From Fidelibacterota bacterium (GTDB lineage Bacteria; Fidelibacterota; UBA8477; JABMPR01), in assembly GCA_018673925.1 (NCBI GenBank), contig JABHBL010000072.1, forward strand, positions 1-64,000: a stretch of 64,000 nt of DNA, given 5' to 3'. Both the position numbers and the translations under genes were made by a program. Below are positions 1 through 64,000 of this stretch, in pieces (within the stretch, counting starts at the first letter, position 1; each line of letters begins with the position of its first letter). The notes beneath the pieces are model-generated. The model had not been told where the DNA came from and ran no database searches. It worked only from the letters and a program-made list of their open reading frames with translations.

Positions 1-46
1 AGACTTCATAAGCCGGGTGTCGGCGGTTCAAATCCGCCCCCTGCTA
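1..46 (+). tRNA. 3' part of a tRNA (apparent CAT anticodon)
   Basis: The window opens inside a tRNA gene. Visible parts are an anticodon-loop-like TTCATAA, a 3' anticodon strand, a 5-nt variable region, a perfect 5-bp T stem (22-26 with 34-38) enclosing the loop TTCAAAT, a 7-nt acceptor 3' strand (39-45) and discriminator A46. The spacing from loop to T arm is exactly that of a class I tRNA. CCA is not encoded (the next bases are CAA). The CAT anticodon would make it a Met/fMet or Ile2 tRNA. Only four bases of the 5' anticodon strand are in view and they pair poorly, so the isotype is tentative. Confidence 0.55.
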
Positions 47-51
47 CAAAT

Positions 52-85
52 AAAAATGTCTCCCGTGAGGGGGACATTTTTGTTT
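52..85 (+). terminator. Rho-independent terminator after the tRNA
   Basis: A 13-bp stem (52-64 with 69-81, one G-T pair) closes a GTGA tetraloop. The 3' arm ends in five Ts followed by GTTT. It starts six bases after the tRNA and would stop its transcript. Confidence 0.85.
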
Positions 86-249
86 GTATGGGTAGCGATG
101 AGAAGTCGCGTAGCGAACACAGTGAGCGCCGGTTCATTCGGAATCAAGATGCCAGCGACATCTTGGTGGAGAACAGCGAGTGTAACGAAGCTGAAATCCG
201 CCTGTCCCGCCATAGCTTTAGCGACGGCGGACCCCCTGCTACAAAGTAA
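86..249. repeat. GC-rich repeat-like segment repeating the tRNA 3' end
   Basis: This stretch has no convincing gene and looks unlike its AT-richer surroundings. It contains loose internal repeats of an 'AGCGA...AGTG' type and a hairpin with CCGCC (207-211) and GGCGG (226-230). It ends in CCCCCTGCTACAAA (232-245), an exact 14-nt copy of the tRNA acceptor end and following bases at 37-50. It may be a REP/MITE-like element or the footprint of an insertion at the tRNA 3' end. Confidence 0.45.
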
Positions 250-275
250 AAACCCCGCACATGGCGGGGCTTTTA
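250..275 (+). terminator. Hairpin terminator
   Basis: CCCCGC (253-258) pairs with GCGGGG (264-269) around a 5-nt loop. As precede the stem and CTTTT follows it, so it could work in both directions. It lies between the tRNA-associated segment and the convergent gene ending at 305. Confidence 0.75.
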
Positions 276-304
276 CATGGTGAATTATATGAAGAATGAC
301 GATG

Positions 305-1174
305 TTATTTTTTGGTCGTCCGAAAAATATCAGTTTTTCCATCACCATTAAAATCTCCAAAACCCAAGACCTGTACTCTAAATTGACTGGTGTTAAAAGG
401 TTGCCACGGTTTTGTGCCATTATAAGAGATGTACCACTTTTTCCCATCTGTTCTAAAAATGTCGGTCTTTCCATCTCCATTGAAATCACCTAAAGCAATA
501 TTATCTAAACTATAACCACTTGATTTTAGTTTTTGCCATTTCCCCTTACCACCATATGAAATGAACCATGCTTTACCATTGGCACGAAAAACATCAGTCT
601 TTTTATCTCCGTTAAAATCACCATATCGGAGTTGATCCACTTTGAATCCGCTGGTGTTTAAATCTTGCCACTTACCTTTTCCCGCGTAGACAACTTTCCA
701 GTTTCCACTACTTGCCCGAAAAATGTCAGTCTTCCTATCACCATCAAAATCTCCGAATCCTAAAACAGCTACTGTAAATTGACTGGTGTTAAATTGCTCC
801 CATGGCTTGGTCCCATTCCAAGAGACATACCATTTTTTCCCATCAGAACGAAAAATATCCGTTTTACCATCCCCGTTGAAGTCACCAAAGGCAATGTTCT
901 CGATCCCATAACCACTCGAATTCAATCTTGTCCATTTACCTGAGCCACCATACGAGATAAACCAATCTTTTCCATTGGTTCGGAAAACGTCAGTCTTTTT
1001 GTCACCGTTAAAATCACCAAAACGCAAACTGCTAATGCTGAATCCGCTACTATTTAGATCAGCCCATTTTTCCTTACCACCATAGGAAACTTTCCATTTG
1101 TCTCCTGCAGCAGAAACAAAACTGACTAGCATGCAAATCAATAGAATTGATAGAAAAGCATTTTTAATACTCAT
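305..1174 (-). CDS. Secreted FG-GAP/VCBS-type repeat protein (six blades)
   Basis: The 289-aa product has a signal peptide (residues 1-22, ending VSA) and then nothing but repeats. Six units of about 44 aa each carry a 'FGDFNGDGKTDIFR' calcium-loop core and a 'WxxSYxGxxxW' half. Blades 1-3 resemble 4-6 in order, so a three-blade block was duplicated. FG-GAP/VCBS repeats form beta-propellers, often in surface adhesion or carbohydrate-linked proteins. No enzyme motif or T9SS tail is visible, so the role is unknown. A strong Shine-Dalgarno (GGGAGGG on the minus strand, 1182-1188) precedes the ATG. It is the last gene of the leftward glucan locus, possibly under its own promoter. Confidence 0.8.
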   Translation of the reverse strand: MSIKNAFLSILLICMLVSFVSAAGDKWKVSYGGKEKWADLNSSGFSISSLRFGDFNGDKKTDVFRTNGKDWFISYGGSGKWTRLNSSGYGIENIAFGDFNGDGKTDIFRSDGKKWYVSWNGTKPWEQFNTSQFTVAVLGFGDFDGDRKTDIFRASSGNWKVVYAGKGKWQDLNTSGFKVDQLRYGDFNGDKKTDVFRANGKAWFISYGGKGKWQKLKSSGYSLDNIALGDFNGDGKTDIFRTDGKKWYISYNGTKPWQPFNTSQFRVQVLGFGDFNGDGKTDIFRTTKK

Positions 1175-1283
1175 TTTAGTACCCTCCCGTTGAATTATGA
1201 CGAACTGATTAAGGGGCGAATATAAAATGTCATATAAAAAAATACCACATTATAGTTGGCAATTATTGCACGTATGAATGAAT

Positions 1284-1303
1284 TGATTGAGTTAACTCAA
1301 TCA
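1284..1303. repeat. 20-bp perfect palindrome at a gene end
   Basis: TGATTGAGTTAACTCAATCA reads the same on both strands and covers the stop codon of the gene at 1297-2598. As RNA it would form an 8-bp stem with a TTAA loop. No T-run follows, so it may be a weak terminator, an mRNA-end stabiliser or an operator for the next gene. Confidence 0.55.
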
Positions 1304-2598
1304 TTGCTGAGTGATTGAAAAGCTTTCAACATATTTGATGAGGTATATACGGATGAAATACCTTCAGAATAAATTTCGTAGCACATAATGAAAATACTTT
1401 CGTCGATATCTGCCAGGTCTACCCAGCGACCCATGGTGCCACGGTATTTACCAGGGCTAACTCCGAACTTCATTGTCCCATCGACAAGATGCTTAACCTG
1501 TAAACCATCGGAGTGAAAAATCATGTGCTTAAATGTGCTAGCAAATTTTTGCATATCATCGTAAGTGAAAATTATCCCGTTGTCATAGCACAATTTTGCG
1601 AATTGAATATTCAGCGCTGCATGGCTGGCATCCTCAGCAGGGTCAGCATGATTTGAATGATACTTCCAGGTGTATCTACTTTTCCCTGGTTCGGTACTTA
1701 CCTCAACAAGTCCATTCTTCAAATATTTCGCTAGTTTTTCTGCATACATTTTAAACAAAGCTGAATCTTGTTCATATCCAATGAGCTGATAGGTGAGGTG
1801 CAAATGAACGAGCACAGATCCAAAAATGTTCTGCATATTATAGGGTATATTTGGAGTATATTTTAAATTTGGGCTCTCCCATTCACCACTCCGAACCTTT
1901 GATATCACTGCCGCTTCGTATTGAAAATAGCCTATGTCACGATTTTCAACCCACTGAGGATCGTCACCACGCATATGTTCATCTACACCAGCACGTGTAG
2001 CTTCCAGACACAACTTTGCTCTTTCTATCCATAGATCATCCCCATACAATTCTTTATCTGAATAGATAGTCTCACTAAATAGAATAATGGGCAGCAAAAT
2101 TTTACCTGTATGAACGATCCAGTGATAAGAAAATGAGGATCTTTCAGCTTCTGACATGCCTTGTCCCGAAGTATTGTGGATATGATTATACTCGTCGGTT
2201 TGGGACATCAAAAGACCCTTCGGAAACTGATATGAAACATTTCTCCATAGGGGTCGAGATCTGTTCTTGTAGTCAAATACACCTCGCTCACTATCTCTAA
2301 GATCAAGCACTACCTGTATTCTTTCCCAGGCTGTAGTCAGATAGGGTAGATTGTGGGTTGACCGGTATTGTTGGACCAGACCCAGGATTATATCACTTTC
2401 CTGCCAACCTAAATGTTTGCATCCTCCTGAATCGTAAGCCTCATTGTCGGGGATTGCACCCAACCCACATCGCTGATTCGTATTTTCCATCCTGATGTCA
2501 AAGTCATTTCTGAATATGGATTCAGTTTGGGAATAAACAATATTCGAGCACAAATAAAAAACTACCCAGAGGAGCATCATTTTGTAAGTAGAAGACAT
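1297..2598 (-). CDS. Secreted protein of unknown function, possibly alpha/alpha-toroid
   Basis: The 433-aa product begins with a signal peptide (hydrophobic residues about 7-23). The rest is helix-rich and rich in Trp, Tyr and His, with no further membrane segment and no T9SS tail. The spread of helices and aromatic residues resembles (alpha/alpha)n-barrel polysaccharide lyases, epimerases or hydrolases, but I recognise no family signature or catalytic pair. It lies downstream of glucan-locus genes on the same strand, so a role on a polysaccharide is possible but unproven. No clear Shine-Dalgarno is seen before either Met1 or Met7. Confidence 0.7.
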   Translation of the reverse strand: MSSTYKMMLLWVVFYLCSNIVYSQTESIFRNDFDIRMENTNQRCGLGAIPDNEAYDSGGCKHLGWQESDIILGLVQQYRSTHNLPYLTTAWERIQVVLDLRDSERGVFDYKNRSRPLWRNVSYQFPKGLLMSQTDEYNHIHNTSGQGMSEAERSSFSYHWIVHTGKILLPIILFSETIYSDKELYGDDLWIERAKLCLEATRAGVDEHMRGDDPQWVENRDIGYFQYEAAVISKVRSGEWESPNLKYTPNIPYNMQNIFGSVLVHLHLTYQLIGYEQDSALFKMYAEKLAKYLKNGLVEVSTEPGKSRYTWKYHSNHADPAEDASHAALNIQFAKLCYDNGIIFTYDDMQKFASTFKHMIFHSDGLQVKHLVDGTMKFGVSPGKYRGTMGRWVDLADIDESIFIMCYEIYSEGISSVYTSSNMLKAFQSLSND

Positions 2599-2658
2599 TG
2601 GGATAAATTATTCAGAATATCACTATATATATCAACTATTATTTAACGGAAATTGGTG

Positions 2659-2696
2659 ATCAAAAAGCCCCCCATATATCTGGAGGGCTCTTTGAT
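2659..2696 (-). terminator. Rho-independent terminator of the glycan-binding protein gene
   Basis: Read on the minus strand, AGCCCTCC pairs with GGGGGGCT (one G-T pair) around a 7-nt loop, and the 3' arm runs into TTTTT. It lies just after the stop codon at 2725, so it probably ends or attenuates the main glucan-locus transcript. Confidence 0.8.
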
Positions 2697-2724
2697 AAAG
2701 AAACTGAATGAATCACATATTGAT

Positions 2725-5046
2725 CTATTTGATCAGTACCATTTTCTTTACGCTTCGATGTTTACCTGCTGTCAGGGCATAGAAATAGGTTCCAGTGGAC
2801 AGGTTACTTGCATCAAAATGAGTGCTGTAGTATCCTGGAGATGCATCACCATCAACCAAAGTCACAACTTCTCGTCCAGCAATATCGTAGAGCTTGAGCG
2901 TGATATGCCCGGTTTCAACAATACTATAATCAATTGATGTGGAAGGATTGAAGGGGTTTGGATAATTTTGCCTGAGGGCAAACTCATCGGGAAGCATTTC
3001 ATTAGTTTCCTCATCGATACCAACAGTATTTGAATAGAAATAAATATTATCCCAATAGATTGTGCCATTTCCTTCAACCTTGAACTGGAAAACATCGGTG
3101 AGATCTACATTAGGATAGGAGGTGAGTGGTATATCCACACTTACCCACTGTTCAGGAGTGATGGCAAGACTATAATAGTCACTATCCACCGTCGGTGTCT
3201 GACTGATAACAAAGAAATTCAGGGCAGTTGAATTCCCTGTCCAGTAATCCACATGCAGGTGACTCATCTGAGACACATCAATGGCACTAAATTCTGTGCC
3301 CTGATAATTCAATCCTGAATAAAGTAGTGTGTTGTTGCCTTCAATGGCTACTTCGCTTACTACTGTACTCTGTCCCCAACCCGGATTCAAGTTGACTCCA
3401 GGTATACTAGAATAAGCATCGCTGAACACCGAAATGACATCCTCAGGAGCATGAGTTGGGATGGGTGCATGGGCTACGGGTATTGGTGCTAGTTCCTGGG
3501 CAGAAAAGGTGATGTTGTCAAAGTAACAGAGATTATCAGTGGCTCTTGCTGCATCAAAATCAGGAAAAATGATGATCTGATCCAGAATACCAGTCGCACC
3601 GAGACCAATATGACCGGAAAAATCAAAGGTCAGTTCTTCCCATTCATTGATAACCGTGTTGGCAATTTTGATCTCAGGCTGTGCTTCACCATTGGCTTCA
3701 GCGAATTTGATACCCACATCACTAATCACAGGTTTATACACCATGATCTTGACAGTGCTGTTGGTGGCATCCCAGCTAAATGAACCGATATCTGCGCCAT
3801 GTTGAGACTCTACACCAACCCAGGGAGCACCAGTAGTCAAAGCAGTCATTGATGCTACTGTTGCAGAAGGATTTAATCCAGAAGTGCTGGGATTGGCGCC
3901 GATAACCAGTGGATCATTAGCGCCATTTTCAAACGTGGACCATGTCCAATCTGCTCCATGACCCTCAGCTTCAAAGTCGATAGGTGAATGGGGTGTTGGT
4001 TCCAGGCCACCACCCTCACCCTTAAAATAGATATTATCAAGATAGACATCTCCATTGCCCACAAATTTGAGCTGGAAAATATCACTCAGCGATAATTCGA
4101 GATCAGTGAAGTGCGTCAGAGGGACGTTTGCGCTTACCCAGGTTTCATTGGCCACGGGGAGGGAGAAGGCTTGTTCACCTGAGGATTGACTGATGAGAAA
4201 AATTTGTAATTCAGTAGCATTTACACTCCAGAAATCAACATGGACAGAATCCATTCCTGTGAGATCCTGAGTACTTCCCAATTCGATTCCCTGGTAATCC
4301 AAACCGCTGTACAGCAGGGTATTGTTACCTTCGATGAGGACCTCAGAAAACACAGTGGCTTGACCCCAACCAGGATTGAAATTGGAATTAGCGATATTAG
4401 GATAAGGATCACTGAATACTGAAATAACATCAGTTGCCAGTGCTGTGGGTACCGGTGCGTGAGCTGCAGGTGCAGGAGGTAATTCCTCGCCTGAGAAAGT
4501 GATGTTGTCAAAATAACAGATATTGTCAGTGGTCCTGCCTGCTAGATCAAAGTCAGGGAAGATGATAATCTGGTCCACTACACCTGTGACGCCTACACCA
4601 ATACTTCCAGAGAGATCGAAGGTTAGCTCCTCCCATTCATTGATAACCGTGTTGGCTACTTTTACTTCAGGTTGAGCTTCACCACTTGCTTCAGCGAATT
4701 TGACACCCACATCACTGATTACAGATTTATAGACCATCACTTTGACAATAGAGTTACTGATGTCAAAAGAGAATGGTCCGATATCAGCGCCATGTTGAGA
4801 TTCAACACCAGCCCAGGGTTGACCTGTTGTTAATGTGGTGTAGGAAGCCACCATTGCAGAAGCATTGACACTGTCTACGCTGGGGTTTGCTACTATTGTG
4901 AGAGGCAGATTTGTATCATTCTCGAAGCTTGTCCAGGTCCAGGTAGCGCCAAATCCATCTGTCTCAAATGTGATGGGAGCGTTTTGGCCCATGGATATTC
5001 CAGCCCAGGCTAGAAGGGTCAGGAGTGCTAAAATATTAATTCTCAT
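2725..5046 (-). CDS. Secreted glycan-binding-type protein with duplicated modules and T9SS-like tail
   Basis: The 773-aa product has a signal peptide (1-20). Two tandem copies of a two-module unit follow (about residues 22-350 and 351-665). Module A (about 165 aa, starting 'FE..G.G..WTW') and module B (about 150 aa, with 'DVISVFSD' and 'NNTLLYSGL.YQG') both end in 'D/N-I-Y/T-F' strands typical of carbohydrate-binding beta-sandwiches. A 'NYPNPFNPST' T9SS-type C-terminal domain closes the protein. Module B recurs in flavobacterial laminarinases and in the protein at 35646-39053 here. No catalytic motif is seen. The likely role is surface capture of glucan. A Shine-Dalgarno AGGA precedes the ATG, and the GH17 gene lies 7 bp upstream. 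Confidence 0.85.
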   Translation of the reverse strand: MRINILALLTLLAWAGISMGQNAPITFETDGFGATWTWTSFENDTNLPLTIVANPSVDSVNASAMVASYTTLTTGQPWAGVESQHGADIGPFSFDISNSIVKVMVYKSVISDVGVKFAEASGEAQPEVKVANTVINEWEELTFDLSGSIGVGVTGVVDQIIIFPDFDLAGRTTDNICYFDNITFSGEELPPAPAAHAPVPTALATDVISVFSDPYPNIANSNFNPGWGQATVFSEVLIEGNNTLLYSGLDYQGIELGSTQDLTGMDSVHVDFWSVNATELQIFLISQSSGEQAFSLPVANETWVSANVPLTHFTDLELSLSDIFQLKFVGNGDVYLDNIYFKGEGGGLEPTPHSPIDFEAEGHGADWTWSTFENGANDPLVIGANPSTSGLNPSATVASMTALTTGAPWVGVESQHGADIGSFSWDATNSTVKIMVYKPVISDVGIKFAEANGEAQPEIKIANTVINEWEELTFDFSGHIGLGATGILDQIIIFPDFDAARATDNLCYFDNITFSAQELAPIPVAHAPIPTHAPEDVISVFSDAYSSIPGVNLNPGWGQSTVVSEVAIEGNNTLLYSGLNYQGTEFSAIDVSQMSHLHVDYWTGNSTALNFFVISQTPTVDSDYYSLAITPEQWVSVDIPLTSYPNVDLTDVFQFKVEGNGTIYWDNIYFYSNTVGIDEETNEMLPDEFALRQNYPNPFNPSTSIDYSIVETGHITLKLYDIAGREVVTLVDGDASPGYYSTHFDASNLSTGTYFYALTAGKHRSVKKMVLIK

Positions 5047-5053
5047 TGTTGTC

Positions 5054-6154
5054 CTATTCTTTTTCTTTATGACTTTGGTTGTTTAGATAATTGAATAATG
5101 ATGCTTTAGGGGTGCGGTCTTCATTGAACACGCCCCAATGTTTTTCCATCACATTTGGTCCTGATTGTGCTCCACCGCCCTTCCAGGGTTCATCAAAGGC
5201 CTCGAAAAGAAATGCTGTTGTCTGGTTCTCTTCGATCCAATTGTTGAAGTGTTCGAGGAAGTATTCCTGAGCTTTTAAACTCACCTCAGTTTTGACCAGT
5301 GAACCCTCTTCGCCGGGACCCTGTTTACTTGGGTCATAGACGGTTGCCCATCCCGTTTCGGTTATAGCAATCAACATATTAGGGTGAAATGTTTGAGCAG
5401 ATTTGTAAATATTATCAATCCAGGAGATTGCTCCCTCTAGCGTTTTTCCATTCCATAAGGGGTAGGCGTGCAGACCTATAAAGTCGATTTCAGAAGCAAC
5501 AAGTTTACTCTCGGGTTTATTCCAAAAATTATAATCATCCGCTGTCGTGATTGGCACTGTTGTGGACTGACGTACTTCTCGGATGTATCGAATTAAATTA
5601 AGCATCTCCATGTGGTGCCAGGACCATTCCACCTGGGTTTCATTTCCAACATTGATAGCGATTACTTCTTCAGAAAATCTGTTGGCCAAATCAATACCAC
5701 GTTTTACTTGCTTAATATTTTCGGGTTTGCGTTCAGGACGCTTTGTTTCATTCTCAAGCCAGATACCTAACATCACCCTAATGGGGAGTTGGTTGTCATG
5801 AATCACTTTTAAGACCCGCTCAGAGTCGTCATCAGACCCATAAACCCGGACGAAGTTCCAGTGGGGACTGAGAATGTTTAGGTCTTCAAGAATCTCTTCC
5901 TCAGTTGGACCTTTTACTCCCGGAGCCTGACCTTCACGATAGCATCCATACGAAATGGCTTTGCCAATCCATTTCTCACCTAGATAGGGTTTGAAGGGTC
6001 TTTTGGTAAATTCTGTTTCATTCTGATTGAGGTCTATTTCCCTGGGAACTGGAGTCTTCTCCATAGATGGTGCGGCTGGTGGCTGTGGTTGGCAAGACAG
6101 AATGAGACCAGTCAAAAGGACTATGAATATCGATACATATCGTGAATGTTGCAT
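5054..6154 (-). CDS. GH17-type beta-1,3-glucanase/transglycosylase lipoprotein
   Basis: This start gives a 366-aa protein and is preferred over the upstream in-frame ATG (6196) because AGGGGAAGA sits just before it and the signal peptide then begins at the Met. The lipobox (LILS-C21) predicts lipidation. The barrel shows GH17 hallmarks: 'NVGNE' with acid/base Glu172 and 'ITETGW' with nucleophile Glu266, plus 'VRVYG' and 'LHAYPLW'. GH17 enzymes cleave or rearrange beta-1,3-glucans. Its position between the glucan-phosphorylase gene and a glucan-binding protein fits periplasmic processing of laminarin-type oligosaccharides. Confidence 0.88.
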   Translation of the reverse strand: MQHSRYVSIFIVLLTGLILSCQPQPPAAPSMEKTPVPREIDLNQNETEFTKRPFKPYLGEKWIGKAISYGCYREGQAPGVKGPTEEEILEDLNILSPHWNFVRVYGSDDDSERVLKVIHDNQLPIRVMLGIWLENETKRPERKPENIKQVKRGIDLANRFSEEVIAINVGNETQVEWSWHHMEMLNLIRYIREVRQSTTVPITTADDYNFWNKPESKLVASEIDFIGLHAYPLWNGKTLEGAISWIDNIYKSAQTFHPNMLIAITETGWATVYDPSKQGPGEEGSLVKTEVSLKAQEYFLEHFNNWIEENQTTAFLFEAFDEPWKGGGAQSGPNVMEKHWGVFNEDRTPKASLFNYLNNQSHKEKE

Positions 6155-6196
6155 TTCTTCCCCTAAAATTGAATAGCATTGTTTATCATTAATCAA

Positions 6197-9100
6197 TCAA
6201 CCCAGTGTGATCTCGATACGTTGGATCTGCTTTGAGCGAATCTTCAATGCAGCTTCCTGTCCAAGAGAAGGACCCTCAAAGCTCTCAGATTGCCCTCTAA
6301 TATCCGTGAGATCCCATTTCTGAGGTGCAACACCATCTGGCCCAAAGGTATCCTTCTCACTGGGATTGTGGTAGGTCACCAAAATTTCGCTGAGTAGCAT
6401 GAAGCTGAAGCTGTTTGCTGGTGTCGATATACCCTGAGTTTCACCATTCACCAGAATATTAGTAGTCTGTTCCTGTTCAGTGAATAACCAGGCAGGTAGC
6501 ACTGGGTTCATACTGAAGTTCAATTCACCCGATGCGTTGGTGAAAAATGATCTTGACCCCATGGCCATATACATCAGAATGTGGATAAACTCAGCAGTGG
6601 CGCCACTAAGACGGGCGACGAATCCAGTTCCATGCAGTTCTGGATTTGGATTAGCACTACTTACAAGAAAGGAAGAATTTTCTAAGATGCTGCGACCGTA
6701 AACTTCAGGATCTAGAAAGGGGATGAACACCTTTTTAAAATCATGGAAAAAGGTCTCGTACAAGCCATTGCGAAGTAATTCTAACATATACTTGTATTCC
6801 ATGTGCAGCCATATCGATTCATTCTCAAACCAACCTGGGGAGAATACACGAGCACGACCAATTTCCATAGGTTGATCACTGAGCTCAGCATTCACTTTAT
6901 ACATTTCTAGTTTTTTATCAAATAAACCACTGGTTTTGATATTCCTGGCTAGTTGTTGAGCTCTCTCGAGGTTGGGTAGGGTGCGGAGATAATGTACGGG
7001 ACCCTCCAGGAAAAGCGGCAATCTTACAAGTTTAAACGAATTAGCCTGGTAGCAGGGGAACCCGCGACCATTTAACTTGGGATGTTTTGTTCCAGGATCA
7101 TCGAGGCTGTCAATGATCTGGTGATCTAAGACCTCGTGATAAAAATAAGTGCCAGGGATACCAGTGTCGTCATCGATAGCTTTGCTGATACTCTTATCAA
7201 CCTTGGCAACACAAGCTACTAGAAATTCCTTTAACCACTCAGAACCTACAGCGATTGTCTTGCCACTGATCCCCAGACGTGTTTTAGAACGATATTCTTC
7301 CTTGGCGGAGGTGGCCGAATCCCAATATTCATAATCGCTATCCCCATTTGATAGGGCTGCGAAAACCATACTGGCGAAATCATGAAGCTCCTCAAATACA
7401 AGAGTATCCTCAATAGGAGAGTCATGTTCAAATGCCTTCAGGATAAATTCAGCGGTGCGTTTAATTTCTATGGTTTCACTAAGACTGGATCCCAGCACAC
7501 CAGGTAATCCATTGAGTGCATCATACCAATTGGGTTTATCAGTCTCCATCTCAACACCAATACCTGATGGATCAAGTGATGCAATTTTATTGGTAACAAT
7601 GCTTAGGAACTTGATGAGGAGTGAGGATCGGACTATTGGACCCTGTCCAAATTCATCACACATGAGATGTTGATCTTCGCCTCTTGAAGCTATAAGTGCA
7701 GCTTTTTCTTCATCATGGCTGACAGAATCCAACTGCATGGTCTTGCCATCCCATAAGACATACTTATCTGAGCGGGGGAGTACTCGGTGAGCGCTATCAT
7801 GAAATGTGAATTCTTTAAAATCAAAAAGAATATTTCCAAGCTTCTCAGGATAAACGCTGAGGTAATTCTCCAGGAGATCCAGATTGTAGGTCCAATGGTC
7901 TGACCAATAACCCTCGGCAAAATCCGTATCATTAATCTTTGTGCATACGGCCAAGAGATCACCAAGCAAAACATCTGCATTGTCTCTAAACTCGACATCC
8001 TTTTGCCTTAGAAATTCAAGCAGCTCGCCTGGACTAATGGGATCCTTAAGAAAAGTAAGGATTTCATTGGATAATTGAGTGTCAAAACGTGCATTTAGTA
8101 TCTGCGAAGCAGCCGTTTCATTCTCAATACGGTAACGAACTTCTTTCAATACCAACGGGTTAAATCCATCCAATTGGATCAAATTGACAAAATGCTCCAG
8201 ATTCCCTGAACCCACATCAGGATTAAACAAAAGATCTGAGCGGCGATTCTGATTGATATCCCTGAAATTGCCATTGCCCTGCGAGTAATGTGAGGGAGTG
8301 ATACGATAATCGTTATAATCACGTTCGAGATCACCATGTTTTCTCGAATAAAGATGGAGTACTGATTTTGAATTCTCGCCTTCAAATGTATAGGGAAAAC
8401 CACCTCTTAGTACATTATCCAGAAAATTCTGACGGACGTACATGTCAAAAACTGGTTCACGGCTAATCACCAGGTTTTTCTGCGTCAATTCATCAACGAT
8501 ATTGATACTGTCTTGAGCTTTATTGCTGAAATAATCCTTTCTCATAATAGTAGGGAGTAATGCATTCAGAGCATCCTGGGATTCAGCATGGCCGATAATT
8601 GAGCTCACCGTATAGGTCTCACCTGCTCCTATTTCTGTAGAAAACATACTCATGGCTGAGGGATAGCGATTCTCAAAAGCCTGATGATCCAAAAGACTAT
8701 CAAAAGGTGTATTCAGGAAAAAATCAGGGTAGGAATAGTCATTGTGAGCCCCAAATATCCTTTCGGGATCAACGATTGGAGTCAGCTTCTTCATGCCTTC
8801 CTTGTTGTTCTCAAATCCAATATAAAAGTTGCCGCGTTCGAGCTTTTCAATATCAGGTTTATCAGCTGGCTTGACCTTGGCCTTAAATAGGGGGGCTTTC
8901 TGATCGTAATTTTTGACCTCAACAAACGCTTCCATCAAACGACGGATATTCTTGAGACCAAAATTCCCAATACCAAAGGGGACGATGAGTGGGAGACCGT
9001 CCAGCCCCTCAAAAGATACATCAATGTTGTTTAGATTTGTGATATGCAGGTTTCTAATGAGTCCGGCATAGCTTTCCTCAGGAACAGAATGATACTCCAC

Positions 9101-9514
9101 GGTAAAGCGGAGACCCAGGGTCTTGTTTTCTTCCACCAACACCAAATGGGACGGCGAAATATGCATGGTCTGGGTGCGTTCAATATTCTGGTCCTGGTAG
9201 TGATCCTGGAAGGGCTCATAGAACTTGACGCCAGATCCTTCTGGAAACTTAATAAAGGTTCTAAATCCCTGTGTAGGTGCCAATTGGTAGGCCCAATTTG
9301 CAGGGAGGAATTCCATAATGGGATTCTCCTTATCCTGGACACCCATGCTGCAGATTCCCTGTCCGCGATTCACATAGAATACCCACATGGGTATGCCCAT
9401 CTTTCCTGCTATTCCTGGGAAAAAACTGGAGAATGGTTTAGCAGCGTTGTAATTGCTAATGACGAAATCACCATTCTTATTCAATTGGTAGTTGGGTTTG
9501 GGAGAAGAATTCAA
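6197..9514 (-). CDS. Beta-glucan phosphorylase (GH94/GH149/GH161 type)
   Basis: The 1105-aa product lacks a signal peptide, so it is cytoplasmic. Its length and the 'NWYDALNGLPG' motif, holding the candidate general acid Asp665, match inverting beta-1,3-glucan phosphorylases of the GH149/GH161 group rather than the roughly 800-aa cellobiose phosphorylases of GH94. Such enzymes split beta-1,3-oligoglucans with phosphate to glucose-1-phosphate, saving ATP. The gene lies between GH30 and GH17 genes with short gaps. The start is a TTG with AGGT upstream; no in-frame ATG is available earlier. Family level is firm; choosing between GH149 and GH161 needs an alignment. Confidence 0.8.
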   Translation of the reverse strand: MNSSPKPNYQLNKNGDFVISNYNAAKPFSSFFPGIAGKMGIPMWVFYVNRGQGICSMGVQDKENPIMEFLPANWAYQLAPTQGFRTFIKFPEGSGVKFYEPFQDHYQDQNIERTQTMHISPSHLVLVEENKTLGLRFTVEYHSVPEESYAGLIRNLHITNLNNIDVSFEGLDGLPLIVPFGIGNFGLKNIRRLMEAFVEVKNYDQKAPLFKAKVKPADKPDIEKLERGNFYIGFENNKEGMKKLTPIVDPERIFGAHNDYSYPDFFLNTPFDSLLDHQAFENRYPSAMSMFSTEIGAGETYTVSSIIGHAESQDALNALLPTIMRKDYFSNKAQDSINIVDELTQKNLVISREPVFDMYVRQNFLDNVLRGGFPYTFEGENSKSVLHLYSRKHGDLERDYNDYRITPSHYSQGNGNFRDINQNRRSDLLFNPDVGSGNLEHFVNLIQLDGFNPLVLKEVRYRIENETAASQILNARFDTQLSNEILTFLKDPISPGELLEFLRQKDVEFRDNADVLLGDLLAVCTKINDTDFAEGYWSDHWTYNLDLLENYLSVYPEKLGNILFDFKEFTFHDSAHRVLPRSDKYVLWDGKTMQLDSVSHDEEKAALIASRGEDQHLMCDEFGQGPIVRSSLLIKFLSIVTNKIASLDPSGIGVEMETDKPNWYDALNGLPGVLGSSLSETIEIKRTAEFILKAFEHDSPIEDTLVFEELHDFASMVFAALSNGDSDYEYWDSATSAKEEYRSKTRLGISGKTIAVGSEWLKEFLVACVAKVDKSISKAIDDDTGIPGTYFYHEVLDHQIIDSLDDPGTKHPKLNGRGFPCYQANSFKLVRLPLFLEGPVHYLRTLPNLERAQQLARNIKTSGLFDKKLEMYKVNAELSDQPMEIGRARVFSPGWFENESIWLHMEYKYMLELLRNGLYETFFHDFKKVFIPFLDPEVYGRSILENSSFLVSSANPNPELHGTGFVARLSGATAEFIHILMYMAMGSRSFFTNASGELNFSMNPVLPAWLFTEQEQTTNILVNGETQGISTPANSFSFMLLSEILVTYHNPSEKDTFGPDGVAPQKWDLTDIRGQSESFEGPSLGQEAALKIRSKQIQRIEITLG

Positions 9515-9575
9515 TCTAATTACCTCGAATCATAAAATTCATATTGACCAGAAATCTGAAGGAGCCATACATATT

Positions 9576-11279
9576 CTAAAGTTGTACTCTCACTGTCTGC
9601 ACTGAGTTTTCTGGGATCATTACATCAGCAAATTCATCAGCAACCTGCAACTTATACTGTATTGGAGAGGCACTTGTGTTCAGAATTTGTACGCTCATCA
9701 ACCCGGCTTCATTTACAGTAGCACAAAAGTGTAAATCATCTGGATTCAAACCCTCAGTGTGAGCCTGTGTCTGTAGGGCTCGATCACCGGGTCTAATGGT
9801 CCTGCTGAACTGAGCCAAAACCGAGTAGATGGGTGTGTAGTAAACATCTAGTGATTCCGTATCGATCATGATGGGAGCCCCACAGAAGTTCCCGACGTGG
9901 TTGGGACCACCCTGTTGATCCAGGACGATATTCCAATCCACCCAACCTGTTGCCCAATGATCAAGACTTACAATAATGTTGCGGGCATATCGATGCACTG
10001 GGGTGTACAGAGGATGATCCTTTCCTGCTTCACCTGCCCAGGGTACTGCATAAGCCCAGTCCGAAGCTGAGGGTGTCCACCAGAATTCATCATTCTTAAA
10101 CCAGTTTTTCTCAGTACGTCCTTCGGGGTCTGTGCAATCAGCCGGAGCCGGTTTACCTAAATCATCTATGCAGCCTTCGGTGTGAACAATGCTATACTCA
10201 GGATATTTGGCGTGGACACGATCAAATACTTCTTCATAAACTTTGATGGTACTTTCATACCAATGTACAGCCATGCCATAGATATATTTTTCTTCAACAT
10301 CAGCGGGGTAGAGGACTTCTGACCATTCTTCGATGCCATCACGATTCTGATCGAAGATCAAGAGTCTGGCATCTCCAAATCCTGCATTACGTAAACCAGG
10401 TCCCAGATGTTTCTGGACAAATTCACTCTGAGTTTCAGGACTGAAGTTCATACTTTCCCATTGGCCATTATTGCCGTGAGGTTCATTTACAGGAGTAAGA
10501 CCCCAGATGTTGACCCCTGCAGCCTTATAGGCCTCAAAATATCTTATGAGATAATCAGCATAGGTACTGACGTACTCAGGTTTGAGGGTACCACCTGAAC
10601 CTTGCCAGTTATTCTCAGCGGTCATGGGCTGGTAATAATCTTCAATATCCTTCATCCAGGCAGGAGCTGTCCAGGCGGAGGCAATGATGCGGAGTTCAGA
10701 ATCTTTTTGAGATTGTTTGATTTTAAGTGCTTCCTGAATCATAGGAAGGAGATCATAATTGCTGTCCTTGATACCTGGATATTCTGCTGTAGCAAAACCC
10801 TCTAAATCCTCTTTTATGTTAAATGACTTAAGCCCAGTATCACCAGCTTGCTCCGCATATGAATACTTGCCTTCCACGGAAAAGTCACAGGATCCGATGT
10901 GAGTTCGTGTCAGGGAGAAATTTGCTCCAGATTCGCCATAGATGTTTTGCATGACTTCCATGCGGTCTTTTGGATCGAGATGAGCCAGGACGAATGCTGA
11001 GGATTCGGTAAAAGAAGTTCCGATACCATCGATAGTCTGTTTGACACTATCCGGGAAAACCTGAAGGACAATACCTTCAGCCTGACCTGAACTGAAATTG
11101 ACATTCTCCTGAACTGCAAGTTTGCTGCCGCTGGCTGAGGTTAGTAGGATCTCAGAAGTAGATGTAAGTTTCTGGGTTGGCATTTGAGGGGTGAGGTCAG
11201 GTTTGGGGCTACAAGCCACAAATAGGATTGCCATGAAGAGGAGGGTAAGTACCCCGATTTTAATCTTTCTGTTCATCAT
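9576..11279 (-). CDS. GH30 beta-glucanase lipoprotein (likely beta-1,6-glucanase)
   Basis: The 567-aa product has a lipoprotein signal peptide (FVA-C23). The GH30 barrel begins near 'QTIDGIGTSFTESSA' (about 81-95). 'LTPVNEP' holds acid/base Glu266 and 'IVHTEG' the nucleophile Glu368. A small C-terminal beta-domain ends the protein, as in subfamilies 1 and 3, which include beta-1,6-glucanases and glucocerebrosidases. With GH17 and a beta-1,3-glucan phosphorylase beside it, removal of beta-1,6 branches from laminarin is the natural role. It lies 17 bp downstream of the symporter gene and is clearly co-transcribed with it. Confidence 0.88.
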   Translation of the reverse strand: MMNRKIKIGVLTLLFMAILFVACSPKPDLTPQMPTQKLTSTSEILLTSASGSKLAVQENVNFSSGQAEGIVLQVFPDSVKQTIDGIGTSFTESSAFVLAHLDPKDRMEVMQNIYGESGANFSLTRTHIGSCDFSVEGKYSYAEQAGDTGLKSFNIKEDLEGFATAEYPGIKDSNYDLLPMIQEALKIKQSQKDSELRIIASAWTAPAWMKDIEDYYQPMTAENNWQGSGGTLKPEYVSTYADYLIRYFEAYKAAGVNIWGLTPVNEPHGNNGQWESMNFSPETQSEFVQKHLGPGLRNAGFGDARLLIFDQNRDGIEEWSEVLYPADVEEKYIYGMAVHWYESTIKVYEEVFDRVHAKYPEYSIVHTEGCIDDLGKPAPADCTDPEGRTEKNWFKNDEFWWTPSASDWAYAVPWAGEAGKDHPLYTPVHRYARNIIVSLDHWATGWVDWNIVLDQQGGPNHVGNFCGAPIMIDTESLDVYYTPIYSVLAQFSRTIRPGDRALQTQAHTEGLNPDDLHFCATVNEAGLMSVQILNTSASPIQYKLQVADEFADVMIPENSVQTVRVQL

Positions 11280-11296
11280 AATTAGGTCGTCCTCTA

Positions 11297-13243
11297 TTAG
11301 TTATCTGTAGAATCTGCCATGGCGACTTTACCTCGTCTGGCTTCAAGTTGTGTTCGGATATCGTACGCTTTTACTTCGGTGAGTTTGTATGTGGAAATAA
11401 TCCACAACGCAATCAGGGAGGTGAACAAAGGAATCCCCACATCGAATACTCTGATCAAGAATAGAGTATTTTCTGATTGGGCCGCTCCCAGAGCTACATC
11501 AAAACCGGAAACCTTTAGAAGTATTCCCGTCAGCAGTCCTGCCAGAGCCATACCTACTTTGACCATCCACCAGTAGATGGCTCCAAAAACACCTTCTCGA
11601 CGTTGATGAGTCTCAAGCTCGTCATAATCACATACATCAGAGATCATGGAGCCCATGAGAGTAAATAATGAACCTGTACCAAAGGCAACGAATGGTGCTG
11701 CGTATAACAACCAGTATGGGTAGTCAGGATTGTATCCAACCCATTTGATGGCATAGCCCAGGATGGATAGTGAGATAGTTATGAGAAAGGTTTTGCGCTT
11801 GCCAATCTTGGTTGCGATCCAACCGGTCAAAGGAATGACACCAAGGGTTGCAATGGATGTAAGCATCCCAAACCAGCCCATGAGTTTTCCAGCATCTCCA
11901 TCATTACCACCGAAGAGATAGTAGATCATGACATAAATGGAGAAAGACATCCCCAATTGAAAACCGTTAAAAACCAGAAAAGTAGCCCCACACAATTTTA
12001 CAAACGGGCTGCACTTGAAGGTGGTCACAATCCCTTTGAAAAACTCACTCATATTCTCACCGATACTCTTGCCAGTATTTTTTACCGGTTCCAGAGTTTG
12101 TCTCTCCTTTAAGAAGATGGCGGGAATGATTCCAAATACGGCGACGATGATACCAACGGCAATTGCGAGTGTGCGGGCACCGTGAACCGTGTCCCTGAAC
12201 AGCGCGCTGGACATGATGGCATAGAACCAGGGGACACCTAACCAGGCCAGTTGTCCCACTGTATTGGCAAAGGCATGCAGTCGTGTACGTTCATGATAAT
12301 CCGGTGTCATTTCATAACCGAAGGCTACGAATGGTGTTGCGAATACAGTATAGGCCAGGAAGAAAAGAATGGACATGGCCATGAAATACCAGAAATATGT
12401 GACAAAGAATTTTTCACTCTTTCTCAGCTTGAGTGAATGAATGGTGGCGGTTCCAGTTCCAACCAGCCCTGCGAGATGTATAGAAATATTATCCAGAGAC
12501 TGGATATCAAGGGTTTCATCGCCTGTCTGATCTCCTAGGGAGGTAGATCTGACGAGATCAGCTAGCTTAAACTTGTAAAGATTACCTTTTCCGTCTTCAG
12601 ACATTTCATCGCTAAGATCGATGGAGTAGGATTCGCCTGCGGCTTCATTGAATACCACCTGAAAGGATTCAAATTCTGGAATGTCAACATTGATCTCAAC
12701 CTGGGGGAAACCATCTAGATTTGTCGACAGCGATGAGCCAGCTTCAGTAGCAAGTGCCTCTGGTCCATAAAAAGTAAAGTTGGCATCGGCCATGGCTTCT
12801 TCTGAGTAATCGAGAATGACACCACCTGCATCATTAAAGACTGCATCTGTTTTGCTGTCTGCAATGGTTTGATGTTGTTTGATGGGAGTCTTATCGAGAA
12901 TGTCTATGTAGCCAGAGGGTAACTGCCACATCAGAGCGAAAATAATTCCAGCCAATATGGCTCCGGCAAAGATGAAGGGTCGACGTCTCCCCCAGCGAGT
13001 TCTCGTATTGTCAGAGATGTAGCCCAGCAGCGGATCAGAGATAGCATCAAAAATACGGGGGATGGCACCAATAAGACCCACCCATAAGACATCCATACCT
13101 AGACCCAGATTGAGAATAACTACCATGGCAGGCAGAGCTGCAGCCTGAAGGTTGTTTACCAGCATACCAACAGCGTAAGCCGATTTCTGTTTTAGCGAGA
13201 TTCGATCTTCATGTGCAGTTTTGTAGTGTGTTTTTGCACTCAT
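11297..13243 (-). CDS. GPH-family sugar:cation symporter with periplasmic beta-sandwich insert
   Basis: The 648-aa MFS protein has GPH (MelB-like) marks: 'DAISDPLLGYISD' with 'RWGRRRPF' in the cytoplasmic loop after TM2, and 'ISDVCDYDELETH' in the second half. GPH proteins are usually 450-500 aa. The extra length is one insert at about residues 110-279 between TM3 and TM4, a loop on the periplasmic side. The insert is beta-rich and ends in 'GTATIHSLKLRK', like the last strand of galactose-binding-like carbohydrate modules. The start at 13243 is chosen for AAGGAG eight bases upstream; an ATG at 13267 lacks a good site. Substrate probably glucose or gluco-oligosaccharide (inferred from neighbours). 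Confidence 0.85.
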   Translation of the reverse strand: MSAKTHYKTAHEDRISLKQKSAYAVGMLVNNLQAAALPAMVVILNLGLGMDVLWVGLIGAIPRIFDAISDPLLGYISDNTRTRWGRRRPFIFAGAILAGIIFALMWQLPSGYIDILDKTPIKQHQTIADSKTDAVFNDAGGVILDYSEEAMADANFTFYGPEALATEAGSSLSTNLDGFPQVEINVDIPEFESFQVVFNEAAGESYSIDLSDEMSEDGKGNLYKFKLADLVRSTSLGDQTGDETLDIQSLDNISIHLAGLVGTGTATIHSLKLRKSEKFFVTYFWYFMAMSILFFLAYTVFATPFVAFGYEMTPDYHERTRLHAFANTVGQLAWLGVPWFYAIMSSALFRDTVHGARTLAIAVGIIVAVFGIIPAIFLKERQTLEPVKNTGKSIGENMSEFFKGIVTTFKCSPFVKLCGATFLVFNGFQLGMSFSIYVMIYYLFGGNDGDAGKLMGWFGMLTSIATLGVIPLTGWIATKIGKRKTFLITISLSILGYAIKWVGYNPDYPYWLLYAAPFVAFGTGSLFTLMGSMISDVCDYDELETHQRREGVFGAIYWWMVKVGMALAGLLTGILLKVSGFDVALGAAQSENTLFLIRVFDVGIPLFTSLIALWIISTYKLTEVKAYDIRTQLEARRGKVAMADSTDN

Positions 13244-13334
13244 GTGCGAGACTCCTTCATTACTCATTTCTTAACGAAAACATATTTGATATATCTGTGA
13301 GGACATTTCAGGATTATTAAAAACTTTCAACATG

Positions 13335-14612
13335 CTATACATTTGATTCTTGTAGAGTTTCAAGCTCTCTCCGATAAAAGCCTGGCTCGGAAAAGACACC
13401 CTCGAGAGCCAGAGTCGCTGCTCCAATACTTTCTGCCTGATGTCCAAGTTCACTGGTCCGCACGTCTGTAATAGGAACAGATCCGACGATGGAGCATGCC
13501 TTGATCTTCTCCTGGACTGGCTCTAACAAGCGGTTCTGAAGCTCTTTCATAGCCCCACCAAGGATAACCCGACTGGGATTCATCATATTGATCCAGCCAG
13601 TAATAGCTGTACTCAAGTATTCTGTTGTTTCGCGATACAGTTGTAGAGCTAACTCATCATTGCCATGCACAGCCACTTCAATAGCCTCCAGGTCGGTTGT
13701 ACTTTTTGTGAGAGGACTATCAGGATACAGACCTGAGAGCTCAGCAATTCGAGTCATCATAGCTTTTCCACCTACAAGCGTTGTCAGACAGCCCTTAAGA
13801 CCGCATTCACAAACGGTATCGCTTTCTCCCACAGTTATATGTCCCATTTCACCAGCGATTCCAGTTGCACCCCTATAGATTTCCCCGTTGAATACAAAAC
13901 CAGCGCCTAATCCATATCCGATCTTGACATAGGTCAAATCTTCAACTCCGCGACCGGCCCCCCAGCGATACTCAGCTAGAGCACCAAGATTGGCATCATT
14001 GTCCACATAGACAGGGACACCATAGTGACTATGCAGGATATCCAATTCATTCTTCCCACGCCAGGCAGGTATGACAACTTCAGATACCCATTCAGGGTGA
14101 TCGGGATCTACGGGGCTAGGAAGTGCGACACCAATACTCAAGAGACGTTGAGGACCATCCACCACCTTATCGAGACATTCATCACAAAGCTGAAAGACCA
14201 GACTACGAGTACCCTCTGGGTCAGACCGCACTGAATAGCTACGTTTTTCAAATGCAACCAGGTTGCCACCCAGGTCCATGAGAGAGGCAGAGACATGAGT
14301 TGCACCAATATCTATACCCAGGATGAGCTTATGATCATTTTGAAATTCAAGGACAATGGGTTTTCTACCACCACTTGATACTCCAGCTCCGACTTCCTTG
14401 ACATATCCCGTGTTCAGTAAATCTTTTACTACTTCTGTCACAGTTGAACGGGAGAGTCCAATCTGACGGGCAATCTCAGCTCGAGAAATCTGCTTTTTAC
14501 GCCAAATGAGATGAAGAACTGAATCTGCTAATGGTCTGGCTTCCCAGCGATCAACTTTTCGTAAGCCCATGAAATTCGTTTGTCTATATCCAACGCCAGA
14601 TAGTGGAGACAT
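13335..14612 (-). CDS. ROK-family transcriptional regulator
   Basis: The N-terminal winged helix-turn-helix ('SRAEIARQIGLSRSTVTEVV') is followed by a ROK sugar-kinase fold: 'LGIDIGATHV' phosphate loop, 'VDNDANLGALAE' with the kinase-type Asp, and the zinc motif 'GHITV...CECGLKGCL'. The Glu that usually follows that motif is Thr here. ROK regulators of the NagC/XylR type repress sugar genes until a sugar or sugar phosphate binds. The gene sits inside the glucan operon, so it probably controls it through the inverted repeat at 16004-16032. The ATG at 14612 is used; a TTG at 14633 overlapping the upstream stop (TTGA) is an alternative. Confidence 0.88.
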   Translation of the reverse strand: MSPLSGVGYRQTNFMGLRKVDRWEARPLADSVLHLIWRKKQISRAEIARQIGLSRSTVTEVVKDLLNTGYVKEVGAGVSSGGRKPIVLEFQNDHKLILGIDIGATHVSASLMDLGGNLVAFEKRSYSVRSDPEGTRSLVFQLCDECLDKVVDGPQRLLSIGVALPSPVDPDHPEWVSEVVIPAWRGKNELDILHSHYGVPVYVDNDANLGALAEYRWGAGRGVEDLTYVKIGYGLGAGFVFNGEIYRGATGIAGEMGHITVGESDTVCECGLKGCLTTLVGGKAMMTRIAELSGLYPDSPLTKSTTDLEAIEVAVHGNDELALQLYRETTEYLSTAITGWINMMNPSRVILGGAMKELQNRLLEPVQEKIKACSIVGSVPITDVRTSELGHQAESIGAATLALEGVFSEPGFYRRELETLQESNV

Positions 14613-14629
14613 TTTATTTTCAGGAAAGC

Positions 14630-15964
14630 TCAATTGTTGTAAAACTCATAGATAGATTTGAGTGAATCCAGGTTGGCTTGAGCAAGCGTTGAGAAATATT
14701 TCTGGATATCACTCGATCCCAGAGCAGGGGAAAGTGGATCAAGACTGTGGATTTTCCGGAGTACGTGGTAGGCTAAACGCGGACGCAGAATATCCCGTCC
14801 AGTTGACTCCGAAGCTTCTCTTCCACACACACCAAACCATTCTTCATTCATGTTATTTTGGCCAGGGGCAAAATCGCTGGAGTAGCCCCCATTGGACCAG
14901 GATGCTGTCGAATCATGGAAATCCAGTTTGTCATCAGGACCAGCCTTCCACCACCCATCTGTAAATTGAAAGGTAAGGCCGCCAATAGCATTGCCAATGT
15001 CGCCATTTCCGTGTGCTTGTTTATAAATTTCCTGCCAATTTTCCAGCAGGATAAGAGCTTGTGAATCCTGGTCTTCTCTTTGTTCCCTGGCATTGAAAGC
15101 ATCGGCCCCAAATTCAGTGAGCAGTAGAGGTATATTCAGCTTGTCATTTACGACCTGAAATAGGTCTTCAAATGAGGCTCCCCGATAACTGTTTGTTCCA
15201 AAAACATCTAAATTTTCAATTTCTTCATCTATGAGATCAATGAATTGGAGGTCTCCATTTGCTATGGCTACTGGTCGGTGATTGTCACGGATATGGATGA
15301 TCCTGATGGCTTCATTAAAAAGTGAATATAGGTCTCGGGCTTTCTGATGATGATTTTCACCAACTTCAGGCATATCACCTGTTTCAGCGGATTCCCAGAT
15401 TAACCCGTAGTTATTCTCGTTCCCTAAAAGCCACATGAGAACACCGGGCACATAACGAAATTGTTCTATTACTGAGACGACATCACTAAGGATTAATTCT
15501 CGGGTTAGAGGATCTCCATAATCCACATTGGCTACCCAGGTGTCATTGACGTCCATGCCATAGCGAGCAAAGAGATGGTTCAGGATAGTGAAAATACCAT
15601 ATGTTTCGTGGATATACTCCACCCAGCGAGGTGGCACTCCGGCATATTGGCGGATAGTGTTTACCCCCATGGCCTGTAAGGCGGTCATTTCCTCTTTTAG
15701 AACAGACTTGATAAATTCATCTGGTTGGTCCCACAGGCTGTATCTGTAATTCGTTCCGATGGGGAAGTAGTCCCAATTCATCCCATGGACAAAATAATCT
15801 GTACCATCTACCGTAAGCTTATGACCTGTGCTGTCAGAGACGACTTTTACATAGGCGACCTGGTCGCTTGTACAATGAGACAGGGAGAATCCGAGCATAA
15901 AAATCAAGCTGATAGCAAGTCCCTTCACTCCGGGATGAGTCAGCTTGTTATACTCTGAACGCAT
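14630..15964 (-). CDS. Clan GH-A glycoside hydrolase, lipoprotein
   Basis: The 444-aa product has a lipoprotein signal peptide (FSLSH-C31). It is a TIM-barrel enzyme with 'LLGNEN' (candidate acid/base Glu183) and 'LLTEFGAD' (candidate nucleophile Glu284). The barrel begins with 'FVHGMNWDYFPIG'. It resembles the catalytic core of GH2 without the flanking beta-sandwich domains; other compact clan GH-A glucanase families (for example GH158 or a GH5 subfamily) are possible. The start at 15964 follows GAGGAG; an earlier ATG at 15991 does not. It is the first gene of the locus, so it is the most directly exposed to the operator and promoter upstream. Confidence 0.8.
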   Translation of the reverse strand: MRSEYNKLTHPGVKGLAISLIFMLGFSLSHCTSDQVAYVKVVSDSTGHKLTVDGTDYFVHGMNWDYFPIGTNYRYSLWDQPDEFIKSVLKEEMTALQAMGVNTIRQYAGVPPRWVEYIHETYGIFTILNHLFARYGMDVNDTWVANVDYGDPLTRELILSDVVSVIEQFRYVPGVLMWLLGNENNYGLIWESAETGDMPEVGENHHQKARDLYSLFNEAIRIIHIRDNHRPVAIANGDLQFIDLIDEEIENLDVFGTNSYRGASFEDLFQVVNDKLNIPLLLTEFGADAFNAREQREDQDSQALILLENWQEIYKQAHGNGDIGNAIGGLTFQFTDGWWKAGPDDKLDFHDSTASWSNGGYSSDFAPGQNNMNEEWFGVCGREASESTGRDILRPRLAYHVLRKIHSLDPLSPALGSSDIQKYFSTLAQANLDSLKSIYEFYNN

Positions 15965-16003
15965 TAGGAACTCCTCAATTTGGGACATCATTTAATGCAA
16001 AAT

Positions 16004-16055
16004 ATACTTTGTTCGATTACCGTACAAAGTATTTATCCACGATGAGGTAAGTCAA
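16004..16055 (-). promoter_or_regulatory. Promoter with overlapping operator-like inverted repeat
   Basis: On the minus strand TTGACT (16050-16055) and ATACTT/TACTTTG (about 16026-16032) are 17 bp apart, a plausible -35/-10 pair; TACTTTG also resembles the Bacteroidetes-type -7 box. The perfect arms ATACTTTGT (16004-16012) and ACAAAGTAT (16024-16032) with an 11-bp spacer overlap the -10 region. The 20-bp repeat distance equals two helical turns, as expected for a dimeric repressor such as the ROK protein encoded downstream. Confidence 0.55.
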
Positions 16056-16152
16056 GACAAAAGGTTGACTTAAACAGTAATTCTCAAGTTTATTTAAGCT
16101 TTAATTGAACCTGATTCTTGAAGGAGAAATCAAAGGTTAATTGATCTGCGAG

Positions 16153-17604
16153 TTATACCTCAGGTGCAATGGGGTTGGCCGGGTGTTGAGAGGGTAGAAA
16201 TCCAGGTGTTTCAATCACACTCATCTTTTTCCATTTACCGCCCATAAATCTGCCCAGGAAGGTCAGGCCCATAGCTACGATGAACAGCGCACAGAATGTC
16301 CAGGGCAGGTATAAATTCGCATCGAAATATTCCACTGCGATATAAGTAGGTATAATCAAAACAAAAATGGACAGTGCAGTAGTGACCCGCATGACAAAGT
16401 GCGTATCACCAGCTCCTTTAATTGCTGAAGAGTACAAAATACTCAACGTATCAAATACAGCATAAACTGCTACAAAACGAAGCAGGATGATGGCCATCTC
16501 GTACGTTTCAACAGATGCTGCAAATGGAGCGACAAAAATCTGTGGAATACCAACATACATGAAAGTGCAGAAGATCATATACACCATACCCAATTGAACC
16601 CCTGAATTGGCAGCGTATTGGGCTGATTCTGGTTTACCACCTCCAATATTCTGGCCGACCATCATTGAGACGGCGATTCCCAATCCAAACATGGGCATAA
16701 ATGCCAGACTATTGATATTAATGGCAATGTTTGTGGCAGCCAATTCCATCTGACCAATCCGTCCAAGAATCAGAATAAAGGCTGTGAAACCCATGATCTC
16801 CAGAAAGAAATGTCCACCACTAGGTAAGCCATACTTGAGGAACCGCCTCATGAAAGAGGTGTCCCATGACCTGGATGACCAGACTTTGAATCGCGTTTCA
16901 TTGTGGGGTCTGAAAATTAATATGAGATACATGATGAGAGATGAAAACCCAGCGATAATGGTCGCCAGGGCAGCACCAGCAATACCCATTTCAGGGAAGA
17001 TGCCTATACCGAAAATCAAGAGGTAGTCCAGAATTAGATTGATGGTGGTCGTGAAAATATTTACCCACATCACAGGCCAATTCCTTCCCTGACCAGTAAA
17101 GAATCCTGCAAAAGCCGAAGAAAGAATGGGTCCTAATCCACCAAAACAGAGGATTTTGAAATAGGTGCTCTCCATGATCTGGAGTTTACTGCTATGTCCA
17201 ACAATTCTGAACAACTCACTTGAGAAGGGGGAGACCAAGAGCAGGATCATAGCGCCAAAAAGGGATAGGTAGAAACTGTGCCAGAGAACTTTTCCAACTT
17301 TATGATCCTCTTTTGCTCCAACATATTGAGATACAAAAGTTCCAGCGTAGCTCACGGTGCCAATAAAGAGACAGATAAAAGCAAAATTTAGGATTCCCGC
17401 GGGCATGGCTGCAGCCAGGGCTTCCTCTGAGTGCCAGCTGAGAAACATTCGATCTACAAACTGTTGTATGGACCAGGAACCAGTACTAAGAATCAGCGGG
17501 AAGGCGACAATTAGAATGTGTCGATAGCCAAACTCTGAGCCCCATCTGGTAGTAAACTTATCTAGCAAACCAATTAACTCCTCTACAACCCCAACTTCAT
17601 TCAT
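16153..17604 (-). CDS. MATE-family efflux transporter
   Basis: The 483-aa product has twelve predicted membrane segments and the two-fold MATE layout, with 'FPLILSTGSWSIQQFVDRMFLS' near the start and 'MMVGQNIGGGKPESA' in the second half. MATE proteins export cationic drugs or metabolites using sodium or proton gradients. It is upstream of the glucan locus on the same strand but separated by about 190 bp with an independent promoter, so it is probably a separate unit. AGGTGA directly precedes the start. The substrate cannot be read from the sequence. Confidence 0.88.
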   Translation of the reverse strand: MNEVGVVEELIGLLDKFTTRWGSEFGYRHILIVAFPLILSTGSWSIQQFVDRMFLSWHSEEALAAAMPAGILNFAFICLFIGTVSYAGTFVSQYVGAKEDHKVGKVLWHSFYLSLFGAMILLLVSPFSSELFRIVGHSSKLQIMESTYFKILCFGGLGPILSSAFAGFFTGQGRNWPVMWVNIFTTTINLILDYLLIFGIGIFPEMGIAGAALATIIAGFSSLIMYLILIFRPHNETRFKVWSSRSWDTSFMRRFLKYGLPSGGHFFLEIMGFTAFILILGRIGQMELAATNIAININSLAFMPMFGLGIAVSMMVGQNIGGGKPESAQYAANSGVQLGMVYMIFCTFMYVGIPQIFVAPFAASVETYEMAIILLRFVAVYAVFDTLSILYSSAIKGAGDTHFVMRVTTALSIFVLIIPTYIAVEYFDANLYLPWTFCALFIVAMGLTFLGRFMGGKWKKMSVIETPGFLPSQHPANPIAPEV

Positions 17605-17837
17605 TCACCTGATGACGCAGCCATTTTAGCATACTCCAAGCATACTAATAATCATGGGGAAGTATTTGGCATAAAATAGTTAACGTAGTGGTGTCATTTT
17701 CAAGCACTACAGATTCACAGTATTGGGCGCAATGGTATCAGTGAAGTCTTGCACCCCTGGCTTTTTCCCCTTACCTTTCAAATATTCACAGTAGATTATC
17801 AGATCAATGTAAAGAAGTTAAAACTGACAGGTATTAG

Positions 17838-20192
17838 ATGACTTTATCCATGATATTTGTACTCGCGGTGCTCGGGGGAGCAGTATTGCTCTTCGTCACA
17901 GAATGGCTTCGAGTGGATTTGGTTGCCCTATCTGTTCTGCTCATATTATCAATTTTTGGGCTCATAACACATTCCCAGGCCATTGCTGGGTTTAGCAATA
18001 CTGCCATCATCACCATTGCTTCTGTCCTCGTATTAAGTGCGGGTTTGGTCAGAACTGGTGTCGCTCAAATCCTGGGTGGTCAAATACTCAAACTCTCTGG
18101 AAACAGCGAAATCAAATTACTGGTTATCATGATGGTAACCGTTGGTGCGCTATCGGGAGTCATGAATAATATTGGCGTAGCAGCCCTCATGTTGCCTGTT
18201 GTCATGGAAATTGCCCATCGAACTGGTCGCTCACCTTCAAAATTATTGATTCCCCTGGCCTTTGCTTCCCTGTTTGGTGGTCTTACCACACTTATTGCTA
18301 CAGCTCCGAATATTCTTATCAGCAACGCCCTGGAGATGGAAGGACTTCAGCCTTTCGCTCTGTTTGATTTTACCCCAATTGGTGTAATCGCTATGGCAGT
18401 AGGTATCTCTTATCTCGTTTTCTTTGGAAGACACCTCTTACCGAATAGGGATCTGGGACGATCAACCTCCATCGCCGATACGCTAAATGGTCAATATGAG
18501 CTCAACGACCGCCTTTTGACCATGAGCATCCCTGAGAACTCGGCTTTAAAGGATAAAAATCTTGCTGAGAGCCGCCTTGGGTCTGCGCTGGGATTCAATG
18601 TCCTGGCGATTCTGAGGGGAGAGAAAACCCTACTGGCTCCAGGACCCGATACTCAATTACGGGCCGAGGATAAGTTGTTGGTGGGGGGGAGAAGAGATCA
18701 AGTTGGTACGCTCCAAGACTGGAAAACCCTCACTCTGAAACACGGTTGGTTGATAGGTGAGCATGAGTTGGAAGAGGCGATCCGATTTGCCGAATTCAAA
18801 ATTGCTAAGGACTCTCAATTTATTGGAAAAACATTTAAAGAAGCAGGGACGCGTAATTCATTCGAGATAAACATCATTGCTGTGATTCAGAAAAATAAGG
18901 TGCGAGTCTCCCGTCTGAGAAATTACCGATTCAATGCAGATGACTTGCTCATCGCTATTGGCCAAACCGATAAACTTGATGCCATGGCGAATAGTAAGCA
19001 GGTCAAGGAATTTAATTATGTCTCACCTCGCAAGATTGCACTGCAGTACAAATTACATCGACATCTCATCGGCATCCAAATTCCCGAAGAATCAACACTG
19101 GCAACACGGAGTATCGCTCGGAGCCACTTGAAGAGTGCACTTGGAATCAATGTCCTGGGAATTCGAAGAGGTGATGAAGTCATCTTCATGCCAACACCTG
19201 CTCACGAGCTTGAAGCAAATGATATCCTCATTGTTATCGGAGAGCCCGAAATCCTGGAAATTCTTCACAGCCTACAGAATTTGGAGATGGAAGAGCAATC
19301 CCAAAATGATCTGGACCGGTTAGAATCTGATGAAGTTGGTGTCGCTGAAATTACCCTCTCTCCACGAAATTCAGCGGCAGGCAAAACGATTGGTGAGCTC
19401 TATTTCCGTGAAAAATTTGGCCTTACTGTGCTGGCTATTTGGCGCAGGGATAGGGCCTATCGCACAAATCTCCGTGACTTTGTCCTGGAACCTGGTGATG
19501 CCCTCATGGTCTATGGCTTGCGACAAAACCTGGGGATGTTGCAACAGGAGGATGACTACCTCATTATCAGTGGTCTGGATCAGCCGATCTACAAAAAAGA
19601 CAAGGTCATGATCGCTGCTGGAATTGAACTAAGTGTTCTCGTGGCAGTGGCCATTGGCTGGCTACCCATTTTTATTGCTGCCCTGGCCGGTGCTGTCCTC
19701 ATGGTATTGACAAAATGTCTCACCATGGATGAAGCATACGAGGCCATTGAGTGGCGGGCAATCATGCTCATAGCTGGAATGTTGAGTCTGGGGGTCGCCA
19801 TGTATGAAACCGGGGTGACCAGCCTGCTGGCAGATAGTCTTCTGGGTTCACTGGCCTTTCTGGGACCACAGGGCATCATCGCTGGACTCTACATTATTAC
19901 CTGTCTTTTTGCGCAGGTCATGCCCACTGCTGCCGTGGCAGTTCTTATGGCTCCCATGGCCATCACCACGGCTTCAAACCTGGGGCTTTCACCTTATGCG
20001 CTAGCCATGGTCGTGGCTCTGGGTAGTTCAGCAAGTTTTTTGAGTCCAATTGGGCATCCTGTGAATCTGCTGGTCATGGGAATTGGTGGTTATCGTTTCA
20101 CCGATTACACCCGTGTTGGTTTGCCCCTAGTCATTCTTTTTGGGCTAATTGCAGTATTTATTTTGCCATTATTCTGGCCACTTCATATTTAA
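17838..20192 (+). CDS. SLC13/DASS-type transporter with four TrkA_C domains (probable sulfate permease)
   Basis: The 784-aa membrane protein has an N-terminal half with 'GVMNNIGVAALMLPV' and 'ATAPNILISNAL', and a C-terminal half with 'MPTAAVAVLMAPMA' and 'SPIGHPVNLLVMG'. These are the paired helix-hairpin signatures of divalent-anion:Na+ symporters. Between them lie four TrkA_C/RCK_C modules (about residues 215-300, 305-385, 400-480 and 505-575). Two such modules is more usual in these permeases. The next gene is ATP sulfurylase, so sulfate is the likely substrate. The start has AGGT upstream. Silicate or other anions remain possible. Confidence 0.85.
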   Translation: MTLSMIFVLAVLGGAVLLFVTEWLRVDLVALSVLLILSIFGLITHSQAIAGFSNTAIITIASVLVLSAGLVRTGVAQILGGQILKLSGNSEIKLLVIMMVTVGALSGVMNNIGVAALMLPVVMEIAHRTGRSPSKLLIPLAFASLFGGLTTLIATAPNILISNALEMEGLQPFALFDFTPIGVIAMAVGISYLVFFGRHLLPNRDLGRSTSIADTLNGQYELNDRLLTMSIPENSALKDKNLAESRLGSALGFNVLAILRGEKTLLAPGPDTQLRAEDKLLVGGRRDQVGTLQDWKTLTLKHGWLIGEHELEEAIRFAEFKIAKDSQFIGKTFKEAGTRNSFEINIIAVIQKNKVRVSRLRNYRFNADDLLIAIGQTDKLDAMANSKQVKEFNYVSPRKIALQYKLHRHLIGIQIPEESTLATRSIARSHLKSALGINVLGIRRGDEVIFMPTPAHELEANDILIVIGEPEILEILHSLQNLEMEEQSQNDLDRLESDEVGVAEITLSPRNSAAGKTIGELYFREKFGLTVLAIWRRDRAYRTNLRDFVLEPGDALMVYGLRQNLGMLQQEDDYLIISGLDQPIYKKDKVMIAAGIELSVLVAVAIGWLPIFIAALAGAVLMVLTKCLTMDEAYEAIEWRAIMLIAGMLSLGVAMYETGVTSLLADSLLGSLAFLGPQGIIAGLYIITCLFAQVMPTAAVAVLMAPMAITTASNLGLSPYALAMVVALGSSASFLSPIGHPVNLLVMGIGGYRFTDYTRVGLPLVILFGLIAVFILPLFWPLHI

Positions 20193-20270
20193 TGAGAAAC
20201 ACCTGAGGATCTTGAATTTTGATAGCCGTTTCTACATTGCAGACGCGAATTAGATTGTAACTGAGAGGGG

Positions 20271-21461
20271 ATGAGAATATTGAGAAAACGGCAGGTAGAT
20301 TTGGTTCCACCACATGGTGGGAAACTCCTACCTATCCTAGTTTCTGATAAAACTGAAAAATCCAGAATTTTAGATAGAGCAGAGGGTCTGAAATCAGTTG
20401 TATTGAATTCCAAGTCAGAATCTGATGTGATAATGTTGGCTACGGGAGCCTACAGCCCCCTTACCGGATTTATGGGAAGTGACGATTACTTGGGCGTCAT
20501 AAACGATCTACGTTTGTCTGATGGTCTGCTTTGGCCCATTCCGGTGACCTTGCCAGTTGCCAAACATATTGCTGGTGCACTGGAGCCAGGAGAGGAGATT
20601 TCTCTGGTCAGTCTCGATTCTAATCAAATCATGGCAGTTATGACCATTAGTGAGATCTACTCATACAACAAAGAGGTAGAAGCCGAAAAAGTTTTTGCCA
20701 CAACAGATCTGACTCACCCGGGAGTGGTAAAATTATATGAGCAGGGTGATATCTATCTTGCAGGTTCACTCAAGGTGCTGAGTGAGGGAGGATATCCTGA
20801 GACTTTTCATGAGTTTGCCCGCCCAGCCGATACAAGAGCCCTTTTTGAAGAAAAGGGTTGGAGCACTATCGCGGCATTTCAAACCAGAAATCCAATTCAT
20901 AGATCCCATGAATATTTAACTAAAGTTGCTCTAGAACTTTGTGATGGTCTGCTGATCCATCCTGTGGTCGGGAAACTGAAAGAAGGAGATATCCCAGCTG
21001 ATATTCGCATGGAATGTTATCAGGTCATGATGGAAAATTATTACAACCCTGCCAGGACTGCCTTAAAGGTATACCCCATAGAAATGATGTATGCTGGACC
21101 GCGGGAGGCCATCCTCCATGCGATAATTCGTCAGAATTTTGGATGCAGTCATATGATCATTGGTCGCGACCACGCTGGAGTAGGTGATTTCTACGGTGCT
21201 TTTGAGGCTCAGGAGATTTTTGAAACGCTGAAACCAGACGATCTATATCTAACACCTATCAATATGGACTGGACCTTTTGGTGCTATAAATGTGAATCCA
21301 TTGTATCCGCCAAAACCTGTCCCCATGACCAGAATGATCACCTCATGATTAGTGGCACAAAATTGCGGGAAATGTTGGATAAAGGGCACAGACCTCCAAG
21401 AGAATTCAGCAGACCTGAAGTCATCGATATTCTAATTAATTATTACAAAGAGCTAATATGA
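20271..21461 (+). CDS. sat: Sulfate adenylyltransferase (ATP sulfurylase)
   Basis: The 396-aa product makes adenosine 5'-phosphosulfate (APS) from ATP and sulfate, the first step of sulfate activation. It carries the family motifs 'LVPPHGGKL', 'TRNPIHRSHEY' (QxRNPxHxxH) and 'GRDHAGVGDFYG', and the zinc-type cluster 'CYKCESIVSAKTC' of bacterial/archaeal homo-oligomeric enzymes. No APS kinase domain is fused, and no aprAB, dsr, cysC or cysH gene is in the window. The transporter gene 78 bp upstream fits sulfate import. Its stop codon overlaps the start of a GH5 gene (ATGA), implying translational coupling. Confidence 0.93.
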   Translation: MRILRKRQVDLVPPHGGKLLPILVSDKTEKSRILDRAEGLKSVVLNSKSESDVIMLATGAYSPLTGFMGSDDYLGVINDLRLSDGLLWPIPVTLPVAKHIAGALEPGEEISLVSLDSNQIMAVMTISEIYSYNKEVEAEKVFATTDLTHPGVVKLYEQGDIYLAGSLKVLSEGGYPETFHEFARPADTRALFEEKGWSTIAAFQTRNPIHRSHEYLTKVALELCDGLLIHPVVGKLKEGDIPADIRMECYQVMMENYYNPARTALKVYPIEMMYAGPREAILHAIIRQNFGCSHMIIGRDHAGVGDFYGAFEAQEIFETLKPDDLYLTPINMDWTFWCYKCESIVSAKTCPHDQNDHLMISGTKLREMLDKGHRPPREFSRPEVIDILINYYKELI

Positions 21462-23548
21462 AAAAAATTAAATGGTTCCTGGCGGCAGGCCTGCTGTTGA
21501 CAATGGGAACTGAAGTATGTGCTTATTATACCACAGATGGTCAGAATGTGGTTGATATCGAGACCGGAGAAATCGTTCAACTCCGTGGTATTGGTCTGGG
21601 GGGCTGGTTGCTTCCTGAGGGATATATGTGGGGCATTAGAAAACTCAATAGACCGCGACATTTTGAAGCTGCCATCGAGGACCTGATCGGATCGAGAAAT
21701 GCAGAGAAGTTCTGGGATTTGTATTATACAAATTTTGTTACCCGGGAAGATGTTGAAATCATGAAATCATTTGGGGTGAACACCCTTCGAGTTCCTTTGC
21801 TGGCATCCATGATTCAACCACGTGACAAACAACCCTCTCAAGCACCCTTTGTATATGATGAGAATAAATTTGAATATCTTGATGATTTTGTGGAATGGTG
21901 TGAAGCTGTAGGCATGGGTGTGATCTGGGATCTCCATGGAGCCCCTGGTGGCCAGAATGCAGAGAATATTTCGGATAGTGATGGTGAAGCCCGCCTATGG
22001 ACGGAGAAGTCGATCTATTGGCCGCGGACTATTGATCTGTGGGATAACATCACCAGACGCTATGCAGATAATTCCTGCATAGTTGGTTATGATCTACTAA
22101 ATGAACCCCTGCTGGCAAGATATGATGGGGTAGATCCTGGCTTATTAAGAGAATTATATGTCCTCATCACGGAAGTCATTCGTGAGACAGATCAGGATGG
22201 CATCATCTTTATTGAAGGTGATGATTGGGCTCAAGATTTTTCTGTCCTGGAACCCATAGATTGGGATCCGCACCTCGTCATGGCTTTCCACTCCTACCCG
22301 CCTACAAACACCCAACGAGGTCTCCAACGCTGGGACGATCTCCGTAAAAAATATGATATACCCCTCTGGCATGGAGAAACCGGCGAACAGGATCCTCCCT
22401 GGGAATTGTACAAGCTCTCCACAGAATTTCTGGAAGAGGCGAATGTGGGCTGGAATTGGTGGACGCATAAAAAATTTGAGTTGAATCGACAACCCTGGAG
22501 CATCAGGAAGACAGTTGGTTTTAAAAAGATCCTAGCCTATTGGAATGGCGAAGGTCCCAGACCCACCAAATGGCAGGCAAAAAGATGGCTGTTCAAGCAG
22601 GCCAGAATGACAAATTCGCAGGTGTGTGACTTTTTGCCCGGTATGGTAGAGTCTTTACATCCTTTGGATCCACAGAAGTATGCCAGCACAATGGAGCTCT
22701 CTATGCCCACGATCCTGGAATACACGGCTGACAGAATATTCATGGAAGGATATCCTGGAGTTTTACGCGTAAAAGCATCCGGATATCCCTTGAATTATCA
22801 GTGGTACCGCGATGGAGACCTGCTTACAGCAGCCACTGATTTCAACCTGGTTCTAAACGAATTACCCATGAGGTTGAGGAGTGGGAAATTCCATGCAGAA
22901 GTCTGGAATGAAAAGGGACGGACTCAAACCACTCCCAGTGAGATTAGTTGGGAGGAATTTAGAGGATATCGAATCACTTATATATCTACTCCTCCTGAAA
23001 TTGATGGGTTACTTGATGATCTTTGGGGAGAGGTACAACAGTTGACTCTAAACCACACGATTTCAGGCTCCGTAGAAGACGATTCAGATCTCAGTGCCTG
23101 GTTTAGGACGCTATGGGATTGGGAAAATCTGTATTTCTATATGGAAATACGGGACGATAATCTCAGCACAAACTCATCAGTAGATCATCTAAACGATGGT
23201 ATCGAGATCTATCTGGATACGGACAATAGCAAATCAAAATTCTTTGGTGAGGATGAATTTCAACTTCGATTTGTACTCAATGGTGAAAATATCTATGCTG
23301 ATATTGGAGCCTATTTTGAGAGTGCATCAGTGGTACAGGTCATGCTTGAGGATGGATACGCAGTTGAGATTGCTATCCCATGGGAAAGTCTAAATGGAAT
23401 TGCCATTGCGGATCACTTCCTGGGTCTTGATGTTCACATCAATGATAATGATAGTAATACGAGAAATGGAAAAATATCCTGGTTTACTACAAGCGACAAT
23501 GCCTATCAATCACCTGCAAATTTTGGAACAGTCAGACTCGTTGAGTAG
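21458..23548 (+). CDS. GH5 glucanase with Ig-like and CBM9-like C-terminal domains
   Basis: The 696-aa product has a signal peptide (1-22). The GH5 barrel opens with 'LRGIGLGGWLLPEGY', typical of exo-beta-1,3-glucanase-like GH5 enzymes. 'DLLNEP' holds acid/base Glu216 and 'WHGETGE' the nucleophile Glu307. An Ig-like segment follows (about 435-505), then a CBM9/DOMON-like module (about 510-695: 'PPEIDGLLDDLWGE', 'DGIEIYLDTDN'). There is no T9SS tail, so it may stay periplasmic. It is translationally coupled to sat. The enzyme at 50752-52725 is a paralogue with different accessory modules. Confidence 0.88.
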   Translation: MKKIKWFLAAGLLLTMGTEVCAYYTTDGQNVVDIETGEIVQLRGIGLGGWLLPEGYMWGIRKLNRPRHFEAAIEDLIGSRNAEKFWDLYYTNFVTREDVEIMKSFGVNTLRVPLLASMIQPRDKQPSQAPFVYDENKFEYLDDFVEWCEAVGMGVIWDLHGAPGGQNAENISDSDGEARLWTEKSIYWPRTIDLWDNITRRYADNSCIVGYDLLNEPLLARYDGVDPGLLRELYVLITEVIRETDQDGIIFIEGDDWAQDFSVLEPIDWDPHLVMAFHSYPPTNTQRGLQRWDDLRKKYDIPLWHGETGEQDPPWELYKLSTEFLEEANVGWNWWTHKKFELNRQPWSIRKTVGFKKILAYWNGEGPRPTKWQAKRWLFKQARMTNSQVCDFLPGMVESLHPLDPQKYASTMELSMPTILEYTADRIFMEGYPGVLRVKASGYPLNYQWYRDGDLLTAATDFNLVLNELPMRLRSGKFHAEVWNEKGRTQTTPSEISWEEFRGYRITYISTPPEIDGLLDDLWGEVQQLTLNHTISGSVEDDSDLSAWFRTLWDWENLYFYMEIRDDNLSTNSSVDHLNDGIEIYLDTDNSKSKFFGEDEFQLRFVLNGENIYADIGAYFESASVVQVMLEDGYAVEIAIPWESLNGIAIADHFLGLDVHINDNDSNTRNGKISWFTTSDNAYQSPANFGTVRLVE

Positions 23549-23554
23549 ATCTCT

Positions 23555-26500
23555 CTAACGGAGGAGTGCAATTTTTAGAGAAGACATGAGCTCATTTTGA
23601 GATAAACGAACCACATACATCCCAGAACTACTGGCCATTCCATATTCATTGTTACCATCCCAAAAATACGTTCCTGTACTGCTACCCGATGAAATAATCC
23701 TCTCAGACCGAATCAAACGGCCTCGTAGGTCAAATACATCAATCTGAAATGCACCGATCTCAGGTACAGTATAGGGAATGCTAACTCGGGCATTGAAAGG
23801 GTTGGGGAAAGCCATCCCCAATCGAAAATCTGCAGGTCTGTGATGTTCTGTTATTGTAGAAGGATTGACAAATCGACTATTCTGCATACCAGGTGTCCCC
23901 AGATTGTCAGACACAGCCCAACTTGAGCGTAAACCGTTGTCCAGGGTGGGGTGAATCAGCTCCAGAGTTGGACCTTCACCATCAGGTTCTATTGGCCATG
24001 GGTCTTCGTCATCATAGCGAACACTATCGATGAGGATTTCATCAGAATTAAACAGTCGAATAAGCTCACCACCATTGCTAAAATTGAAATCCAAATCACC
24101 AACAATTCGAGAACTACCACCATGAATACTTCTAAAAGCCAGGGTGTCACTACTCACAATCAAGTAGGCTCCAGGTTGGAGAGATAAATCTGGCAAGACA
24201 AAAAGATTATCATCAGAATCATCGCTAATTGACCAACCTTCAAGATCGACACTCTCAAGCGTTCCGTTAAAAAGTTCGACCCAGTCCTTAGAATCATAAT
24301 CATTGAGAGAATTATAGTTGATCTCATTGATCACCAGGGCTCCATCCTCTGGAGATATGGGGACAAATACTGCTGTTAATTCGACATCTGAAAGCATACT
24401 TATCGTCAAATCTACATTGTCTACCAGTCTATTCTCCCAGTGTGAAAATTGATATCCAGGCAGGGCAATAGCGCGTACATCAAGGGGAACCGTTGAAAAG
24501 TAAGTGCCACTCCAGGGATAGCTTTCAGGGGTGATGGAATGTACTCGAACCAGACCACCATCTGCAGGCTCAACATTGACTTGAAGATCACTATCAGCAC
24601 CAAGGTTAAATTTGTTTCTAAAATGATTACGCATGTAATAGGGTCGATTCAAGGCAAAAATATTCATGATGGTTCCCTCATTATACCAGTTGGTAATGTT
24701 GATGTGATTCCAACGTGAAATATGATCTGGTAAAGCGGGTAACAGCCATTGTTGATGGAGAATGAGAGCTGCTTCAACTTCCCCATATTCGAATGGTTGA
24801 TTTAACAAGTCGCAAGCTGTCAGGATGAAATTTTGTCTAAAACCAGGATTCGTCAAAAATTTACGTAGGAGCAGGGTGGACCAGGGAGGGTTTGGCCATG
24901 CAGGTCCGTTTGGATCAGTGGCAAACTCCAGGGTATTTCTCATATAGTTGTTGTTACTCCAGATACTAAAACCAAAATCAGTATCATATAGTATCCAACG
25001 CCACTTTCCACCGGGAAGGCGAGAACGCCAAAACTTGATGTTATTTCCGGGCCAGTCCTGGTTGTCGTAGTAGATCTGAGCCAATTGATAATCAATAAAG
25101 TTATCAATATCTACTCGTTCTTCGATGTACTCAAAATTGAGGTCAGATGTGAGCGCATGTGAATTGACATAATCAATCAAATCTACATAATGATTGTTCT
25201 CGCCATGAACAACCTCGCTACCATCTATGGCCAATAAATCAATGTCATCAGTATCAAGATCGTGATGACTCGCTACAAAATGCTCATTGACCTTCTCTCG
25301 CAAATTGTAGACTCCCCAGTAGTCGCCATTAAAATAGACTTCAACTGGTTGGAAGGCTTGTTTGTCAATATCCCTCTCAGAAACCAGACCTGTCATAAAA
25401 CCATCCCGGTAGCCTGACATATTCCAATCGTTTCCTGAATTCCTGAGCACGATTGCCTCAAACTTGTCTAAGTCTATATCAGGAAAGAAGGTGAAATCGA
25501 ATTTGCTGGTCCCATAACGTCCTCGAGCAAAAAGCGAGATTGAGCGTTGTGGATTACCACGACTCCAACCTCCAAATATCTTTGCACCGGCAGAGGCAGA
25601 ATAACTCAGATCATCACCATCCTCAAAATATTCGAGATGAACCTGTCGCTCCCAGTCTTCCCAGAAATTTGCACCAAAATGTGGAAAAGATGGGGATGCA
25701 TTCGATCCCATGACATACATGCCAGAATCATTGTCAAAGAAAGCACCTGGTTCAAAAATGAGTGACAGTACGGGTAGATTAGGGTCCTCATTTAAAAAAT
25801 AGCTGAAAGATGATTGAGTGGGGTTTGTTCCGTCAGGCTCGCAGGTCATAACTCGAATCACCGTTGTTTGCGTAATAGAAAGAGGGGCAGAATAGGTTGC
25901 CGAACCCAGATTTGGCTTGGTGCCATCAAGCGTATACTTGTAGATCCTGCCTGCAGGAACAGTACCCATACTCAATGCAATACCAACATTGTAGAAACCT
26001 GGTTCAGGAGATAAGGTAGGTGGTTCGGCCAGTATGGTGAATCCTCCTACATTTGTCTCACCTGGTGTTGGAGGGTTGAAATAGTATAAGTCACCACTTG
26101 CATCAGGGTCTCTACCCCAACTGATATCAGGAGGTAACTGAGGTGTTCTAATTGAATCGAGACTCCCACCATCCGGACTGGTTAGCATGACCAGCTCACC
26201 ATCACTGCTAATTTTGAAATTGGTGTGGAATTGACTCTGATCAGGAGTGATTAAGAATTCAGGTAGTAAACCAGACCCACCTAGCTCTCCGACGCTGAGA
26301 AATGGGATGGCAGTTAGATCAGAAGAGCTGGTGCTGTGGTTATGCACCTCAACAGCAATAACATTATCACCCTCCTGAAATAATTCTCGAGGTATAAGCG
26401 TGTAGGGGAGATCGATGCCACCAGGGAGTGATGGTTCAGTATATGAGGCAGCAGGTGTGTTGTTATTCACAGCACTTCCAGGTGCACCCATATTTGCCCG

Positions 26501-27106
26501 AGAGAATTCAACTCCGTTCAGATAGGCGATGTATCCATCATCATAATCGATGTGAAAAAGTATCCCAGGTGTTGAGGATGTATCATCAATGGAAAAGGTG
26601 TTGCGCATATATACTGACATCGTAGTTGGGATTACTGTGTTGTCATCATTATCCCCGTAGCCAAATCCGCTGGGATCTTCCAGCCATTGGGATTCATTGA
26701 AATCCAAAGCATACCAATTGTAAGGTGGATTGGAAGTGCCAACAAAATAACGCCACAAATCGCCTTCATCGTACATCAAGGACCAACTGATATTCAAGCT
26801 TTGTCTATCCTTGTCTGACGCAAATATAATAGCGTGACTGCTGCCAGCTATCTGGCCAGTTTCAAATGTCCACTTATACGGATCACCAATATCATCAGAA
26901 AGACCATAACCCTGCAGGTCGATAGGTGATGTGGATGTATTGTAAAGCTCTATCCAGTCAGGCGTGTCACCATCTTCATCATTGAGACTTGCTTGATTTG
27001 AGGCCACGATCTCATTAAGCATCAAGGACTGACCCAGGAGTATGGAAGGTATAACTACTGCTAGGAAACTGATTGCTTTGGAAAATTCGTTTAGCAGATG
27101 CTTCAT
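23555..27106 (-). CDS. CotH-kinase-like surface protein with lamin-tail domains and T9SS-like tail
   Basis: The 1183-aa product has a signal peptide. Domains in order: lamin-tail domain ('LNEIVASNQASLNDEDGD', 'DWIELYN'); a beta-sandwich; a chitobiase-like C-terminal segment ('YTLDGTKPN'); a CotH module (about 440-760) with 'VYFNGDYWGVYNLREK' and 'RWILYDTDFGF', whose Asp residues are the kinase-like metal ligands; a second lamin-tail domain ('VINEINYNSLND'); and a T9SS-type tail ('AFPNPFNARVSI'). CotH proteins phosphorylate spore-coat proteins in Bacillus; in FCB bacteria their targets are unknown. It is transcribed with the GH3 gene 41 bp upstream. Only 6 bp separate its end from the convergent GH5 gene. 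Confidence 0.85.
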   Translation of the reverse strand: MKHLLNEFSKAISFLAVVIPSILLGQSLMLNEIVASNQASLNDEDGDTPDWIELYNTSTSPIDLQGYGLSDDIGDPYKWTFETGQIAGSSHAIIFASDKDRQSLNISWSLMYDEGDLWRYFVGTSNPPYNWYALDFNESQWLEDPSGFGYGDNDDNTVIPTTMSVYMRNTFSIDDTSSTPGILFHIDYDDGYIAYLNGVEFSRANMGAPGSAVNNNTPAASYTEPSLPGGIDLPYTLIPRELFQEGDNVIAVEVHNHSTSSSDLTAIPFLSVGELGGSGLLPEFLITPDQSQFHTNFKISSDGELVMLTSPDGGSLDSIRTPQLPPDISWGRDPDASGDLYYFNPPTPGETNVGGFTILAEPPTLSPEPGFYNVGIALSMGTVPAGRIYKYTLDGTKPNLGSATYSAPLSITQTTVIRVMTCEPDGTNPTQSSFSYFLNEDPNLPVLSLIFEPGAFFDNDSGMYVMGSNASPSFPHFGANFWEDWERQVHLEYFEDGDDLSYSASAGAKIFGGWSRGNPQRSISLFARGRYGTSKFDFTFFPDIDLDKFEAIVLRNSGNDWNMSGYRDGFMTGLVSERDIDKQAFQPVEVYFNGDYWGVYNLREKVNEHFVASHHDLDTDDIDLLAIDGSEVVHGENNHYVDLIDYVNSHALTSDLNFEYIEERVDIDNFIDYQLAQIYYDNQDWPGNNIKFWRSRLPGGKWRWILYDTDFGFSIWSNNNYMRNTLEFATDPNGPAWPNPPWSTLLLRKFLTNPGFRQNFILTACDLLNQPFEYGEVEAALILHQQWLLPALPDHISRWNHINITNWYNEGTIMNIFALNRPYYMRNHFRNKFNLGADSDLQVNVEPADGGLVRVHSITPESYPWSGTYFSTVPLDVRAIALPGYQFSHWENRLVDNVDLTISMLSDVELTAVFVPISPEDGALVINEINYNSLNDYDSKDWVELFNGTLESVDLEGWSISDDSDDNLFVLPDLSLQPGAYLIVSSDTLAFRSIHGGSSRIVGDLDFNFSNGGELIRLFNSDEILIDSVRYDDEDPWPIEPDGEGPTLELIHPTLDNGLRSSWAVSDNLGTPGMQNSRFVNPSTITEHHRPADFRLGMAFPNPFNARVSIPYTVPEIGAFQIDVFDLRGRLIRSERIISSGSSTGTYFWDGNNEYGMASSSGMYVVRLSQNELMSSLKIALLR

Positions 27107-27147
27107 ATCAGCTTCAGCTTAGTTCCTTCGTTTTAATAAGGCAACGC

Positions 27148-28995
27148 CTAATAAGTCAATCCATATCCTACTGGAAAGAGAGGTGCATAGTTGCTATCAC
27201 CAACGTTAATTGGTATTTGACTCATGTCTGTGGGCCAGGTCACTGAAAGTTTCCCCGTGGGTGAGTAATCACCAAAAATCACATCGGTGATGCCGTTGCC
27301 TTCTGTTCCAGGCAACCAAGCGGCCAGAAAAGCATCAGCCTCTTCGATAATATCGGTGATAATAATGGGGCGTCCAGAGAGGAGTACCACCACCATAGGT
27401 TTTCCACTGGCCTTTACTGTGTTTATAACTTCAATATCTTCGTTCGATAAAACCAGATTATCCCTATCTCCATGCATTTCAGCATAGGGTGTTTCTCCAA
27501 CGACAACAATTACTGCATCAGCATTGGAAACAATAGTTCCATCAGGTGAGTGGACCACCTGGGTTGATGAAGAAACCATGGCTTGCACACCATCCAATAC
27601 AGTTGTACCGGGAGTAATATCACCCATGCCACCCTGCCATGAAATGGTCCAACCACCACATTGCATGCCAACATCATTGGCACCACGGCCTGCAACAACA
27701 ATAGTTGCAATATCTTTGGATAGGGGCAATACACTTTCATTCCTCAGCAAAACTACAGATTCCCGAACAGCTTGTCGAGCAACCGCTCGATGCTCTGATG
27801 ATCCGACGTGGGGGATGAGATTGCGATCATTATGATAGGGAGCATCCAGCAGACCCATACTCTTCTTCACATTCAATATTCTGGTTACAGCATCATCGAT
27901 GCGAGACATTTCTATTAAGCCTTCATTTGCGGCCTCTATCAGCTTGGTAATAAATTCTCTGTATGTATATCCATCTTTGCTTGTGTCACCCGGAACCATA
28001 ATCATATCTACACCTGCATTGATTGACTCCACGATGTCACTTTTATAATCACCAGGTAGCTCATCAATGCCTGCCCAGTCTGTGACGATAAAACCCTGAA
28101 ACCCAAGCTCACCTTTGAGTACATCTGTCATAAGATATTTTTGTCCATGAAGTTTTTCACCATTCCAGCTGTTATATGAAGCCATGATGGTTGCAGTGCC
28201 ACCTTGAATAGCTGCCTGGTAGGGTGGGAGATGGAGGGCTCGCAATTCGTCCTCTGAAATTTGAGCATCTCCACGGTCAATTTTCCCATTTTTGCCGGTT
28301 GTCCAAGTCGGAGCGCCATCTCCAATGTAGTGCTTCGTACAGGCCACGATGGCATCAGCATCACTAAGGGATGCTCCCTGATAACCTTCAACCTGAGCCT
28401 GTCCCAGGGCTGCTAAAAGAGCAGGATCTTCTCCATAGGACTCATAGGCACGTCCCCAGCGTTCGTCTCTTGAGTTAGCCACACATGGATCAAAAGTCCA
28501 ATTGATCCCGGTTGCACGGACTTCCTTGGCGGTGATATGGGCAATTTCTCTCACCAGTCCTGGATTACCTGTGGCGCCAAGGGCAATATTGTGTGGAAAA
28601 ATGGTAGCACCTACCACATTGCTGTGCCCATGGACTGCATCGATACCATACATGAGTGGGATTCCCAAACGAGACTTGGCAGCTAGATCCTGATAACGAT
28701 CCACCATGTCAGCCCAGGAGCTGGGATTATTTGTTTCAGGGGTTGATCCACCTCCACTAAGGAGTGATCCTAAATGCAAATTGGTAATATCAGCTTCATC
28801 AATTAGATAACGTCTATCAGCCTGAGTCATTTGTCCAACTTTTTCTGCCAGTGTCATCAACTCAACGATGTTCTCAACACTTTTCCCCGTCACTGATACA
28901 TGTTTTACAATCGGCTCGGTGGAGTTGCAGCTCACAACTAGTTGAAGCACTAATACAAGCACAAAACTTTTTAGAAATGTTGATCTCGTAAACAT
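27148..28995 (-). CDS. GH3 beta-glucosidase / exo-beta-glucanase lipoprotein
   Basis: The 615-aa product has a lipoprotein signal peptide (LVVS-C23). The GH3 barrel has 'MYGIDAVHGHSNV', 'KHYIGDG' and the nucleophile Asp306 in 'FIVTDWAG'. The C-terminal domain ends 'NVGDSNYAPLFPVGYGLTY', the ending shared with barley exo-beta-1,3/1,4-glucanase, which argues for a broad exo-glucanase or beta-glucosidase releasing glucose from oligoglucans in the periplasm. GAGGAG precedes the ATG. It is divergent from the sensory operon starting at 29370 and shares a 374-bp control region with it. Confidence 0.92.
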   Translation of the reverse strand: MFTRSTFLKSFVLVLVLQLVVSCNSTEPIVKHVSVTGKSVENIVELMTLAEKVGQMTQADRRYLIDEADITNLHLGSLLSGGGSTPETNNPSSWADMVDRYQDLAAKSRLGIPLMYGIDAVHGHSNVVGATIFPHNIALGATGNPGLVREIAHITAKEVRATGINWTFDPCVANSRDERWGRAYESYGEDPALLAALGQAQVEGYQGASLSDADAIVACTKHYIGDGAPTWTTGKNGKIDRGDAQISEDELRALHLPPYQAAIQGGTATIMASYNSWNGEKLHGQKYLMTDVLKGELGFQGFIVTDWAGIDELPGDYKSDIVESINAGVDMIMVPGDTSKDGYTYREFITKLIEAANEGLIEMSRIDDAVTRILNVKKSMGLLDAPYHNDRNLIPHVGSSEHRAVARQAVRESVVLLRNESVLPLSKDIATIVVAGRGANDVGMQCGGWTISWQGGMGDITPGTTVLDGVQAMVSSSTQVVHSPDGTIVSNADAVIVVVGETPYAEMHGDRDNLVLSNEDIEVINTVKASGKPMVVVLLSGRPIIITDIIEEADAFLAAWLPGTEGNGITDVIFGDYSPTGKLSVTWPTDMSQIPINVGDSNYAPLFPVGYGLTY

Positions 28996-29369
28996 GTTTA
29001 CTCCTCATATATTGATATCTAGATACAGAATTACTTCCTGACATCTAAGTAATCAAATTGAGTGCCACTACCGCATCCATTCTGAAACGAAGGTGATCTG
29101 TGAAATGAAACCAAAGGTGAATGAGTAGCCTTACACATTTAATGGTCATATACCTGATCAAAGGTTGTGGGGGGTAAGTATCTGTATTTATGCTGATAAC
29201 GCCATTCATTTGTTGCCAATGTGAATTGCAGATAGTTGAGATTGAATGAAAAAGAAACTCCTAGTTTGGGAAAATTATTTTCCCGTCAAAGCCAATACCT
29301 GAAATTCGTACTATTCAATAGTTAGGGCTTGTATTGTTTTAATATGCCAATTATTATCATTTCAATAAA
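28996..29369. promoter_or_regulatory. Divergent intergenic region with two palindromes
   Basis: This 374-bp region separates the GH3 gene (minus) and the solute-binding-protein sensory operon (plus). It has no open reading frame of note. It holds the 17-bp perfect palindrome GGGAAAATTATTTTCCC (29268-29284) and a 13-bp one, ACTATTCAATAGT (29310-29322), both just upstream of the sensory operon. These are candidate binding sites for the response regulator or another regulator. I looked for a sigma-54 -24/-12 element (GG-N10-GC) on both strands and found none convincing. Confidence 0.45.
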
Positions 29370-30716
29370 ATGAATGATAAGAAACTACAAAAAAACCAAC
29401 CTAAAAAACTCAGGTTAAAATCACTCTCCACGAGCCTGCCTTTCTTGTTCTCCATTGGGGCATTAATCTTCCTCATATCATTCTTAATATCATCATTTCC
29501 ACTGGGAACAAATCCCTTAAACACAGATGGGATTGAGAGAGTTTATTTTGCAGATAATATTGGTGTGGGTCACGCCGAAATTATTAGACAATTTAATGAA
29601 CTTCATAAGGGTGAAGTGGAAGTGGTTGCTATTGATTTACCCTTCTCAAAATTTAATACCAATCAACGAAAAGAACTGATAGCCAGGAACTTACGAAGCC
29701 GTAGCAGCAGAATTGATGTTTTCTCCGTCGATTTGATATGGGTTCCTCGATTTACAAAATGGGCTGAGCCATTAGCGCCATATTTTGCTCCTCAGTTTTT
29801 AAATAAATTGGTCCCTCAACCTCTCCAGACGTGCTATGTTGATGACATCCTTTATGCTGTCCCTCTCTATACAGATATAGGCGCTTTATATTACCGCAAA
29901 GATATGATCCTGGCACTACCAGATGGTGAGGCCATCGTGGACCGTATCAATCAATCCATTACCTGGGAGGAAATGTTAGAGCTCCGGGAATCATATTTCC
30001 CGGGAAAACCCACATTTATTCCCCAGGCTGTAGCCTATGAAGGGCTAATCTGTAATTTTAATGAAATAATAGGACAAACCCTTGAGGATGAAGTATCAGG
30101 GAAACTGATCAACCTGACGGATTCACTAATCATTGAGCGCACCCACTTCATGCGTGAAATGATCGTTACAAATTTTGCACCTATTGAAGCCTTGAGTATG
30201 ACTGAAGATGATTGTATCCGCTTTGCACTTGCTCACGATATTCCCTTCGTACGCGGATGGCCCACAATGAACAATGAGAATTATCAGCGTTTCGATCCAG
30301 TACTATTTGAAAAATTAGAAATAGCGCCCCTGCCACACTTTGAAGGGGGTGAATCGACACCTGTTTTTGGTGGATGGAATATGATGCTTTCCAAGCATTC
30401 ACCTGTCAAACGGGCAGCCATTGAGTTTATGAAATTTGCCTGCTCTATGGAAGGTCAACAAATATTTTATGAAAGTGAGGGTCTCCTGCCAATTCAGCGG
30501 GAGTTTTATAGTCGACCAGAATCAGGACCTCGTCAGCAAAGATTGCAGCTCATTCAAAAAATGATGCAAAAAGGGCTTCATAGACCTACACTGGATCAAT
30601 ATACGCTCATATCTGATATCCTTTCAACCAAGCTCCACCAAATATTGTCCGGGGAGATTGAGGTTGAAGCAGGTCTGACGATGGCGCAAGCTGAAATTGA
30701 TGGAATTTTAAAGTGA
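29370..30716 (+). CDS. Membrane-anchored extracellular solute-binding protein (sensor partner)
   Basis: The 448-aa product is a family-1 ABC-type solute-binding protein of the kind that binds sugars ('LIWVPRFTKWAEPLAPYF', 'YAVPLYTDIGALYYRKD', 'FGGWNMMLSKHSPVKRAAIEFMKF'). Unusually, a basic 25-residue cytoplasmic head is followed by an uncleavable-looking membrane anchor (about 26-46) rather than a signal peptidase site or lipobox. No ABC permease or ATPase gene is nearby. It overlaps the start of a histidine kinase gene (GTGA). The arrangement implies it reports ligand binding to the kinase instead of feeding a transporter. No strong Shine-Dalgarno precedes the ATG. Confidence 0.82.
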   Translation: MNDKKLQKNQPKKLRLKSLSTSLPFLFSIGALIFLISFLISSFPLGTNPLNTDGIERVYFADNIGVGHAEIIRQFNELHKGEVEVVAIDLPFSKFNTNQRKELIARNLRSRSSRIDVFSVDLIWVPRFTKWAEPLAPYFAPQFLNKLVPQPLQTCYVDDILYAVPLYTDIGALYYRKDMILALPDGEAIVDRINQSITWEEMLELRESYFPGKPTFIPQAVAYEGLICNFNEIIGQTLEDEVSGKLINLTDSLIIERTHFMREMIVTNFAPIEALSMTEDDCIRFALAHDIPFVRGWPTMNNENYQRFDPVLFEKLEIAPLPHFEGGESTPVFGGWNMMLSKHSPVKRAAIEFMKFACSMEGQQIFYESEGLLPIQREFYSRPESGPRQQRLQLIQKMMQKGLHRPTLDQYTLISDILSTKLHQILSGEIEVEAGLTMAQAEIDGILK

Positions 30717-32206
30717 GCAAGCCCTTTTTGAAACTTCCTAAAAAATTTGAGAGCTATCATTTTGAGATCCAACACATCCTGGTGTTGTTCATCGTGGTGG
30801 TTGTTTTCCAAACTGCACTTTCCTTCATTAATAGCCAGTCCACTCATCAGATTTTCCAACAGGCCATGGAATATTACCGACGCGATTCTGCAGAACGTGT
30901 TGCTGATCTGACTACGACTGCCCTGGAACTTCTCATTGAACATGGTCGAACAGATAATTCAACAAATGGAGAGAATCGACAGAGCGCTATTCAATCTTTT
31001 GATAAGTTACTGAGCCAGCAGATGCTACAACGGAATATTGATGAGGTCTATCTCCTGGTCAATCAGGGAGGACGGGTGGTTGCACTGAGAGATGGAGCAG
31101 AAATTTATGATCTCTATCTTGAACAAAGTTCCATCCTGATGATAGAGAATCAACCCGCCGCAGCAAACGCCATCCTCTACTACCACGAGCATTTTCAATC
31201 TTTGGTGGATCAAGAGCAAATTATCAGCTCGTTGGAAGGCAACAATACATTCCATGTATTGGTGCCATTCTATGATAAGGGTGAGATTTCTGGTGCAGCA
31301 TATATGAGGGTCACACCCGATGTGGCAGGATTTTTATCACTCATTGAATCAGCCTACAGCCAAAGTGGAGTATTATTCACAGGTCTTATCCTGGTTGGAT
31401 TCCTCGCCATGTTTTTCATATACTCTTATACTGCGCAAGAACGTGATGAAGTCCAACATCAATTGTTTGATCAGCGGTCAAAACAGCTTAGAGAACAAGT
31501 GGAACATCAGAAAGAATCCCTCTTTACTAAACGTATTTATCACACCCATCACAAAGCCGAAAAAGTTATGGGGTTTATTAAAGAGGATCTTAGGGGTCTG
31601 AAGGATAAAAACCTGGATGAAACCCGAAACCGAGTCACAAAATATGCAAATTTTGTTTCCCGGGTGATCTATGATATGAAAACCTATGATCCACCTCTTC
31701 ATGTCATTCGGAATCCCATTTTTCAGACCAATATCAATGAGGTGATTCAGTTTATCGTAGAGAACATATTTCAACGGGTATATAGGGTTAGCGAAAGCAA
31801 TGCGGTGAGTGTAGAGCTTGATTTTGCTGAGGAAATTCCCATCCTGCATATCAATGAGTATGTGGTTTGGGAGATCATCGAGCCCTTGATACAGAACGCC
31901 ATTGAGCACAATGTTGATCATAATCTCGTGATAAAGATCAAAACAAAATTTGATGAAGTGAACCAAAGACTCACGGTTGAGATATGTGATAATGGTAAAG
32001 GATTATCACCTGAATTGTTGAAAGTTGATAAGTATGGTCAGAAGGCCATATTTAAAGAGTCAGTGAGTACCAAGGAGGGAAGTCAGAGCTCTGGTTATGG
32101 TTGCTATCTGGCCTGGGAAATAAGCCGGAGATGTGATTGGGTAGTGGATGCACATAATAAAGCAGAAGGAGGCGCCTGCTTTACATTACAGGCTCCTACA
32201 GGATAA
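30713..32206 (+). CDS. Sensor histidine kinase
   Basis: The 497-aa product begins at a GTG overlapping the previous stop. TM1 (about 21-40) and TM2 (about 219-240) flank a periplasmic sensor of about 175 aa that resembles a Cache/PAS-like fold. A coiled coil follows, with no obvious HAMP domain. The dimerisation helix has a His cluster (HTHH, 277-280) that must supply the phospho-acceptor; it is not a textbook H-box. The ATPase domain has N box Asn396 ('IIEPLIQNAIEHN'), 'DNGKGLS' (427-433) and 'GYGCYLA' (462-468). It probably senses the bound state of the solute-binding protein encoded just upstream. Confidence 0.87.
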   Translation: MSKPFLKLPKKFESYHFEIQHILVLFIVVVVFQTALSFINSQSTHQIFQQAMEYYRRDSAERVADLTTTALELLIEHGRTDNSTNGENRQSAIQSFDKLLSQQMLQRNIDEVYLLVNQGGRVVALRDGAEIYDLYLEQSSILMIENQPAAANAILYYHEHFQSLVDQEQIISSLEGNNTFHVLVPFYDKGEISGAAYMRVTPDVAGFLSLIESAYSQSGVLFTGLILVGFLAMFFIYSYTAQERDEVQHQLFDQRSKQLREQVEHQKESLFTKRIYHTHHKAEKVMGFIKEDLRGLKDKNLDETRNRVTKYANFVSRVIYDMKTYDPPLHVIRNPIFQTNINEVIQFIVENIFQRVYRVSESNAVSVELDFAEEIPILHINEYVVWEIIEPLIQNAIEHNVDHNLVIKIKTKFDEVNQRLTVEICDNGKGLSPELLKVDKYGQKAIFKESVSTKEGSQSSGYGCYLAWEISRRCDWVVDAHNKAEGGACFTLQAPTG

Positions 32207-32209
32207 TAT

Positions 32210-33655
32210 ATGGAACTGGATCAAATTAAAGTACTCCTCATCGAAGATGAAGAGTTTGATGTACGCAGGATAAAAAATACCATCGCACCCCACCGGGAGA
32301 GAATCTGTATCCAGGAAATCGTATCCACTGGGGAGGATGCCATAGAGACCCTTGAGAAAAAAGGTCCCTATGATGTGGCCATTCTGGATTATCAGATATC
32401 GGGTGGATTGTATGGTGAAAGACTGATCAAACGCTTGAAAAAGGTCGATCCCAGTATTCAGATTATTGTCATCACCAAGATGACCATTAATCAGACTGAC
32501 CTGCATTTTGCCAATCAATTAATTGAGAGCGGTGCCTACTGGTTTGGAACAAAATATCCCTCCGATATTGAGGATTTTATCTATCAACCTACAGACTTTA
32601 TTCTGACAATCATGAATGCTGCAGAAAAAAAGCGGCTGGAACAAGAGCGCATGCGTTCTCAGAGTCGCCTGGATAAAAAGATCGCCCGAATTATTCAAGA
32701 AAGACCCATGCTTGGAGATTCCGAAAGCATTCTGAAGGTCAGGGAGCGTATCACCAAATATGCTGCTACCCATGCCAATGTGTTGGTTATTGGAGAGTCA
32801 GGTACGGGGAAGGAGTTGATTGCTAGAAATATTCACTATCAGAGTAGTCGACGCTATGAAAATTTTGTCACAGTCAACTGTGCTGCCATCCCCGATGAAC
32901 TGATTGAAAGTGAGCTGTTCGGATTCTTGAAGGGCGCTTTTACAGGAGCTAAAGAAGATAAAGCCGGGTTATTCGAACAGGCAAATAATGGAACCATATT
33001 CTTGGATGAAATATCTGAATTACCCTATCAAGCTCAGGCCAAACTCCTGCGTGTTCTGGAAACGGGTGAAATGGATAAAATTGGCCGTAAAAAGAGCCAT
33101 AATGTTGATGTACGAGTGATAGCTGCGACCAATAAAAACCTGAAGGAACGGATGAAAAAAAATCTATTCCGTGAGGATCTTTATTACCGTCTGAATATCC
33201 TCAATATCCAGGCACCTGCCTTGAAAGAGCGTAAAGAGGACATTCGGGTTCTTATTGACTATTTTGTAGGTCACCATTGTCGTGATTTGAGTATTGTACT
33301 GCCTGCCATCACAGATGGAGCCTGGAGTTTTTTGGAGCAATTCCATTGGCCAGGAAATGTTCGCCAATTGAAAAATGTGACGCAGAGACTGGTCATACTG
33401 AGTAATGATACTATTACCCTTGAAGTCGTGGAGCTTGCCATGGATGTACAGTCCCAGGATTCTGCTACTGGTATATCAAATCCAGTATTTTCAGCAGAGA
33501 ACATTATTCCTCTCAAAGATGTAGAACAAAACTTCCGCAAACAGTATTTTGAGTTTGTCCGAAAACACAGTCGCACGGATACGGAGGCTGCTGGAAAACT
33601 TGGTCTGGCTCCTCCAAATTTTCATCGTATGTGCAAAGAGCTTGGGCTTAAGTAA
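32210..33655 (+). CDS. NtrC-type sigma-54-dependent response regulator
   Basis: The 481-aa product has a receiver domain (1-125; acidic pocket near residues 12-14, phospho-acceptor Asp60 in 'VAILDYQ'). The AAA+ core has Walker A 'GESGTGKE' (195-202), the sigma-54 contact loop 'GAFTGA' (242-247) and Walker B 'TIFLDE' (262-267). A Fis-type helix-turn-helix ends the protein ('TDTEAAGKLGL'). It therefore activates transcription with RNA polymerase-sigma54. It is three bases from the kinase gene and precedes sugar-uptake genes, so the GH3 gene and the uptake cluster are plausible targets. Confidence 0.93.
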   Translation: MELDQIKVLLIEDEEFDVRRIKNTIAPHRERICIQEIVSTGEDAIETLEKKGPYDVAILDYQISGGLYGERLIKRLKKVDPSIQIIVITKMTINQTDLHFANQLIESGAYWFGTKYPSDIEDFIYQPTDFILTIMNAAEKKRLEQERMRSQSRLDKKIARIIQERPMLGDSESILKVRERITKYAATHANVLVIGESGTGKELIARNIHYQSSRRYENFVTVNCAAIPDELIESELFGFLKGAFTGAKEDKAGLFEQANNGTIFLDEISELPYQAQAKLLRVLETGEMDKIGRKKSHNVDVRVIAATNKNLKERMKKNLFREDLYYRLNILNIQAPALKERKEDIRVLIDYFVGHHCRDLSIVLPAITDGAWSFLEQFHWPGNVRQLKNVTQRLVILSNDTITLEVVELAMDVQSQDSATGISNPVFSAENIIPLKDVEQNFRKQYFEFVRKHSRTDTEAAGKLGLAPPNFHRMCKELGLK

Positions 33656-33979
33656 CGCTGATGACTTTTATCTTATAATTATTATTATAATAATATTATT
33701 ATTCCTATAATAAGTCATAACGATGATTCATAGTCATTAGATTTCCCGATTGAAAATTATTTTAAGATAATATTTCACAGAATATCATCTGGAATTGCAT
33801 TTGTAAACCCTTGTTATACAAACAACTTCCTCTCAACTATACTCATATTTAAAAGCGTTAATATTTATCTATCTCCCTGAACCCTAGACGATATGGCATG
33901 AGTGGTCTGGTATTTGACTTATATGATAGTACGTAATGAAAATTATTGATCAAATCATCAAATATTCTACAGGTTCTGC
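33656..33979. promoter_or_regulatory. AT-rich intergenic region with nested palindromes
   Basis: These 324 bp between the response-regulator and symporter genes encode nothing. The first 60 bp are nearly pure A/T, with a 16-bp perfect palindrome (33687-33702) nested inside outer arms ATGACTT (33661-33667) and AAGTCAT (33712-33718). This could be a terminator-like hairpin or a DNA-bending/binding site before the uptake operon. No clear sigma-54 element was found in the rest. Confidence 0.4.
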
Positions 33980-35587
33980 ATGAGCGGACTTGATTTCGCT
34001 GTCATCATCCTGTATTTCCTTCTGGTTGTTTCAGTTGGGTTCTACTTTTCCCGAAGAACCAATGACACCACTGAATATTTCCTGGCAGGTAGAAATGTTG
34101 GCTGGATTGCCATTGGTGCTTCTCTATTTGCTTCTAATATCTCAAGTGAACATTTCATTGGCCTGGCTGGTACAGGTTCTAGTAGTGGGCTGGCCGTAGG
34201 TCATTTTGAATGGCTGGCTGCCTTTATGGTTCTTTTTCTGGGTTGGATCTTTGTCCCATTCTATTTGAAGTCAGGTGTCTTCACCATGCCTGAATTTCTG
34301 GAAAGACGTTATGGTAAAGCCAGTCGCATGTATCTTACCTCTGTTTCCATCGTTGCCTATGTCATTACAAAAATCTCTGTGACCCTTTTTGCTGGTGGCT
34401 TGCTGTTGAACAAGATTCTTGGTTGGGACATGATGACCTCAGCTATTGTGCTGATCATTGTCACAGGTATTTATACTATTGCCGGTGGACTCAGTGCAGT
34501 TATCTATACTGAGCTTGTTCAAGCCTTTATTCTCATCGGTGGAGCCATTGCACTTACGCTTCTAGGTTTAAATGAGGTAGGGGGTTTCACAGGGCTCCAA
34601 GCCAAGCTGCCGCCTGAATATTTCCAAATGTTTAAAGCTTTTGATCATCCTGATTTTCCCTGGACCGGTATCATTTTTGGGGCTCCTATTTTGGGAGTTT
34701 GGTACTGGTGTACCGATCAGTTTATCGTCCAGCGTGTTTTAAGCGCAAAGAATATTAACCATGCCCGCTCAGGGGCCATCCTGGCGGGCTTCCTCAAAAT
34801 TCTGCCTGTATTTATCCTGGTCCTCCCTGGTCTGATTGCAGCTGCTCTTTTTGGGACCACAGGGGATGAAGCATATCCTACGCTGGTCACCAGCTATTTA
34901 TTGCCCTCAGGGATCAAGGGTATCGTCATCGCCAGTTTGCTGGCAGCATTGATGTCATCACTAGCAAGTGTCTTTAACAGTACCTCAACTTTATTCACCA
35001 TTGATTTTTATAAAAATTTCAGACCCGAGTCCTCTGAAGTTGAGCTGGTCTTGGTTGGTCGTCTAGCTACGGCAGTCATGGTCGTGCTAGGTGTTTTATC
35101 AGTTCCACTCATCACCATGTTGAGTGGTCAATTGTTCGTATATCTGCAAAGTGTCCAGGCCTACATCAGTCCTCCAATTGCTGCGGTATTCATCCTGGGC
35201 ATTTTCTGGACTCGGGCCAATTCACAGGGGGCCATTTCTGCTCTTGGAGTTGGTGCTGTTCTGGGAGCACTGCGATTTATACTCGAGATTATGGTGAAAT
35301 CTGGCACCTCTCTAGGAAGCTTTGAATGGTTTGCAACAATGAATTTTTTACATTTTGCTGTATTCCTGTTTGTTATTTCTGTAGGTGTGGTAGTGATTGT
35401 CAGCTTATCTACGGCTGCCCCCAATAAACAACGAATTTCAGGACTTACTTTGGCTACTGCATCTGAGATGCAAACAGATATGAGCCGACGTATGGATGAT
35501 CAGAACGCGAAATGGAATAGAATTAATGTCATAGCATCCGTTGTACTGGTGATCACCATTCTGGTACTTTGGATGAAATTTGCATGA
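33980..35587 (+). CDS. SSS-family sodium:sugar symporter (SGLT-like)
   Basis: The 535-aa product has about fourteen membrane segments. Family signatures include 'FFLAGRNVGW'-type 'TEYFLAGRNVGW', 'SNISSEHFIGLAG', 'GGLSAVIYTELVQAF' and 'WYWCTDQFIVQRVLSAKN', all matching the SGLT branch of solute:sodium symporters (vSGLT, human SGLT). These import glucose, galactose or related sugars with Na+. A Na+-coupled system suits a marine or saline organism. It lies between the sensory operon and the surface glycan-binding/TonB genes, so it probably imports the sugar freed by the encoded hydrolases. Confidence 0.92.
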   Translation: MSGLDFAVIILYFLLVVSVGFYFSRRTNDTTEYFLAGRNVGWIAIGASLFASNISSEHFIGLAGTGSSSGLAVGHFEWLAAFMVLFLGWIFVPFYLKSGVFTMPEFLERRYGKASRMYLTSVSIVAYVITKISVTLFAGGLLLNKILGWDMMTSAIVLIIVTGIYTIAGGLSAVIYTELVQAFILIGGAIALTLLGLNEVGGFTGLQAKLPPEYFQMFKAFDHPDFPWTGIIFGAPILGVWYWCTDQFIVQRVLSAKNINHARSGAILAGFLKILPVFILVLPGLIAAALFGTTGDEAYPTLVTSYLLPSGIKGIVIASLLAALMSSLASVFNSTSTLFTIDFYKNFRPESSEVELVLVGRLATAVMVVLGVLSVPLITMLSGQLFVYLQSVQAYISPPIAAVFILGIFWTRANSQGAISALGVGAVLGALRFILEIMVKSGTSLGSFEWFATMNFLHFAVFLFVISVGVVVIVSLSTAAPNKQRISGLTLATASEMQTDMSRRMDDQNAKWNRINVIASVVLVITILVLWMKFA

Positions 35588-35645
35588 ATATGTTAAGAGG
35601 AAAGGAATTATAATGATTCATATAACCAAAGAAGGAGGAAGCATA

Positions 35646-38600
35646 ATGCTACCTAAGCGTTACTTAACAAAATTAGCAGTTGCTTTGCTAGTGTTGTTGC
35701 CTGTGTTGTTAACTGCACAGACTTACAACGTAACCATTGCAGTTGATGCAGCCCGTGCAAGCGTGCCTGAAGGATCCAGTATCTGGATTACCGGTGAGGT
35801 AGATGGCTGGAGTGGTTGGGGAACTGAGCTTACTGATGCAGATGCCGATGGTATCTATTCAGGAACAATAGCCAGTGTAGCCCCAGGCTCATATCGCTAT
35901 TTGTATCTTATTGGCGGTGGCTGGGGAAGCCCAGAGGGCAGACCTATAGATCAGTCAATTTGCGACTCTGCAGTCGATGAAGGTGATGCCACTTTTGGTT
36001 TTACTGTTGTTGATGCTGATGTGGTTGCTGATACGACTTGTTGGAACTCTTGTGATCCCTGTCAGGATACCTATGATGTTACCTTTATTGTAGACATGAC
36101 TGATGAAACTGTACCAGCTGAATCGAACATCTGGGCTACAGGTGATTTCGGTGGTTGGTCTGGTTGGGACTTAGAACTTACTGATGACAATGCTGATGGG
36201 ATCTATTCAGCAACTGCTACTGTTGCTGCTGGAACACACCGCTTTCTATATTTATTAGGTGGTGGCTGGGGTTCCCCAGAAGGAAGACCTGCTGTTGGTG
36301 CTCCTTGTGCATTCCCTCATCCTGATGATCCAAATGATGTTACCTATGGAGTAGTTGCTCTATTTAATGATGTCGTGATGGACACGATCTGTTGGATGGA
36401 ATGTGTTGCTTGTGATGAAGTAATCGATGGGCCAACTGTTGCTGCCCCGACTCCTACAGAGTTAGAAGCAGACGTTATTTCTATTTATAGTGATGCGTAT
36501 ACTGATATTGCCGGAACCAACTTCAATCCTGGTTGGGGTCAAGCCACTGTACAATCAGAAGTGCTGATTGATGGCAATAATACTATGCTTTATACAGGTC
36601 TCAATTATCAGGGAATCAATATTGGTAGCGCTGACGGTGGCGTTGCTCATGATGTTTCTGCCAAAGGTTATCTGCATGTTGATTTCTGGTCAGATAATTC
36701 TACTGCCCTGAATGTGTTTTTGATCAGTATCTCAAGTGGAGAACAGGCTTTTGCCCTGCCAGTTGGATCTACTGGCTGGATGAGTGTTGATATTCGATTA
36801 GATCATTTTACCGATCTGGGTATGGTTCTGACTGATATTCACCAGCTGAAATTTGATGGTAATGGTGATATCTATTTAGATAACATCTATTTCCATGGAA
36901 TACCATGGGTAATGCCTGATGACCTGGTTTTCAATGGTTTTGAAACTGCAGAAGATATCGCCATCGGTGCAGATGCCTTCTGGCAATTTGATTATCCTGT
37001 TGAATCTGAGCTAGTCAACTCCATCACATCCACACTTGTCTCAAGTGCAGGATTACCACAAGATGGTGTTGGAGCTGTACAGTTTGATTATACGATTGAG
37101 CACTACTATCAATACGGTGGTTTCTCATCTGTGAATCATATTACAGATGCTTATGTTGATCTATCGCCATATAACTATCTCAGTTTCCAGATTCAGAATT
37201 ATATCCCAACCAACATTGATTCTTCAATGGCACTACGCTTCACTCTGGTTGATGGTAGTAATCAAACTGATCCTGCAAACTGGAGTAAAGATAGTTGCGA
37301 ATTTTACTATGCCTTTATCGAAGATGACTACTTCTTTGATGACGAAGCTGGTTCAGGCTGGTCAGAGGTCAGAATTCCTCTTGTAAAAGCAGCATCCAAC
37401 GCTGGCGGACAGGAATACAATGTTGGTTTTGTCCGTACTGGTTGGGCTGGAATTGCAGGAAATGATCTCTTAGATTTGGACAAAATTGTTGGTTATGGAT
37501 TTGAGTGGGTTTCACCACCTTGGAATACGGAAATTGGTGATGTCATGACTGGATCTGTCTGGTTTGACAATCTTAAAGCCCTTTACTCAGATGATATCTA
37601 TGGATGTATGGATCCTGTTAGTGTAAACTATAATCCAGATGCAACCATCGATGATGGCAGTTGTCTCTATGACACTGATGTCGTTGACATCACTTTTGAG
37701 TTGAATATGGAAATGGAAACTGTCAATGAAGATGGTCTATTTCTCGCTGGTGGAAACTATTTTGGCTATCCAGCAGACTATCCATTTCATGATGATGGAC
37801 TAGATGGTGATAGAATTGCAGACGATAACATCTATACTATTGTTGTTCAGGTTCCCAACCATTTTTCTGAAGACTATACTTTCACCAATGGTCCAGACTG
37901 GGCTTTTAAAGAAGATATTGCAGGTCAAGATTGTGCAGTTGACCCATATAATGATCGTACGATTTCTGTAGGTATTAATGATACAACTGTCACTACCTGT
38001 TTTGGCCAATGTACTGAAGATGGTAGTTGTGGTATCGTTGATCTAGTCAATGTGACCTTTAGGGTTGATATGCGTGATCAGGTAGTCCATGAAAACGGTG
38101 TTTACATGGCTGGTGGCGGCATTGGTGAAGAAGGACATATCATGGACGATTCAGATGGTGATGATATCTGGGAATACACCCTGGAAATCGCCTCCGATAT
38201 TGAATTTTTCTGGAAATTCAGAAACGGTCCAACTGATGGCAGTTGGGGTGGTGACTGGGAAGGCGGCGAAGGCGGCATTCAGTTGGCTGATGGTGGTTGT
38301 GGTGCAAACCAATACAATGACCGTTCAGTGACCCTTACTGAGGACACTGTGCTTCCTGCATTCTGTTTTGGATACTGTTTCCCTTGTTCACCTGTACATG
38401 ATGTAGCTGTCACATTCAGCGTGGATATGAGTGCAGAAACAGGATTTAATCCTGCATCGGATTCACCTTATGTAATCCACTCAGCTAATGAATGGGATTT
38501 CTCAAACCCAGTTCTCTTTACAGAAACAACTGTTAGTGGAATCTGGAGTGGAACCATCACTCTGACCACACGCGATACAGTGAATTTTCTCTTCGCTTAT

Positions 38601-39053
38601 GGCGCTGGAACTTTTGAGGATATGACTGGACAAGAATGTACTGTATTTGATGAAGGCGTACAACTTGATGTACGTCAACTACTTACACCTATCGGTGATG
38701 ATACAGAGTACGATGTTCCCGGTTCAGTGTTTGGGTCATGTACTACTGTAGGTGTTGATGATGAACTTCTACTGCCTACTGAGTTCTTGATGAGCACATA
38801 TCCCAATCCATTTAACCCAGATGTAACTATACAATATCAGCTTCCTGCTGTTGAAGATGTCAAGATTGATATCTACAATATGTTAGGACAGAATGTCAGG
38901 TCTTTGGTCGAAACAAGACACGCTCCTGGTCATTACAATGTTGTATGGAATGGCAGAAATTCATATGGTCATCCTTTAGGAACAGGTATCTACTTTGTTG
39001 TAGTATCTCGCGCTTCAGGTACGTCTGTAATGAAGGTTACACTGCTGAAATAG
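35646..39053 (+). CDS. Large surface glycan-binding protein with T9SS-like tail
   Basis: The start follows GGAGGA and begins a clean signal peptide (MLPKRYLTK... ending LTAQ); the upstream in-frame ATGs at 35580 and 35613 lack this. The product is 1135 aa. It opens with two near-identical starch-binding-like Ig modules (about 25-130, 131-235: 'WSGWxxELTDxxADGIYS', 'GGGWGSPEGRP'). Then come a module B as in the 2725-5046 protein, a CIA30/CBM-like module, a 'GCMDPVSVNYNPDATIDDGSC' element, three more Ig modules and a 'YPNPFNPDV' T9SS-type tail. There is no catalytic motif. It likely plays the SusE/SusF-like capture role for the TonB receptor downstream. Confidence 0.85.
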   Translation: MLPKRYLTKLAVALLVLLPVLLTAQTYNVTIAVDAARASVPEGSSIWITGEVDGWSGWGTELTDADADGIYSGTIASVAPGSYRYLYLIGGGWGSPEGRPIDQSICDSAVDEGDATFGFTVVDADVVADTTCWNSCDPCQDTYDVTFIVDMTDETVPAESNIWATGDFGGWSGWDLELTDDNADGIYSATATVAAGTHRFLYLLGGGWGSPEGRPAVGAPCAFPHPDDPNDVTYGVVALFNDVVMDTICWMECVACDEVIDGPTVAAPTPTELEADVISIYSDAYTDIAGTNFNPGWGQATVQSEVLIDGNNTMLYTGLNYQGINIGSADGGVAHDVSAKGYLHVDFWSDNSTALNVFLISISSGEQAFALPVGSTGWMSVDIRLDHFTDLGMVLTDIHQLKFDGNGDIYLDNIYFHGIPWVMPDDLVFNGFETAEDIAIGADAFWQFDYPVESELVNSITSTLVSSAGLPQDGVGAVQFDYTIEHYYQYGGFSSVNHITDAYVDLSPYNYLSFQIQNYIPTNIDSSMALRFTLVDGSNQTDPANWSKDSCEFYYAFIEDDYFFDDEAGSGWSEVRIPLVKAASNAGGQEYNVGFVRTGWAGIAGNDLLDLDKIVGYGFEWVSPPWNTEIGDVMTGSVWFDNLKALYSDDIYGCMDPVSVNYNPDATIDDGSCLYDTDVVDITFELNMEMETVNEDGLFLAGGNYFGYPADYPFHDDGLDGDRIADDNIYTIVVQVPNHFSEDYTFTNGPDWAFKEDIAGQDCAVDPYNDRTISVGINDTTVTTCFGQCTEDGSCGIVDLVNVTFRVDMRDQVVHENGVYMAGGGIGEEGHIMDDSDGDDIWEYTLEIASDIEFFWKFRNGPTDGSWGGDWEGGEGGIQLADGGCGANQYNDRSVTLTEDTVLPAFCFGYCFPCSPVHDVAVTFSVDMSAETGFNPASDSPYVIHSANEWDFSNPVLFTETTVSGIWSGTITLTTRDTVNFLFAYGAGTFEDMTGQECTVFDEGVQLDVRQLLTPIGDDTEYDVPGSVFGSCTTVGVDDELLLPTEFLMSTYPNPFNPDVTIQYQLPAVEDVKIDIYNMLGQNVRSLVETRHAPGHYNVVWNGRNSYGHPLGTGIYFVVVSRASGTSVMKVTLLK

Positions 39054-39073
39054 AGTGATTTTGCTGTGGCTGT

Positions 39074-39103
39074 GCCCCGGGTACAATTAAATGTACCCGG
39101 GGC
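39074..39103 (+). other. Strong 12-bp hairpin between surface protein and TonB receptor genes
   Basis: GCCCCGGGTACA (39074-39085) pairs perfectly with TGTACCCGGGGC (39092-39103) around a 6-nt loop, 21 bp after the stop codon. No T-run follows (TGGCTACTG), so it is not a standard terminator. It may protect the 3' end of the upstream mRNA or cause partial termination, giving more binding protein than receptor. Confidence 0.7.
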
Positions 39104-39157
39104 TGGCTACTGCTGAAATATCTCCAGAAGAGAATTCATCTTAAAAAAAAGTTTACT

Positions 39158-42025
39158 ATGAATAAAATACTTACGACCCTGATTGCTATCCCACTTATCG
39201 TTTCGAGTTTATTTGCGCAGACCACTGGGAAAATTGCTGGAAAAATTAGAGATGCCGAAACTGAGGAATACATGATCGGTGTCAATGTTATCATTGAGGA
39301 AGCCGGTGTAGGAGCAGTTACTGACACTGAAGGATACTATGATATCATCAATTTGACACCTGGATCCTATACAGTCAAAGTCTCTATGATAGGTTATGAG
39401 GTCTATGTAGTTGAGGATGTTCGAGTTTCCACAAATCGGACAACCTATCTCGATGCCGATATCAACAGCAGCTTGCTGGAAGGTGCAACGGTATTCGTAA
39501 CGGCCAGCAAAATTTCAACAAAACGCGATCAGACAAGCACTGTAAAAAATATTTCGTCCGAGGACATGGAAATGTTGCCTGTTGAGAGCGTTGGTGCTGT
39601 AGTAGATATGCAAGCGGGAGTTGTTGCAGGACATTTCCGAGGCGGTCGTAGTGGAGAAGTAAGTTATCTCATAGATGGTATCCAAGTTGATGAAGTCTTT
39701 GGCGGAAATAGCGCAGCAGTAAGCATTGAAACAGAAGCTGTCCAGGACTTAGAGGTGATCACTGGTACATTTAATGCTGAATATGGGAATGCCATGAGCG
39801 GTATCGTGAATGCGGTTACCAAGAATGGGTCCGAAAAGTTTCATGCTAGTGCTTCTTCATCAATATCCACATATTTCACTTCCAATACATATGAGGACGA
39901 GGAAGATATCTTTTTAGGATTGGAGCCATTTGGCCTCACCGACAATAAGGAGGATCATTACCAATTAAATACAAACTACGATAATAAATTTATGCTCACC
40001 GGCCCCATACTGGGAGATCAGATTGGTTTTTTTATTAATTATCGTGAACAATCTACAGCTGGTCACTTGAACGGGATCAGGCGTTTTAATGTTTGGGATG
40101 TCAGCGACTATTCATCACCAGATTCCCTGGAGTGGATAGATGGCAATACAGGTGACAGTGCCTTTGTTTCAATGAGTTCAAGTAAACATTCTTCGTTGCT
40201 TGCAAAAATTTCTTTCAGACCTTCACCCAAACTCCGCTCCTCAATCATGTTTAATCGGAATGATGATGAGTGGATCGGGTATGACCACGGGAGCAAATAC
40301 AAACCCGATGGTAGAAGTAAAAATTATGGCAATTCTGATTTTATTGCCTTTCAATTGAATCACATGCTCAGCAACTCATTTTTTTATGATCTTAAGCTGA
40401 GTCAATCAGCAAACTATTATGGTAATTATCTTTATAAAGATCCCCAATCCTATACTATAGCTGATGAATTCAGCCAAATAAATGGACTATGGTATTTTGA
40501 GGGGGACACAGTATATAACTATATTCATGATACCTATGCTCAATCATATGGACCTGGATTCGCCTACGGAGGTCAGGATAAAGGTCATAATGAGCGCGAA
40601 ACGATTACACAAAATGTAAAGTTTGATTTGACCTGGCAGGTTAACAATGCTCATAGTTTGAAAACAGGATTTCAGATATCACAACATGATATCACCAGTT
40701 CCTACCATCTGATAAAAAATTTATATGCTGGCACAGTGAATGAGAATTATTATAAACCTGTTTTTGCATCAGAAAATACTGAACAAGCAGATAGCTACAA
40801 TAAACAGCCGCTTGATGGGTCGTTCTATATCCAGGACAAAATGGAATTTGATGAAATGGTTATCAATCTTGGTTTACGTTATGATTATTTTGATGCCAAC
40901 ACCGTTTACCCTTCACAAAGACGAAATCCCTCAAATTCCTCAACGTACTATGTGAATGATTCTTTGGGTGTCCCCATTAAGGTGTGGGATTCTGATTTGC
41001 AGGACAGTGTGAAGGTGTTAGATGAAGCAAGAATGTCAGCCTATCTTGATTCAAAATCAATTTATCAAATTAGTCCCCGCTTTGGGCTCGCTTATCAATT
41101 AGGAAACAGAGCGGTTTTACACTTTAGCTATGGTCACTTTTTCCAAATGCCATCATACTCAAATATTTATCAGAATGATGGGTTTTTTGTAGGCAGTGAT
41201 TTTGGGACCACCATGGGTAATGGTAACCTGGGTGGTGAAACGCTGGGATTAAATGCTCAAAGGACCGTTAGTTATGAAATTGGACTGTGGCAGGAACTGG
41301 CTGAAGGCATGGGGCTTGAAGTTAATCTCTACTATCGAGATATTTATGACTTATTAAGTGCTGCCGTTGTCACCACTTACAACCAGGTAAGCTACGGTTT
41401 GTATACTAACAAAGACTACGGTAATGTACGTGGTCTTGAGGTCAAGTTTGACTTCAATAAGGGTGGCTTTCGCACCAATGCAAATTATACCCTGCAATAC
41501 ACCAAGGGTAATGCCGACAATGCGCAGCAAACTTTTAATCGTGCCGGTAGCTCTATTGATGAAGTGAAGAAGATGATCACCATGAGCTGGGATCAGAGAC
41601 ATACCTTTAACTTGTCTGCAGGATATACAGCTTCAACTTATGGTGCATTTTTTACTGGATATGTTAATTCTGGGACGACATTTACATATTCACCACCGGA
41701 TGGTAGTGACCTTGTCAATATTGTTCTACCTGCAAATAACAGTCACAAGGCACTTGGTTTTCATGTTGACTTCACAGGATTCATGAAGCTTCCGGTGATG
41801 TTCGGAATCAATGCACGCTTGAACCTGTCTATTTATAATTTACTTGATCGCTACAATGCCTCTTACGTCAATGGTGCGACTGGCAGACCTTACTCAGGTA
41901 TTGTCAAAGATATTGATAGGGATGGTTTTCGCAGTTTATTTAACACCATTGAAGATGGCTATAAGAATCCTGGAATGTTTACTACACCTCGTGAAATAAA
42001 AATTGGTTTGGAAGTCGAGTTATAG
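39158..42025 (+). CDS. TonB-dependent outer-membrane receptor (SusC/CirA-like)
   Basis: The 955-aa product has a signal peptide (ending FAQ), then a carboxypeptidase-regulatory-like domain ('KIAGKIRDAETEEYMIGVNV', 'GYYDIINLTPGSYTVKVSMIGY'), a plug ('MLPVESVGAVVDMQAGVV', 'FRGGRSGEVSYLIDGIQVDE', 'NAEYGNAMSGIVNAVTKNG') and a 22-strand-type barrel ending 'REIKIGLEVEL'. It imports large substrates with TonB energy. No SusD-type lipoprotein gene accompanies it. The neighbours are two large secreted proteins and a PorV-like barrel. Oligoglucan uptake is inferred from the surrounding GH16 and GH5 genes. Confidence 0.92.
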   Translation: MNKILTTLIAIPLIVSSLFAQTTGKIAGKIRDAETEEYMIGVNVIIEEAGVGAVTDTEGYYDIINLTPGSYTVKVSMIGYEVYVVEDVRVSTNRTTYLDADINSSLLEGATVFVTASKISTKRDQTSTVKNISSEDMEMLPVESVGAVVDMQAGVVAGHFRGGRSGEVSYLIDGIQVDEVFGGNSAAVSIETEAVQDLEVITGTFNAEYGNAMSGIVNAVTKNGSEKFHASASSSISTYFTSNTYEDEEDIFLGLEPFGLTDNKEDHYQLNTNYDNKFMLTGPILGDQIGFFINYREQSTAGHLNGIRRFNVWDVSDYSSPDSLEWIDGNTGDSAFVSMSSSKHSSLLAKISFRPSPKLRSSIMFNRNDDEWIGYDHGSKYKPDGRSKNYGNSDFIAFQLNHMLSNSFFYDLKLSQSANYYGNYLYKDPQSYTIADEFSQINGLWYFEGDTVYNYIHDTYAQSYGPGFAYGGQDKGHNERETITQNVKFDLTWQVNNAHSLKTGFQISQHDITSSYHLIKNLYAGTVNENYYKPVFASENTEQADSYNKQPLDGSFYIQDKMEFDEMVINLGLRYDYFDANTVYPSQRRNPSNSSTYYVNDSLGVPIKVWDSDLQDSVKVLDEARMSAYLDSKSIYQISPRFGLAYQLGNRAVLHFSYGHFFQMPSYSNIYQNDGFFVGSDFGTTMGNGNLGGETLGLNAQRTVSYEIGLWQELAEGMGLEVNLYYRDIYDLLSAAVVTTYNQVSYGLYTNKDYGNVRGLEVKFDFNKGGFRTNANYTLQYTKGNADNAQQTFNRAGSSIDEVKKMITMSWDQRHTFNLSAGYTASTYGAFFTGYVNSGTTFTYSPPDGSDLVNIVLPANNSHKALGFHVDFTGFMKLPVMFGINARLNLSIYNLLDRYNASYVNGATGRPYSGIVKDIDRDGFRSLFNTIEDGYKNPGMFTTPREIKIGLEVEL

Positions 42026-42026
42026 A

Positions 42027-45000
42027 ATGAATACAATAAATCAAATCCGCATAACTCAAGTTTTAATCTTAATGCTGGTACTACCACTGACGTCATTCAG
42101 TCAGGGAAGGCCCTACAATGGTCCAATAGATGTAGCCGGTGATTTTGAGGCTGAGCGCGAAGGAACCATGAATGGTAATCGCATTCACCTTGAGTTTACG
42201 AATAATACAGAATTGTCAAACTGGCCAGATGAGACTGCTTCAAAATGGCCCAATAACCATTCTGGATATAAAATGGTTGATGGTATTGGTCTTCTGGTTG
42301 GAGCTAGAGTCTATATCGAGAATGATCTTGATGACACTACAGTTGACACGATTGTGGTTGATGATCCAAATGTGATAGCCAACGATCCAAATTTGCACAT
42401 TCTCCATTTTTTACAAACCAGTTACCGTGAACATATGGATCAGAGTGACACCAGTAACACCGAATGGGGCTTCTACCCAGCCTGGGGTTATTTTAATGAA
42501 ACCAGTGACCATCCAGCTATGAGTGATGATTCAACCACCTGGCCTCCTGAAGGTTGGCCAAAGGGTGGTTATGCAAAGGATTGGGCTATGGAATGGGACG
42601 GCAGATTTGGACGTGGTATTCAATATGCCGATCTGGAAACCTACTTCGTTGTGAATGATGCCCAGGATCAAGAATACCTGGGTGATGATGACATGGTTAA
42701 ATACTACCCAAAACCCGGGAGATTTATTGGCGATGAAGGTCATGCAATAACCATTCAAGATGGCGCCCCCTGGGGTGGTCTGGGTCTTCGAGTTGAAACC
42801 CGCGGCTTTCAGTGGAACAATCCACAGGTACGAGATGCACTTTTCTGGGAATACAATATCACCAATAACTCTATTTATGATCTTCCTGAAGTTTGCTTTG
42901 GATACTGGGTTGATAATGCCATTGGTGGAGAAGGTCCTGATGATGATATTGGTTTTTACAATGATGAGCTGGATCTAGCGTATTCATGGGATAAGGATGA
43001 AGAAGCTTCCGATGGTGGAACTCCTGGTATTATGGGGTTTGCCTATTTGGAGAGTCCTGGGTTAGCCTTTGATGGTGAAGACAACGATGATGATGGACTC
43101 ATTGATGAGGCCCGGGACAATTTTGCCGGAAGCTTGATTGGCCCTACAGAAGGGATCTCTGACATGACCAAATTCCTTGATTTTTATGGCTTGGTAGAAT
43201 CAGAGTTAAGAGAACACTGGTCTGGAGATGAAGATCAGGATTGGACAGATGGTCAAGATTTAAACGGAGATGGCATTTATCAGTCATCTGAACCCTATGG
43301 CGATGATGTCGGACTTGATGGTCTAGGTCCCTTGGATTTGAATTACCCAGGTCCAGATTTAGATGGTACCGAGGGTAATCATAGACCTGATTATGATGAA
43401 GCTTTGGGTTGTGAACCCAATTTTGCTGAGACAGATGTTAGTGAGTCTGACATGTTAGGATTAACCTCATTCCAGCTCTTTACAATTGTGACCGTTCCAG
43501 ATGGTCCAGCACCTCCTGGTACAAAATGGTTTAACAACGATGATATTATGTGGGATATGGTTGCTGCAGATACCCTGGTAAAATTATACGATGTCAACGC
43601 CAATCTAGTGGAATTGTTTGCCTCAGGTCCCTTTCAATTGTTTGCTGGAAGGACAGAGCGAATCTCTATGGCGGAGCTACATTCCACAGATGAGAATATG
43701 ATGGCGCCAGATTGGGTTGCACCTGCTCTTTATCAATTAAAATCTGTGGTTCAGTTAATCTATGAATCCGATTATCGTTTTGCACAACCTCCGTTGATGC
43801 CGACACTTGAAGCTACAGCCGCGGACGGGAAAGTGATATTAACCTGGGATGATCGTTCAGACAAACTCACCCGAGATCCTTTTATTGGGAATGTGAATGA
43901 TTTTGAAGGATACAAACTTTACCGGTCAACAGATCAATTTTTTGAAGATGCAGAAGTAATTACTGATGGATATGGCTTACCCACATTTAAGGATCCAATT
44001 TTTGAGTGTGATCTGGTAGACTCTGTATTTGGATTTGCTGATTTCGGATTGGTCAATGGTATTGCCTTTAACCTGGGAACTGAAACAGGTTTAAGACATT
44101 ATTTCATTGATGAAAAGGTCCAGAATGGTAGGACCTACTATTATGGGTTAGCTGCTTACGATTACGGTATCAGTACAAGTATCCCTGGTATTGCGCCTAC
44201 CGAGAATAACCTGGTGGTTAGCACGAATGAATACGACGAAGTAACTGGGTATGGACAAAATGTTCAGATCGTGACACCCAGGAGCACTGCAGCTGGGTTT
44301 AAGGAACCTACTGTTTTACTGGACTCCCTGCAAAATCCAACCCTTGGGAGTGGTAGGATTACTCCAATCGTCTTTGCACGTGATCAAATAAAGGATGGAC
44401 ATACCTATGAGGTGACCTTCCTCATAGATACCCTTCTTAATAATAGATCAAACCCCAGCCACTATATTACCAGCGGCTATAAGGTGTCAGACGTAACGAA
44501 TGGATCACCTGTCATGGTTTATAGCGAATCTCGTTATGATTCATCTGGAAATTCAAACTATGCCATTGAGAATCTAATTTTGGATCAGGATTTGGACACA
44601 TGGACTCTGAATCCAGATACAACAATAAAAACGGATATTTTTGATGGTATTCAACTCCATATCGATCAAAGTGTTATTGAGCCAGAGCTCGATGATGGCC
44701 CTCACGCAACTGGTTGGATAGAGGGATCACCTATCAACCACATGGCAGTAACTCTGACTTCTAGAGAAACCAACCTTTTTCCCTATGACTATGAGATTGT
44801 ATTCACCGGAGATACACTCGCTTACACGAGTCAAGTAGGAGCTTCGACAGGAATTCGTGATGAGAATGATAATGGTCTATGGTTTCCTCCAAAAGTCATT
44901 CTAGATCAATCATTTGATTTTTATGTCATTAACACAAGTCTGGTTGATGAAGCTGGCAATCATCCCATCATGGATTTAGTGGTCCAGGATCATTTTGGTC

Positions 45001-45566
45001 CCAGTTGGGGATTAGACGGTGTTTTTAATAAATATCAAGACAAAATTCTGGTGGGAAGCATTGATACATCCGCTGTCTGGAAGGGTACTGCCTTTGTGAT
45101 TGACTTTATAGGTGGTGGTGATTTTGATTATCCTGGAGTAGGGGATCGATACCAACTCAGTTTCATGCGTCCCTTCTGGAGTTCCGATACCATCCGATTC
45201 ACCACGAGTACTTCAGCTGAAATTGACATGGTACGCGAAGCCCAAACTATGGATAGTATCAAGGTAGTTCCCAATCCATATGTTGGCACAAATGCCATGG
45301 AACCAGCTTTAAGAAACAGGTTTTTGAACCAGCCACGCAAACTAATGTTTACCCATCTCCCTGCATCTTGTGTGATAAAGATATTCACCTCATCAGGGGT
45401 TTTGATTAAAACCATTGAAGTTGAAAATGCTGCACCTGATGGCTCGGAGCATTGGAACCTGCTTACTGAGGAAAATCTGGAGATTGCAGCTGGAATGTAT
45501 ATCTACCATGTGGAATCAAACGAATCTGGTCGAGAACACATTGGAAAATTTGCGGTGTTGAAATGA
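42027..45566 (+). CDS. Large secreted protein with FlgD/T9SS-like C-terminal domain
   Basis: The ATG at 42027, one base after the receptor's stop, gives 1179 aa with a signal peptide (ending SFSQ); an upstream in-frame GTG-type start lies inside the receptor gene. The body has acidic calcium-loop-like stretches ('DGEDNDDDGLIDEARDN', 'DLNGDGIYQSSEPYGDD'), a fibronectin-like part ('FEGYKLYRSTDQF') and a terminal domain ('KIFTSSGVLIKTIEVE', 'AAGMYIYHVES', ending KFAVLK) like T9SS/FlgD tails. No enzyme motif. The order receptor - large secreted protein - PorV-like barrel is common in Ignavibacteria and Marinimicrobia-type genomes. It may replace SusD. Confidence 0.8.
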   Translation: MNTINQIRITQVLILMLVLPLTSFSQGRPYNGPIDVAGDFEAEREGTMNGNRIHLEFTNNTELSNWPDETASKWPNNHSGYKMVDGIGLLVGARVYIENDLDDTTVDTIVVDDPNVIANDPNLHILHFLQTSYREHMDQSDTSNTEWGFYPAWGYFNETSDHPAMSDDSTTWPPEGWPKGGYAKDWAMEWDGRFGRGIQYADLETYFVVNDAQDQEYLGDDDMVKYYPKPGRFIGDEGHAITIQDGAPWGGLGLRVETRGFQWNNPQVRDALFWEYNITNNSIYDLPEVCFGYWVDNAIGGEGPDDDIGFYNDELDLAYSWDKDEEASDGGTPGIMGFAYLESPGLAFDGEDNDDDGLIDEARDNFAGSLIGPTEGISDMTKFLDFYGLVESELREHWSGDEDQDWTDGQDLNGDGIYQSSEPYGDDVGLDGLGPLDLNYPGPDLDGTEGNHRPDYDEALGCEPNFAETDVSESDMLGLTSFQLFTIVTVPDGPAPPGTKWFNNDDIMWDMVAADTLVKLYDVNANLVELFASGPFQLFAGRTERISMAELHSTDENMMAPDWVAPALYQLKSVVQLIYESDYRFAQPPLMPTLEATAADGKVILTWDDRSDKLTRDPFIGNVNDFEGYKLYRSTDQFFEDAEVITDGYGLPTFKDPIFECDLVDSVFGFADFGLVNGIAFNLGTETGLRHYFIDEKVQNGRTYYYGLAAYDYGISTSIPGIAPTENNLVVSTNEYDEVTGYGQNVQIVTPRSTAAGFKEPTVLLDSLQNPTLGSGRITPIVFARDQIKDGHTYEVTFLIDTLLNNRSNPSHYITSGYKVSDVTNGSPVMVYSESRYDSSGNSNYAIENLILDQDLDTWTLNPDTTIKTDIFDGIQLHIDQSVIEPELDDGPHATGWIEGSPINHMAVTLTSRETNLFPYDYEIVFTGDTLAYTSQVGASTGIRDENDNGLWFPPKVILDQSFDFYVINTSLVDEAGNHPIMDLVVQDHFGPSWGLDGVFNKYQDKILVGSIDTSAVWKGTAFVIDFIGGGDFDYPGVGDRYQLSFMRPFWSSDTIRFTTSTSAEIDMVREAQTMDSIKVVPNPYVGTNAMEPALRNRFLNQPRKLMFTHLPASCVIKIFTSSGVLIKTIEVENAAPDGSEHWNLLTEENLEIAAGMYIYHVESNESGREHIGKFAVLK

Positions 45567-46660
45567 GAACAAATATGAAGACAATTTCAAAGATTATTTT
45601 TTTAGGACTCCTGCTTTCAAGTTCTCTATTTGCGCAGAAACCTTATAGATATGGTACAACTGCAGCCAATTTTCTGGAAATTGGAATTGGACCTGCTGTA
45701 GCAATGGGGGAGGCCTATGTGAGTGTAGGTAATAATATCTCCTCAATATATTGGAATCCTGCAGGTCTGGCCTTTCAGGAGCAACCTGAGCTCATTGTGA
45801 TGGATCAAGCCTGGGTTGCTGGAATAGCCAATCGTTATGCCGCAGTCGCCATAACCGTTCCAAATGTTGGTAATATTGGTTTGAGCATGAACCATGTTGA
45901 TTTTGGGAGTATCGCTGTTACCAATCTCAGGTATCAGGATGGAACAGGAGAATTTTACCAGGCTTCAGAATATGCCATGGCGCTTACTTATGCACGTTCT
46001 ATCGTTAACTGGTTCTCTTTTGGTATATCAACCAAATATGTTTCATCGACCATTTGGCATAGCGGAGCGAGCGCTTTGGCACTAGATCTGGGTGTTGCTA
46101 TAGTGACAGATTTCTTTAGCCCCACTGGTAATCAGGAAGAAGGGATGCGAATTGGAATGAGTATCTCGAACTATGGATCTAAGATGTCTTATTCAGGTAT
46201 TGACATGCTCAACGTGATTGATATTGAACCAGATGAGGCTGGGAATTATTCTACTGTACAAGGTGAATACAAAACTGATTCCTGGGATCTTCCTGTAATA
46301 TTCAGAGCTGGTGTATCGTTCTATCCATTCTACACACACAAACACAACTTATTAGTAGCAATGGATGTGTTGCACCCCAACAATAATAGCGAATCGATTA
46401 ACCTTGGACTTCAGTACGATATGGCCTTTATCAGAGGGACACATATTTTCCTAAGAACTGGCTTACGAGGGATGTATCTATATAATGGTGATGAAGAATT
46501 GAACTTTTTTGACTCAGCTATTCCATATTCAGCCTTTACTTACGGAGGAGGGATTGAGTACAATTTGTTTGGGCGCCAGGCAATTGCTCTGGACTATGCC
46601 TACCGATCAATGGGTTTGCTGGGGTATGCGAACTCTTTTACATTGACATATCAGTTCTAG
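45563..46660 (+). CDS. PorV/PorQ-family outer-membrane protein
   Basis: The 365-aa product has a signal peptide (ending LFAQ) and the family opening 'FLEIGIGPAVAMGEAYVSVGNNISSIYWNPAGLA', typical of PorV/PorQ (UPF0164, FadL-like 14-strand barrels). It ends in an aromatic beta-strand ('FTLTYQF'). PorV shuttles T9SS cargo from the translocon to the attachment complex in Bacteroidetes. Its ATG overlaps the stop of the large secreted protein (ATGA), which has a T9SS-like tail, so it may be the dedicated partner of that cargo. Confidence 0.87.
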   Translation: MRTNMKTISKIIFLGLLLSSSLFAQKPYRYGTTAANFLEIGIGPAVAMGEAYVSVGNNISSIYWNPAGLAFQEQPELIVMDQAWVAGIANRYAAVAITVPNVGNIGLSMNHVDFGSIAVTNLRYQDGTGEFYQASEYAMALTYARSIVNWFSFGISTKYVSSTIWHSGASALALDLGVAIVTDFFSPTGNQEEGMRIGMSISNYGSKMSYSGIDMLNVIDIEPDEAGNYSTVQGEYKTDSWDLPVIFRAGVSFYPFYTHKHNLLVAMDVLHPNNNSESINLGLQYDMAFIRGTHIFLRTGLRGMYLYNGDEELNFFDSAIPYSAFTYGGGIEYNLFGRQAIALDYAYRSMGLLGYANSFTLTYQF

Positions 46661-46681
46661 AGAGTTAATGATATATCACGG

Positions 46682-48199
46682 ATGCTTACTCCTAGGATAA
46701 ATCGATCTTTATGTGTCTTGGCCGCATCTTATTTTCTACTGTTTGGATGTGGAGGAAAAGTTGATGACCAATATCCCAACTCAGAGGTTATTGCTCGAGT
46801 AGGTGACCGTGTCATTACCAAATCTGAATTTATTCGCAGGGTTGAGTACACACCACGGCCGACCTATTGCCGTGGGGATAATAGCATTCATAAAAAAATT
46901 GTGCTGAATTCCCTCATCGCAGAAAAACTTCTAGCTCTGGACATTTTATCCAAACCTGAATTCAAGTCTCCCGATCAATTTGATAACTATATCAAGGGTC
47001 GGCGAGAACAAGCCATGCGTCAACTCTACAGATATGAACATGGCCCCAAACTTGTCAGCACTACTGATGAGGAATTGAAGCGTAGCTTTAAAAATGCCAG
47101 TCGGGAGTTTAATCTTGGGTTCATCACCCTACCAGATTCCCAATATGCACATACTGTACGGACTTTCCTGGATGAGGGTGAATCCTTCGAATCAGTCTAC
47201 GCGCGGATATTTGGCACAGAAGAGTTGGAAATCAAGGAGCTCACCTGGTTTGATGATGAGGAACGCATCATTAGAGATGCCCTTTATTCCCAACCAGTAG
47301 AAAGGGGGGCAATTGTAGGTCCCCTCAAGCTAAGTGATGGAAAACATTTGATCCTTAAAGTGATTGGTTGGAATGATAAGATGCAGCTAAGCGAATCTGC
47401 CAATCAAACTCTTTGGGAGGATGTCGTCTCTAAAGTTGAAGAGCGTAAAGGGAATAAGCTTTTTAATGAGCATACAGCAGATCTAATGCGTGGAAAAAGT
47501 TTCATCCTTGATGAGAGCACCTTCCGAGTGGTCGTTGATGATCTAGCCGAAAAATATTTAATGAAAGAGTCAGATAAAGGCTCCATGTTGAATCAAGTCA
47601 TATGGGATATGGAAAAACAGCATCTGGCAGTGAGTGATTCTGATCTGAACGCCTCCCACCTAAACCAAAAGCTTTTCAGATTTGATAATGAGGATTGGTC
47701 TGTACAGGACTTCTATGACCTCGTTGCCAGCCACCCCCTGGTGTTTCGTGAAAAAAGCTTTGAAATGTCTGATTTCGCCCGCCAGGTGAAACTGTCAATC
47801 GCTGATTTACTCAAAGATCACATTATAACGGGTGAAGCCTATGCCAATGGATACTCAGATCGAAAAGAAATAGTCTCCTACGAGCAGATGTGGCAAGATC
47901 AATATTTCTCGGGTATCTATAAAGAAATTATCCGATTCTCAATCTCTGATAGCACCATGCAATCTTCCAATTCCATACCCTTTATCGAAGGGTATATGAA
48001 CCCTATCATTGATAGCCTTCAAACCGCCTATTCAAACGATATCTATATCAATTTTGATGCATATGAAGATGTAAAACTAACTCGTATTGATATGTTTGTC
48101 GCCCAGGATAATGTCCCTTATCCAGTGGTAGTACCTCCCTTTCCTCAGATAACCACTGATTATGTGTTCGATTATGGAAGCAAGCTTGAATCTGAATAG
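46682..48199 (+). CDS. SurA/PrsA-like peptidylprolyl isomerase lipoprotein
   Basis: The 505-aa product has a lipobox (LLFG-C23). The early 'VIARVGDRVITKSEFIRRVEY' is the SurA/PrsA chaperone-core signature. A degenerate parvulin region follows ('GAIVGPLKLSDGKHLILKVIGW', about 200-225), and a long helical C-terminal half. Such foldases guide outer-membrane and secreted proteins through the periplasm. Location directly after the receptor, large secreted protein and PorV-like genes suggests it serves them. Its 3' end overlaps the start of the GH16 gene by about 26 bp. Confidence 0.8.
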   Translation: MLTPRINRSLCVLAASYFLLFGCGGKVDDQYPNSEVIARVGDRVITKSEFIRRVEYTPRPTYCRGDNSIHKKIVLNSLIAEKLLALDILSKPEFKSPDQFDNYIKGRREQAMRQLYRYEHGPKLVSTTDEELKRSFKNASREFNLGFITLPDSQYAHTVRTFLDEGESFESVYARIFGTEELEIKELTWFDDEERIIRDALYSQPVERGAIVGPLKLSDGKHLILKVIGWNDKMQLSESANQTLWEDVVSKVEERKGNKLFNEHTADLMRGKSFILDESTFRVVVDDLAEKYLMKESDKGSMLNQVIWDMEKQHLAVSDSDLNASHLNQKLFRFDNEDWSVQDFYDLVASHPLVFREKSFEMSDFARQVKLSIADLLKDHIITGEAYANGYSDRKEIVSYEQMWQDQYFSGIYKEIIRFSISDSTMQSSNSIPFIEGYMNPIIDSLQTAYSNDIYINFDAYEDVKLTRIDMFVAQDNVPYPVVVPPFPQITTDYVFDYGSKLESE

Positions 48200-49181
48200 A
48201 ACAAATTTGGTATTTATTCTCCTCTTGGCAATCATGGTTTTGATATCATGTAAGGCTTCAACTACTACACCAGAGCCTGAAGCAGAGGTGGTTTATGGTT
48301 GCATGGATTACAATTCTATCAGTTATGATAGTACGGCAACTGAAGATGATGGGAGCTGTCAATATCTGGGTTGTACAGATTCAACTTCTGCGAACTTCGA
48401 TCCTCTTGCCAACGTAGACAATGGAAATTGTCTTGATCCATCAGATATCCCCGCAGGTTGGACTCTGATGTGGAACGACGAATTTAATGGTGATAGTATA
48501 GATACAGGGAAATGGAACCATGAAGAATGGTGGCCAGGTTATGTAAATAATGAGCTTCAGTCTTACACTAAGAATCCAGAAAATTCTGGTGTGGCCAATG
48601 GTCATCTTTACCTATCAGCCAGAAAAGAGAACCCCTTCGATCCAAATAACCCGGCATACAATTCGGCACGGATGAATACCGCACGAAAGGTCGACTGGAA
48701 ATATGGGCGAGTGGAGGTTCGTGCGAAATTACCCAGGGGTCAGGGGCTCTGGCCTGCAATCTGGATGATGCCTACCTATTCCGTTTATGGAGGATGGCCC
48801 GTGAGTGGTGAAATAGATATTATGGAACTTTTGGGTCACGACAATTCACGTACTTATGGTACGATACATTACGGTAATCACTATCCCGACAAAAGATCGA
48901 GTGGGACTTCTTATGTTTTACCATCTGGGAATTTCTCTGATTCTTTCCACACGTTTGCCTTTGAGTGGGAAGAGCATGAAATGCGCTGGTATGTCGATGA
49001 TGTATTATTTCAAACGCTGAGCAGCTGGTTCACTATTGGCGGAGACTATCCAGCTCCTTTCGATCAGGAATTTCATCTCATTTTAAATGTTGCAGTTGGG
49101 GGGGAGTGGCCAGGGAACCCTGATGACACTACACTATTTCCGCAAACCATGCTGGTTGATTATGTCAGATTATTTCAATAG
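48174..49181 (+). CDS. GH16 laminarinase (beta-1,3-glucanase) lipoprotein
   Basis: The 335-aa product has a lipoprotein signal (MVLIS-C26) followed by two short Cys-containing 'GCxDxxxxxYDxxAxxDDGSC' elements and a GH16 domain (about 93-335). The catalytic motif is 'GEIDIMELLG': nucleophile Glu213, Asp215, acid/base Glu218. The extra Met gives the beta-bulge form (ExDxxE) found in laminarinases and not in lichenases. 'GLWPAIWMMP' and 'FHLILNVAVGGEWPG' are also typical. A TTG at 48184 would also start the signal peptide and reduce the overlap with the previous gene. Confidence 0.92.
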   Translation: MEASLNLNRTNLVFILLLAIMVLISCKASTTTPEPEAEVVYGCMDYNSISYDSTATEDDGSCQYLGCTDSTSANFDPLANVDNGNCLDPSDIPAGWTLMWNDEFNGDSIDTGKWNHEEWWPGYVNNELQSYTKNPENSGVANGHLYLSARKENPFDPNNPAYNSARMNTARKVDWKYGRVEVRAKLPRGQGLWPAIWMMPTYSVYGGWPVSGEIDIMELLGHDNSRTYGTIHYGNHYPDKRSSGTSYVLPSGNFSDSFHTFAFEWEEHEMRWYVDDVLFQTLSSWFTIGGDYPAPFDQEFHLILNVAVGGEWPGNPDDTTLFPQTMLVDYVRLFQ

Positions 49182-49213
49182 CTAACATCATCCCTAATTC
49201 AAAGGTGAGTGTC

Positions 49214-50755
49214 ATGACTAGCTTCAATTTTAGACCCATATTCCTGTTGATTCTGATTTTTACCTCAGGATTGTCTGTGCTGGCAAAGGACTATAAAGGT
49301 GGAGAATATAGAACCATTGAGACCTTTCTATATGGGCGCTTTGAGGTCAGGATGCGTTCTGCAGAGGGTAGTGGTTTGCTGTCATCTTTTTTTACATATC
49401 ATGATGGCGGTATGGGCTGGAACGAAATCGACCTGGAAATTCTGGGGGCTGCCTATAGTGAAGTTCAGTTTAATACCATTACACCAGGTCAGATAAACCA
49501 TGTGTATGATGCCCAGACCTGGTTCAATCCGCATTATGGTTATCATGCTTATGCCTTTGAATGGGCTCCTGATTATGTCGCCTGGTTTATTGATGGAGTA
49601 GAAATTCATCGCCAAACAGGCCTCCACATTGAGCAACTGGACCATCCTCAAAAAATAATGATGAATATTTGGCAACCGACATATATCAGTTGGGTCGGTC
49701 CTTTTGACTCGAATATTCTACCAGTCTTCGCCCATTATGATTGGGTCAAATACTATACATACAACCCTGATGAAGGGAATTATGGATCAGAAAATAAATT
49801 TTTGCATGCCTGGACCGACGATTTTTCCTACTGGGACCAAAATAGATGGGCTAAAGCGACCCATACTTTCAATGGCAATAATGTTGACTTCATCCATAAT
49901 AATATTTCGTTTTACAATGGTAACATGATTCTAAGTTTAACTCAGAATGGAGACCAGGGTTTTGATCCGACTGTACCTCCTATAGACCAGGATTTGCATG
50001 AGTATAATTCGTTTGAGGTCGAGGACATTTTTGATTGGTATCTCTGGAACGGTTCCTCATCAAACGCCTCGGTGGCTGTCGATAATCCCGATCCTGGTGG
50101 AATAAATAGTAGTACATATGTTGGAGAGTGGTCTGCTACAGGTCCGGATGATTATATATTCTTGACTTTACCGGAAAAGCTTGATCTGACTGAGAATCGT
50201 ACCTTCTCATTACAGGTTTATACTGAGTCTCCAAATACTCAGGTGACCTTTAAATTGCAAAACCATGAGCTGGCCGATCCTACAGCCACCCAAATCGTCT
50301 CGAGACAATCAATTGATCAAACAAATTCGTGGACAACTCTATATTTTGAATATTCGTATGCAGTAAATCGTCAGGACCTGGATCAAATTGTGATCCAATT
50401 TATGGTTGGCGGTATGGTGAGTAATTGCTATTACGATAATTTTTTTGGACCACCAGTATTCGGAACTGGCATTGATAATATGCCTGAGCGATCCTCATTG
50501 ATTGAAATTAACAATTATCCAAATCCGTTTAATAGCGAAACTACTTTTGCCTTTACTCTACAGGAATCTGCGCTTGTCTCCATTGATATTCTGGATCTGA
50601 AAGGCCAGTTGGTCACAGAATTAGTGTCAGATTATCACAGCCAGGGTGAACATCGCTTAGCTTGGTCTGCCAATAATCTCAACAGTGGTATCTATCTCGC
50701 TCGCTTTCAGTTCAACGGGCACATCATTCAAAAGAAAATACTGCTTATAAAATGA
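49214..50755 (+). CDS. Circularly permuted GH16 lichenase-like glucanase with T9SS-like tail
   Basis: The ATG at 49214 follows AAGGTGAG and gives 513 aa; a GTG at 49205 is an alternative. After the signal peptide (ending SVLA) the GH16 fold begins at what is normally its middle: 'KDYKGGEYRT', 'SGLLSSFFTY', catalytic 'NEIDLEILG' (Glu71, Asp73, Glu75), 'HAYAFEWAPD', 'KIMMNIW', 'AHYDWVKYY'. The strand that normally comes first, 'WTDDFSYWDQNRWAKA...NNISFYNGNMILSLT', follows at about 198-243. The Fibrobacter succinogenes 1,3-1,4-beta-glucanase has this same permutation. A beta-sandwich (about 265-415) and a 'NYPNPFNSET' tail complete it. Likely mixed-linkage glucanase on the cell surface. Confidence 0.9.
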   Translation: MTSFNFRPIFLLILIFTSGLSVLAKDYKGGEYRTIETFLYGRFEVRMRSAEGSGLLSSFFTYHDGGMGWNEIDLEILGAAYSEVQFNTITPGQINHVYDAQTWFNPHYGYHAYAFEWAPDYVAWFIDGVEIHRQTGLHIEQLDHPQKIMMNIWQPTYISWVGPFDSNILPVFAHYDWVKYYTYNPDEGNYGSENKFLHAWTDDFSYWDQNRWAKATHTFNGNNVDFIHNNISFYNGNMILSLTQNGDQGFDPTVPPIDQDLHEYNSFEVEDIFDWYLWNGSSSNASVAVDNPDPGGINSSTYVGEWSATGPDDYIFLTLPEKLDLTENRTFSLQVYTESPNTQVTFKLQNHELADPTATQIVSRQSIDQTNSWTTLYFEYSYAVNRQDLDQIVIQFMVGGMVSNCYYDNFFGPPVFGTGIDNMPERSSLIEINNYPNPFNSETTFAFTLQESALVSIDILDLKGQLVTELVSDYHSQGEHRLAWSANNLNSGIYLARFQFNGHIIQKKILLIK

Positions 50756-52725
50756 TAAGACTGGTTATCCTCATCTTGCTCATGACACTCCAGCTTTTCA
50801 GTGAGGCTAGAGCTGATGGGTTTGTTCATGCCGAGGGTCAGAACATCGTTGATGCCGATGGTAATATCGTTTTAAAGCGAGGTATGGGTCTTGGTGGGTG
50901 GCTGGTTCCAGAAGGTTACATGTTACATACGCCAGGAAGGGGATCTCCCACAAGTATCCGAGCACAAATTGTGGATGTGATCGGAGAGACCGGTGCAGAT
51001 GAGTTTTATGCAGCCTATCACGATAATTATGTTACTCGAGAAGATATTGCAGAGTTAGCTGAATGGGGTTTTGACCATGTCAGGATGCCATTCCACTACA
51101 ATATGTTTTCTAAAGCTCGCGGTGTACCCAATGAGTGGGGATATGAAGTGACCGATTCTCTGGTTGCCTGGTGCTCTGATGTGGGTATGCATGTAGTCCT
51201 TGATATGCATTGCGCACCTGGAGGGCAGAATCACGGTCCCATTAGCGATAGTGATGGGACGGCACGTCTGTGGCTAGCAGATTCAAATAAGTCACACACC
51301 ATGATGATCTGGGAAGCAATTGCTACTCGGTATGCTAATGAGCCGTGGATAGGAGGCTATGACCTTCTAAATGAACCCGTTTTAGCCGAAGGAGTTAGTA
51401 GCCAGGCATTCAGAAGATTGTATACGGACATTGCTGAGGTGATACGTGCCGTAGACAGCACTCATATACTCTTCATCGAAGGCAATTGGTATGCAACAGA
51501 TTTTACAGGATTGACCCCCCCTTTTGACGATAATATGTCCTATAGCTTCCACAAGTATTGGAGTGAAAATGGACCTAACTCCATTGACAATCATCTGGAT
51601 ATGCGTAGCAGATACGATGTCCCATTGTGGATGAGTGAAACCGGAGAGAATTCAAATCCGTGGTTCCATGATGCGGTGCAGCTATTTGAAACAAATAATG
51701 TAGGGTGGTGTTGGTGGACAACTAAAAAAGTTGATACCATTACCAGTCCATATTCCATAGCCAGGCCTGCGCAATACAATCAATTGATCCATTATTGGGA
51801 CACAGGCCAGAACAAACCATCCGTGCAGGTAGCCAAGGCCATATTAATGGAATTGGCAGAAAATATTAAAACTGAAAATTGTACGTTTCGACCTGGTGTA
51901 GTGGCGTCCCTTTTTGATCCTGAATTTGCCTATCAGAGCAAACCCTTTAAAGATCACACCATTCCCGGCAGAATTCTCATGGCTGATTATGATATAGGGA
52001 ATCAGGGTATTGCCTACAATGATCGCGTTTACCAAACAGTCCATTGGAATGACTATACAGCCTGGAATTCAGGATATCAGTATAGAAATGACGGTGTAGA
52101 TATTGAGCTGGATCAAAATGGAGATCCCAGCATCGGGTGGACGGATGATGGTGAATGGCTTCAGTATACAATCGAAGCCGCCCAGGGGGGGGATTACAGT
52201 CTTCAGATTGAAGTTGCCAGCCAGACCTCATCTGGAAATATGAGAGTTTATTTAGATGGGGAGTTAATAAATAGTGCTGTAGAGACACCAGTAACTGGTG
52301 GTTGGCATCATTGGTTACCCATTTATCTAAATGATATTCCCATAAGTGCTGGCAGCCATGCTTTAACTGTCGAAATACGCGAGGCTGGATTCAACATGAG
52401 GGCCATGGAATTTTCATTGGACTCTTCATGGACAGCACCTGTCTTGCCTGATATATTTAGCCTGGGACAAAATTACCCTAACCCGTTTAATGGAAGCACG
52501 ACGATACCGGTAACAAATGTATCAGCGAATCTAATACAAATAGATATAATTGATTTGAGAGGTCGGGTTTTACAAAAGTTTAAAATTGATCAGATAGGTA
52601 GTCACAATCAAATTAATTGGGATGCAGTGGATTCTGAAGGTATGTCCATTCCTGCCGGCGTATATCTCTTTCGCGCATCCGCAGGTGATAATCTGCAAGT
52701 GAGGAAAATGATCTATCTTCCGTGA
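50752..52725 (+). CDS. GH5 glucanase with CBM6-like module and T9SS-like tail
   Basis: The 657-aa product has a signal peptide (ending ARAD). The GH5 barrel ('LKRGMGLGGWLVPEGY') has acid/base Glu208 in 'DLLNEP' and nucleophile Glu296 in 'WMSETGE'. A CBM6-like module (about 405-540: 'YRNDGVDIEL', 'GWTDDGEWLQYTIEAA', 'GSHALTVEI') binds beta-glucan ends in known relatives. A 'NYPNPFNGST' T9SS-type tail directs it to the surface. Its ATG overlaps the stop of the permuted GH16 gene. It is a paralogue of the GH5 at 21458-23548. Confidence 0.9.
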   Translation: MIRLVILILLMTLQLFSEARADGFVHAEGQNIVDADGNIVLKRGMGLGGWLVPEGYMLHTPGRGSPTSIRAQIVDVIGETGADEFYAAYHDNYVTREDIAELAEWGFDHVRMPFHYNMFSKARGVPNEWGYEVTDSLVAWCSDVGMHVVLDMHCAPGGQNHGPISDSDGTARLWLADSNKSHTMMIWEAIATRYANEPWIGGYDLLNEPVLAEGVSSQAFRRLYTDIAEVIRAVDSTHILFIEGNWYATDFTGLTPPFDDNMSYSFHKYWSENGPNSIDNHLDMRSRYDVPLWMSETGENSNPWFHDAVQLFETNNVGWCWWTTKKVDTITSPYSIARPAQYNQLIHYWDTGQNKPSVQVAKAILMELAENIKTENCTFRPGVVASLFDPEFAYQSKPFKDHTIPGRILMADYDIGNQGIAYNDRVYQTVHWNDYTAWNSGYQYRNDGVDIELDQNGDPSIGWTDDGEWLQYTIEAAQGGDYSLQIEVASQTSSGNMRVYLDGELINSAVETPVTGGWHHWLPIYLNDIPISAGSHALTVEIREAGFNMRAMEFSLDSSWTAPVLPDIFSLGQNYPNPFNGSTTIPVTNVSANLIQIDIIDLRGRVLQKFKIDQIGSHNQINWDAVDSEGMSIPAGVYLFRASAGDNLQVRKMIYLP

Positions 52726-52855
52726 TCAAGAACGGAAATGCATTATGATTGATCGGTATAGGGTTATTTTAAATAGTAGCAAATGAATTTTGAGATAACA
52801 GCGTCTCATGCTTTAGAAATCGATTTGAGTCAATTTTAAGGAATATGGTATCTAG

Positions 52856-53902
52856 ATGATTGTAAAGCACAAGCGGACAGCCCCTTACATAGCCATCGCA
52901 GCAGTATTAATTGTGGTTCTTTTGTTTGTACCATTTCCACAGGGAACTTCTCTAAAAGCTGTGGTCACTGCTTCAAATCATTTCCAGGTTCTGTCTAACG
53001 GAAATGGTGCTTACTCTACATTTCACAAAGATTTATGGAAGAATCGCACCCTCAGTTCTAGAAGTTTGGTACCAGATCGTGGAGGTTTGGTGACATACAA
53101 TGTAAACCCCGGTTTGTCACAAGGATTGGTAAAGGCAGGCGATACCCTGGCCTCAGTTTATTCATCCACACTTGCAGATAAGATTGTAAGTCTTGAGGGA
53201 AACATTAATACACTTATGGCTTCTCTTGAATTTGAAAGGTCAGGTAGCAAGGATACTGAGATTGAAGCTGCCAGACTCCAGTTGACCTATGCCAGAGCAC
53301 GACTTGAAGAGCAGCAAAAAATCCTCGAACGATCGAAAAGTCTTCTTGAAGGCAAGATTATACCACAGCAGGAATATGATATTGAAGTGCGCCGGGAACG
53401 CTTGGATGCGATCCGGGTTTCAATTGCTGAAGCTGATCTAGGGTCAGCCTTGAGTGGTGCTCAGACTCGGAAGTTAGATGTGTTTCGCGCCCAGATAGTC
53501 GATGAAGAAAAAAAATTAGCAGTGGCACGTGACGTATTGGATCATATGACATTAGTGACTCCTCTTTCTGGAAAATTGTTATTCCCTTTGTCCGAAGATA
53601 CGCTGATGAGCATTGAGCAAGTGGATACTTTAGTTGCTGTATTGCCAATTCAGGGGGGATCCCATAGTACAATTGAATGGACATCTCAGTTGACGTTAAT
53701 AGGCCCAAATTTCCAGCAGATCGTGACTTCTGATCAAATGCAAGTAGATGACCATATCCTCAAAGTGGGCAGTGAGCAATTGATTCTGGTTCGAATTCGA
53801 ATTGATAATTCTGAAGGTTTACTAGTCCCGGGTCAAATAGTGGAAGCTTCAGTGAAGTTTTCCTCCAAGAGTGTCATCCAAATGTTGAAAGAGTTGTTTT
53901 AG
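52856..53902 (+). CDS. HlyD/membrane-fusion-like adaptor protein
   Basis: The 348-aa product has one N-terminal membrane segment (about 9-28), a biotinyl-lipoyl-like half motif ('GLVTYNVNPGLSQGLVKAGDTLASVYS', about 79-105), a long coiled coil (about 108-215) and a second beta-barrel part. This matches periplasmic adaptor proteins of efflux and export systems. No ABC or RND pump gene is beside it; the following genes are VTC-domain and DUF4956 genes. It may link that membrane complex to the outer envelope. Confidence 0.8.
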   Translation: MIVKHKRTAPYIAIAAVLIVVLLFVPFPQGTSLKAVVTASNHFQVLSNGNGAYSTFHKDLWKNRTLSSRSLVPDRGGLVTYNVNPGLSQGLVKAGDTLASVYSSTLADKIVSLEGNINTLMASLEFERSGSKDTEIEAARLQLTYARARLEEQQKILERSKSLLEGKIIPQQEYDIEVRRERLDAIRVSIAEADLGSALSGAQTRKLDVFRAQIVDEEKKLAVARDVLDHMTLVTPLSGKLLFPLSEDTLMSIEQVDTLVAVLPIQGGSHSTIEWTSQLTLIGPNFQQIVTSDQMQVDDHILKVGSEQLILVRIRIDNSEGLLVPGQIVEASVKFSSKSVIQMLKELF

Positions 53903-53911
53903 GTTTTAACT

Positions 53912-54679
53912 ATGCCCGGTCGCCAAGAAAATAAATATCTAATTCCCATGTACTCCTTGGATGAAATCCGTCGAGCTATCGCTCCATATGTGATTGTAGA
54001 TAATCACAGAGCATTACAGGAATCCAATATTTACGAAATTCGGTCCATTTATTTTGACACCTTTGGGTTAAAGGATTATTACGAGAAACATGCTGGACTC
54101 CAGATGCGTAAGAAATTGCGCGTCAGGGGCTATAACCAAATGAGCCCTGATAGTGATGTGTTCCTCGAGATAAAGTGGAAAAATAACACCTATATTTCCA
54201 AGGATAGAACCCCGGTTAAGTATGCTGATGTAGCCAATCTCCTGGCTGGAGGGGATTTGGAAAAGTACCTCCCATATCGGAAGGATTTCCCAAACTCCCA
54301 GGAAAAAGCCAGCAAATTTATTTTCTACCTAAAAAGGAGTTCCCGTGTCCCAGTCAATCTGGTGACCTATACCCGGGAAGCATACATAGGAAAATTTAAC
54401 CATTCTGACCGCATCACCTTTGATAGCAATATTCGTTCAATGATGTTTCCAGGGCTGGATGACCTTTTTAATGAGACGGGATTGGTTCCTTTTCTTGAGC
54501 GAGAATTTGTGCTTGAATATAAATCTGAAAACCCCATACCTGAGTGGTTCCGTCGGATTATTCGAAAGTACAACTTGAGCAAACAAGCTTACTCCAAATA
54601 TGTTAGGGGAGTAGATACCCATTATCGACATGTTGGGGATTGTACCACACGTGAAATTATTTCCATGAGTCACTACTAG
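53912..54679 (+). CDS. VTC-domain (polyphosphate-polymerase-like) protein
   Basis: The 255-aa product is a stand-alone VTC domain. It has the tunnel motifs 'ENKYLI', 'YFDT', 'KKLRVRGYN...VFLEIKWK' (the Arg/Arg and Glu-x-Lys set that binds phosphate and metal), 'TYTREAY' and 'FVLEYKSENPIPEWF', then 'SKQAYSKYVRGVD'. In yeast the VTC4 domain makes polyphosphate from ATP; bacterial stand-alone forms are mostly unstudied. It is 9 bp after the adaptor gene and 11 bp before a DUF4956 gene, a pair seen in many bacteria. Confidence 0.85.
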   Translation: MPGRQENKYLIPMYSLDEIRRAIAPYVIVDNHRALQESNIYEIRSIYFDTFGLKDYYEKHAGLQMRKKLRVRGYNQMSPDSDVFLEIKWKNNTYISKDRTPVKYADVANLLAGGDLEKYLPYRKDFPNSQEKASKFIFYLKRSSRVPVNLVTYTREAYIGKFNHSDRITFDSNIRSMMFPGLDDLFNETGLVPFLEREFVLEYKSENPIPEWFRRIIRKYNLSKQAYSKYVRGVDTHYRHVGDCTTREIISMSHY

Positions 54680-54690
54680 AAAGAGAAAGT

Positions 54691-55374
54691 ATGCAATTAC
54701 TAGATTTACAATCACTTATGGATATGAACATACGTACTGGGGATGTACTCCTAAATTTGCTTGTAGCATTTTTGTGCGGTTTGGTCATTGCACAAACATA
54801 CAAAATGACCTTTGGTGGTGCTTCATACTCTAAGAGTATTTCCAACTCCCTGGTTGTCTTAGCCATGATCACTACCGTTGTCATAATTGTTATTGGAAAT
54901 AATCTTGCTCGAGCCTTTGGTTTGGTTGGTGCCATGTCAATCATCCGTTTTCGGACCGCAGTAAAAGACCCTATGGATATTGTCTTCATTTTCTTTTCTC
55001 TAACCATAGGTTTGGCTGCCGGTGTGGGACTGGCACAGATAGCTATAATTGGAACGTTGAGCATAAGTGCTGTATTGCTCATCATGAGTAAGATTGGTTA
55101 CGGCTCCCACAGAAGTGAGGAAAATTTACTGCAATTCGCATACAGCGGAGATCACAATGGTGGAGAACCCCCCTACATGAAGACTATCCAGTCTCATTGT
55201 CGATCATATACTATGATCAATGTCAGATCATTGGGAAGCAGCCAACAGTACGAGATATCCTATTATGTGACACTCAAAAATGCCTCGAAGGGCAATGAGC
55301 TTGTGAAGGAGCTATCCAGTTTGGATGATGTGGACAAAATTAATCTATACTCGGATGAATCCCTATCTAAGTAG
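54691..55374 (+). CDS. DUF4956 membrane protein
   Basis: The 227-aa product has four predicted membrane helices (within about 18-140) and the DUF4956 signature 'RAFGLVGAMSIIRFRTAVKDPMDIVFIF'. A cytoplasmic C-terminal part of about 85 aa follows with a ferredoxin-like look ('YEISYYVTLKNASKGNELVKELSSLDDVDKINLYSDE'). The function of DUF4956 is not known. It travels with VTC-domain genes and often CotH genes, suggesting a membrane complex with the VTC protein. Confidence 0.85.
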   Translation: MQLLDLQSLMDMNIRTGDVLLNLLVAFLCGLVIAQTYKMTFGGASYSKSISNSLVVLAMITTVVIIVIGNNLARAFGLVGAMSIIRFRTAVKDPMDIVFIFFSLTIGLAAGVGLAQIAIIGTLSISAVLLIMSKIGYGSHRSEENLLQFAYSGDHNGGEPPYMKTIQSHCRSYTMINVRSLGSSQQYEISYYVTLKNASKGNELVKELSSLDDVDKINLYSDESLSK

Positions 55375-55415
55375 CCAAAACTTGCCTTTTCCTCCTGATA
55401 TGTGAAAGAGAAATT

Positions 55416-56699
55416 ATGGCTTCAATTGCTCTTCATCTTGCACGCATATACTTATTTATCAGCGTTTTCTTCAGCATCAGTTGTACAGATCAGGATGCCC
55501 AAAATCTGCAACAAGTAGAGGATACGCTTGCCACGGGTGAAGACCACATCCCACTTATGCTTCGTGGTATTAATCTGGGAAATACACTCGAACCAGGTGA
55601 TGAAGGCGATTGGAATAACGGTCCTGCACTTGAGTACTATTTTGATGATTATAAATCTGCTGGCTTTACCTGTATTCGGATTCCAGTAAGATGGGGCAGC
55701 CATACATTGGATGTTCCACCTTACACAGTAGATCGAAACTGGATGGCGCGCATCTACCAGGTAGTTAGCTGGGGTCTTGATCGTGATCTCTATATCATCC
55801 TCAACGCGCATCATGATAATTGGATCAAAGAAAACTATTCAGGTGCGAATGTCGCCAGGTTTGAGTCCATCTGGAGCCAGATATCAGAAAGGTTCAAGGA
55901 CAAATCAGATAAACTATTCTTTGAGATAATTAATGAGCCCCATGGTTTGACCGCTGAACAGGTAGATGATCTAAATACCAGAATATTGTCCATCATCCGG
56001 ACAAATAATCCGACTAGAAAGGTAATCTATTCTGGTCACGAATGGTCTGCGATTGAGCAAATGATGTCAGCCAGGATTCTCGATGATGAACACCTCATGG
56101 CGTATTGGCACTCATATGATCCCTGGTCATTTGCAGGTGAAGGGCAGGGGACATGGGGAACTGCAGAAGATATCAGCACCACTATGAGCATGTTCGAGCA
56201 AGCAGGTGATTGGTCAGCAGCCAATAATATTCCGGTAATGATTAGTGAATTTGGAGCCGTTCACGCATGTGATTACAATTCCAGAATGCGTCATTATGCA
56301 ACTTATGTTGAAGAAGCAGTTCGCAATAATATCCCCTTCCAGGTATGGGATGATGGAGGATTGTTCAGAATCTATGGCAGAGAAGACAGAACCTGGCCAG
56401 AAGTTAAAAATATTCTCATGTATGCACATCCCGATGGACCAACGGATCTGAGGATAATAAATGTTAGCTTCAATAAAATAAAAGTGACTTGGAGAAACCG
56501 TACATCTGAGAATGACAAAATCTTCATTCAACGGCGGGTTGGGGATGGACCTTTTGAGGGAATTGCAGAGTTGACTAGTGAGTCTGAGCAATATGAAGAC
56601 AGTGATCTTTCTGTAGGTACACTCTATGATTATCGAATTCTGGCACCCATAGATTCAAATCTTATTTACTACTCATATCCCATTCGTGGTGGCCTATAA
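55416..56699 (+). CDS. GH5 endoglucanase lipoprotein with fibronectin-III domain
   Basis: The 427-aa product has a lipoprotein signal (FSIS-C23). The GH5 barrel starts 'MLRGINLGNTLEP', the pattern of cellulase-type GH5 subfamilies. 'FFEIINEPHG' holds acid/base Glu174 and 'VMISEFGA' the nucleophile Glu278; 'LNAHHD' is also conserved. A fibronectin type III domain closes it (about 340-427). Although only 41 bp after the DUF4956 gene, it may simply be co-transcribed. Substrate could be beta-1,4-glucan or mixed-linkage glucan. Confidence 0.88.
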   Translation: MASIALHLARIYLFISVFFSISCTDQDAQNLQQVEDTLATGEDHIPLMLRGINLGNTLEPGDEGDWNNGPALEYYFDDYKSAGFTCIRIPVRWGSHTLDVPPYTVDRNWMARIYQVVSWGLDRDLYIILNAHHDNWIKENYSGANVARFESIWSQISERFKDKSDKLFFEIINEPHGLTAEQVDDLNTRILSIIRTNNPTRKVIYSGHEWSAIEQMMSARILDDEHLMAYWHSYDPWSFAGEGQGTWGTAEDISTTMSMFEQAGDWSAANNIPVMISEFGAVHACDYNSRMRHYATYVEEAVRNNIPFQVWDDGGLFRIYGREDRTWPEVKNILMYAHPDGPTDLRIINVSFNKIKVTWRNRTSENDKIFIQRRVGDGPFEGIAELTSESEQYEDSDLSVGTLYDYRILAPIDSNLIYYSYPIRGGL

Positions 56700-56904
56700 C
56701 TTTTTACCATAGAAATATTTGATCGTGGTCCTAGCTGTCGGACCAACAACGCTGATTGAGAAAGACCATATACCAAAGGTGTATCATCTTATTACTTACA
56801 CTATGATGTCGGCAGATTGCACGTATAGTGCACAAGTAAATGGCTGATTTATAAGTTCCTTTCTCATGGATTTAATACGATTTATCCAAAATGTTTGGAA
56901 AGTC

Positions 56905-58521
56905 TTAAAACTGTCTTGAAGCACTAAGACTGAAACGGTAAAGCAATTCACCATTTTCATGCTCGAATCGAGTACGTAGTCTAAGTCGTTGTAGTCCAGT
57001 GACTTTGGCCGAGAGTGAAATCTCAGGCAGGTGCCTGGTTCTAAAACTGGATTCTCCCAGGATGCGATAAAGAAAAACCTCATCATAAAGATCCACATCC
57101 AACCAGGGGAGGATATCCCTACCTATCGAGGCATACACACGACCACCTTCACTCAGATAGGAGAACATGGCCATTCCACCAGCATTCAGCTGATAGGACT
57201 GTGAGGTGAACTTCCGGTGGCTCAGCGAGAGGCCGAATATTTTGATTTGCCTGCTGGTTCCATCTCCGCGGAAACTGGTTTGGCCCGTGATGCTCATTCC
57301 TGAGTTCAAAATGAGGCTCAAATTAGTATTAAAAGTATGTCTTGCAGCTTTCTCATACTCAGTTTCAGCTGTATCCAGTAAATCGACTACATTCTCTCGA
57401 TAACTGTAGCGAGAGATACTGATCAGAGATCGCCAGGGTCTCCAATTTATGGAAGCACGAAAACGCGTGAGGGAGATCGCACTCTGAAATTGAGATTGAT
57501 CCTGTAAATCGAGGTCGAATTCACTATAGCCTCTGATTCGAAGACTGGAACTCAATTTCGCCGTAGAGCCAAGTAAGAGATAATTTCTGGAAAATGCCCC
57601 TGATTCAGTTTCGCCGATGATACCAACCTGGACCTTTCCCCATTTAAATCTTTCTTCATCAAGCAGTCCAAATTTATTGCGATTGATCTGATCCTGAATG
57701 CCATTGACGTTTGACATAAGACCAGCGGCCACAGCCACAATTCTTCGATCTGATCTCCAGGTCAGACCCAGACCATCGATGGTGCCTAACATTGAGAATT
57801 GAGGGTGATACATTCGTCCCAACAAGTAACTAAATCGACTTTCTGGATTGTCATAACTCAACATGATGGAGTAAATACTGGTTTGGGAACTGGAATCTCT
57901 TGAGGAACGATTACTACGTAAATAGGTACTTACATCCAGATGCCTAATTCCAAGATCCAGAACTTTGAATTGACCATAAATAGAGCCCCTTGTTTCCCTT
58001 ACCCCACTGGTGTCACCCCCTCGGTCTGAAACTCGTGTTGAGATATAACCCGCAAAAGTGGGGGTAAATCGATCTGATTCCAGACTCATGTTACTGGGGC
58101 TTCGTGGAGTGTAGGAACTACTGTCCAGGAATACCTGAACCACGGGCTTTGATTCAGCAGTATCCACAAATACAGTGGTTGGAGTGGATTGAAGTAATGT
58201 TGGTAAAGTGATTTTAACCTGAACATCATCCCCAATTTCCCAGAGTATGGCAACGGGATCCATGGACTCCATAGCAGAAGATGCACCACTGGTTTGAGAG
58301 ATGCTGGCAATACCCAACCAAACATCATTGCGGTAGACTTGAACACTATCACCAATTTGTATACCGGCTTTTTTTCCAAGATCGATGTAGGCTTGATCAC
58401 GGCTTATATAGGTAATTGAGCCATCGATGGTTTCCTGCCCAAATAGCACCCCAGTCAAAAGCGTCCCTACCAATAGATTGACGACAATAGTTTTAATCAA
58501 AACTCGCATTATTCCCCGCAT
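56905..58521 (-). CDS. Outer-membrane beta-barrel protein, cytochrome-linked
   Basis: The product is about 538 aa. Several in-frame starts are possible (58575, 58530, 58521, 58509); those from 58530 on leave a normal signal peptide ('VLIKTIVVNLLVGTLLTGVLFGQ'), and 58521 has GGTGAT seven bases upstream. An N-terminal SH3-like domain resembling FlgT ('YIDLGKKAGIQIGDSVQVYR') is followed by a long amphipathic-strand region ending in an aromatic residue ('FSLSASRQF'), the mark of an outer-membrane barrel. No haem motif. It is the last gene of the cytochrome operon, so it may be the porin of a porin-cytochrome conduit, or an anchor. Confidence 0.7.
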   Translation of the reverse strand: MRGIMRVLIKTIVVNLLVGTLLTGVLFGQETIDGSITYISRDQAYIDLGKKAGIQIGDSVQVYRNDVWLGIASISQTSGASSAMESMDPVAILWEIGDDVQVKITLPTLLQSTPTTVFVDTAESKPVVQVFLDSSSYTPRSPSNMSLESDRFTPTFAGYISTRVSDRGGDTSGVRETRGSIYGQFKVLDLGIRHLDVSTYLRSNRSSRDSSSQTSIYSIMLSYDNPESRFSYLLGRMYHPQFSMLGTIDGLGLTWRSDRRIVAVAAGLMSNVNGIQDQINRNKFGLLDEERFKWGKVQVGIIGETESGAFSRNYLLLGSTAKLSSSLRIRGYSEFDLDLQDQSQFQSAISLTRFRASINWRPWRSLISISRYSYRENVVDLLDTAETEYEKAARHTFNTNLSLILNSGMSITGQTSFRGDGTSRQIKIFGLSLSHRKFTSQSYQLNAGGMAMFSYLSEGGRVYASIGRDILPWLDVDLYDEVFLYRILGESSFRTRHLPEISLSAKVTGLQRLRLRTRFEHENGELLYRFSLSASRQF

Positions 58522-58522
58522 G

Positions 58523-59344
58523 TTATTCATCACCCCTGGGATGACAGAAGAAACAGTCGTTTGATACCACACCACTGCGTGGATATGTTAGACCGTTACG
58601 ACGCTCACAATCATTACCATCGCAGTGCTCATCATTCATATCAGCTTCATCATGACAACCAGATCCAAAACAAGTAAACACTTGATATGCACCGGATTGC
58701 TCATGACAATCTGAACAGGCATCCCACTCTCCACGATGTTTTCCACTATGAATAGGGAAGAAGACGTCATGATTGATTGCCAGGATTTGATCCCAACGGG
58801 TCGGTGCGTGGCAGGTTGAACAATCTGTCCGGGGAGAAAGATCAGCGTGAGCAGGTAGTTCAATACTGAATTCTGACTCATGACACTCCTGACAATCCAA
58901 CGAAGGCATCTTTCCAGGCGTTGTATGACATAAATAGCAATCCTGTGACTGGTGGGCTGCAACCAGTGGAAACAGGGTCTCATTGTGTCGACGATAGGCC
59001 ATAGCGGGATCCCAGTTCTGAGGGCTATGGCAGGTTTCACAATCACTTCCCCAATAGTTCTGGTGGGTATCCTGATGGCAGTTCACACAATCCAAACCCT
59101 TGGTGGAGAAACTATGGAAATCTTGGATTGTTTCTCCAGAATGACATTGGGTGCATGCCAAATCTGCGTGTTTGTAAAGCAACCTGAAATCTGTAGTCTG
59201 ATTGTGATCGAAACGGGGTGTCTCAGATAGGGGAATCCAGGATTCTGATTGGTGACAATCCAGACAGGCCTGGTCCTCCACCATTTGTGAGTGCCCAAAC
59301 AAAGGAAGCAGAACCAGAAGAAATATGAATCTATTGCGTTTCAT
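58523..59344 (-). CDS. Multihaem c-type cytochrome (about 10 haems)
   Basis: The 273-aa product has a signal peptide (ending GHSQ). I count nine CxxCH sites and one CX4CH ('CFGSGCH'). Its C-terminal 70 residues match the C-terminus of the larger cytochrome at 59331-61985 ('DEHCDGNDC', 'TYPRSGV', 'CFFCHP'), so the two share a recent terminal module. Haem spacing is about 25 residues, as in NrfH/c7-like wires. It acts in the periplasm or at the surface. It overlaps the upstream cytochrome gene by 14 bp. Confidence 0.9.
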   Translation of the reverse strand: MKRNRFIFLLVLLPLFGHSQMVEDQACLDCHQSESWIPLSETPRFDHNQTTDFRLLYKHADLACTQCHSGETIQDFHSFSTKGLDCVNCHQDTHQNYWGSDCETCHSPQNWDPAMAYRRHNETLFPLVAAHQSQDCYLCHTTPGKMPSLDCQECHESEFSIELPAHADLSPRTDCSTCHAPTRWDQILAINHDVFFPIHSGKHRGEWDACSDCHEQSGAYQVFTCFGSGCHDEADMNDEHCDGNDCERRNGLTYPRSGVVSNDCFFCHPRGDE

Positions 59345-61985
59345 TGGATTTCTTCTCAGTGGGTTGTGGCAGCGTTCTCATCTTGAAGAAATTCAGGAGG
59401 TTACCCTCGCAATCATCTTCATCGCCATTGGGGTGGCATGTCAGGCAATCCAGGGGGGTAACACCCGATACTGGGTATGTATGACCATTGCAGCTCTCAC
59501 AATCAGCACCCTCACAGTGTTCATTATTCATTTCGGTTACATTATGACAACCCCCGCCGAAACATGTGAAAACCGCAAAATCATTGGCATCAACATGGCA
59601 TTGAGAACAATCGTTCCACTCATTGCGATGTTGACCACTGTAGATAGGGAAAGATTGCCCATCGTGATCAAAGGTTGAAGGCTCCCAGGCAGTCATGGAA
59701 TGACATGATTCGCAATCCAGGGGAAAGGAAGCAGAAGCATGCGGCGGATTAGTGGCTGAATTATAATCCGGTAGGTGACAACTTCCATCGGCGCAGGTTC
59801 TTGGTGTAGGAATTATTTCCCAGGGGGTGTGGCAACTCTGGCATTCTGTACTTTCATGTGCTCCTTCAAGGGCGTAGCCCGTTGTCTGGGTGTCATGGAC
59901 AAATTGTGATGGTAACCAGGCAGTGGTGGTATGACAATCCGTGCAAGACTGAGAAAATCCCATAGTTTCATGTGGGGGATTGCTTGAGGTTGAATAATTA
60001 TCCTGATGGCAAGAAGCTGAGGCACAGTTTCTGATCTCAGTAGGAGGCTCCCAGCTCTCGTGACAGCTGCTGCAATTAATACTCAGGTGAGCTCCATCTG
60101 AGAGAAAACCGGTTGTTTCAACATCATGGGAAAAAGTACCTGGAATCCAGGCCGTGCTATTATGACAGTTGGCACAGTCAGTAGGAAAGGATAACTCAGC
60201 ATGAGGTGGGTCTGAAGTTCCACTGTATTGAACCATATGACAGGTCACACAGCTGATTGATGTGGCACTATGGTCAAAGATGGACGGCTCCCAAACATCC
60301 TGGGAATGACAAGTCTCACAAAGATTCTCTGGAAACCCGTTTGCATCATGATCCGGATCGCTGGTGTTATCGAAATTAATCTGATGACAGGCGAAGCAAT
60401 CTGCAGAGAGTCCGGTCCATTGTGCTGTCTCATGACAAGCAAAACAATTTTCTGGTAGCAGAGCGAGATGCGCACCTTGTATGGCGAAACCCGTCAGATT
60501 AGCATTATGATCGAATGAGGATGGTTTCCAGGTCACCTGACTATGGCAAATTATACAATCCTGACTAAAGCCATATTGGGTATGATCAGGACTGGGACTG
60601 GTGCTTGTTGAAGTATAATCTTGGAGGTGACAACCCTGACATTCCGTGGGTAAATCATAGCCATCGGCATGGCATGTCATGCATTCAATTTCAGTATGAG
60701 CCCCCTGTAGCGGAAAGGCAGTCTGGGTATGATCAATTTCTTCTGAACTCCAATTTACTGTCGTATGACATACATCGCAAGTCGTTGGCATACTGCTAGT
60801 TACATGATTAGGCTCAAGCGATTCATCATAGTCTGACTGGTGACAATCTACACATTCAGATGGCTGTGCTGAGTATGGAGCTACCGTATGACAGGCCTCA
60901 CAACTTGGTCCAATGTGAGCTCCAGTTAATGGATACTCAGAGTCCCTGTCATGATCCCATAAACTTGGTAGCCAGGCTGTAACAGTGTGGCAATCTTCAC
61001 AGGTCTCTCCAAATTCTGCATCCTCATGCGGAGGAACAACAGTCGCCTCCCAATTGTTCTGATGACAGCCAGAACATAACTCTGGTGTATTATCAAAATT
61101 CTGGTCAGCATGACAATCCAAACAAAGTGTTGTCTCGTGGGCTCCCTCCAGCAGAAAACCAGTTTGCTCATGCAGGAATGTGGAATTCCAGGTAAAACTG
61201 TCGTGGCAGGATTGACAATCCAGTGGAAACCCTTCTGTCTGATGAGGAGGTTGGAGAGTGGCATTAAATTCATTTATATGGCAATCTACGCATTCTGCGG
61301 GTGTATTATCTGCACTTTGCATATGGCAACTCCCACAGGTAGCAGTGTTATGCATTCCCAGTAAATAGTAGTCAGTATCATTGTGATTGAAGATTGAATT
61401 CGTCCAGTGAGCGCTCTGAGGAGCATGACAGGATTCACAATCGTTCCCGAGATTCAGAATTTGATGAGATGGATCATCACTTTCATTATAGTCTGAGGAA
61501 TGACAACCAGCACAATCCAGGGGCAGCGTGGCCCCAGAACCAGGATTATTCAGATGACAACTTTCACAGCTCAAACTTCGATGGGGTCCCTGGAGCGGAA
61601 AATTTGTCAGGTCATGGTTTTGCTGTTGAGTCGATAGAGTCCATGTATCCGGACTATGGCAGCGTTCACAATCCTGTCCCCATTGATCATTATGAATATC
61701 TTCATGACAGGTCACACAATCCGATGAGACCTGACCAAAATTGTGTTTCTCAGCCGGTGTTGAGCCAGTGTGGCAATTTCCACAATCAATGTCAGCGTGG
61801 GTTCCAATTAACTCGTATCCCGTCATGATATGATCAAAATTCTGACCGATATCAGAACTCCAATCACCACCAGCATGACAAACTTCGCAGGTTAAATCTG
61901 TTTCAATATCAGAATCATCCTGAGCCAGGGCAAGATTGCTTAGGATGAAGAGGGACAGAGTAAGCAGTAACCTCATCGCTTTCAT
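59331..61985 (-). CDS. Giant multihaem c-type cytochrome (about 33 haems)
   Basis: The 884-aa product has a signal peptide (ending ALAQ) and 30 CxxCH sites plus three CX4CH sites ('CASASCH', 'CADGSCH', 'CFGGGCH'). They fall in a repeat of 'H-x-G-A/T-H...C-x-x-C-H' every 25-30 residues, with extra His residues for axial ligation. A former site near the C-terminus reads CESCN, with the ligand His lost. Such chains carry electrons over long distances across the periplasm or outside the cell. ATGA overlap joins it to the upstream cytochrome gene. Confidence 0.92.
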   Translation of the reverse strand: MKAMRLLLTLSLFILSNLALAQDDSDIETDLTCEVCHAGGDWSSDIGQNFDHIMTGYELIGTHADIDCGNCHTGSTPAEKHNFGQVSSDCVTCHEDIHNDQWGQDCERCHSPDTWTLSTQQQNHDLTNFPLQGPHRSLSCESCHLNNPGSGATLPLDCAGCHSSDYNESDDPSHQILNLGNDCESCHAPQSAHWTNSIFNHNDTDYYLLGMHNTATCGSCHMQSADNTPAECVDCHINEFNATLQPPHQTEGFPLDCQSCHDSFTWNSTFLHEQTGFLLEGAHETTLCLDCHADQNFDNTPELCSGCHQNNWEATVVPPHEDAEFGETCEDCHTVTAWLPSLWDHDRDSEYPLTGAHIGPSCEACHTVAPYSAQPSECVDCHQSDYDESLEPNHVTSSMPTTCDVCHTTVNWSSEEIDHTQTAFPLQGAHTEIECMTCHADGYDLPTECQGCHLQDYTSTSTSPSPDHTQYGFSQDCIICHSQVTWKPSSFDHNANLTGFAIQGAHLALLPENCFACHETAQWTGLSADCFACHQINFDNTSDPDHDANGFPENLCETCHSQDVWEPSIFDHSATSISCVTCHMVQYSGTSDPPHAELSFPTDCANCHNSTAWIPGTFSHDVETTGFLSDGAHLSINCSSCHESWEPPTEIRNCASASCHQDNYSTSSNPPHETMGFSQSCTDCHTTTAWLPSQFVHDTQTTGYALEGAHESTECQSCHTPWEIIPTPRTCADGSCHLPDYNSATNPPHASASFPLDCESCHSMTAWEPSTFDHDGQSFPIYSGQHRNEWNDCSQCHVDANDFAVFTCFGGGCHNVTEMNNEHCEGADCESCNGHTYPVSGVTPLDCLTCHPNGDEDDCEGNLLNFFKMRTLPQPTEKKSNETQ

Positions 61986-63619
61986 CGCTTGAAATCCCCA
62001 AAACTATGGCAGTCCTGACACTTATGAGGTATGGGTTTAAACCGGATGGTATTCAGCTGTGGTTCAAATTTATGACATTGACCACATGCTAAATCCAGGT
62101 GTTGATCATCCAGGGTGAATTCAGTCAAACCGAAATGGTCGAATTCTGGAATTTTCCAATTCTGAGTAGAATGACAATCGTCACAAACTTGTTCCTCAAA
62201 CTGTTTCGCATGGACATCGCCATGGCAGCTGTTACAACTGGTATCAGTATCCTCATACTGGATTATCTCAACATTACTGATATGACAGGCTGAACAATCC
62301 AGATCCTCATGTTTTCCGGAGAGGGGGAAAAAGGTTGAGGCATGGTCGAAGGATAAATCAACCCAATCAGATGTCTTATGACAGTTCTCGCACCAGGTTT
62401 CATTTTGTTGATATCCAGTAAACTGCTCTCCATGAATTGTAGTATGACAGGACTTACAGGATAGGGGCTCCCAGCGATATACGGGTTCAAAATCTTGCTC
62501 GTGGCAAAAGATACAAGGTTGAGCAAGATGGGCTCCGTCGATGGCAAATCGAGTGTTACGATGTTCTATCACCCCGAATAATGGAGGGAAGAAGCCTCGA
62601 ACGCTATGGCATTGATCACAAGAATTGTCACGTTCTGGTTTCTGAAAGATTCCGTCATGGTTATCTGGATGACAGTCAGAACACAGATCAAAGCTTGAAG
62701 CCAGATTAAACCGGTTTTTACTGGTATGGCACAATTCGCACTCGACGGTAGCGTGTTTACCAACGAGTGGATAGCGCGTTACCTGGTGATTAAATGCCCC
62801 AGCCACATCTTCCTGTTTAAAAGTACTCTCAGTATGACATTTGAGACAATTTGAGCCAAATGATCCTTTGTGTTCATCCGCATGGCAATTGGTACAGAGA
62901 TTAAATTTCAAACCGGTAAATTGCTGAGCCTGGAAGTCACCTACGGCATCTTGGGTTGCTGTGTGGCATTTTTCACATTCAAGCTGTTTATGGGCTCCAC
63001 GAATAGGAAAATTGGTATCAAAATCGTGATCGTAGTTATCTCTGGCGTCAGTCCAGTTGACTTCACTGTGACAATCGTCGCAGGTTTGGTCTACGAATTC
63101 GTTTGCATGAACATCCACATGACAGGTGGCGCATTCAGATCCCAATCCCAGGAATGTGGAGGAGAGAACATCGCTAGTTTTTTTAGATTTAGCATAATCC
63201 AGAATATCATCTGATATAATAAATTCGCTTTTGTGGCATTCATTGCAATTCAGTTTGAGGTGTTTACCCTCAAGCTCATAGCCCGTTTGTACATGGTCGA
63301 AATCTTTCTGAGATGGTTCCCAGTGAATCATTTCAAAATTTCTATTCATATGATCAGTGTGACATTCCAGGCAATCGTTTTCCTCGAGATTACCATGAAA
63401 GCCAAGTTCATCCTCAATCCTGGTTTGGATTGGTGTATGACATTCCAGGCATTTTGGGCTTAAATCTTTGCTACCCCAGGTATGGCAACTAAGACAGTTG
63501 GTGAGTCCCGATAAATGGGCATGTGGCTCTGCCAAAGCTCCAGGGCTCAATTGGGCCTCCAGAGTTACAGGATACAGGAGGAGAAAAAATAATCCTAGAG
63601 TTGCAAGAGTTGATTTCAC
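61982..63619 (-). CDS. Multihaem c-type cytochrome (20 haems)
   Basis: The 545-aa product has a signal peptide (ending LEAQ) and 20 CxxCH sites. The repeated unit 'H..T.FPL.G.H....C..CH' links it to the cytochromes downstream, but it lacks their shared C-terminal module and ends 'CQDCHSFGDFKR'. It is the first of three cytochrome genes and its ATG overlaps the stop of a flavoprotein reductase gene (ATGA), so electrons may flow between NAD(P)H/flavin chemistry and the haem chain via an unseen link. Confidence 0.92.
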   Translation of the reverse strand: MKSTLATLGLFFLLLYPVTLEAQLSPGALAEPHAHLSGLTNCLSCHTWGSKDLSPKCLECHTPIQTRIEDELGFHGNLEENDCLECHTDHMNRNFEMIHWEPSQKDFDHVQTGYELEGKHLKLNCNECHKSEFIISDDILDYAKSKKTSDVLSSTFLGLGSECATCHVDVHANEFVDQTCDDCHSEVNWTDARDNYDHDFDTNFPIRGAHKQLECEKCHTATQDAVGDFQAQQFTGLKFNLCTNCHADEHKGSFGSNCLKCHTESTFKQEDVAGAFNHQVTRYPLVGKHATVECELCHTSKNRFNLASSFDLCSDCHPDNHDGIFQKPERDNSCDQCHSVRGFFPPLFGVIEHRNTRFAIDGAHLAQPCIFCHEQDFEPVYRWEPLSCKSCHTTIHGEQFTGYQQNETWCENCHKTSDWVDLSFDHASTFFPLSGKHEDLDCSACHISNVEIIQYEDTDTSCNSCHGDVHAKQFEEQVCDDCHSTQNWKIPEFDHFGLTEFTLDDQHLDLACGQCHKFEPQLNTIRFKPIPHKCQDCHSFGDFKR

Positions 63620-64000
63620 GATATAGTTGAGGTTCCGAATTGGATGCCAATTGAATTCATCAATTTGAAAGGGGGGATTCCTCCAGCAAAGATGAAAACA
63701 TAATCATTTTCAACCTGCTTCTTTTGGTTCTCGTGATTAATAATCACATGTTGTTCATCAATTGAATCCACAGTGGACTCATACATGATATTAATCCATC
63801 CGTTTTTAACCGCTTTGGCCACCTGTTCATCATTTCTGGTCTTGATTCTGGCAAAACCATTCTTGCGATACGAAAGGGTGACAGTATTTCCTATTTGCTG
63901 GCCCAGCCCCACAGCAGCCTCGACTGCAGAATCACCACCACCCACAACCAGAATATGTTTATCCTGGTAAGTTTCTGCATCCATCAATTTATAGGCAACC
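63616..64000 (-). CDS. FAD/NAD(P)-dependent thioredoxin-reductase-like protein, partial (C-terminal part)
   Basis: The gene runs off the right end of the window; about 128 C-terminal residues are seen. 'HILVVGGGDSAVEAA' is the NAD(P)H-binding Rossmann motif. 'TLSYRKNGFARIKTRND' and 'DYVFIFAGGIPPF' match the YpdA/bacillithiol-disulfide-reductase-like branch of the thioredoxin reductase superfamily. In several bacteria such flavoproteins sit beside multihaem cytochromes. Its stop overlaps the ATG of the first cytochrome gene, so they share an operon. Confidence 0.85.
   Translation of the reverse strand, partial: VAYKLMDAETYQDKHILVVGGGDSAVEAAVGLGQQIGNTVTLSYRKNGFARIKTRNDEQVAKAVKNGWINIMYESTVDSIDEQHVIINHENQKKQVENDYVFIFAGGIPPFKLMNSIGIQFGTSTIS

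Follow-up and report, generated by a model that had tools for sequence, protein, structure and literature searches.

Dedicated solute-binding proteins (SBPs) are paired with sensor kinases in the LuxP-LuxQ-LuxU-LuxO and TorT-TorS systems, in which LuxQ and TorS are hybrid kinases with a phosphorelay and LuxO is a sigma-54 activator. In the polysaccharide utilisation loci of Bacteroidetes, HTCS and SusR sense oligosaccharides in the periplasm and turn on glycan uptake genes; both are one-protein sensors, HTCS having a periplasmic propeller and an AraC-type output. We know of no SBP and no sigma-54 in HTCS or SusR signalling, and of no role for sigma-54 in XylFII-LytS. Glycan sensing by marine and subsurface members of the FCB group outside Bacteroides is, to our knowledge, little described.

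Here, we analyse three adjacent genes for an SBP, a histidine kinase and an NtrC-type regulator in the window, a 64,000-nt stretch of DNA. They probably encode a dedicated sugar-sensing three-component system that switches local glycan-uptake genes via sigma-54. An initial annotation held that such an arrangement looks undescribed, and no published description of this FCB triad family was found in the literature searched; the principle of an SBP feeding a sigma-54 regulator, however, is already known from AioX-AioS-AioR, for arsenite (PMC5908839), and a sugar-sensing SBP three-component system from CuaDSR (PMC10384115). 

CuaD-CuaS-CuaR of Ruminiclostridium cellulolyticum is like the triad in combining a dedicated sugar SBP with a membrane kinase and a regulator over sugar-uptake genes, and in that transport is served by a different SBP, but its target is an ABC importer (PMC10384115), whereas the FCB triad has a sigma-54 regulator and SSS/TonB neighbours. 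AioXSR and ArxXSR share with it an SBP, a kinase and an AAA+ regulator that works from upstream of an RpoN promoter; AioX, however, is a PhnD-like arsenite SBP, and AioXSR is found mainly in Proteobacteria and controls arsenic enzymes (PMC5908839). The triad SBP is of the SBP_bac_1 family and not of the PhnD type, and the triad sits by glycan genes in FCB phyla. LuxP and TorT are likewise named as SBP partners of kinases (PMC5908839), but LuxP-LuxQ and TorT-TorS differ from the triad in SBP family and in ligand.

We cautiously favour the view that the triad represents an undescribed receptor family in FCB phyla outside the classical Bacteroidetes, in which a tethered SBP and a kinase with a new dimerisation helix (HxHHKAEK) would make up a split inner-membrane receptor. 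With a sigma-54 regulator that reads a single conserved palindrome, this receptor would turn on SSS/TonB glycan loci generally in these phyla, as HTCS and SusR do in Bacteroides. The triad, its predicted operator and its predicted promoters allow targets to be proposed from a reading of the DNA, and the tethered SBP and Cache-type kinase are a natural pair for studying how a binding protein controls a kinase.

Results

Conservation of the triad

The three open reading frames (ORFs) of the window triad lie on one strand and encode 448, 497 and 481 amino acids (Table 1). As the initial annotation claimed, the frames overlap or abut: 4 nt are shared by the SBP and kinase ORFs, the kinase starting with GTG at 30713, and a 3-nt gap separates kinase and regulator. 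The SSS and TonB neighbours that it listed are both present, the TonB receptor being 49-91% identical among genus relatives, a lower conservation than that of the triad.

Table 1. Features of the locus, with positions in the window.
Feature	Position	Strand	Evidence
GH3 beta-glucosidase, divergent putative target	27148..28995	-	Pfam; stays beside triad in genus
Predicted sigma-54 -24/-12 promoter of GH3 gene, TGGCACTCAATTTGAT	29052..29067	-	Genus conservation
Predicted regulator operator by SBP start, read as enhancer of divergent GH3 promoter	29354..29368	+	One mismatch to TTATYANNNTRATAA
Membrane-tethered solute-binding protein (SBP_bac_1, trehalose/maltose-binding-protein type)	29370..30716	+	Pfam, 1eu8 match, anchor, invariant residues
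Sensor histidine kinase: TM, Cache-like periplasmic domain, TM, DHp, HATPase	30713..32206	+	Pfam, AF2 models, Foldseek
NtrC-type response regulator: receiver, AAA+ with GAFTGA loop, HTH-like C-terminal end	32210..33655	+	Pfam, alignment
Predicted regulator operator 1, palindrome TTATTATTATAATAA	33679..33693	+	Exact match; conserved block behind regulator stop
Predicted regulator operator 2, TTATTATTCCTATAATAA	33696..33713	+	Genus footprint
Predicted sigma-54 promoter of symporter operon, TGGTCTGGTATTTGAC	33903..33918	+	Genus conservation
SSS Na+/solute symporter, first gene of putative target operon	33980..35587	+	Pfam
TonB-dependent receptor, downstream of symporter	39158..42025	+	49-91% identity among genus relatives

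Conservation of the triad, one of the two refuting tests set by the initial annotation, holds across phyla: SBP, kinase and NtrC-type regulator are all present in 87 of 95 distinct loci, in Neomarinimicrobiota, Calditrichota, KSB1, Kryptoniota and Ignavibacteria-type genomes. Seven of the eight incomplete loci lie at contig ends; L112 has an SBP and a kinase with no regulator despite 3.0 kb of room. The SBP gene is directly 5' of the kinase gene in 92 of the 95 loci, the remaining three being cut by contig ends; L124, L125 and L143 were counted by hand as SBP-bearing, the spacing limit of the script having missed their SBP. An apparent SBP-kinase fusion in L143 was rejected as an artefact of ORF calling. 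The locus sample took 20 of 25 non-genus match rows and the relatives sample 80 of 127, and the L043 kinase was excluded from alignment A1 because of a stop in its alignment. Distances among the proteins are correlated (r of 0.89 for SBP and kinase, 0.92 for kinase and regulator, 0.87 for SBP and regulator; permutation maximum, 0.09). The genes thus form the adjacent, conserved SBP/kinase/regulator unit of SBP-dependent three-component systems.

A tethered SBP without a linked ABC transporter

The window SBP matches SBP_bac_1 (Pfam, E 1e-13), and its best solved relative in a profile search is 1eu8 (E 1.6e-45). The N-terminal membrane anchor attributed to it by the initial annotation is borne out by a single hydrophobic stretch at residues 23-41, behind a K-rich start of 22 residues and without a lipobox; an anchor occurs in 89 of 92 SBPs, the other three being truncated. 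Lipoboxes were found in none of the 92, whereas CuaD is a predicted lipoprotein (PMC10384115). Ten residues (R100, D121, D169, E224, G225, W297, G334, G335, W336 and R405) are invariant in 82/82 sequences and resemble those of a sugar site, for which laminaribiose, gentiobiose, cellobiose and glucose are candidate ligands.

It is very improbable that this protein serves as receptor for an ABC importer whose genes lie elsewhere, and that its place in the operon is a regulatory convenience. Its family is one of ABC sugar receptors, and the genome has a MalF/MalG-type permease pair, but that pair lies on another contig (C26), where MalF itself carries a fused SBP domain. No BPD_transp_1 permease was found by Pfam on the window's contig (C105), with nine elsewhere in the genome. 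Around the 95 triad loci, ABC permease genes occur near only one (L177), beside a separate SBP fragment of their own, and this locus was the sole match in the MalF/MalG search; besides it, the permease search gave four weak matches, by eye ABC ATPases or other proteins and not sugar permeases. The absence of a linked ABC transporter, for which a co-occurring permease/ATPase pair that uses the SBP was the set counterevidence, stands: in these permease searches, the linked cognate transporter genes of ABC receptor SBPs were not found. Furthermore, the SBP appears to be anchored in the membrane, whereas SBPs of Gram-negative bacteria are described as diffusible (PMC11113362).

The sensor kinase

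The window kinase matches HATPase_c (E 4e-11), with HisKA and HAMP not among its Pfam matches, and HATPase_c occurs in 55/55 kinases. No Pfam DHp family matched the window kinase, nor was one among the 25 listed of 45 families for the 55 kinases. An HxHHKAEK stretch within the DHp is invariant. The kinase is as first annotated, without HAMP and with an atypical His cluster. H277, H279 and H280 are candidates for the phosphoacceptor, and the H280-K281 run is, we presume, loosely reminiscent of HWE/HisKA_2. In monomer AF2 models searched with Foldseek, the cytoplasmic part (pLDDT 88.1) has a DHp-CA fold like that of ZraS and WalK/YycG, and the periplasmic part (pLDDT 83.2) resembles WalK and Cache domains. 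CuaS, by comparison, carries a HAMP domain, and its extracytosolic portion is longer (PMC10384115). In XylFII-LytS, a sugar SBP docks on the periplasmic domain of the kinase (PMC9769921, PMC10384115), as is proposed for the triad, but the LytS domain is a four-helix bundle and that of the triad kinase is Cache-like in its model.

WalK and Cache folds are capable of binding a small ligand or a partner protein. The kinase might sense a ligand of its own through its Cache-like domain, with the SBP a scavenger or co-receptor that concentrates sugar and the system truly two-component; CuaSR seems weakly responsive without CuaD (PMC10384115). We regard this as unlikely: the SBP gene is directly upstream of the kinase gene wherever seen (92/95 loci), the SBP co-varies with the kinase, and it is membrane-bound and lacks a linked transporter that it could supply.

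The regulator and its predicted sites

The claim of an NtrC-type sigma-54 regulator was upheld by matches to Sigma54_activat (E 2e-70) and Response_reg (E 6e-10) in Pfam and by a conserved loop. D60, T89 and K115 are present in 82/82 sequences, as are G242, F244, G246 and A247 of the GAFTGA loop, with T245 in 81 and position 243 being A in 58 sequences and S in the other 24. An AAA+ domain with this loop and Walker A and B motifs marks it as a sigma-54 activator; judging by these residues, both the site of phosphorylation and the loop that contacts sigma-54 are intact. The genome has a sigma-54 gene.

Predicted operator-promoter pairs in the window point at the symporter operon on one side and the divergent GH3 gene on the other. 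Operator 2 contains a 15-mer (33699-33713) 20 nt from operator 1, and TTATTATNNNNNNAATAA occurs only at 33696-33713 and 29351-29368 in the 3.4-Mb genome (reversed control, 1 forward and 1 reverse). The 15-mer at 29354-29368 is identical in 13/13 genus loci and lies at a distance of 291-304 nt from the GH3 promoter, which has TGGY-N7-TTG on its strand in all 13 (shuffles: mean 2.7, max 6). The TGGTCT...TTG 16-mer of the symporter promoter is also found in 13/13 genus loci, 222-228 nt past operator 1, and deviates from the -24/-12 consensus in both elements. The search for -24/-12 promoters thus had a split outcome, with conserved -24/-12-like sites before the symporter and GH3 genes but matches to the strict consensus in the window at chance level (2 vs 2.07 expected; 8 vs 7.72).

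Beyond the genus, the palindrome TTATYANNNTRATAA lies 3' of the regulator gene in 40/70 loci (shuffles: mean 1.8, max 5), a count on the same 70 loci whose palindrome scan fixed the 15-mer, its independent support being the genus footprint; exact palindromes within 500 nt after the regulator are absent in 30/70, and none was seen there in L174 (Stygiobacter electus). TGGY-N7-TTG, a looser pattern picked only after the genus footprint, occurs downstream of the regulator at 38 of these 70 loci in sense and 4 in antisense (shuffles: mean 13, max 21). The first palindrome is ahead of the first promoter in 49/49 loci with both (joint probability 0.0008), an order less striking than it sounds because uniform placing already gives 43.4. 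At sequence level only, with the sites predicted, the locus has the AAA+ regulator, RpoN promoter and upstream binding site of an AioXSR-type system.

Many palindromes are AT-rich and close to the stop codon, and their genome-wide count is at chance, as would be expected of transcription terminators or ordinary AT-rich repeats that are no operators. This explanation is quite improbable, given that palindromes also occur 5' of the SBP gene (23/77 non-genus loci; shuffles: mean 0.95) and before GH128/GH81 promoters, that 39/83 loci have a pair spaced 19-24 nt apart, and that 6-bp A+T stems would presumably be weak as terminators.

Proposed mechanism

The triad, usually with sugar-uptake or glycan-digesting neighbours and matching sites, therefore looks like an undescribed on-sensor of glycan genes. 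Taking the gene linkage, the anchor, the intact motifs and the operator-promoter layout as read from the DNA, we infer a route in which the tethered SBP would take a glucose-containing, glycan-derived oligosaccharide in the periplasm (a beta-glucan product in the window's genus) and, rather than feeding an ABC transporter, would contact the kinase, which shares its membrane, and signal via the Cache-like domain of that kinase. The kinase, with no HAMP and an unusual HxHHKAEK dimerisation helix, would phosphorylate D60 of the regulator. The regulator would bind the palindromes, which lie upstream of -24/-12-like promoters and often come as pairs spaced by some two helical turns. From there it may activate sigma-54 polymerase, the targets being the symporter/TonB operon, the divergent GH3 gene and, in a few genomes, also GH128 and GH81 glucanase genes.

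Extent of the regulon

A large regulon was rejected: exact palindromes in 20 genomes number 67, against 68 in the reversed control, and with genome-wide palindromes at control level, any regulon is therefore small. The triad accounts for 13 of these 67, and 54 lie outside it. One genome (G000) has four exact sites: that of its own locus, another that precedes GH128, and two that fall inside ORFs and resemble chance. Of the 54 extra-triad sites, 21 were read (20 plus that of L220), and an outward promoter-like site was present no more than 320 nt away at 6 of them (raw counts): 3 before glucanase genes, 1 inside an ORF and 2 others. Such pairs precede GH128 (L220, L254) and GH81 (L252). GH128 as a constant target was rejected, the pair being found in only 4/11 GH128 upstream regions, a count that leaves out two gene fragments of G003. 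An SSS homolog lies near the triad in 30/42 non-genus loci versus 0/20 control regions.

A predicted three-gene sensor conserved across phyla

The initial annotation had described a three-gene sensor at this locus, and the description is correct: a solute-binding protein (SBP), a sensor kinase and an NtrC-type regulator are encoded by same-strand open reading frames with the expected Pfam domains, and the kinase has no Pfam match to HisKA or HAMP. The source genome (G000) is a 3.41-Mb draft, 90% complete, whose closest named relatives, among those listed, are Candidatus Neomarinimicrobiota MAGs.

Locations of the triad genes and of other features discussed (window positions unless a locus is named)
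Feature	Location	Strand	Domains or content
SBP	29370-30716	same as other two triad genes	SBP_bac_1
Kinase	30713-32206	same as other two triad genes	HATPase_c
Regulator	32210-33655	same as other two triad genes	receiver, Sigma54_activat
1183-aa protein	23555-27106		CotH kinase, lamin-tail
Second glucan-type cluster	5054-15991	minus	GH17-like (below cut-off), GH30, GH2-like, MFS_2 sugar transporter
Regulator in second cluster	13335-14633		NagC/ROK type
Gene trio	52856-55374		unknown, VTC domain, DUF4956
Locus without regulator	L112:3056-7559		SBP, kinase, methyltransferase-like frame
760-aa fusion	L209:5677-7959 (G000, contig C26)		SBP_bac_1/8, BPD_transp_1
Receiver fusion	L220:5202-6434		receiver, metallo-beta-lactamase fold

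A kinase search found orthologs of at least 65% identity in 14 of 20 family genomes (its own counted), and 13 genus regions keep, to contig limits, the order GH3 (divergent), SBP, kinase, regulator, SSS symporter; TonB and surface genes, farther out, are less well kept. Kinases of the triad type occur in 35 of 245 phylum genomes by profile search (one as a C-terminal piece only), and scanning the genomes of 84,980 species brought up 127 relatives. The 80 that were kept belong to Neomarinimicrobiota, Calditrichota, KSB1, Kryptoniota and Ignavibacteria/Melioribacteraceae, with many records of this last group titled "Bacteroidetes"; one of the 80 is titled Deltaproteobacteria.

With the window included, the family, phylum and species searches yielded 95 distinct kinase loci, 87 of which hold the full triad. 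In seven of the eight incomplete loci, no more than 343 nt of sequence lies beyond the kinase in the direction of the absent gene. The eighth, L112, is the sole locus that lacks a regulator despite room for one (3.0 kb): either the gene was truly lost or the MAG contig was wrongly assembled. The frame that follows its kinase was judged methyltransferase-like by eye. Pairwise distances among SBPs, kinases and regulators correlate at 0.87 to 0.92 in 82 triads (permutation maximum, 0.09) and at 0.79 to 0.90 in the 70 left when the genus is removed, a correlation due partly to shared descent. The triad is a real, widely conserved system.

Conserved features of the three proteins

Among solved structures, the SBP is closest to 1eu8, the trehalose/maltose-binding protein, and to MalE3 (6dtq). 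Ten residues are invariant in all 82 SBPs (R100, D121, D169, E224, G225, W297, G334, G335, W336 and R405), each aligning with the identical letter in 1eu8, and some of them are presumably sugar contacts. An N-terminal hydrophobic 19-mer (mean hydropathy >1.6) is present in 89 of 92 SBPs, the other three being frames cut by the end of a contig or fetched stretch. Because this segment is joined by a lipobox in 0 of 92 N-termini and by a loose AxA motif in only 12, it most probably acts as a signal anchor that is not cleaved off. Such a tether would be unusual, since SBPs of Gram-negative bacteria are described as diffusible in sections of PMC11113362.

Eight kinase residues (H277, H279, H280, K281, A282, E283, K284 and M286) are the same in all 93 sequences. 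A caution is that HKAEKVM served as one of two seeds in the 84,980-species scan, although the profile-found loci, also included, are concordant. HATPase_c matched all 55 kinases searched, and no HisKA-type family appears among the 25 of 45 Pfam families listed for them. The AF2 model of the cytoplasmic part (pLDDT 88.1, pTM 0.82) finds its structural counterparts among DHp-CA folds, for example those of ZraS and YycG/WalK (best E, 1.6e-11; highest TMt, 0.83). That of the periplasmic part (pLDDT 83.2, pTM 0.80) most resembles the extracellular domain of WalK and sensors of the Cache type, but the scores are modest (TMt, 0.59; E, 8e-4); a weak Pfam dCache_1 match (E, 0.006) occurs in 2 of 55 kinases.

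Among 82 regulators, D60, T89, K115, the Walker A/B core residues and F244 are invariant, and the HTH-like C-terminal end is conserved. The GAFTGA loop has serine for its first alanine in 24 of these and a single T-to-S change. The sigma-54 gene lies on contig C38 of G000.

A predicted operator-promoter code

Aligning two intergenic regions of the 13 genus loci revealed a conserved block, TTATTATCATTTCAATAA, immediately 5' of the SBP start and two conserved AT palindromes 3' of the regulator stop. A -24/-12-like GH3 promoter lies on the minus strand in 13 of 13 loci (shuffles: mean 2.7, maximum 6), and TGGTCT...TTG lies 5' of the symporter in all 13. Palindrome-to-promoter spacing is nearly constant, at 291 to 304 nt for GH3 and 222 to 228 nt for the symporter. 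In the whole genome, TTATTATNNNNNNAATAA occurs at two places, both at the triad locus (reversed control: one forward, one reverse).

Of 70 loci outside the genus, 40 have TTATYANNNTRATAA no more than 500 nt 3' of the regulator (shuffles: mean 1.8, maximum 5), and 38 carry TGGY-N7-TTG in the sense direction, compared with 4 for antisense and a shuffle mean of 13 (maximum 21). The palindrome also stands 5' of the SBP at 23 of 77 non-genus loci (shuffles: mean 0.95, maximum 3). With the genus included, 59 of 83 loci carry the palindrome with at most one mismatch, and 39 carry a pair 19 to 24 nt apart. The palindrome precedes the promoter in all 49 loci having both, as against 43.4 expected under uniform placing (joint probability, 0.0008). 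As predicted from sequence, this arrangement is what an enhancer-binding activator should show, and autoregulation may be a further role of the predicted operator next to the SBP start.

Putative targets and a candidate glycan

Neighbors were counted at 42 non-genus loci of at least 15 kb, which span phyla, and in 20 arbitrary 20-kb regions, all from the window's own phylum: SSS symporters were near 30 of 42 loci versus 0 of 20 controls, GH-type genes near 29 versus 3, and TonB receptors near 15 versus 2. Beyond the locus, palindrome-promoter pairs spaced 149 to 158 nt lie 5' of GH128 genes (G000 and the genome G009) and a GH81 gene (genome G008); 4 of 11 GH128 upstream regions have such a pair. 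Twelve of the 20 family genomes carry GH128, and every one of these has the triad as well. Because of these pairs and the confinement of GH128 to triad holders, our best guess for the glycan sensed is beta-1,3-glucan in the genus, and glycans in general in the family.

No linked ABC transporter

The absence of an ABC permease from the window's contig (C105), as first annotated, was borne out: none of the nine BPD_transp_1 matches in G000 is on it. Contig C26 encodes a MalF/MalG-like pair in which MalF carries a fused SBP domain (L209), making the ABC receptor a part of the channel itself; the fusion gene adjoins the MalG-like permease and an alpha-amylase. Searches with 18 permeases and a MalF, then with the C26 MalF/MalG and a MalK, placed sugar permease genes near only 1 of the 95 loci (L177, adjoining a fragment of another SBP), within flanks of median 9.2 and 9.5 kb, many shorter.

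Relation to known systems

In the proposed mechanism, the SBP would bind sugar and contact the kinase, phosphate would pass from kinase to regulator, and the regulator would bind DNA. The sequence itself shows that the genes are linked, that the SBP has an anchor segment, that catalytic and contact residues are intact, and how the predicted operators and promoters are arranged. Known SBP three-component systems include CuaDSR (PMC10384115), AioXSR, with an RpoN promoter (PMC5908839), and XylFII-LytS (described in PMC9769921). The triad appears to be a new form of SBP-kinase three-component signaling, one that has a sigma-54 output and a readable cis-code. No description of it emerged from the literature searched, though most subscription papers lay outside the search and absence is not proof; the main text of a sigma-54 survey (PMC12316311) lacks the words Calditrich, Ignavibacter and Marinimicrob.

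Other features

The triad palindrome is absent, with up to one mismatch allowed, from the second glucan-type cluster, which has its own NagC/ROK-type regulator. The L220 receiver fusion is divergent from a GH128 gene. The CotH kinase/lamin-tail gene adjoins the GH3 gene, with a relative there in 7 of 13 genus regions. The VTC/DUF4956 trio adjoins beta-glucanase genes, and in other families it again turns up close to the triad (L081, L084, L086 and L096).
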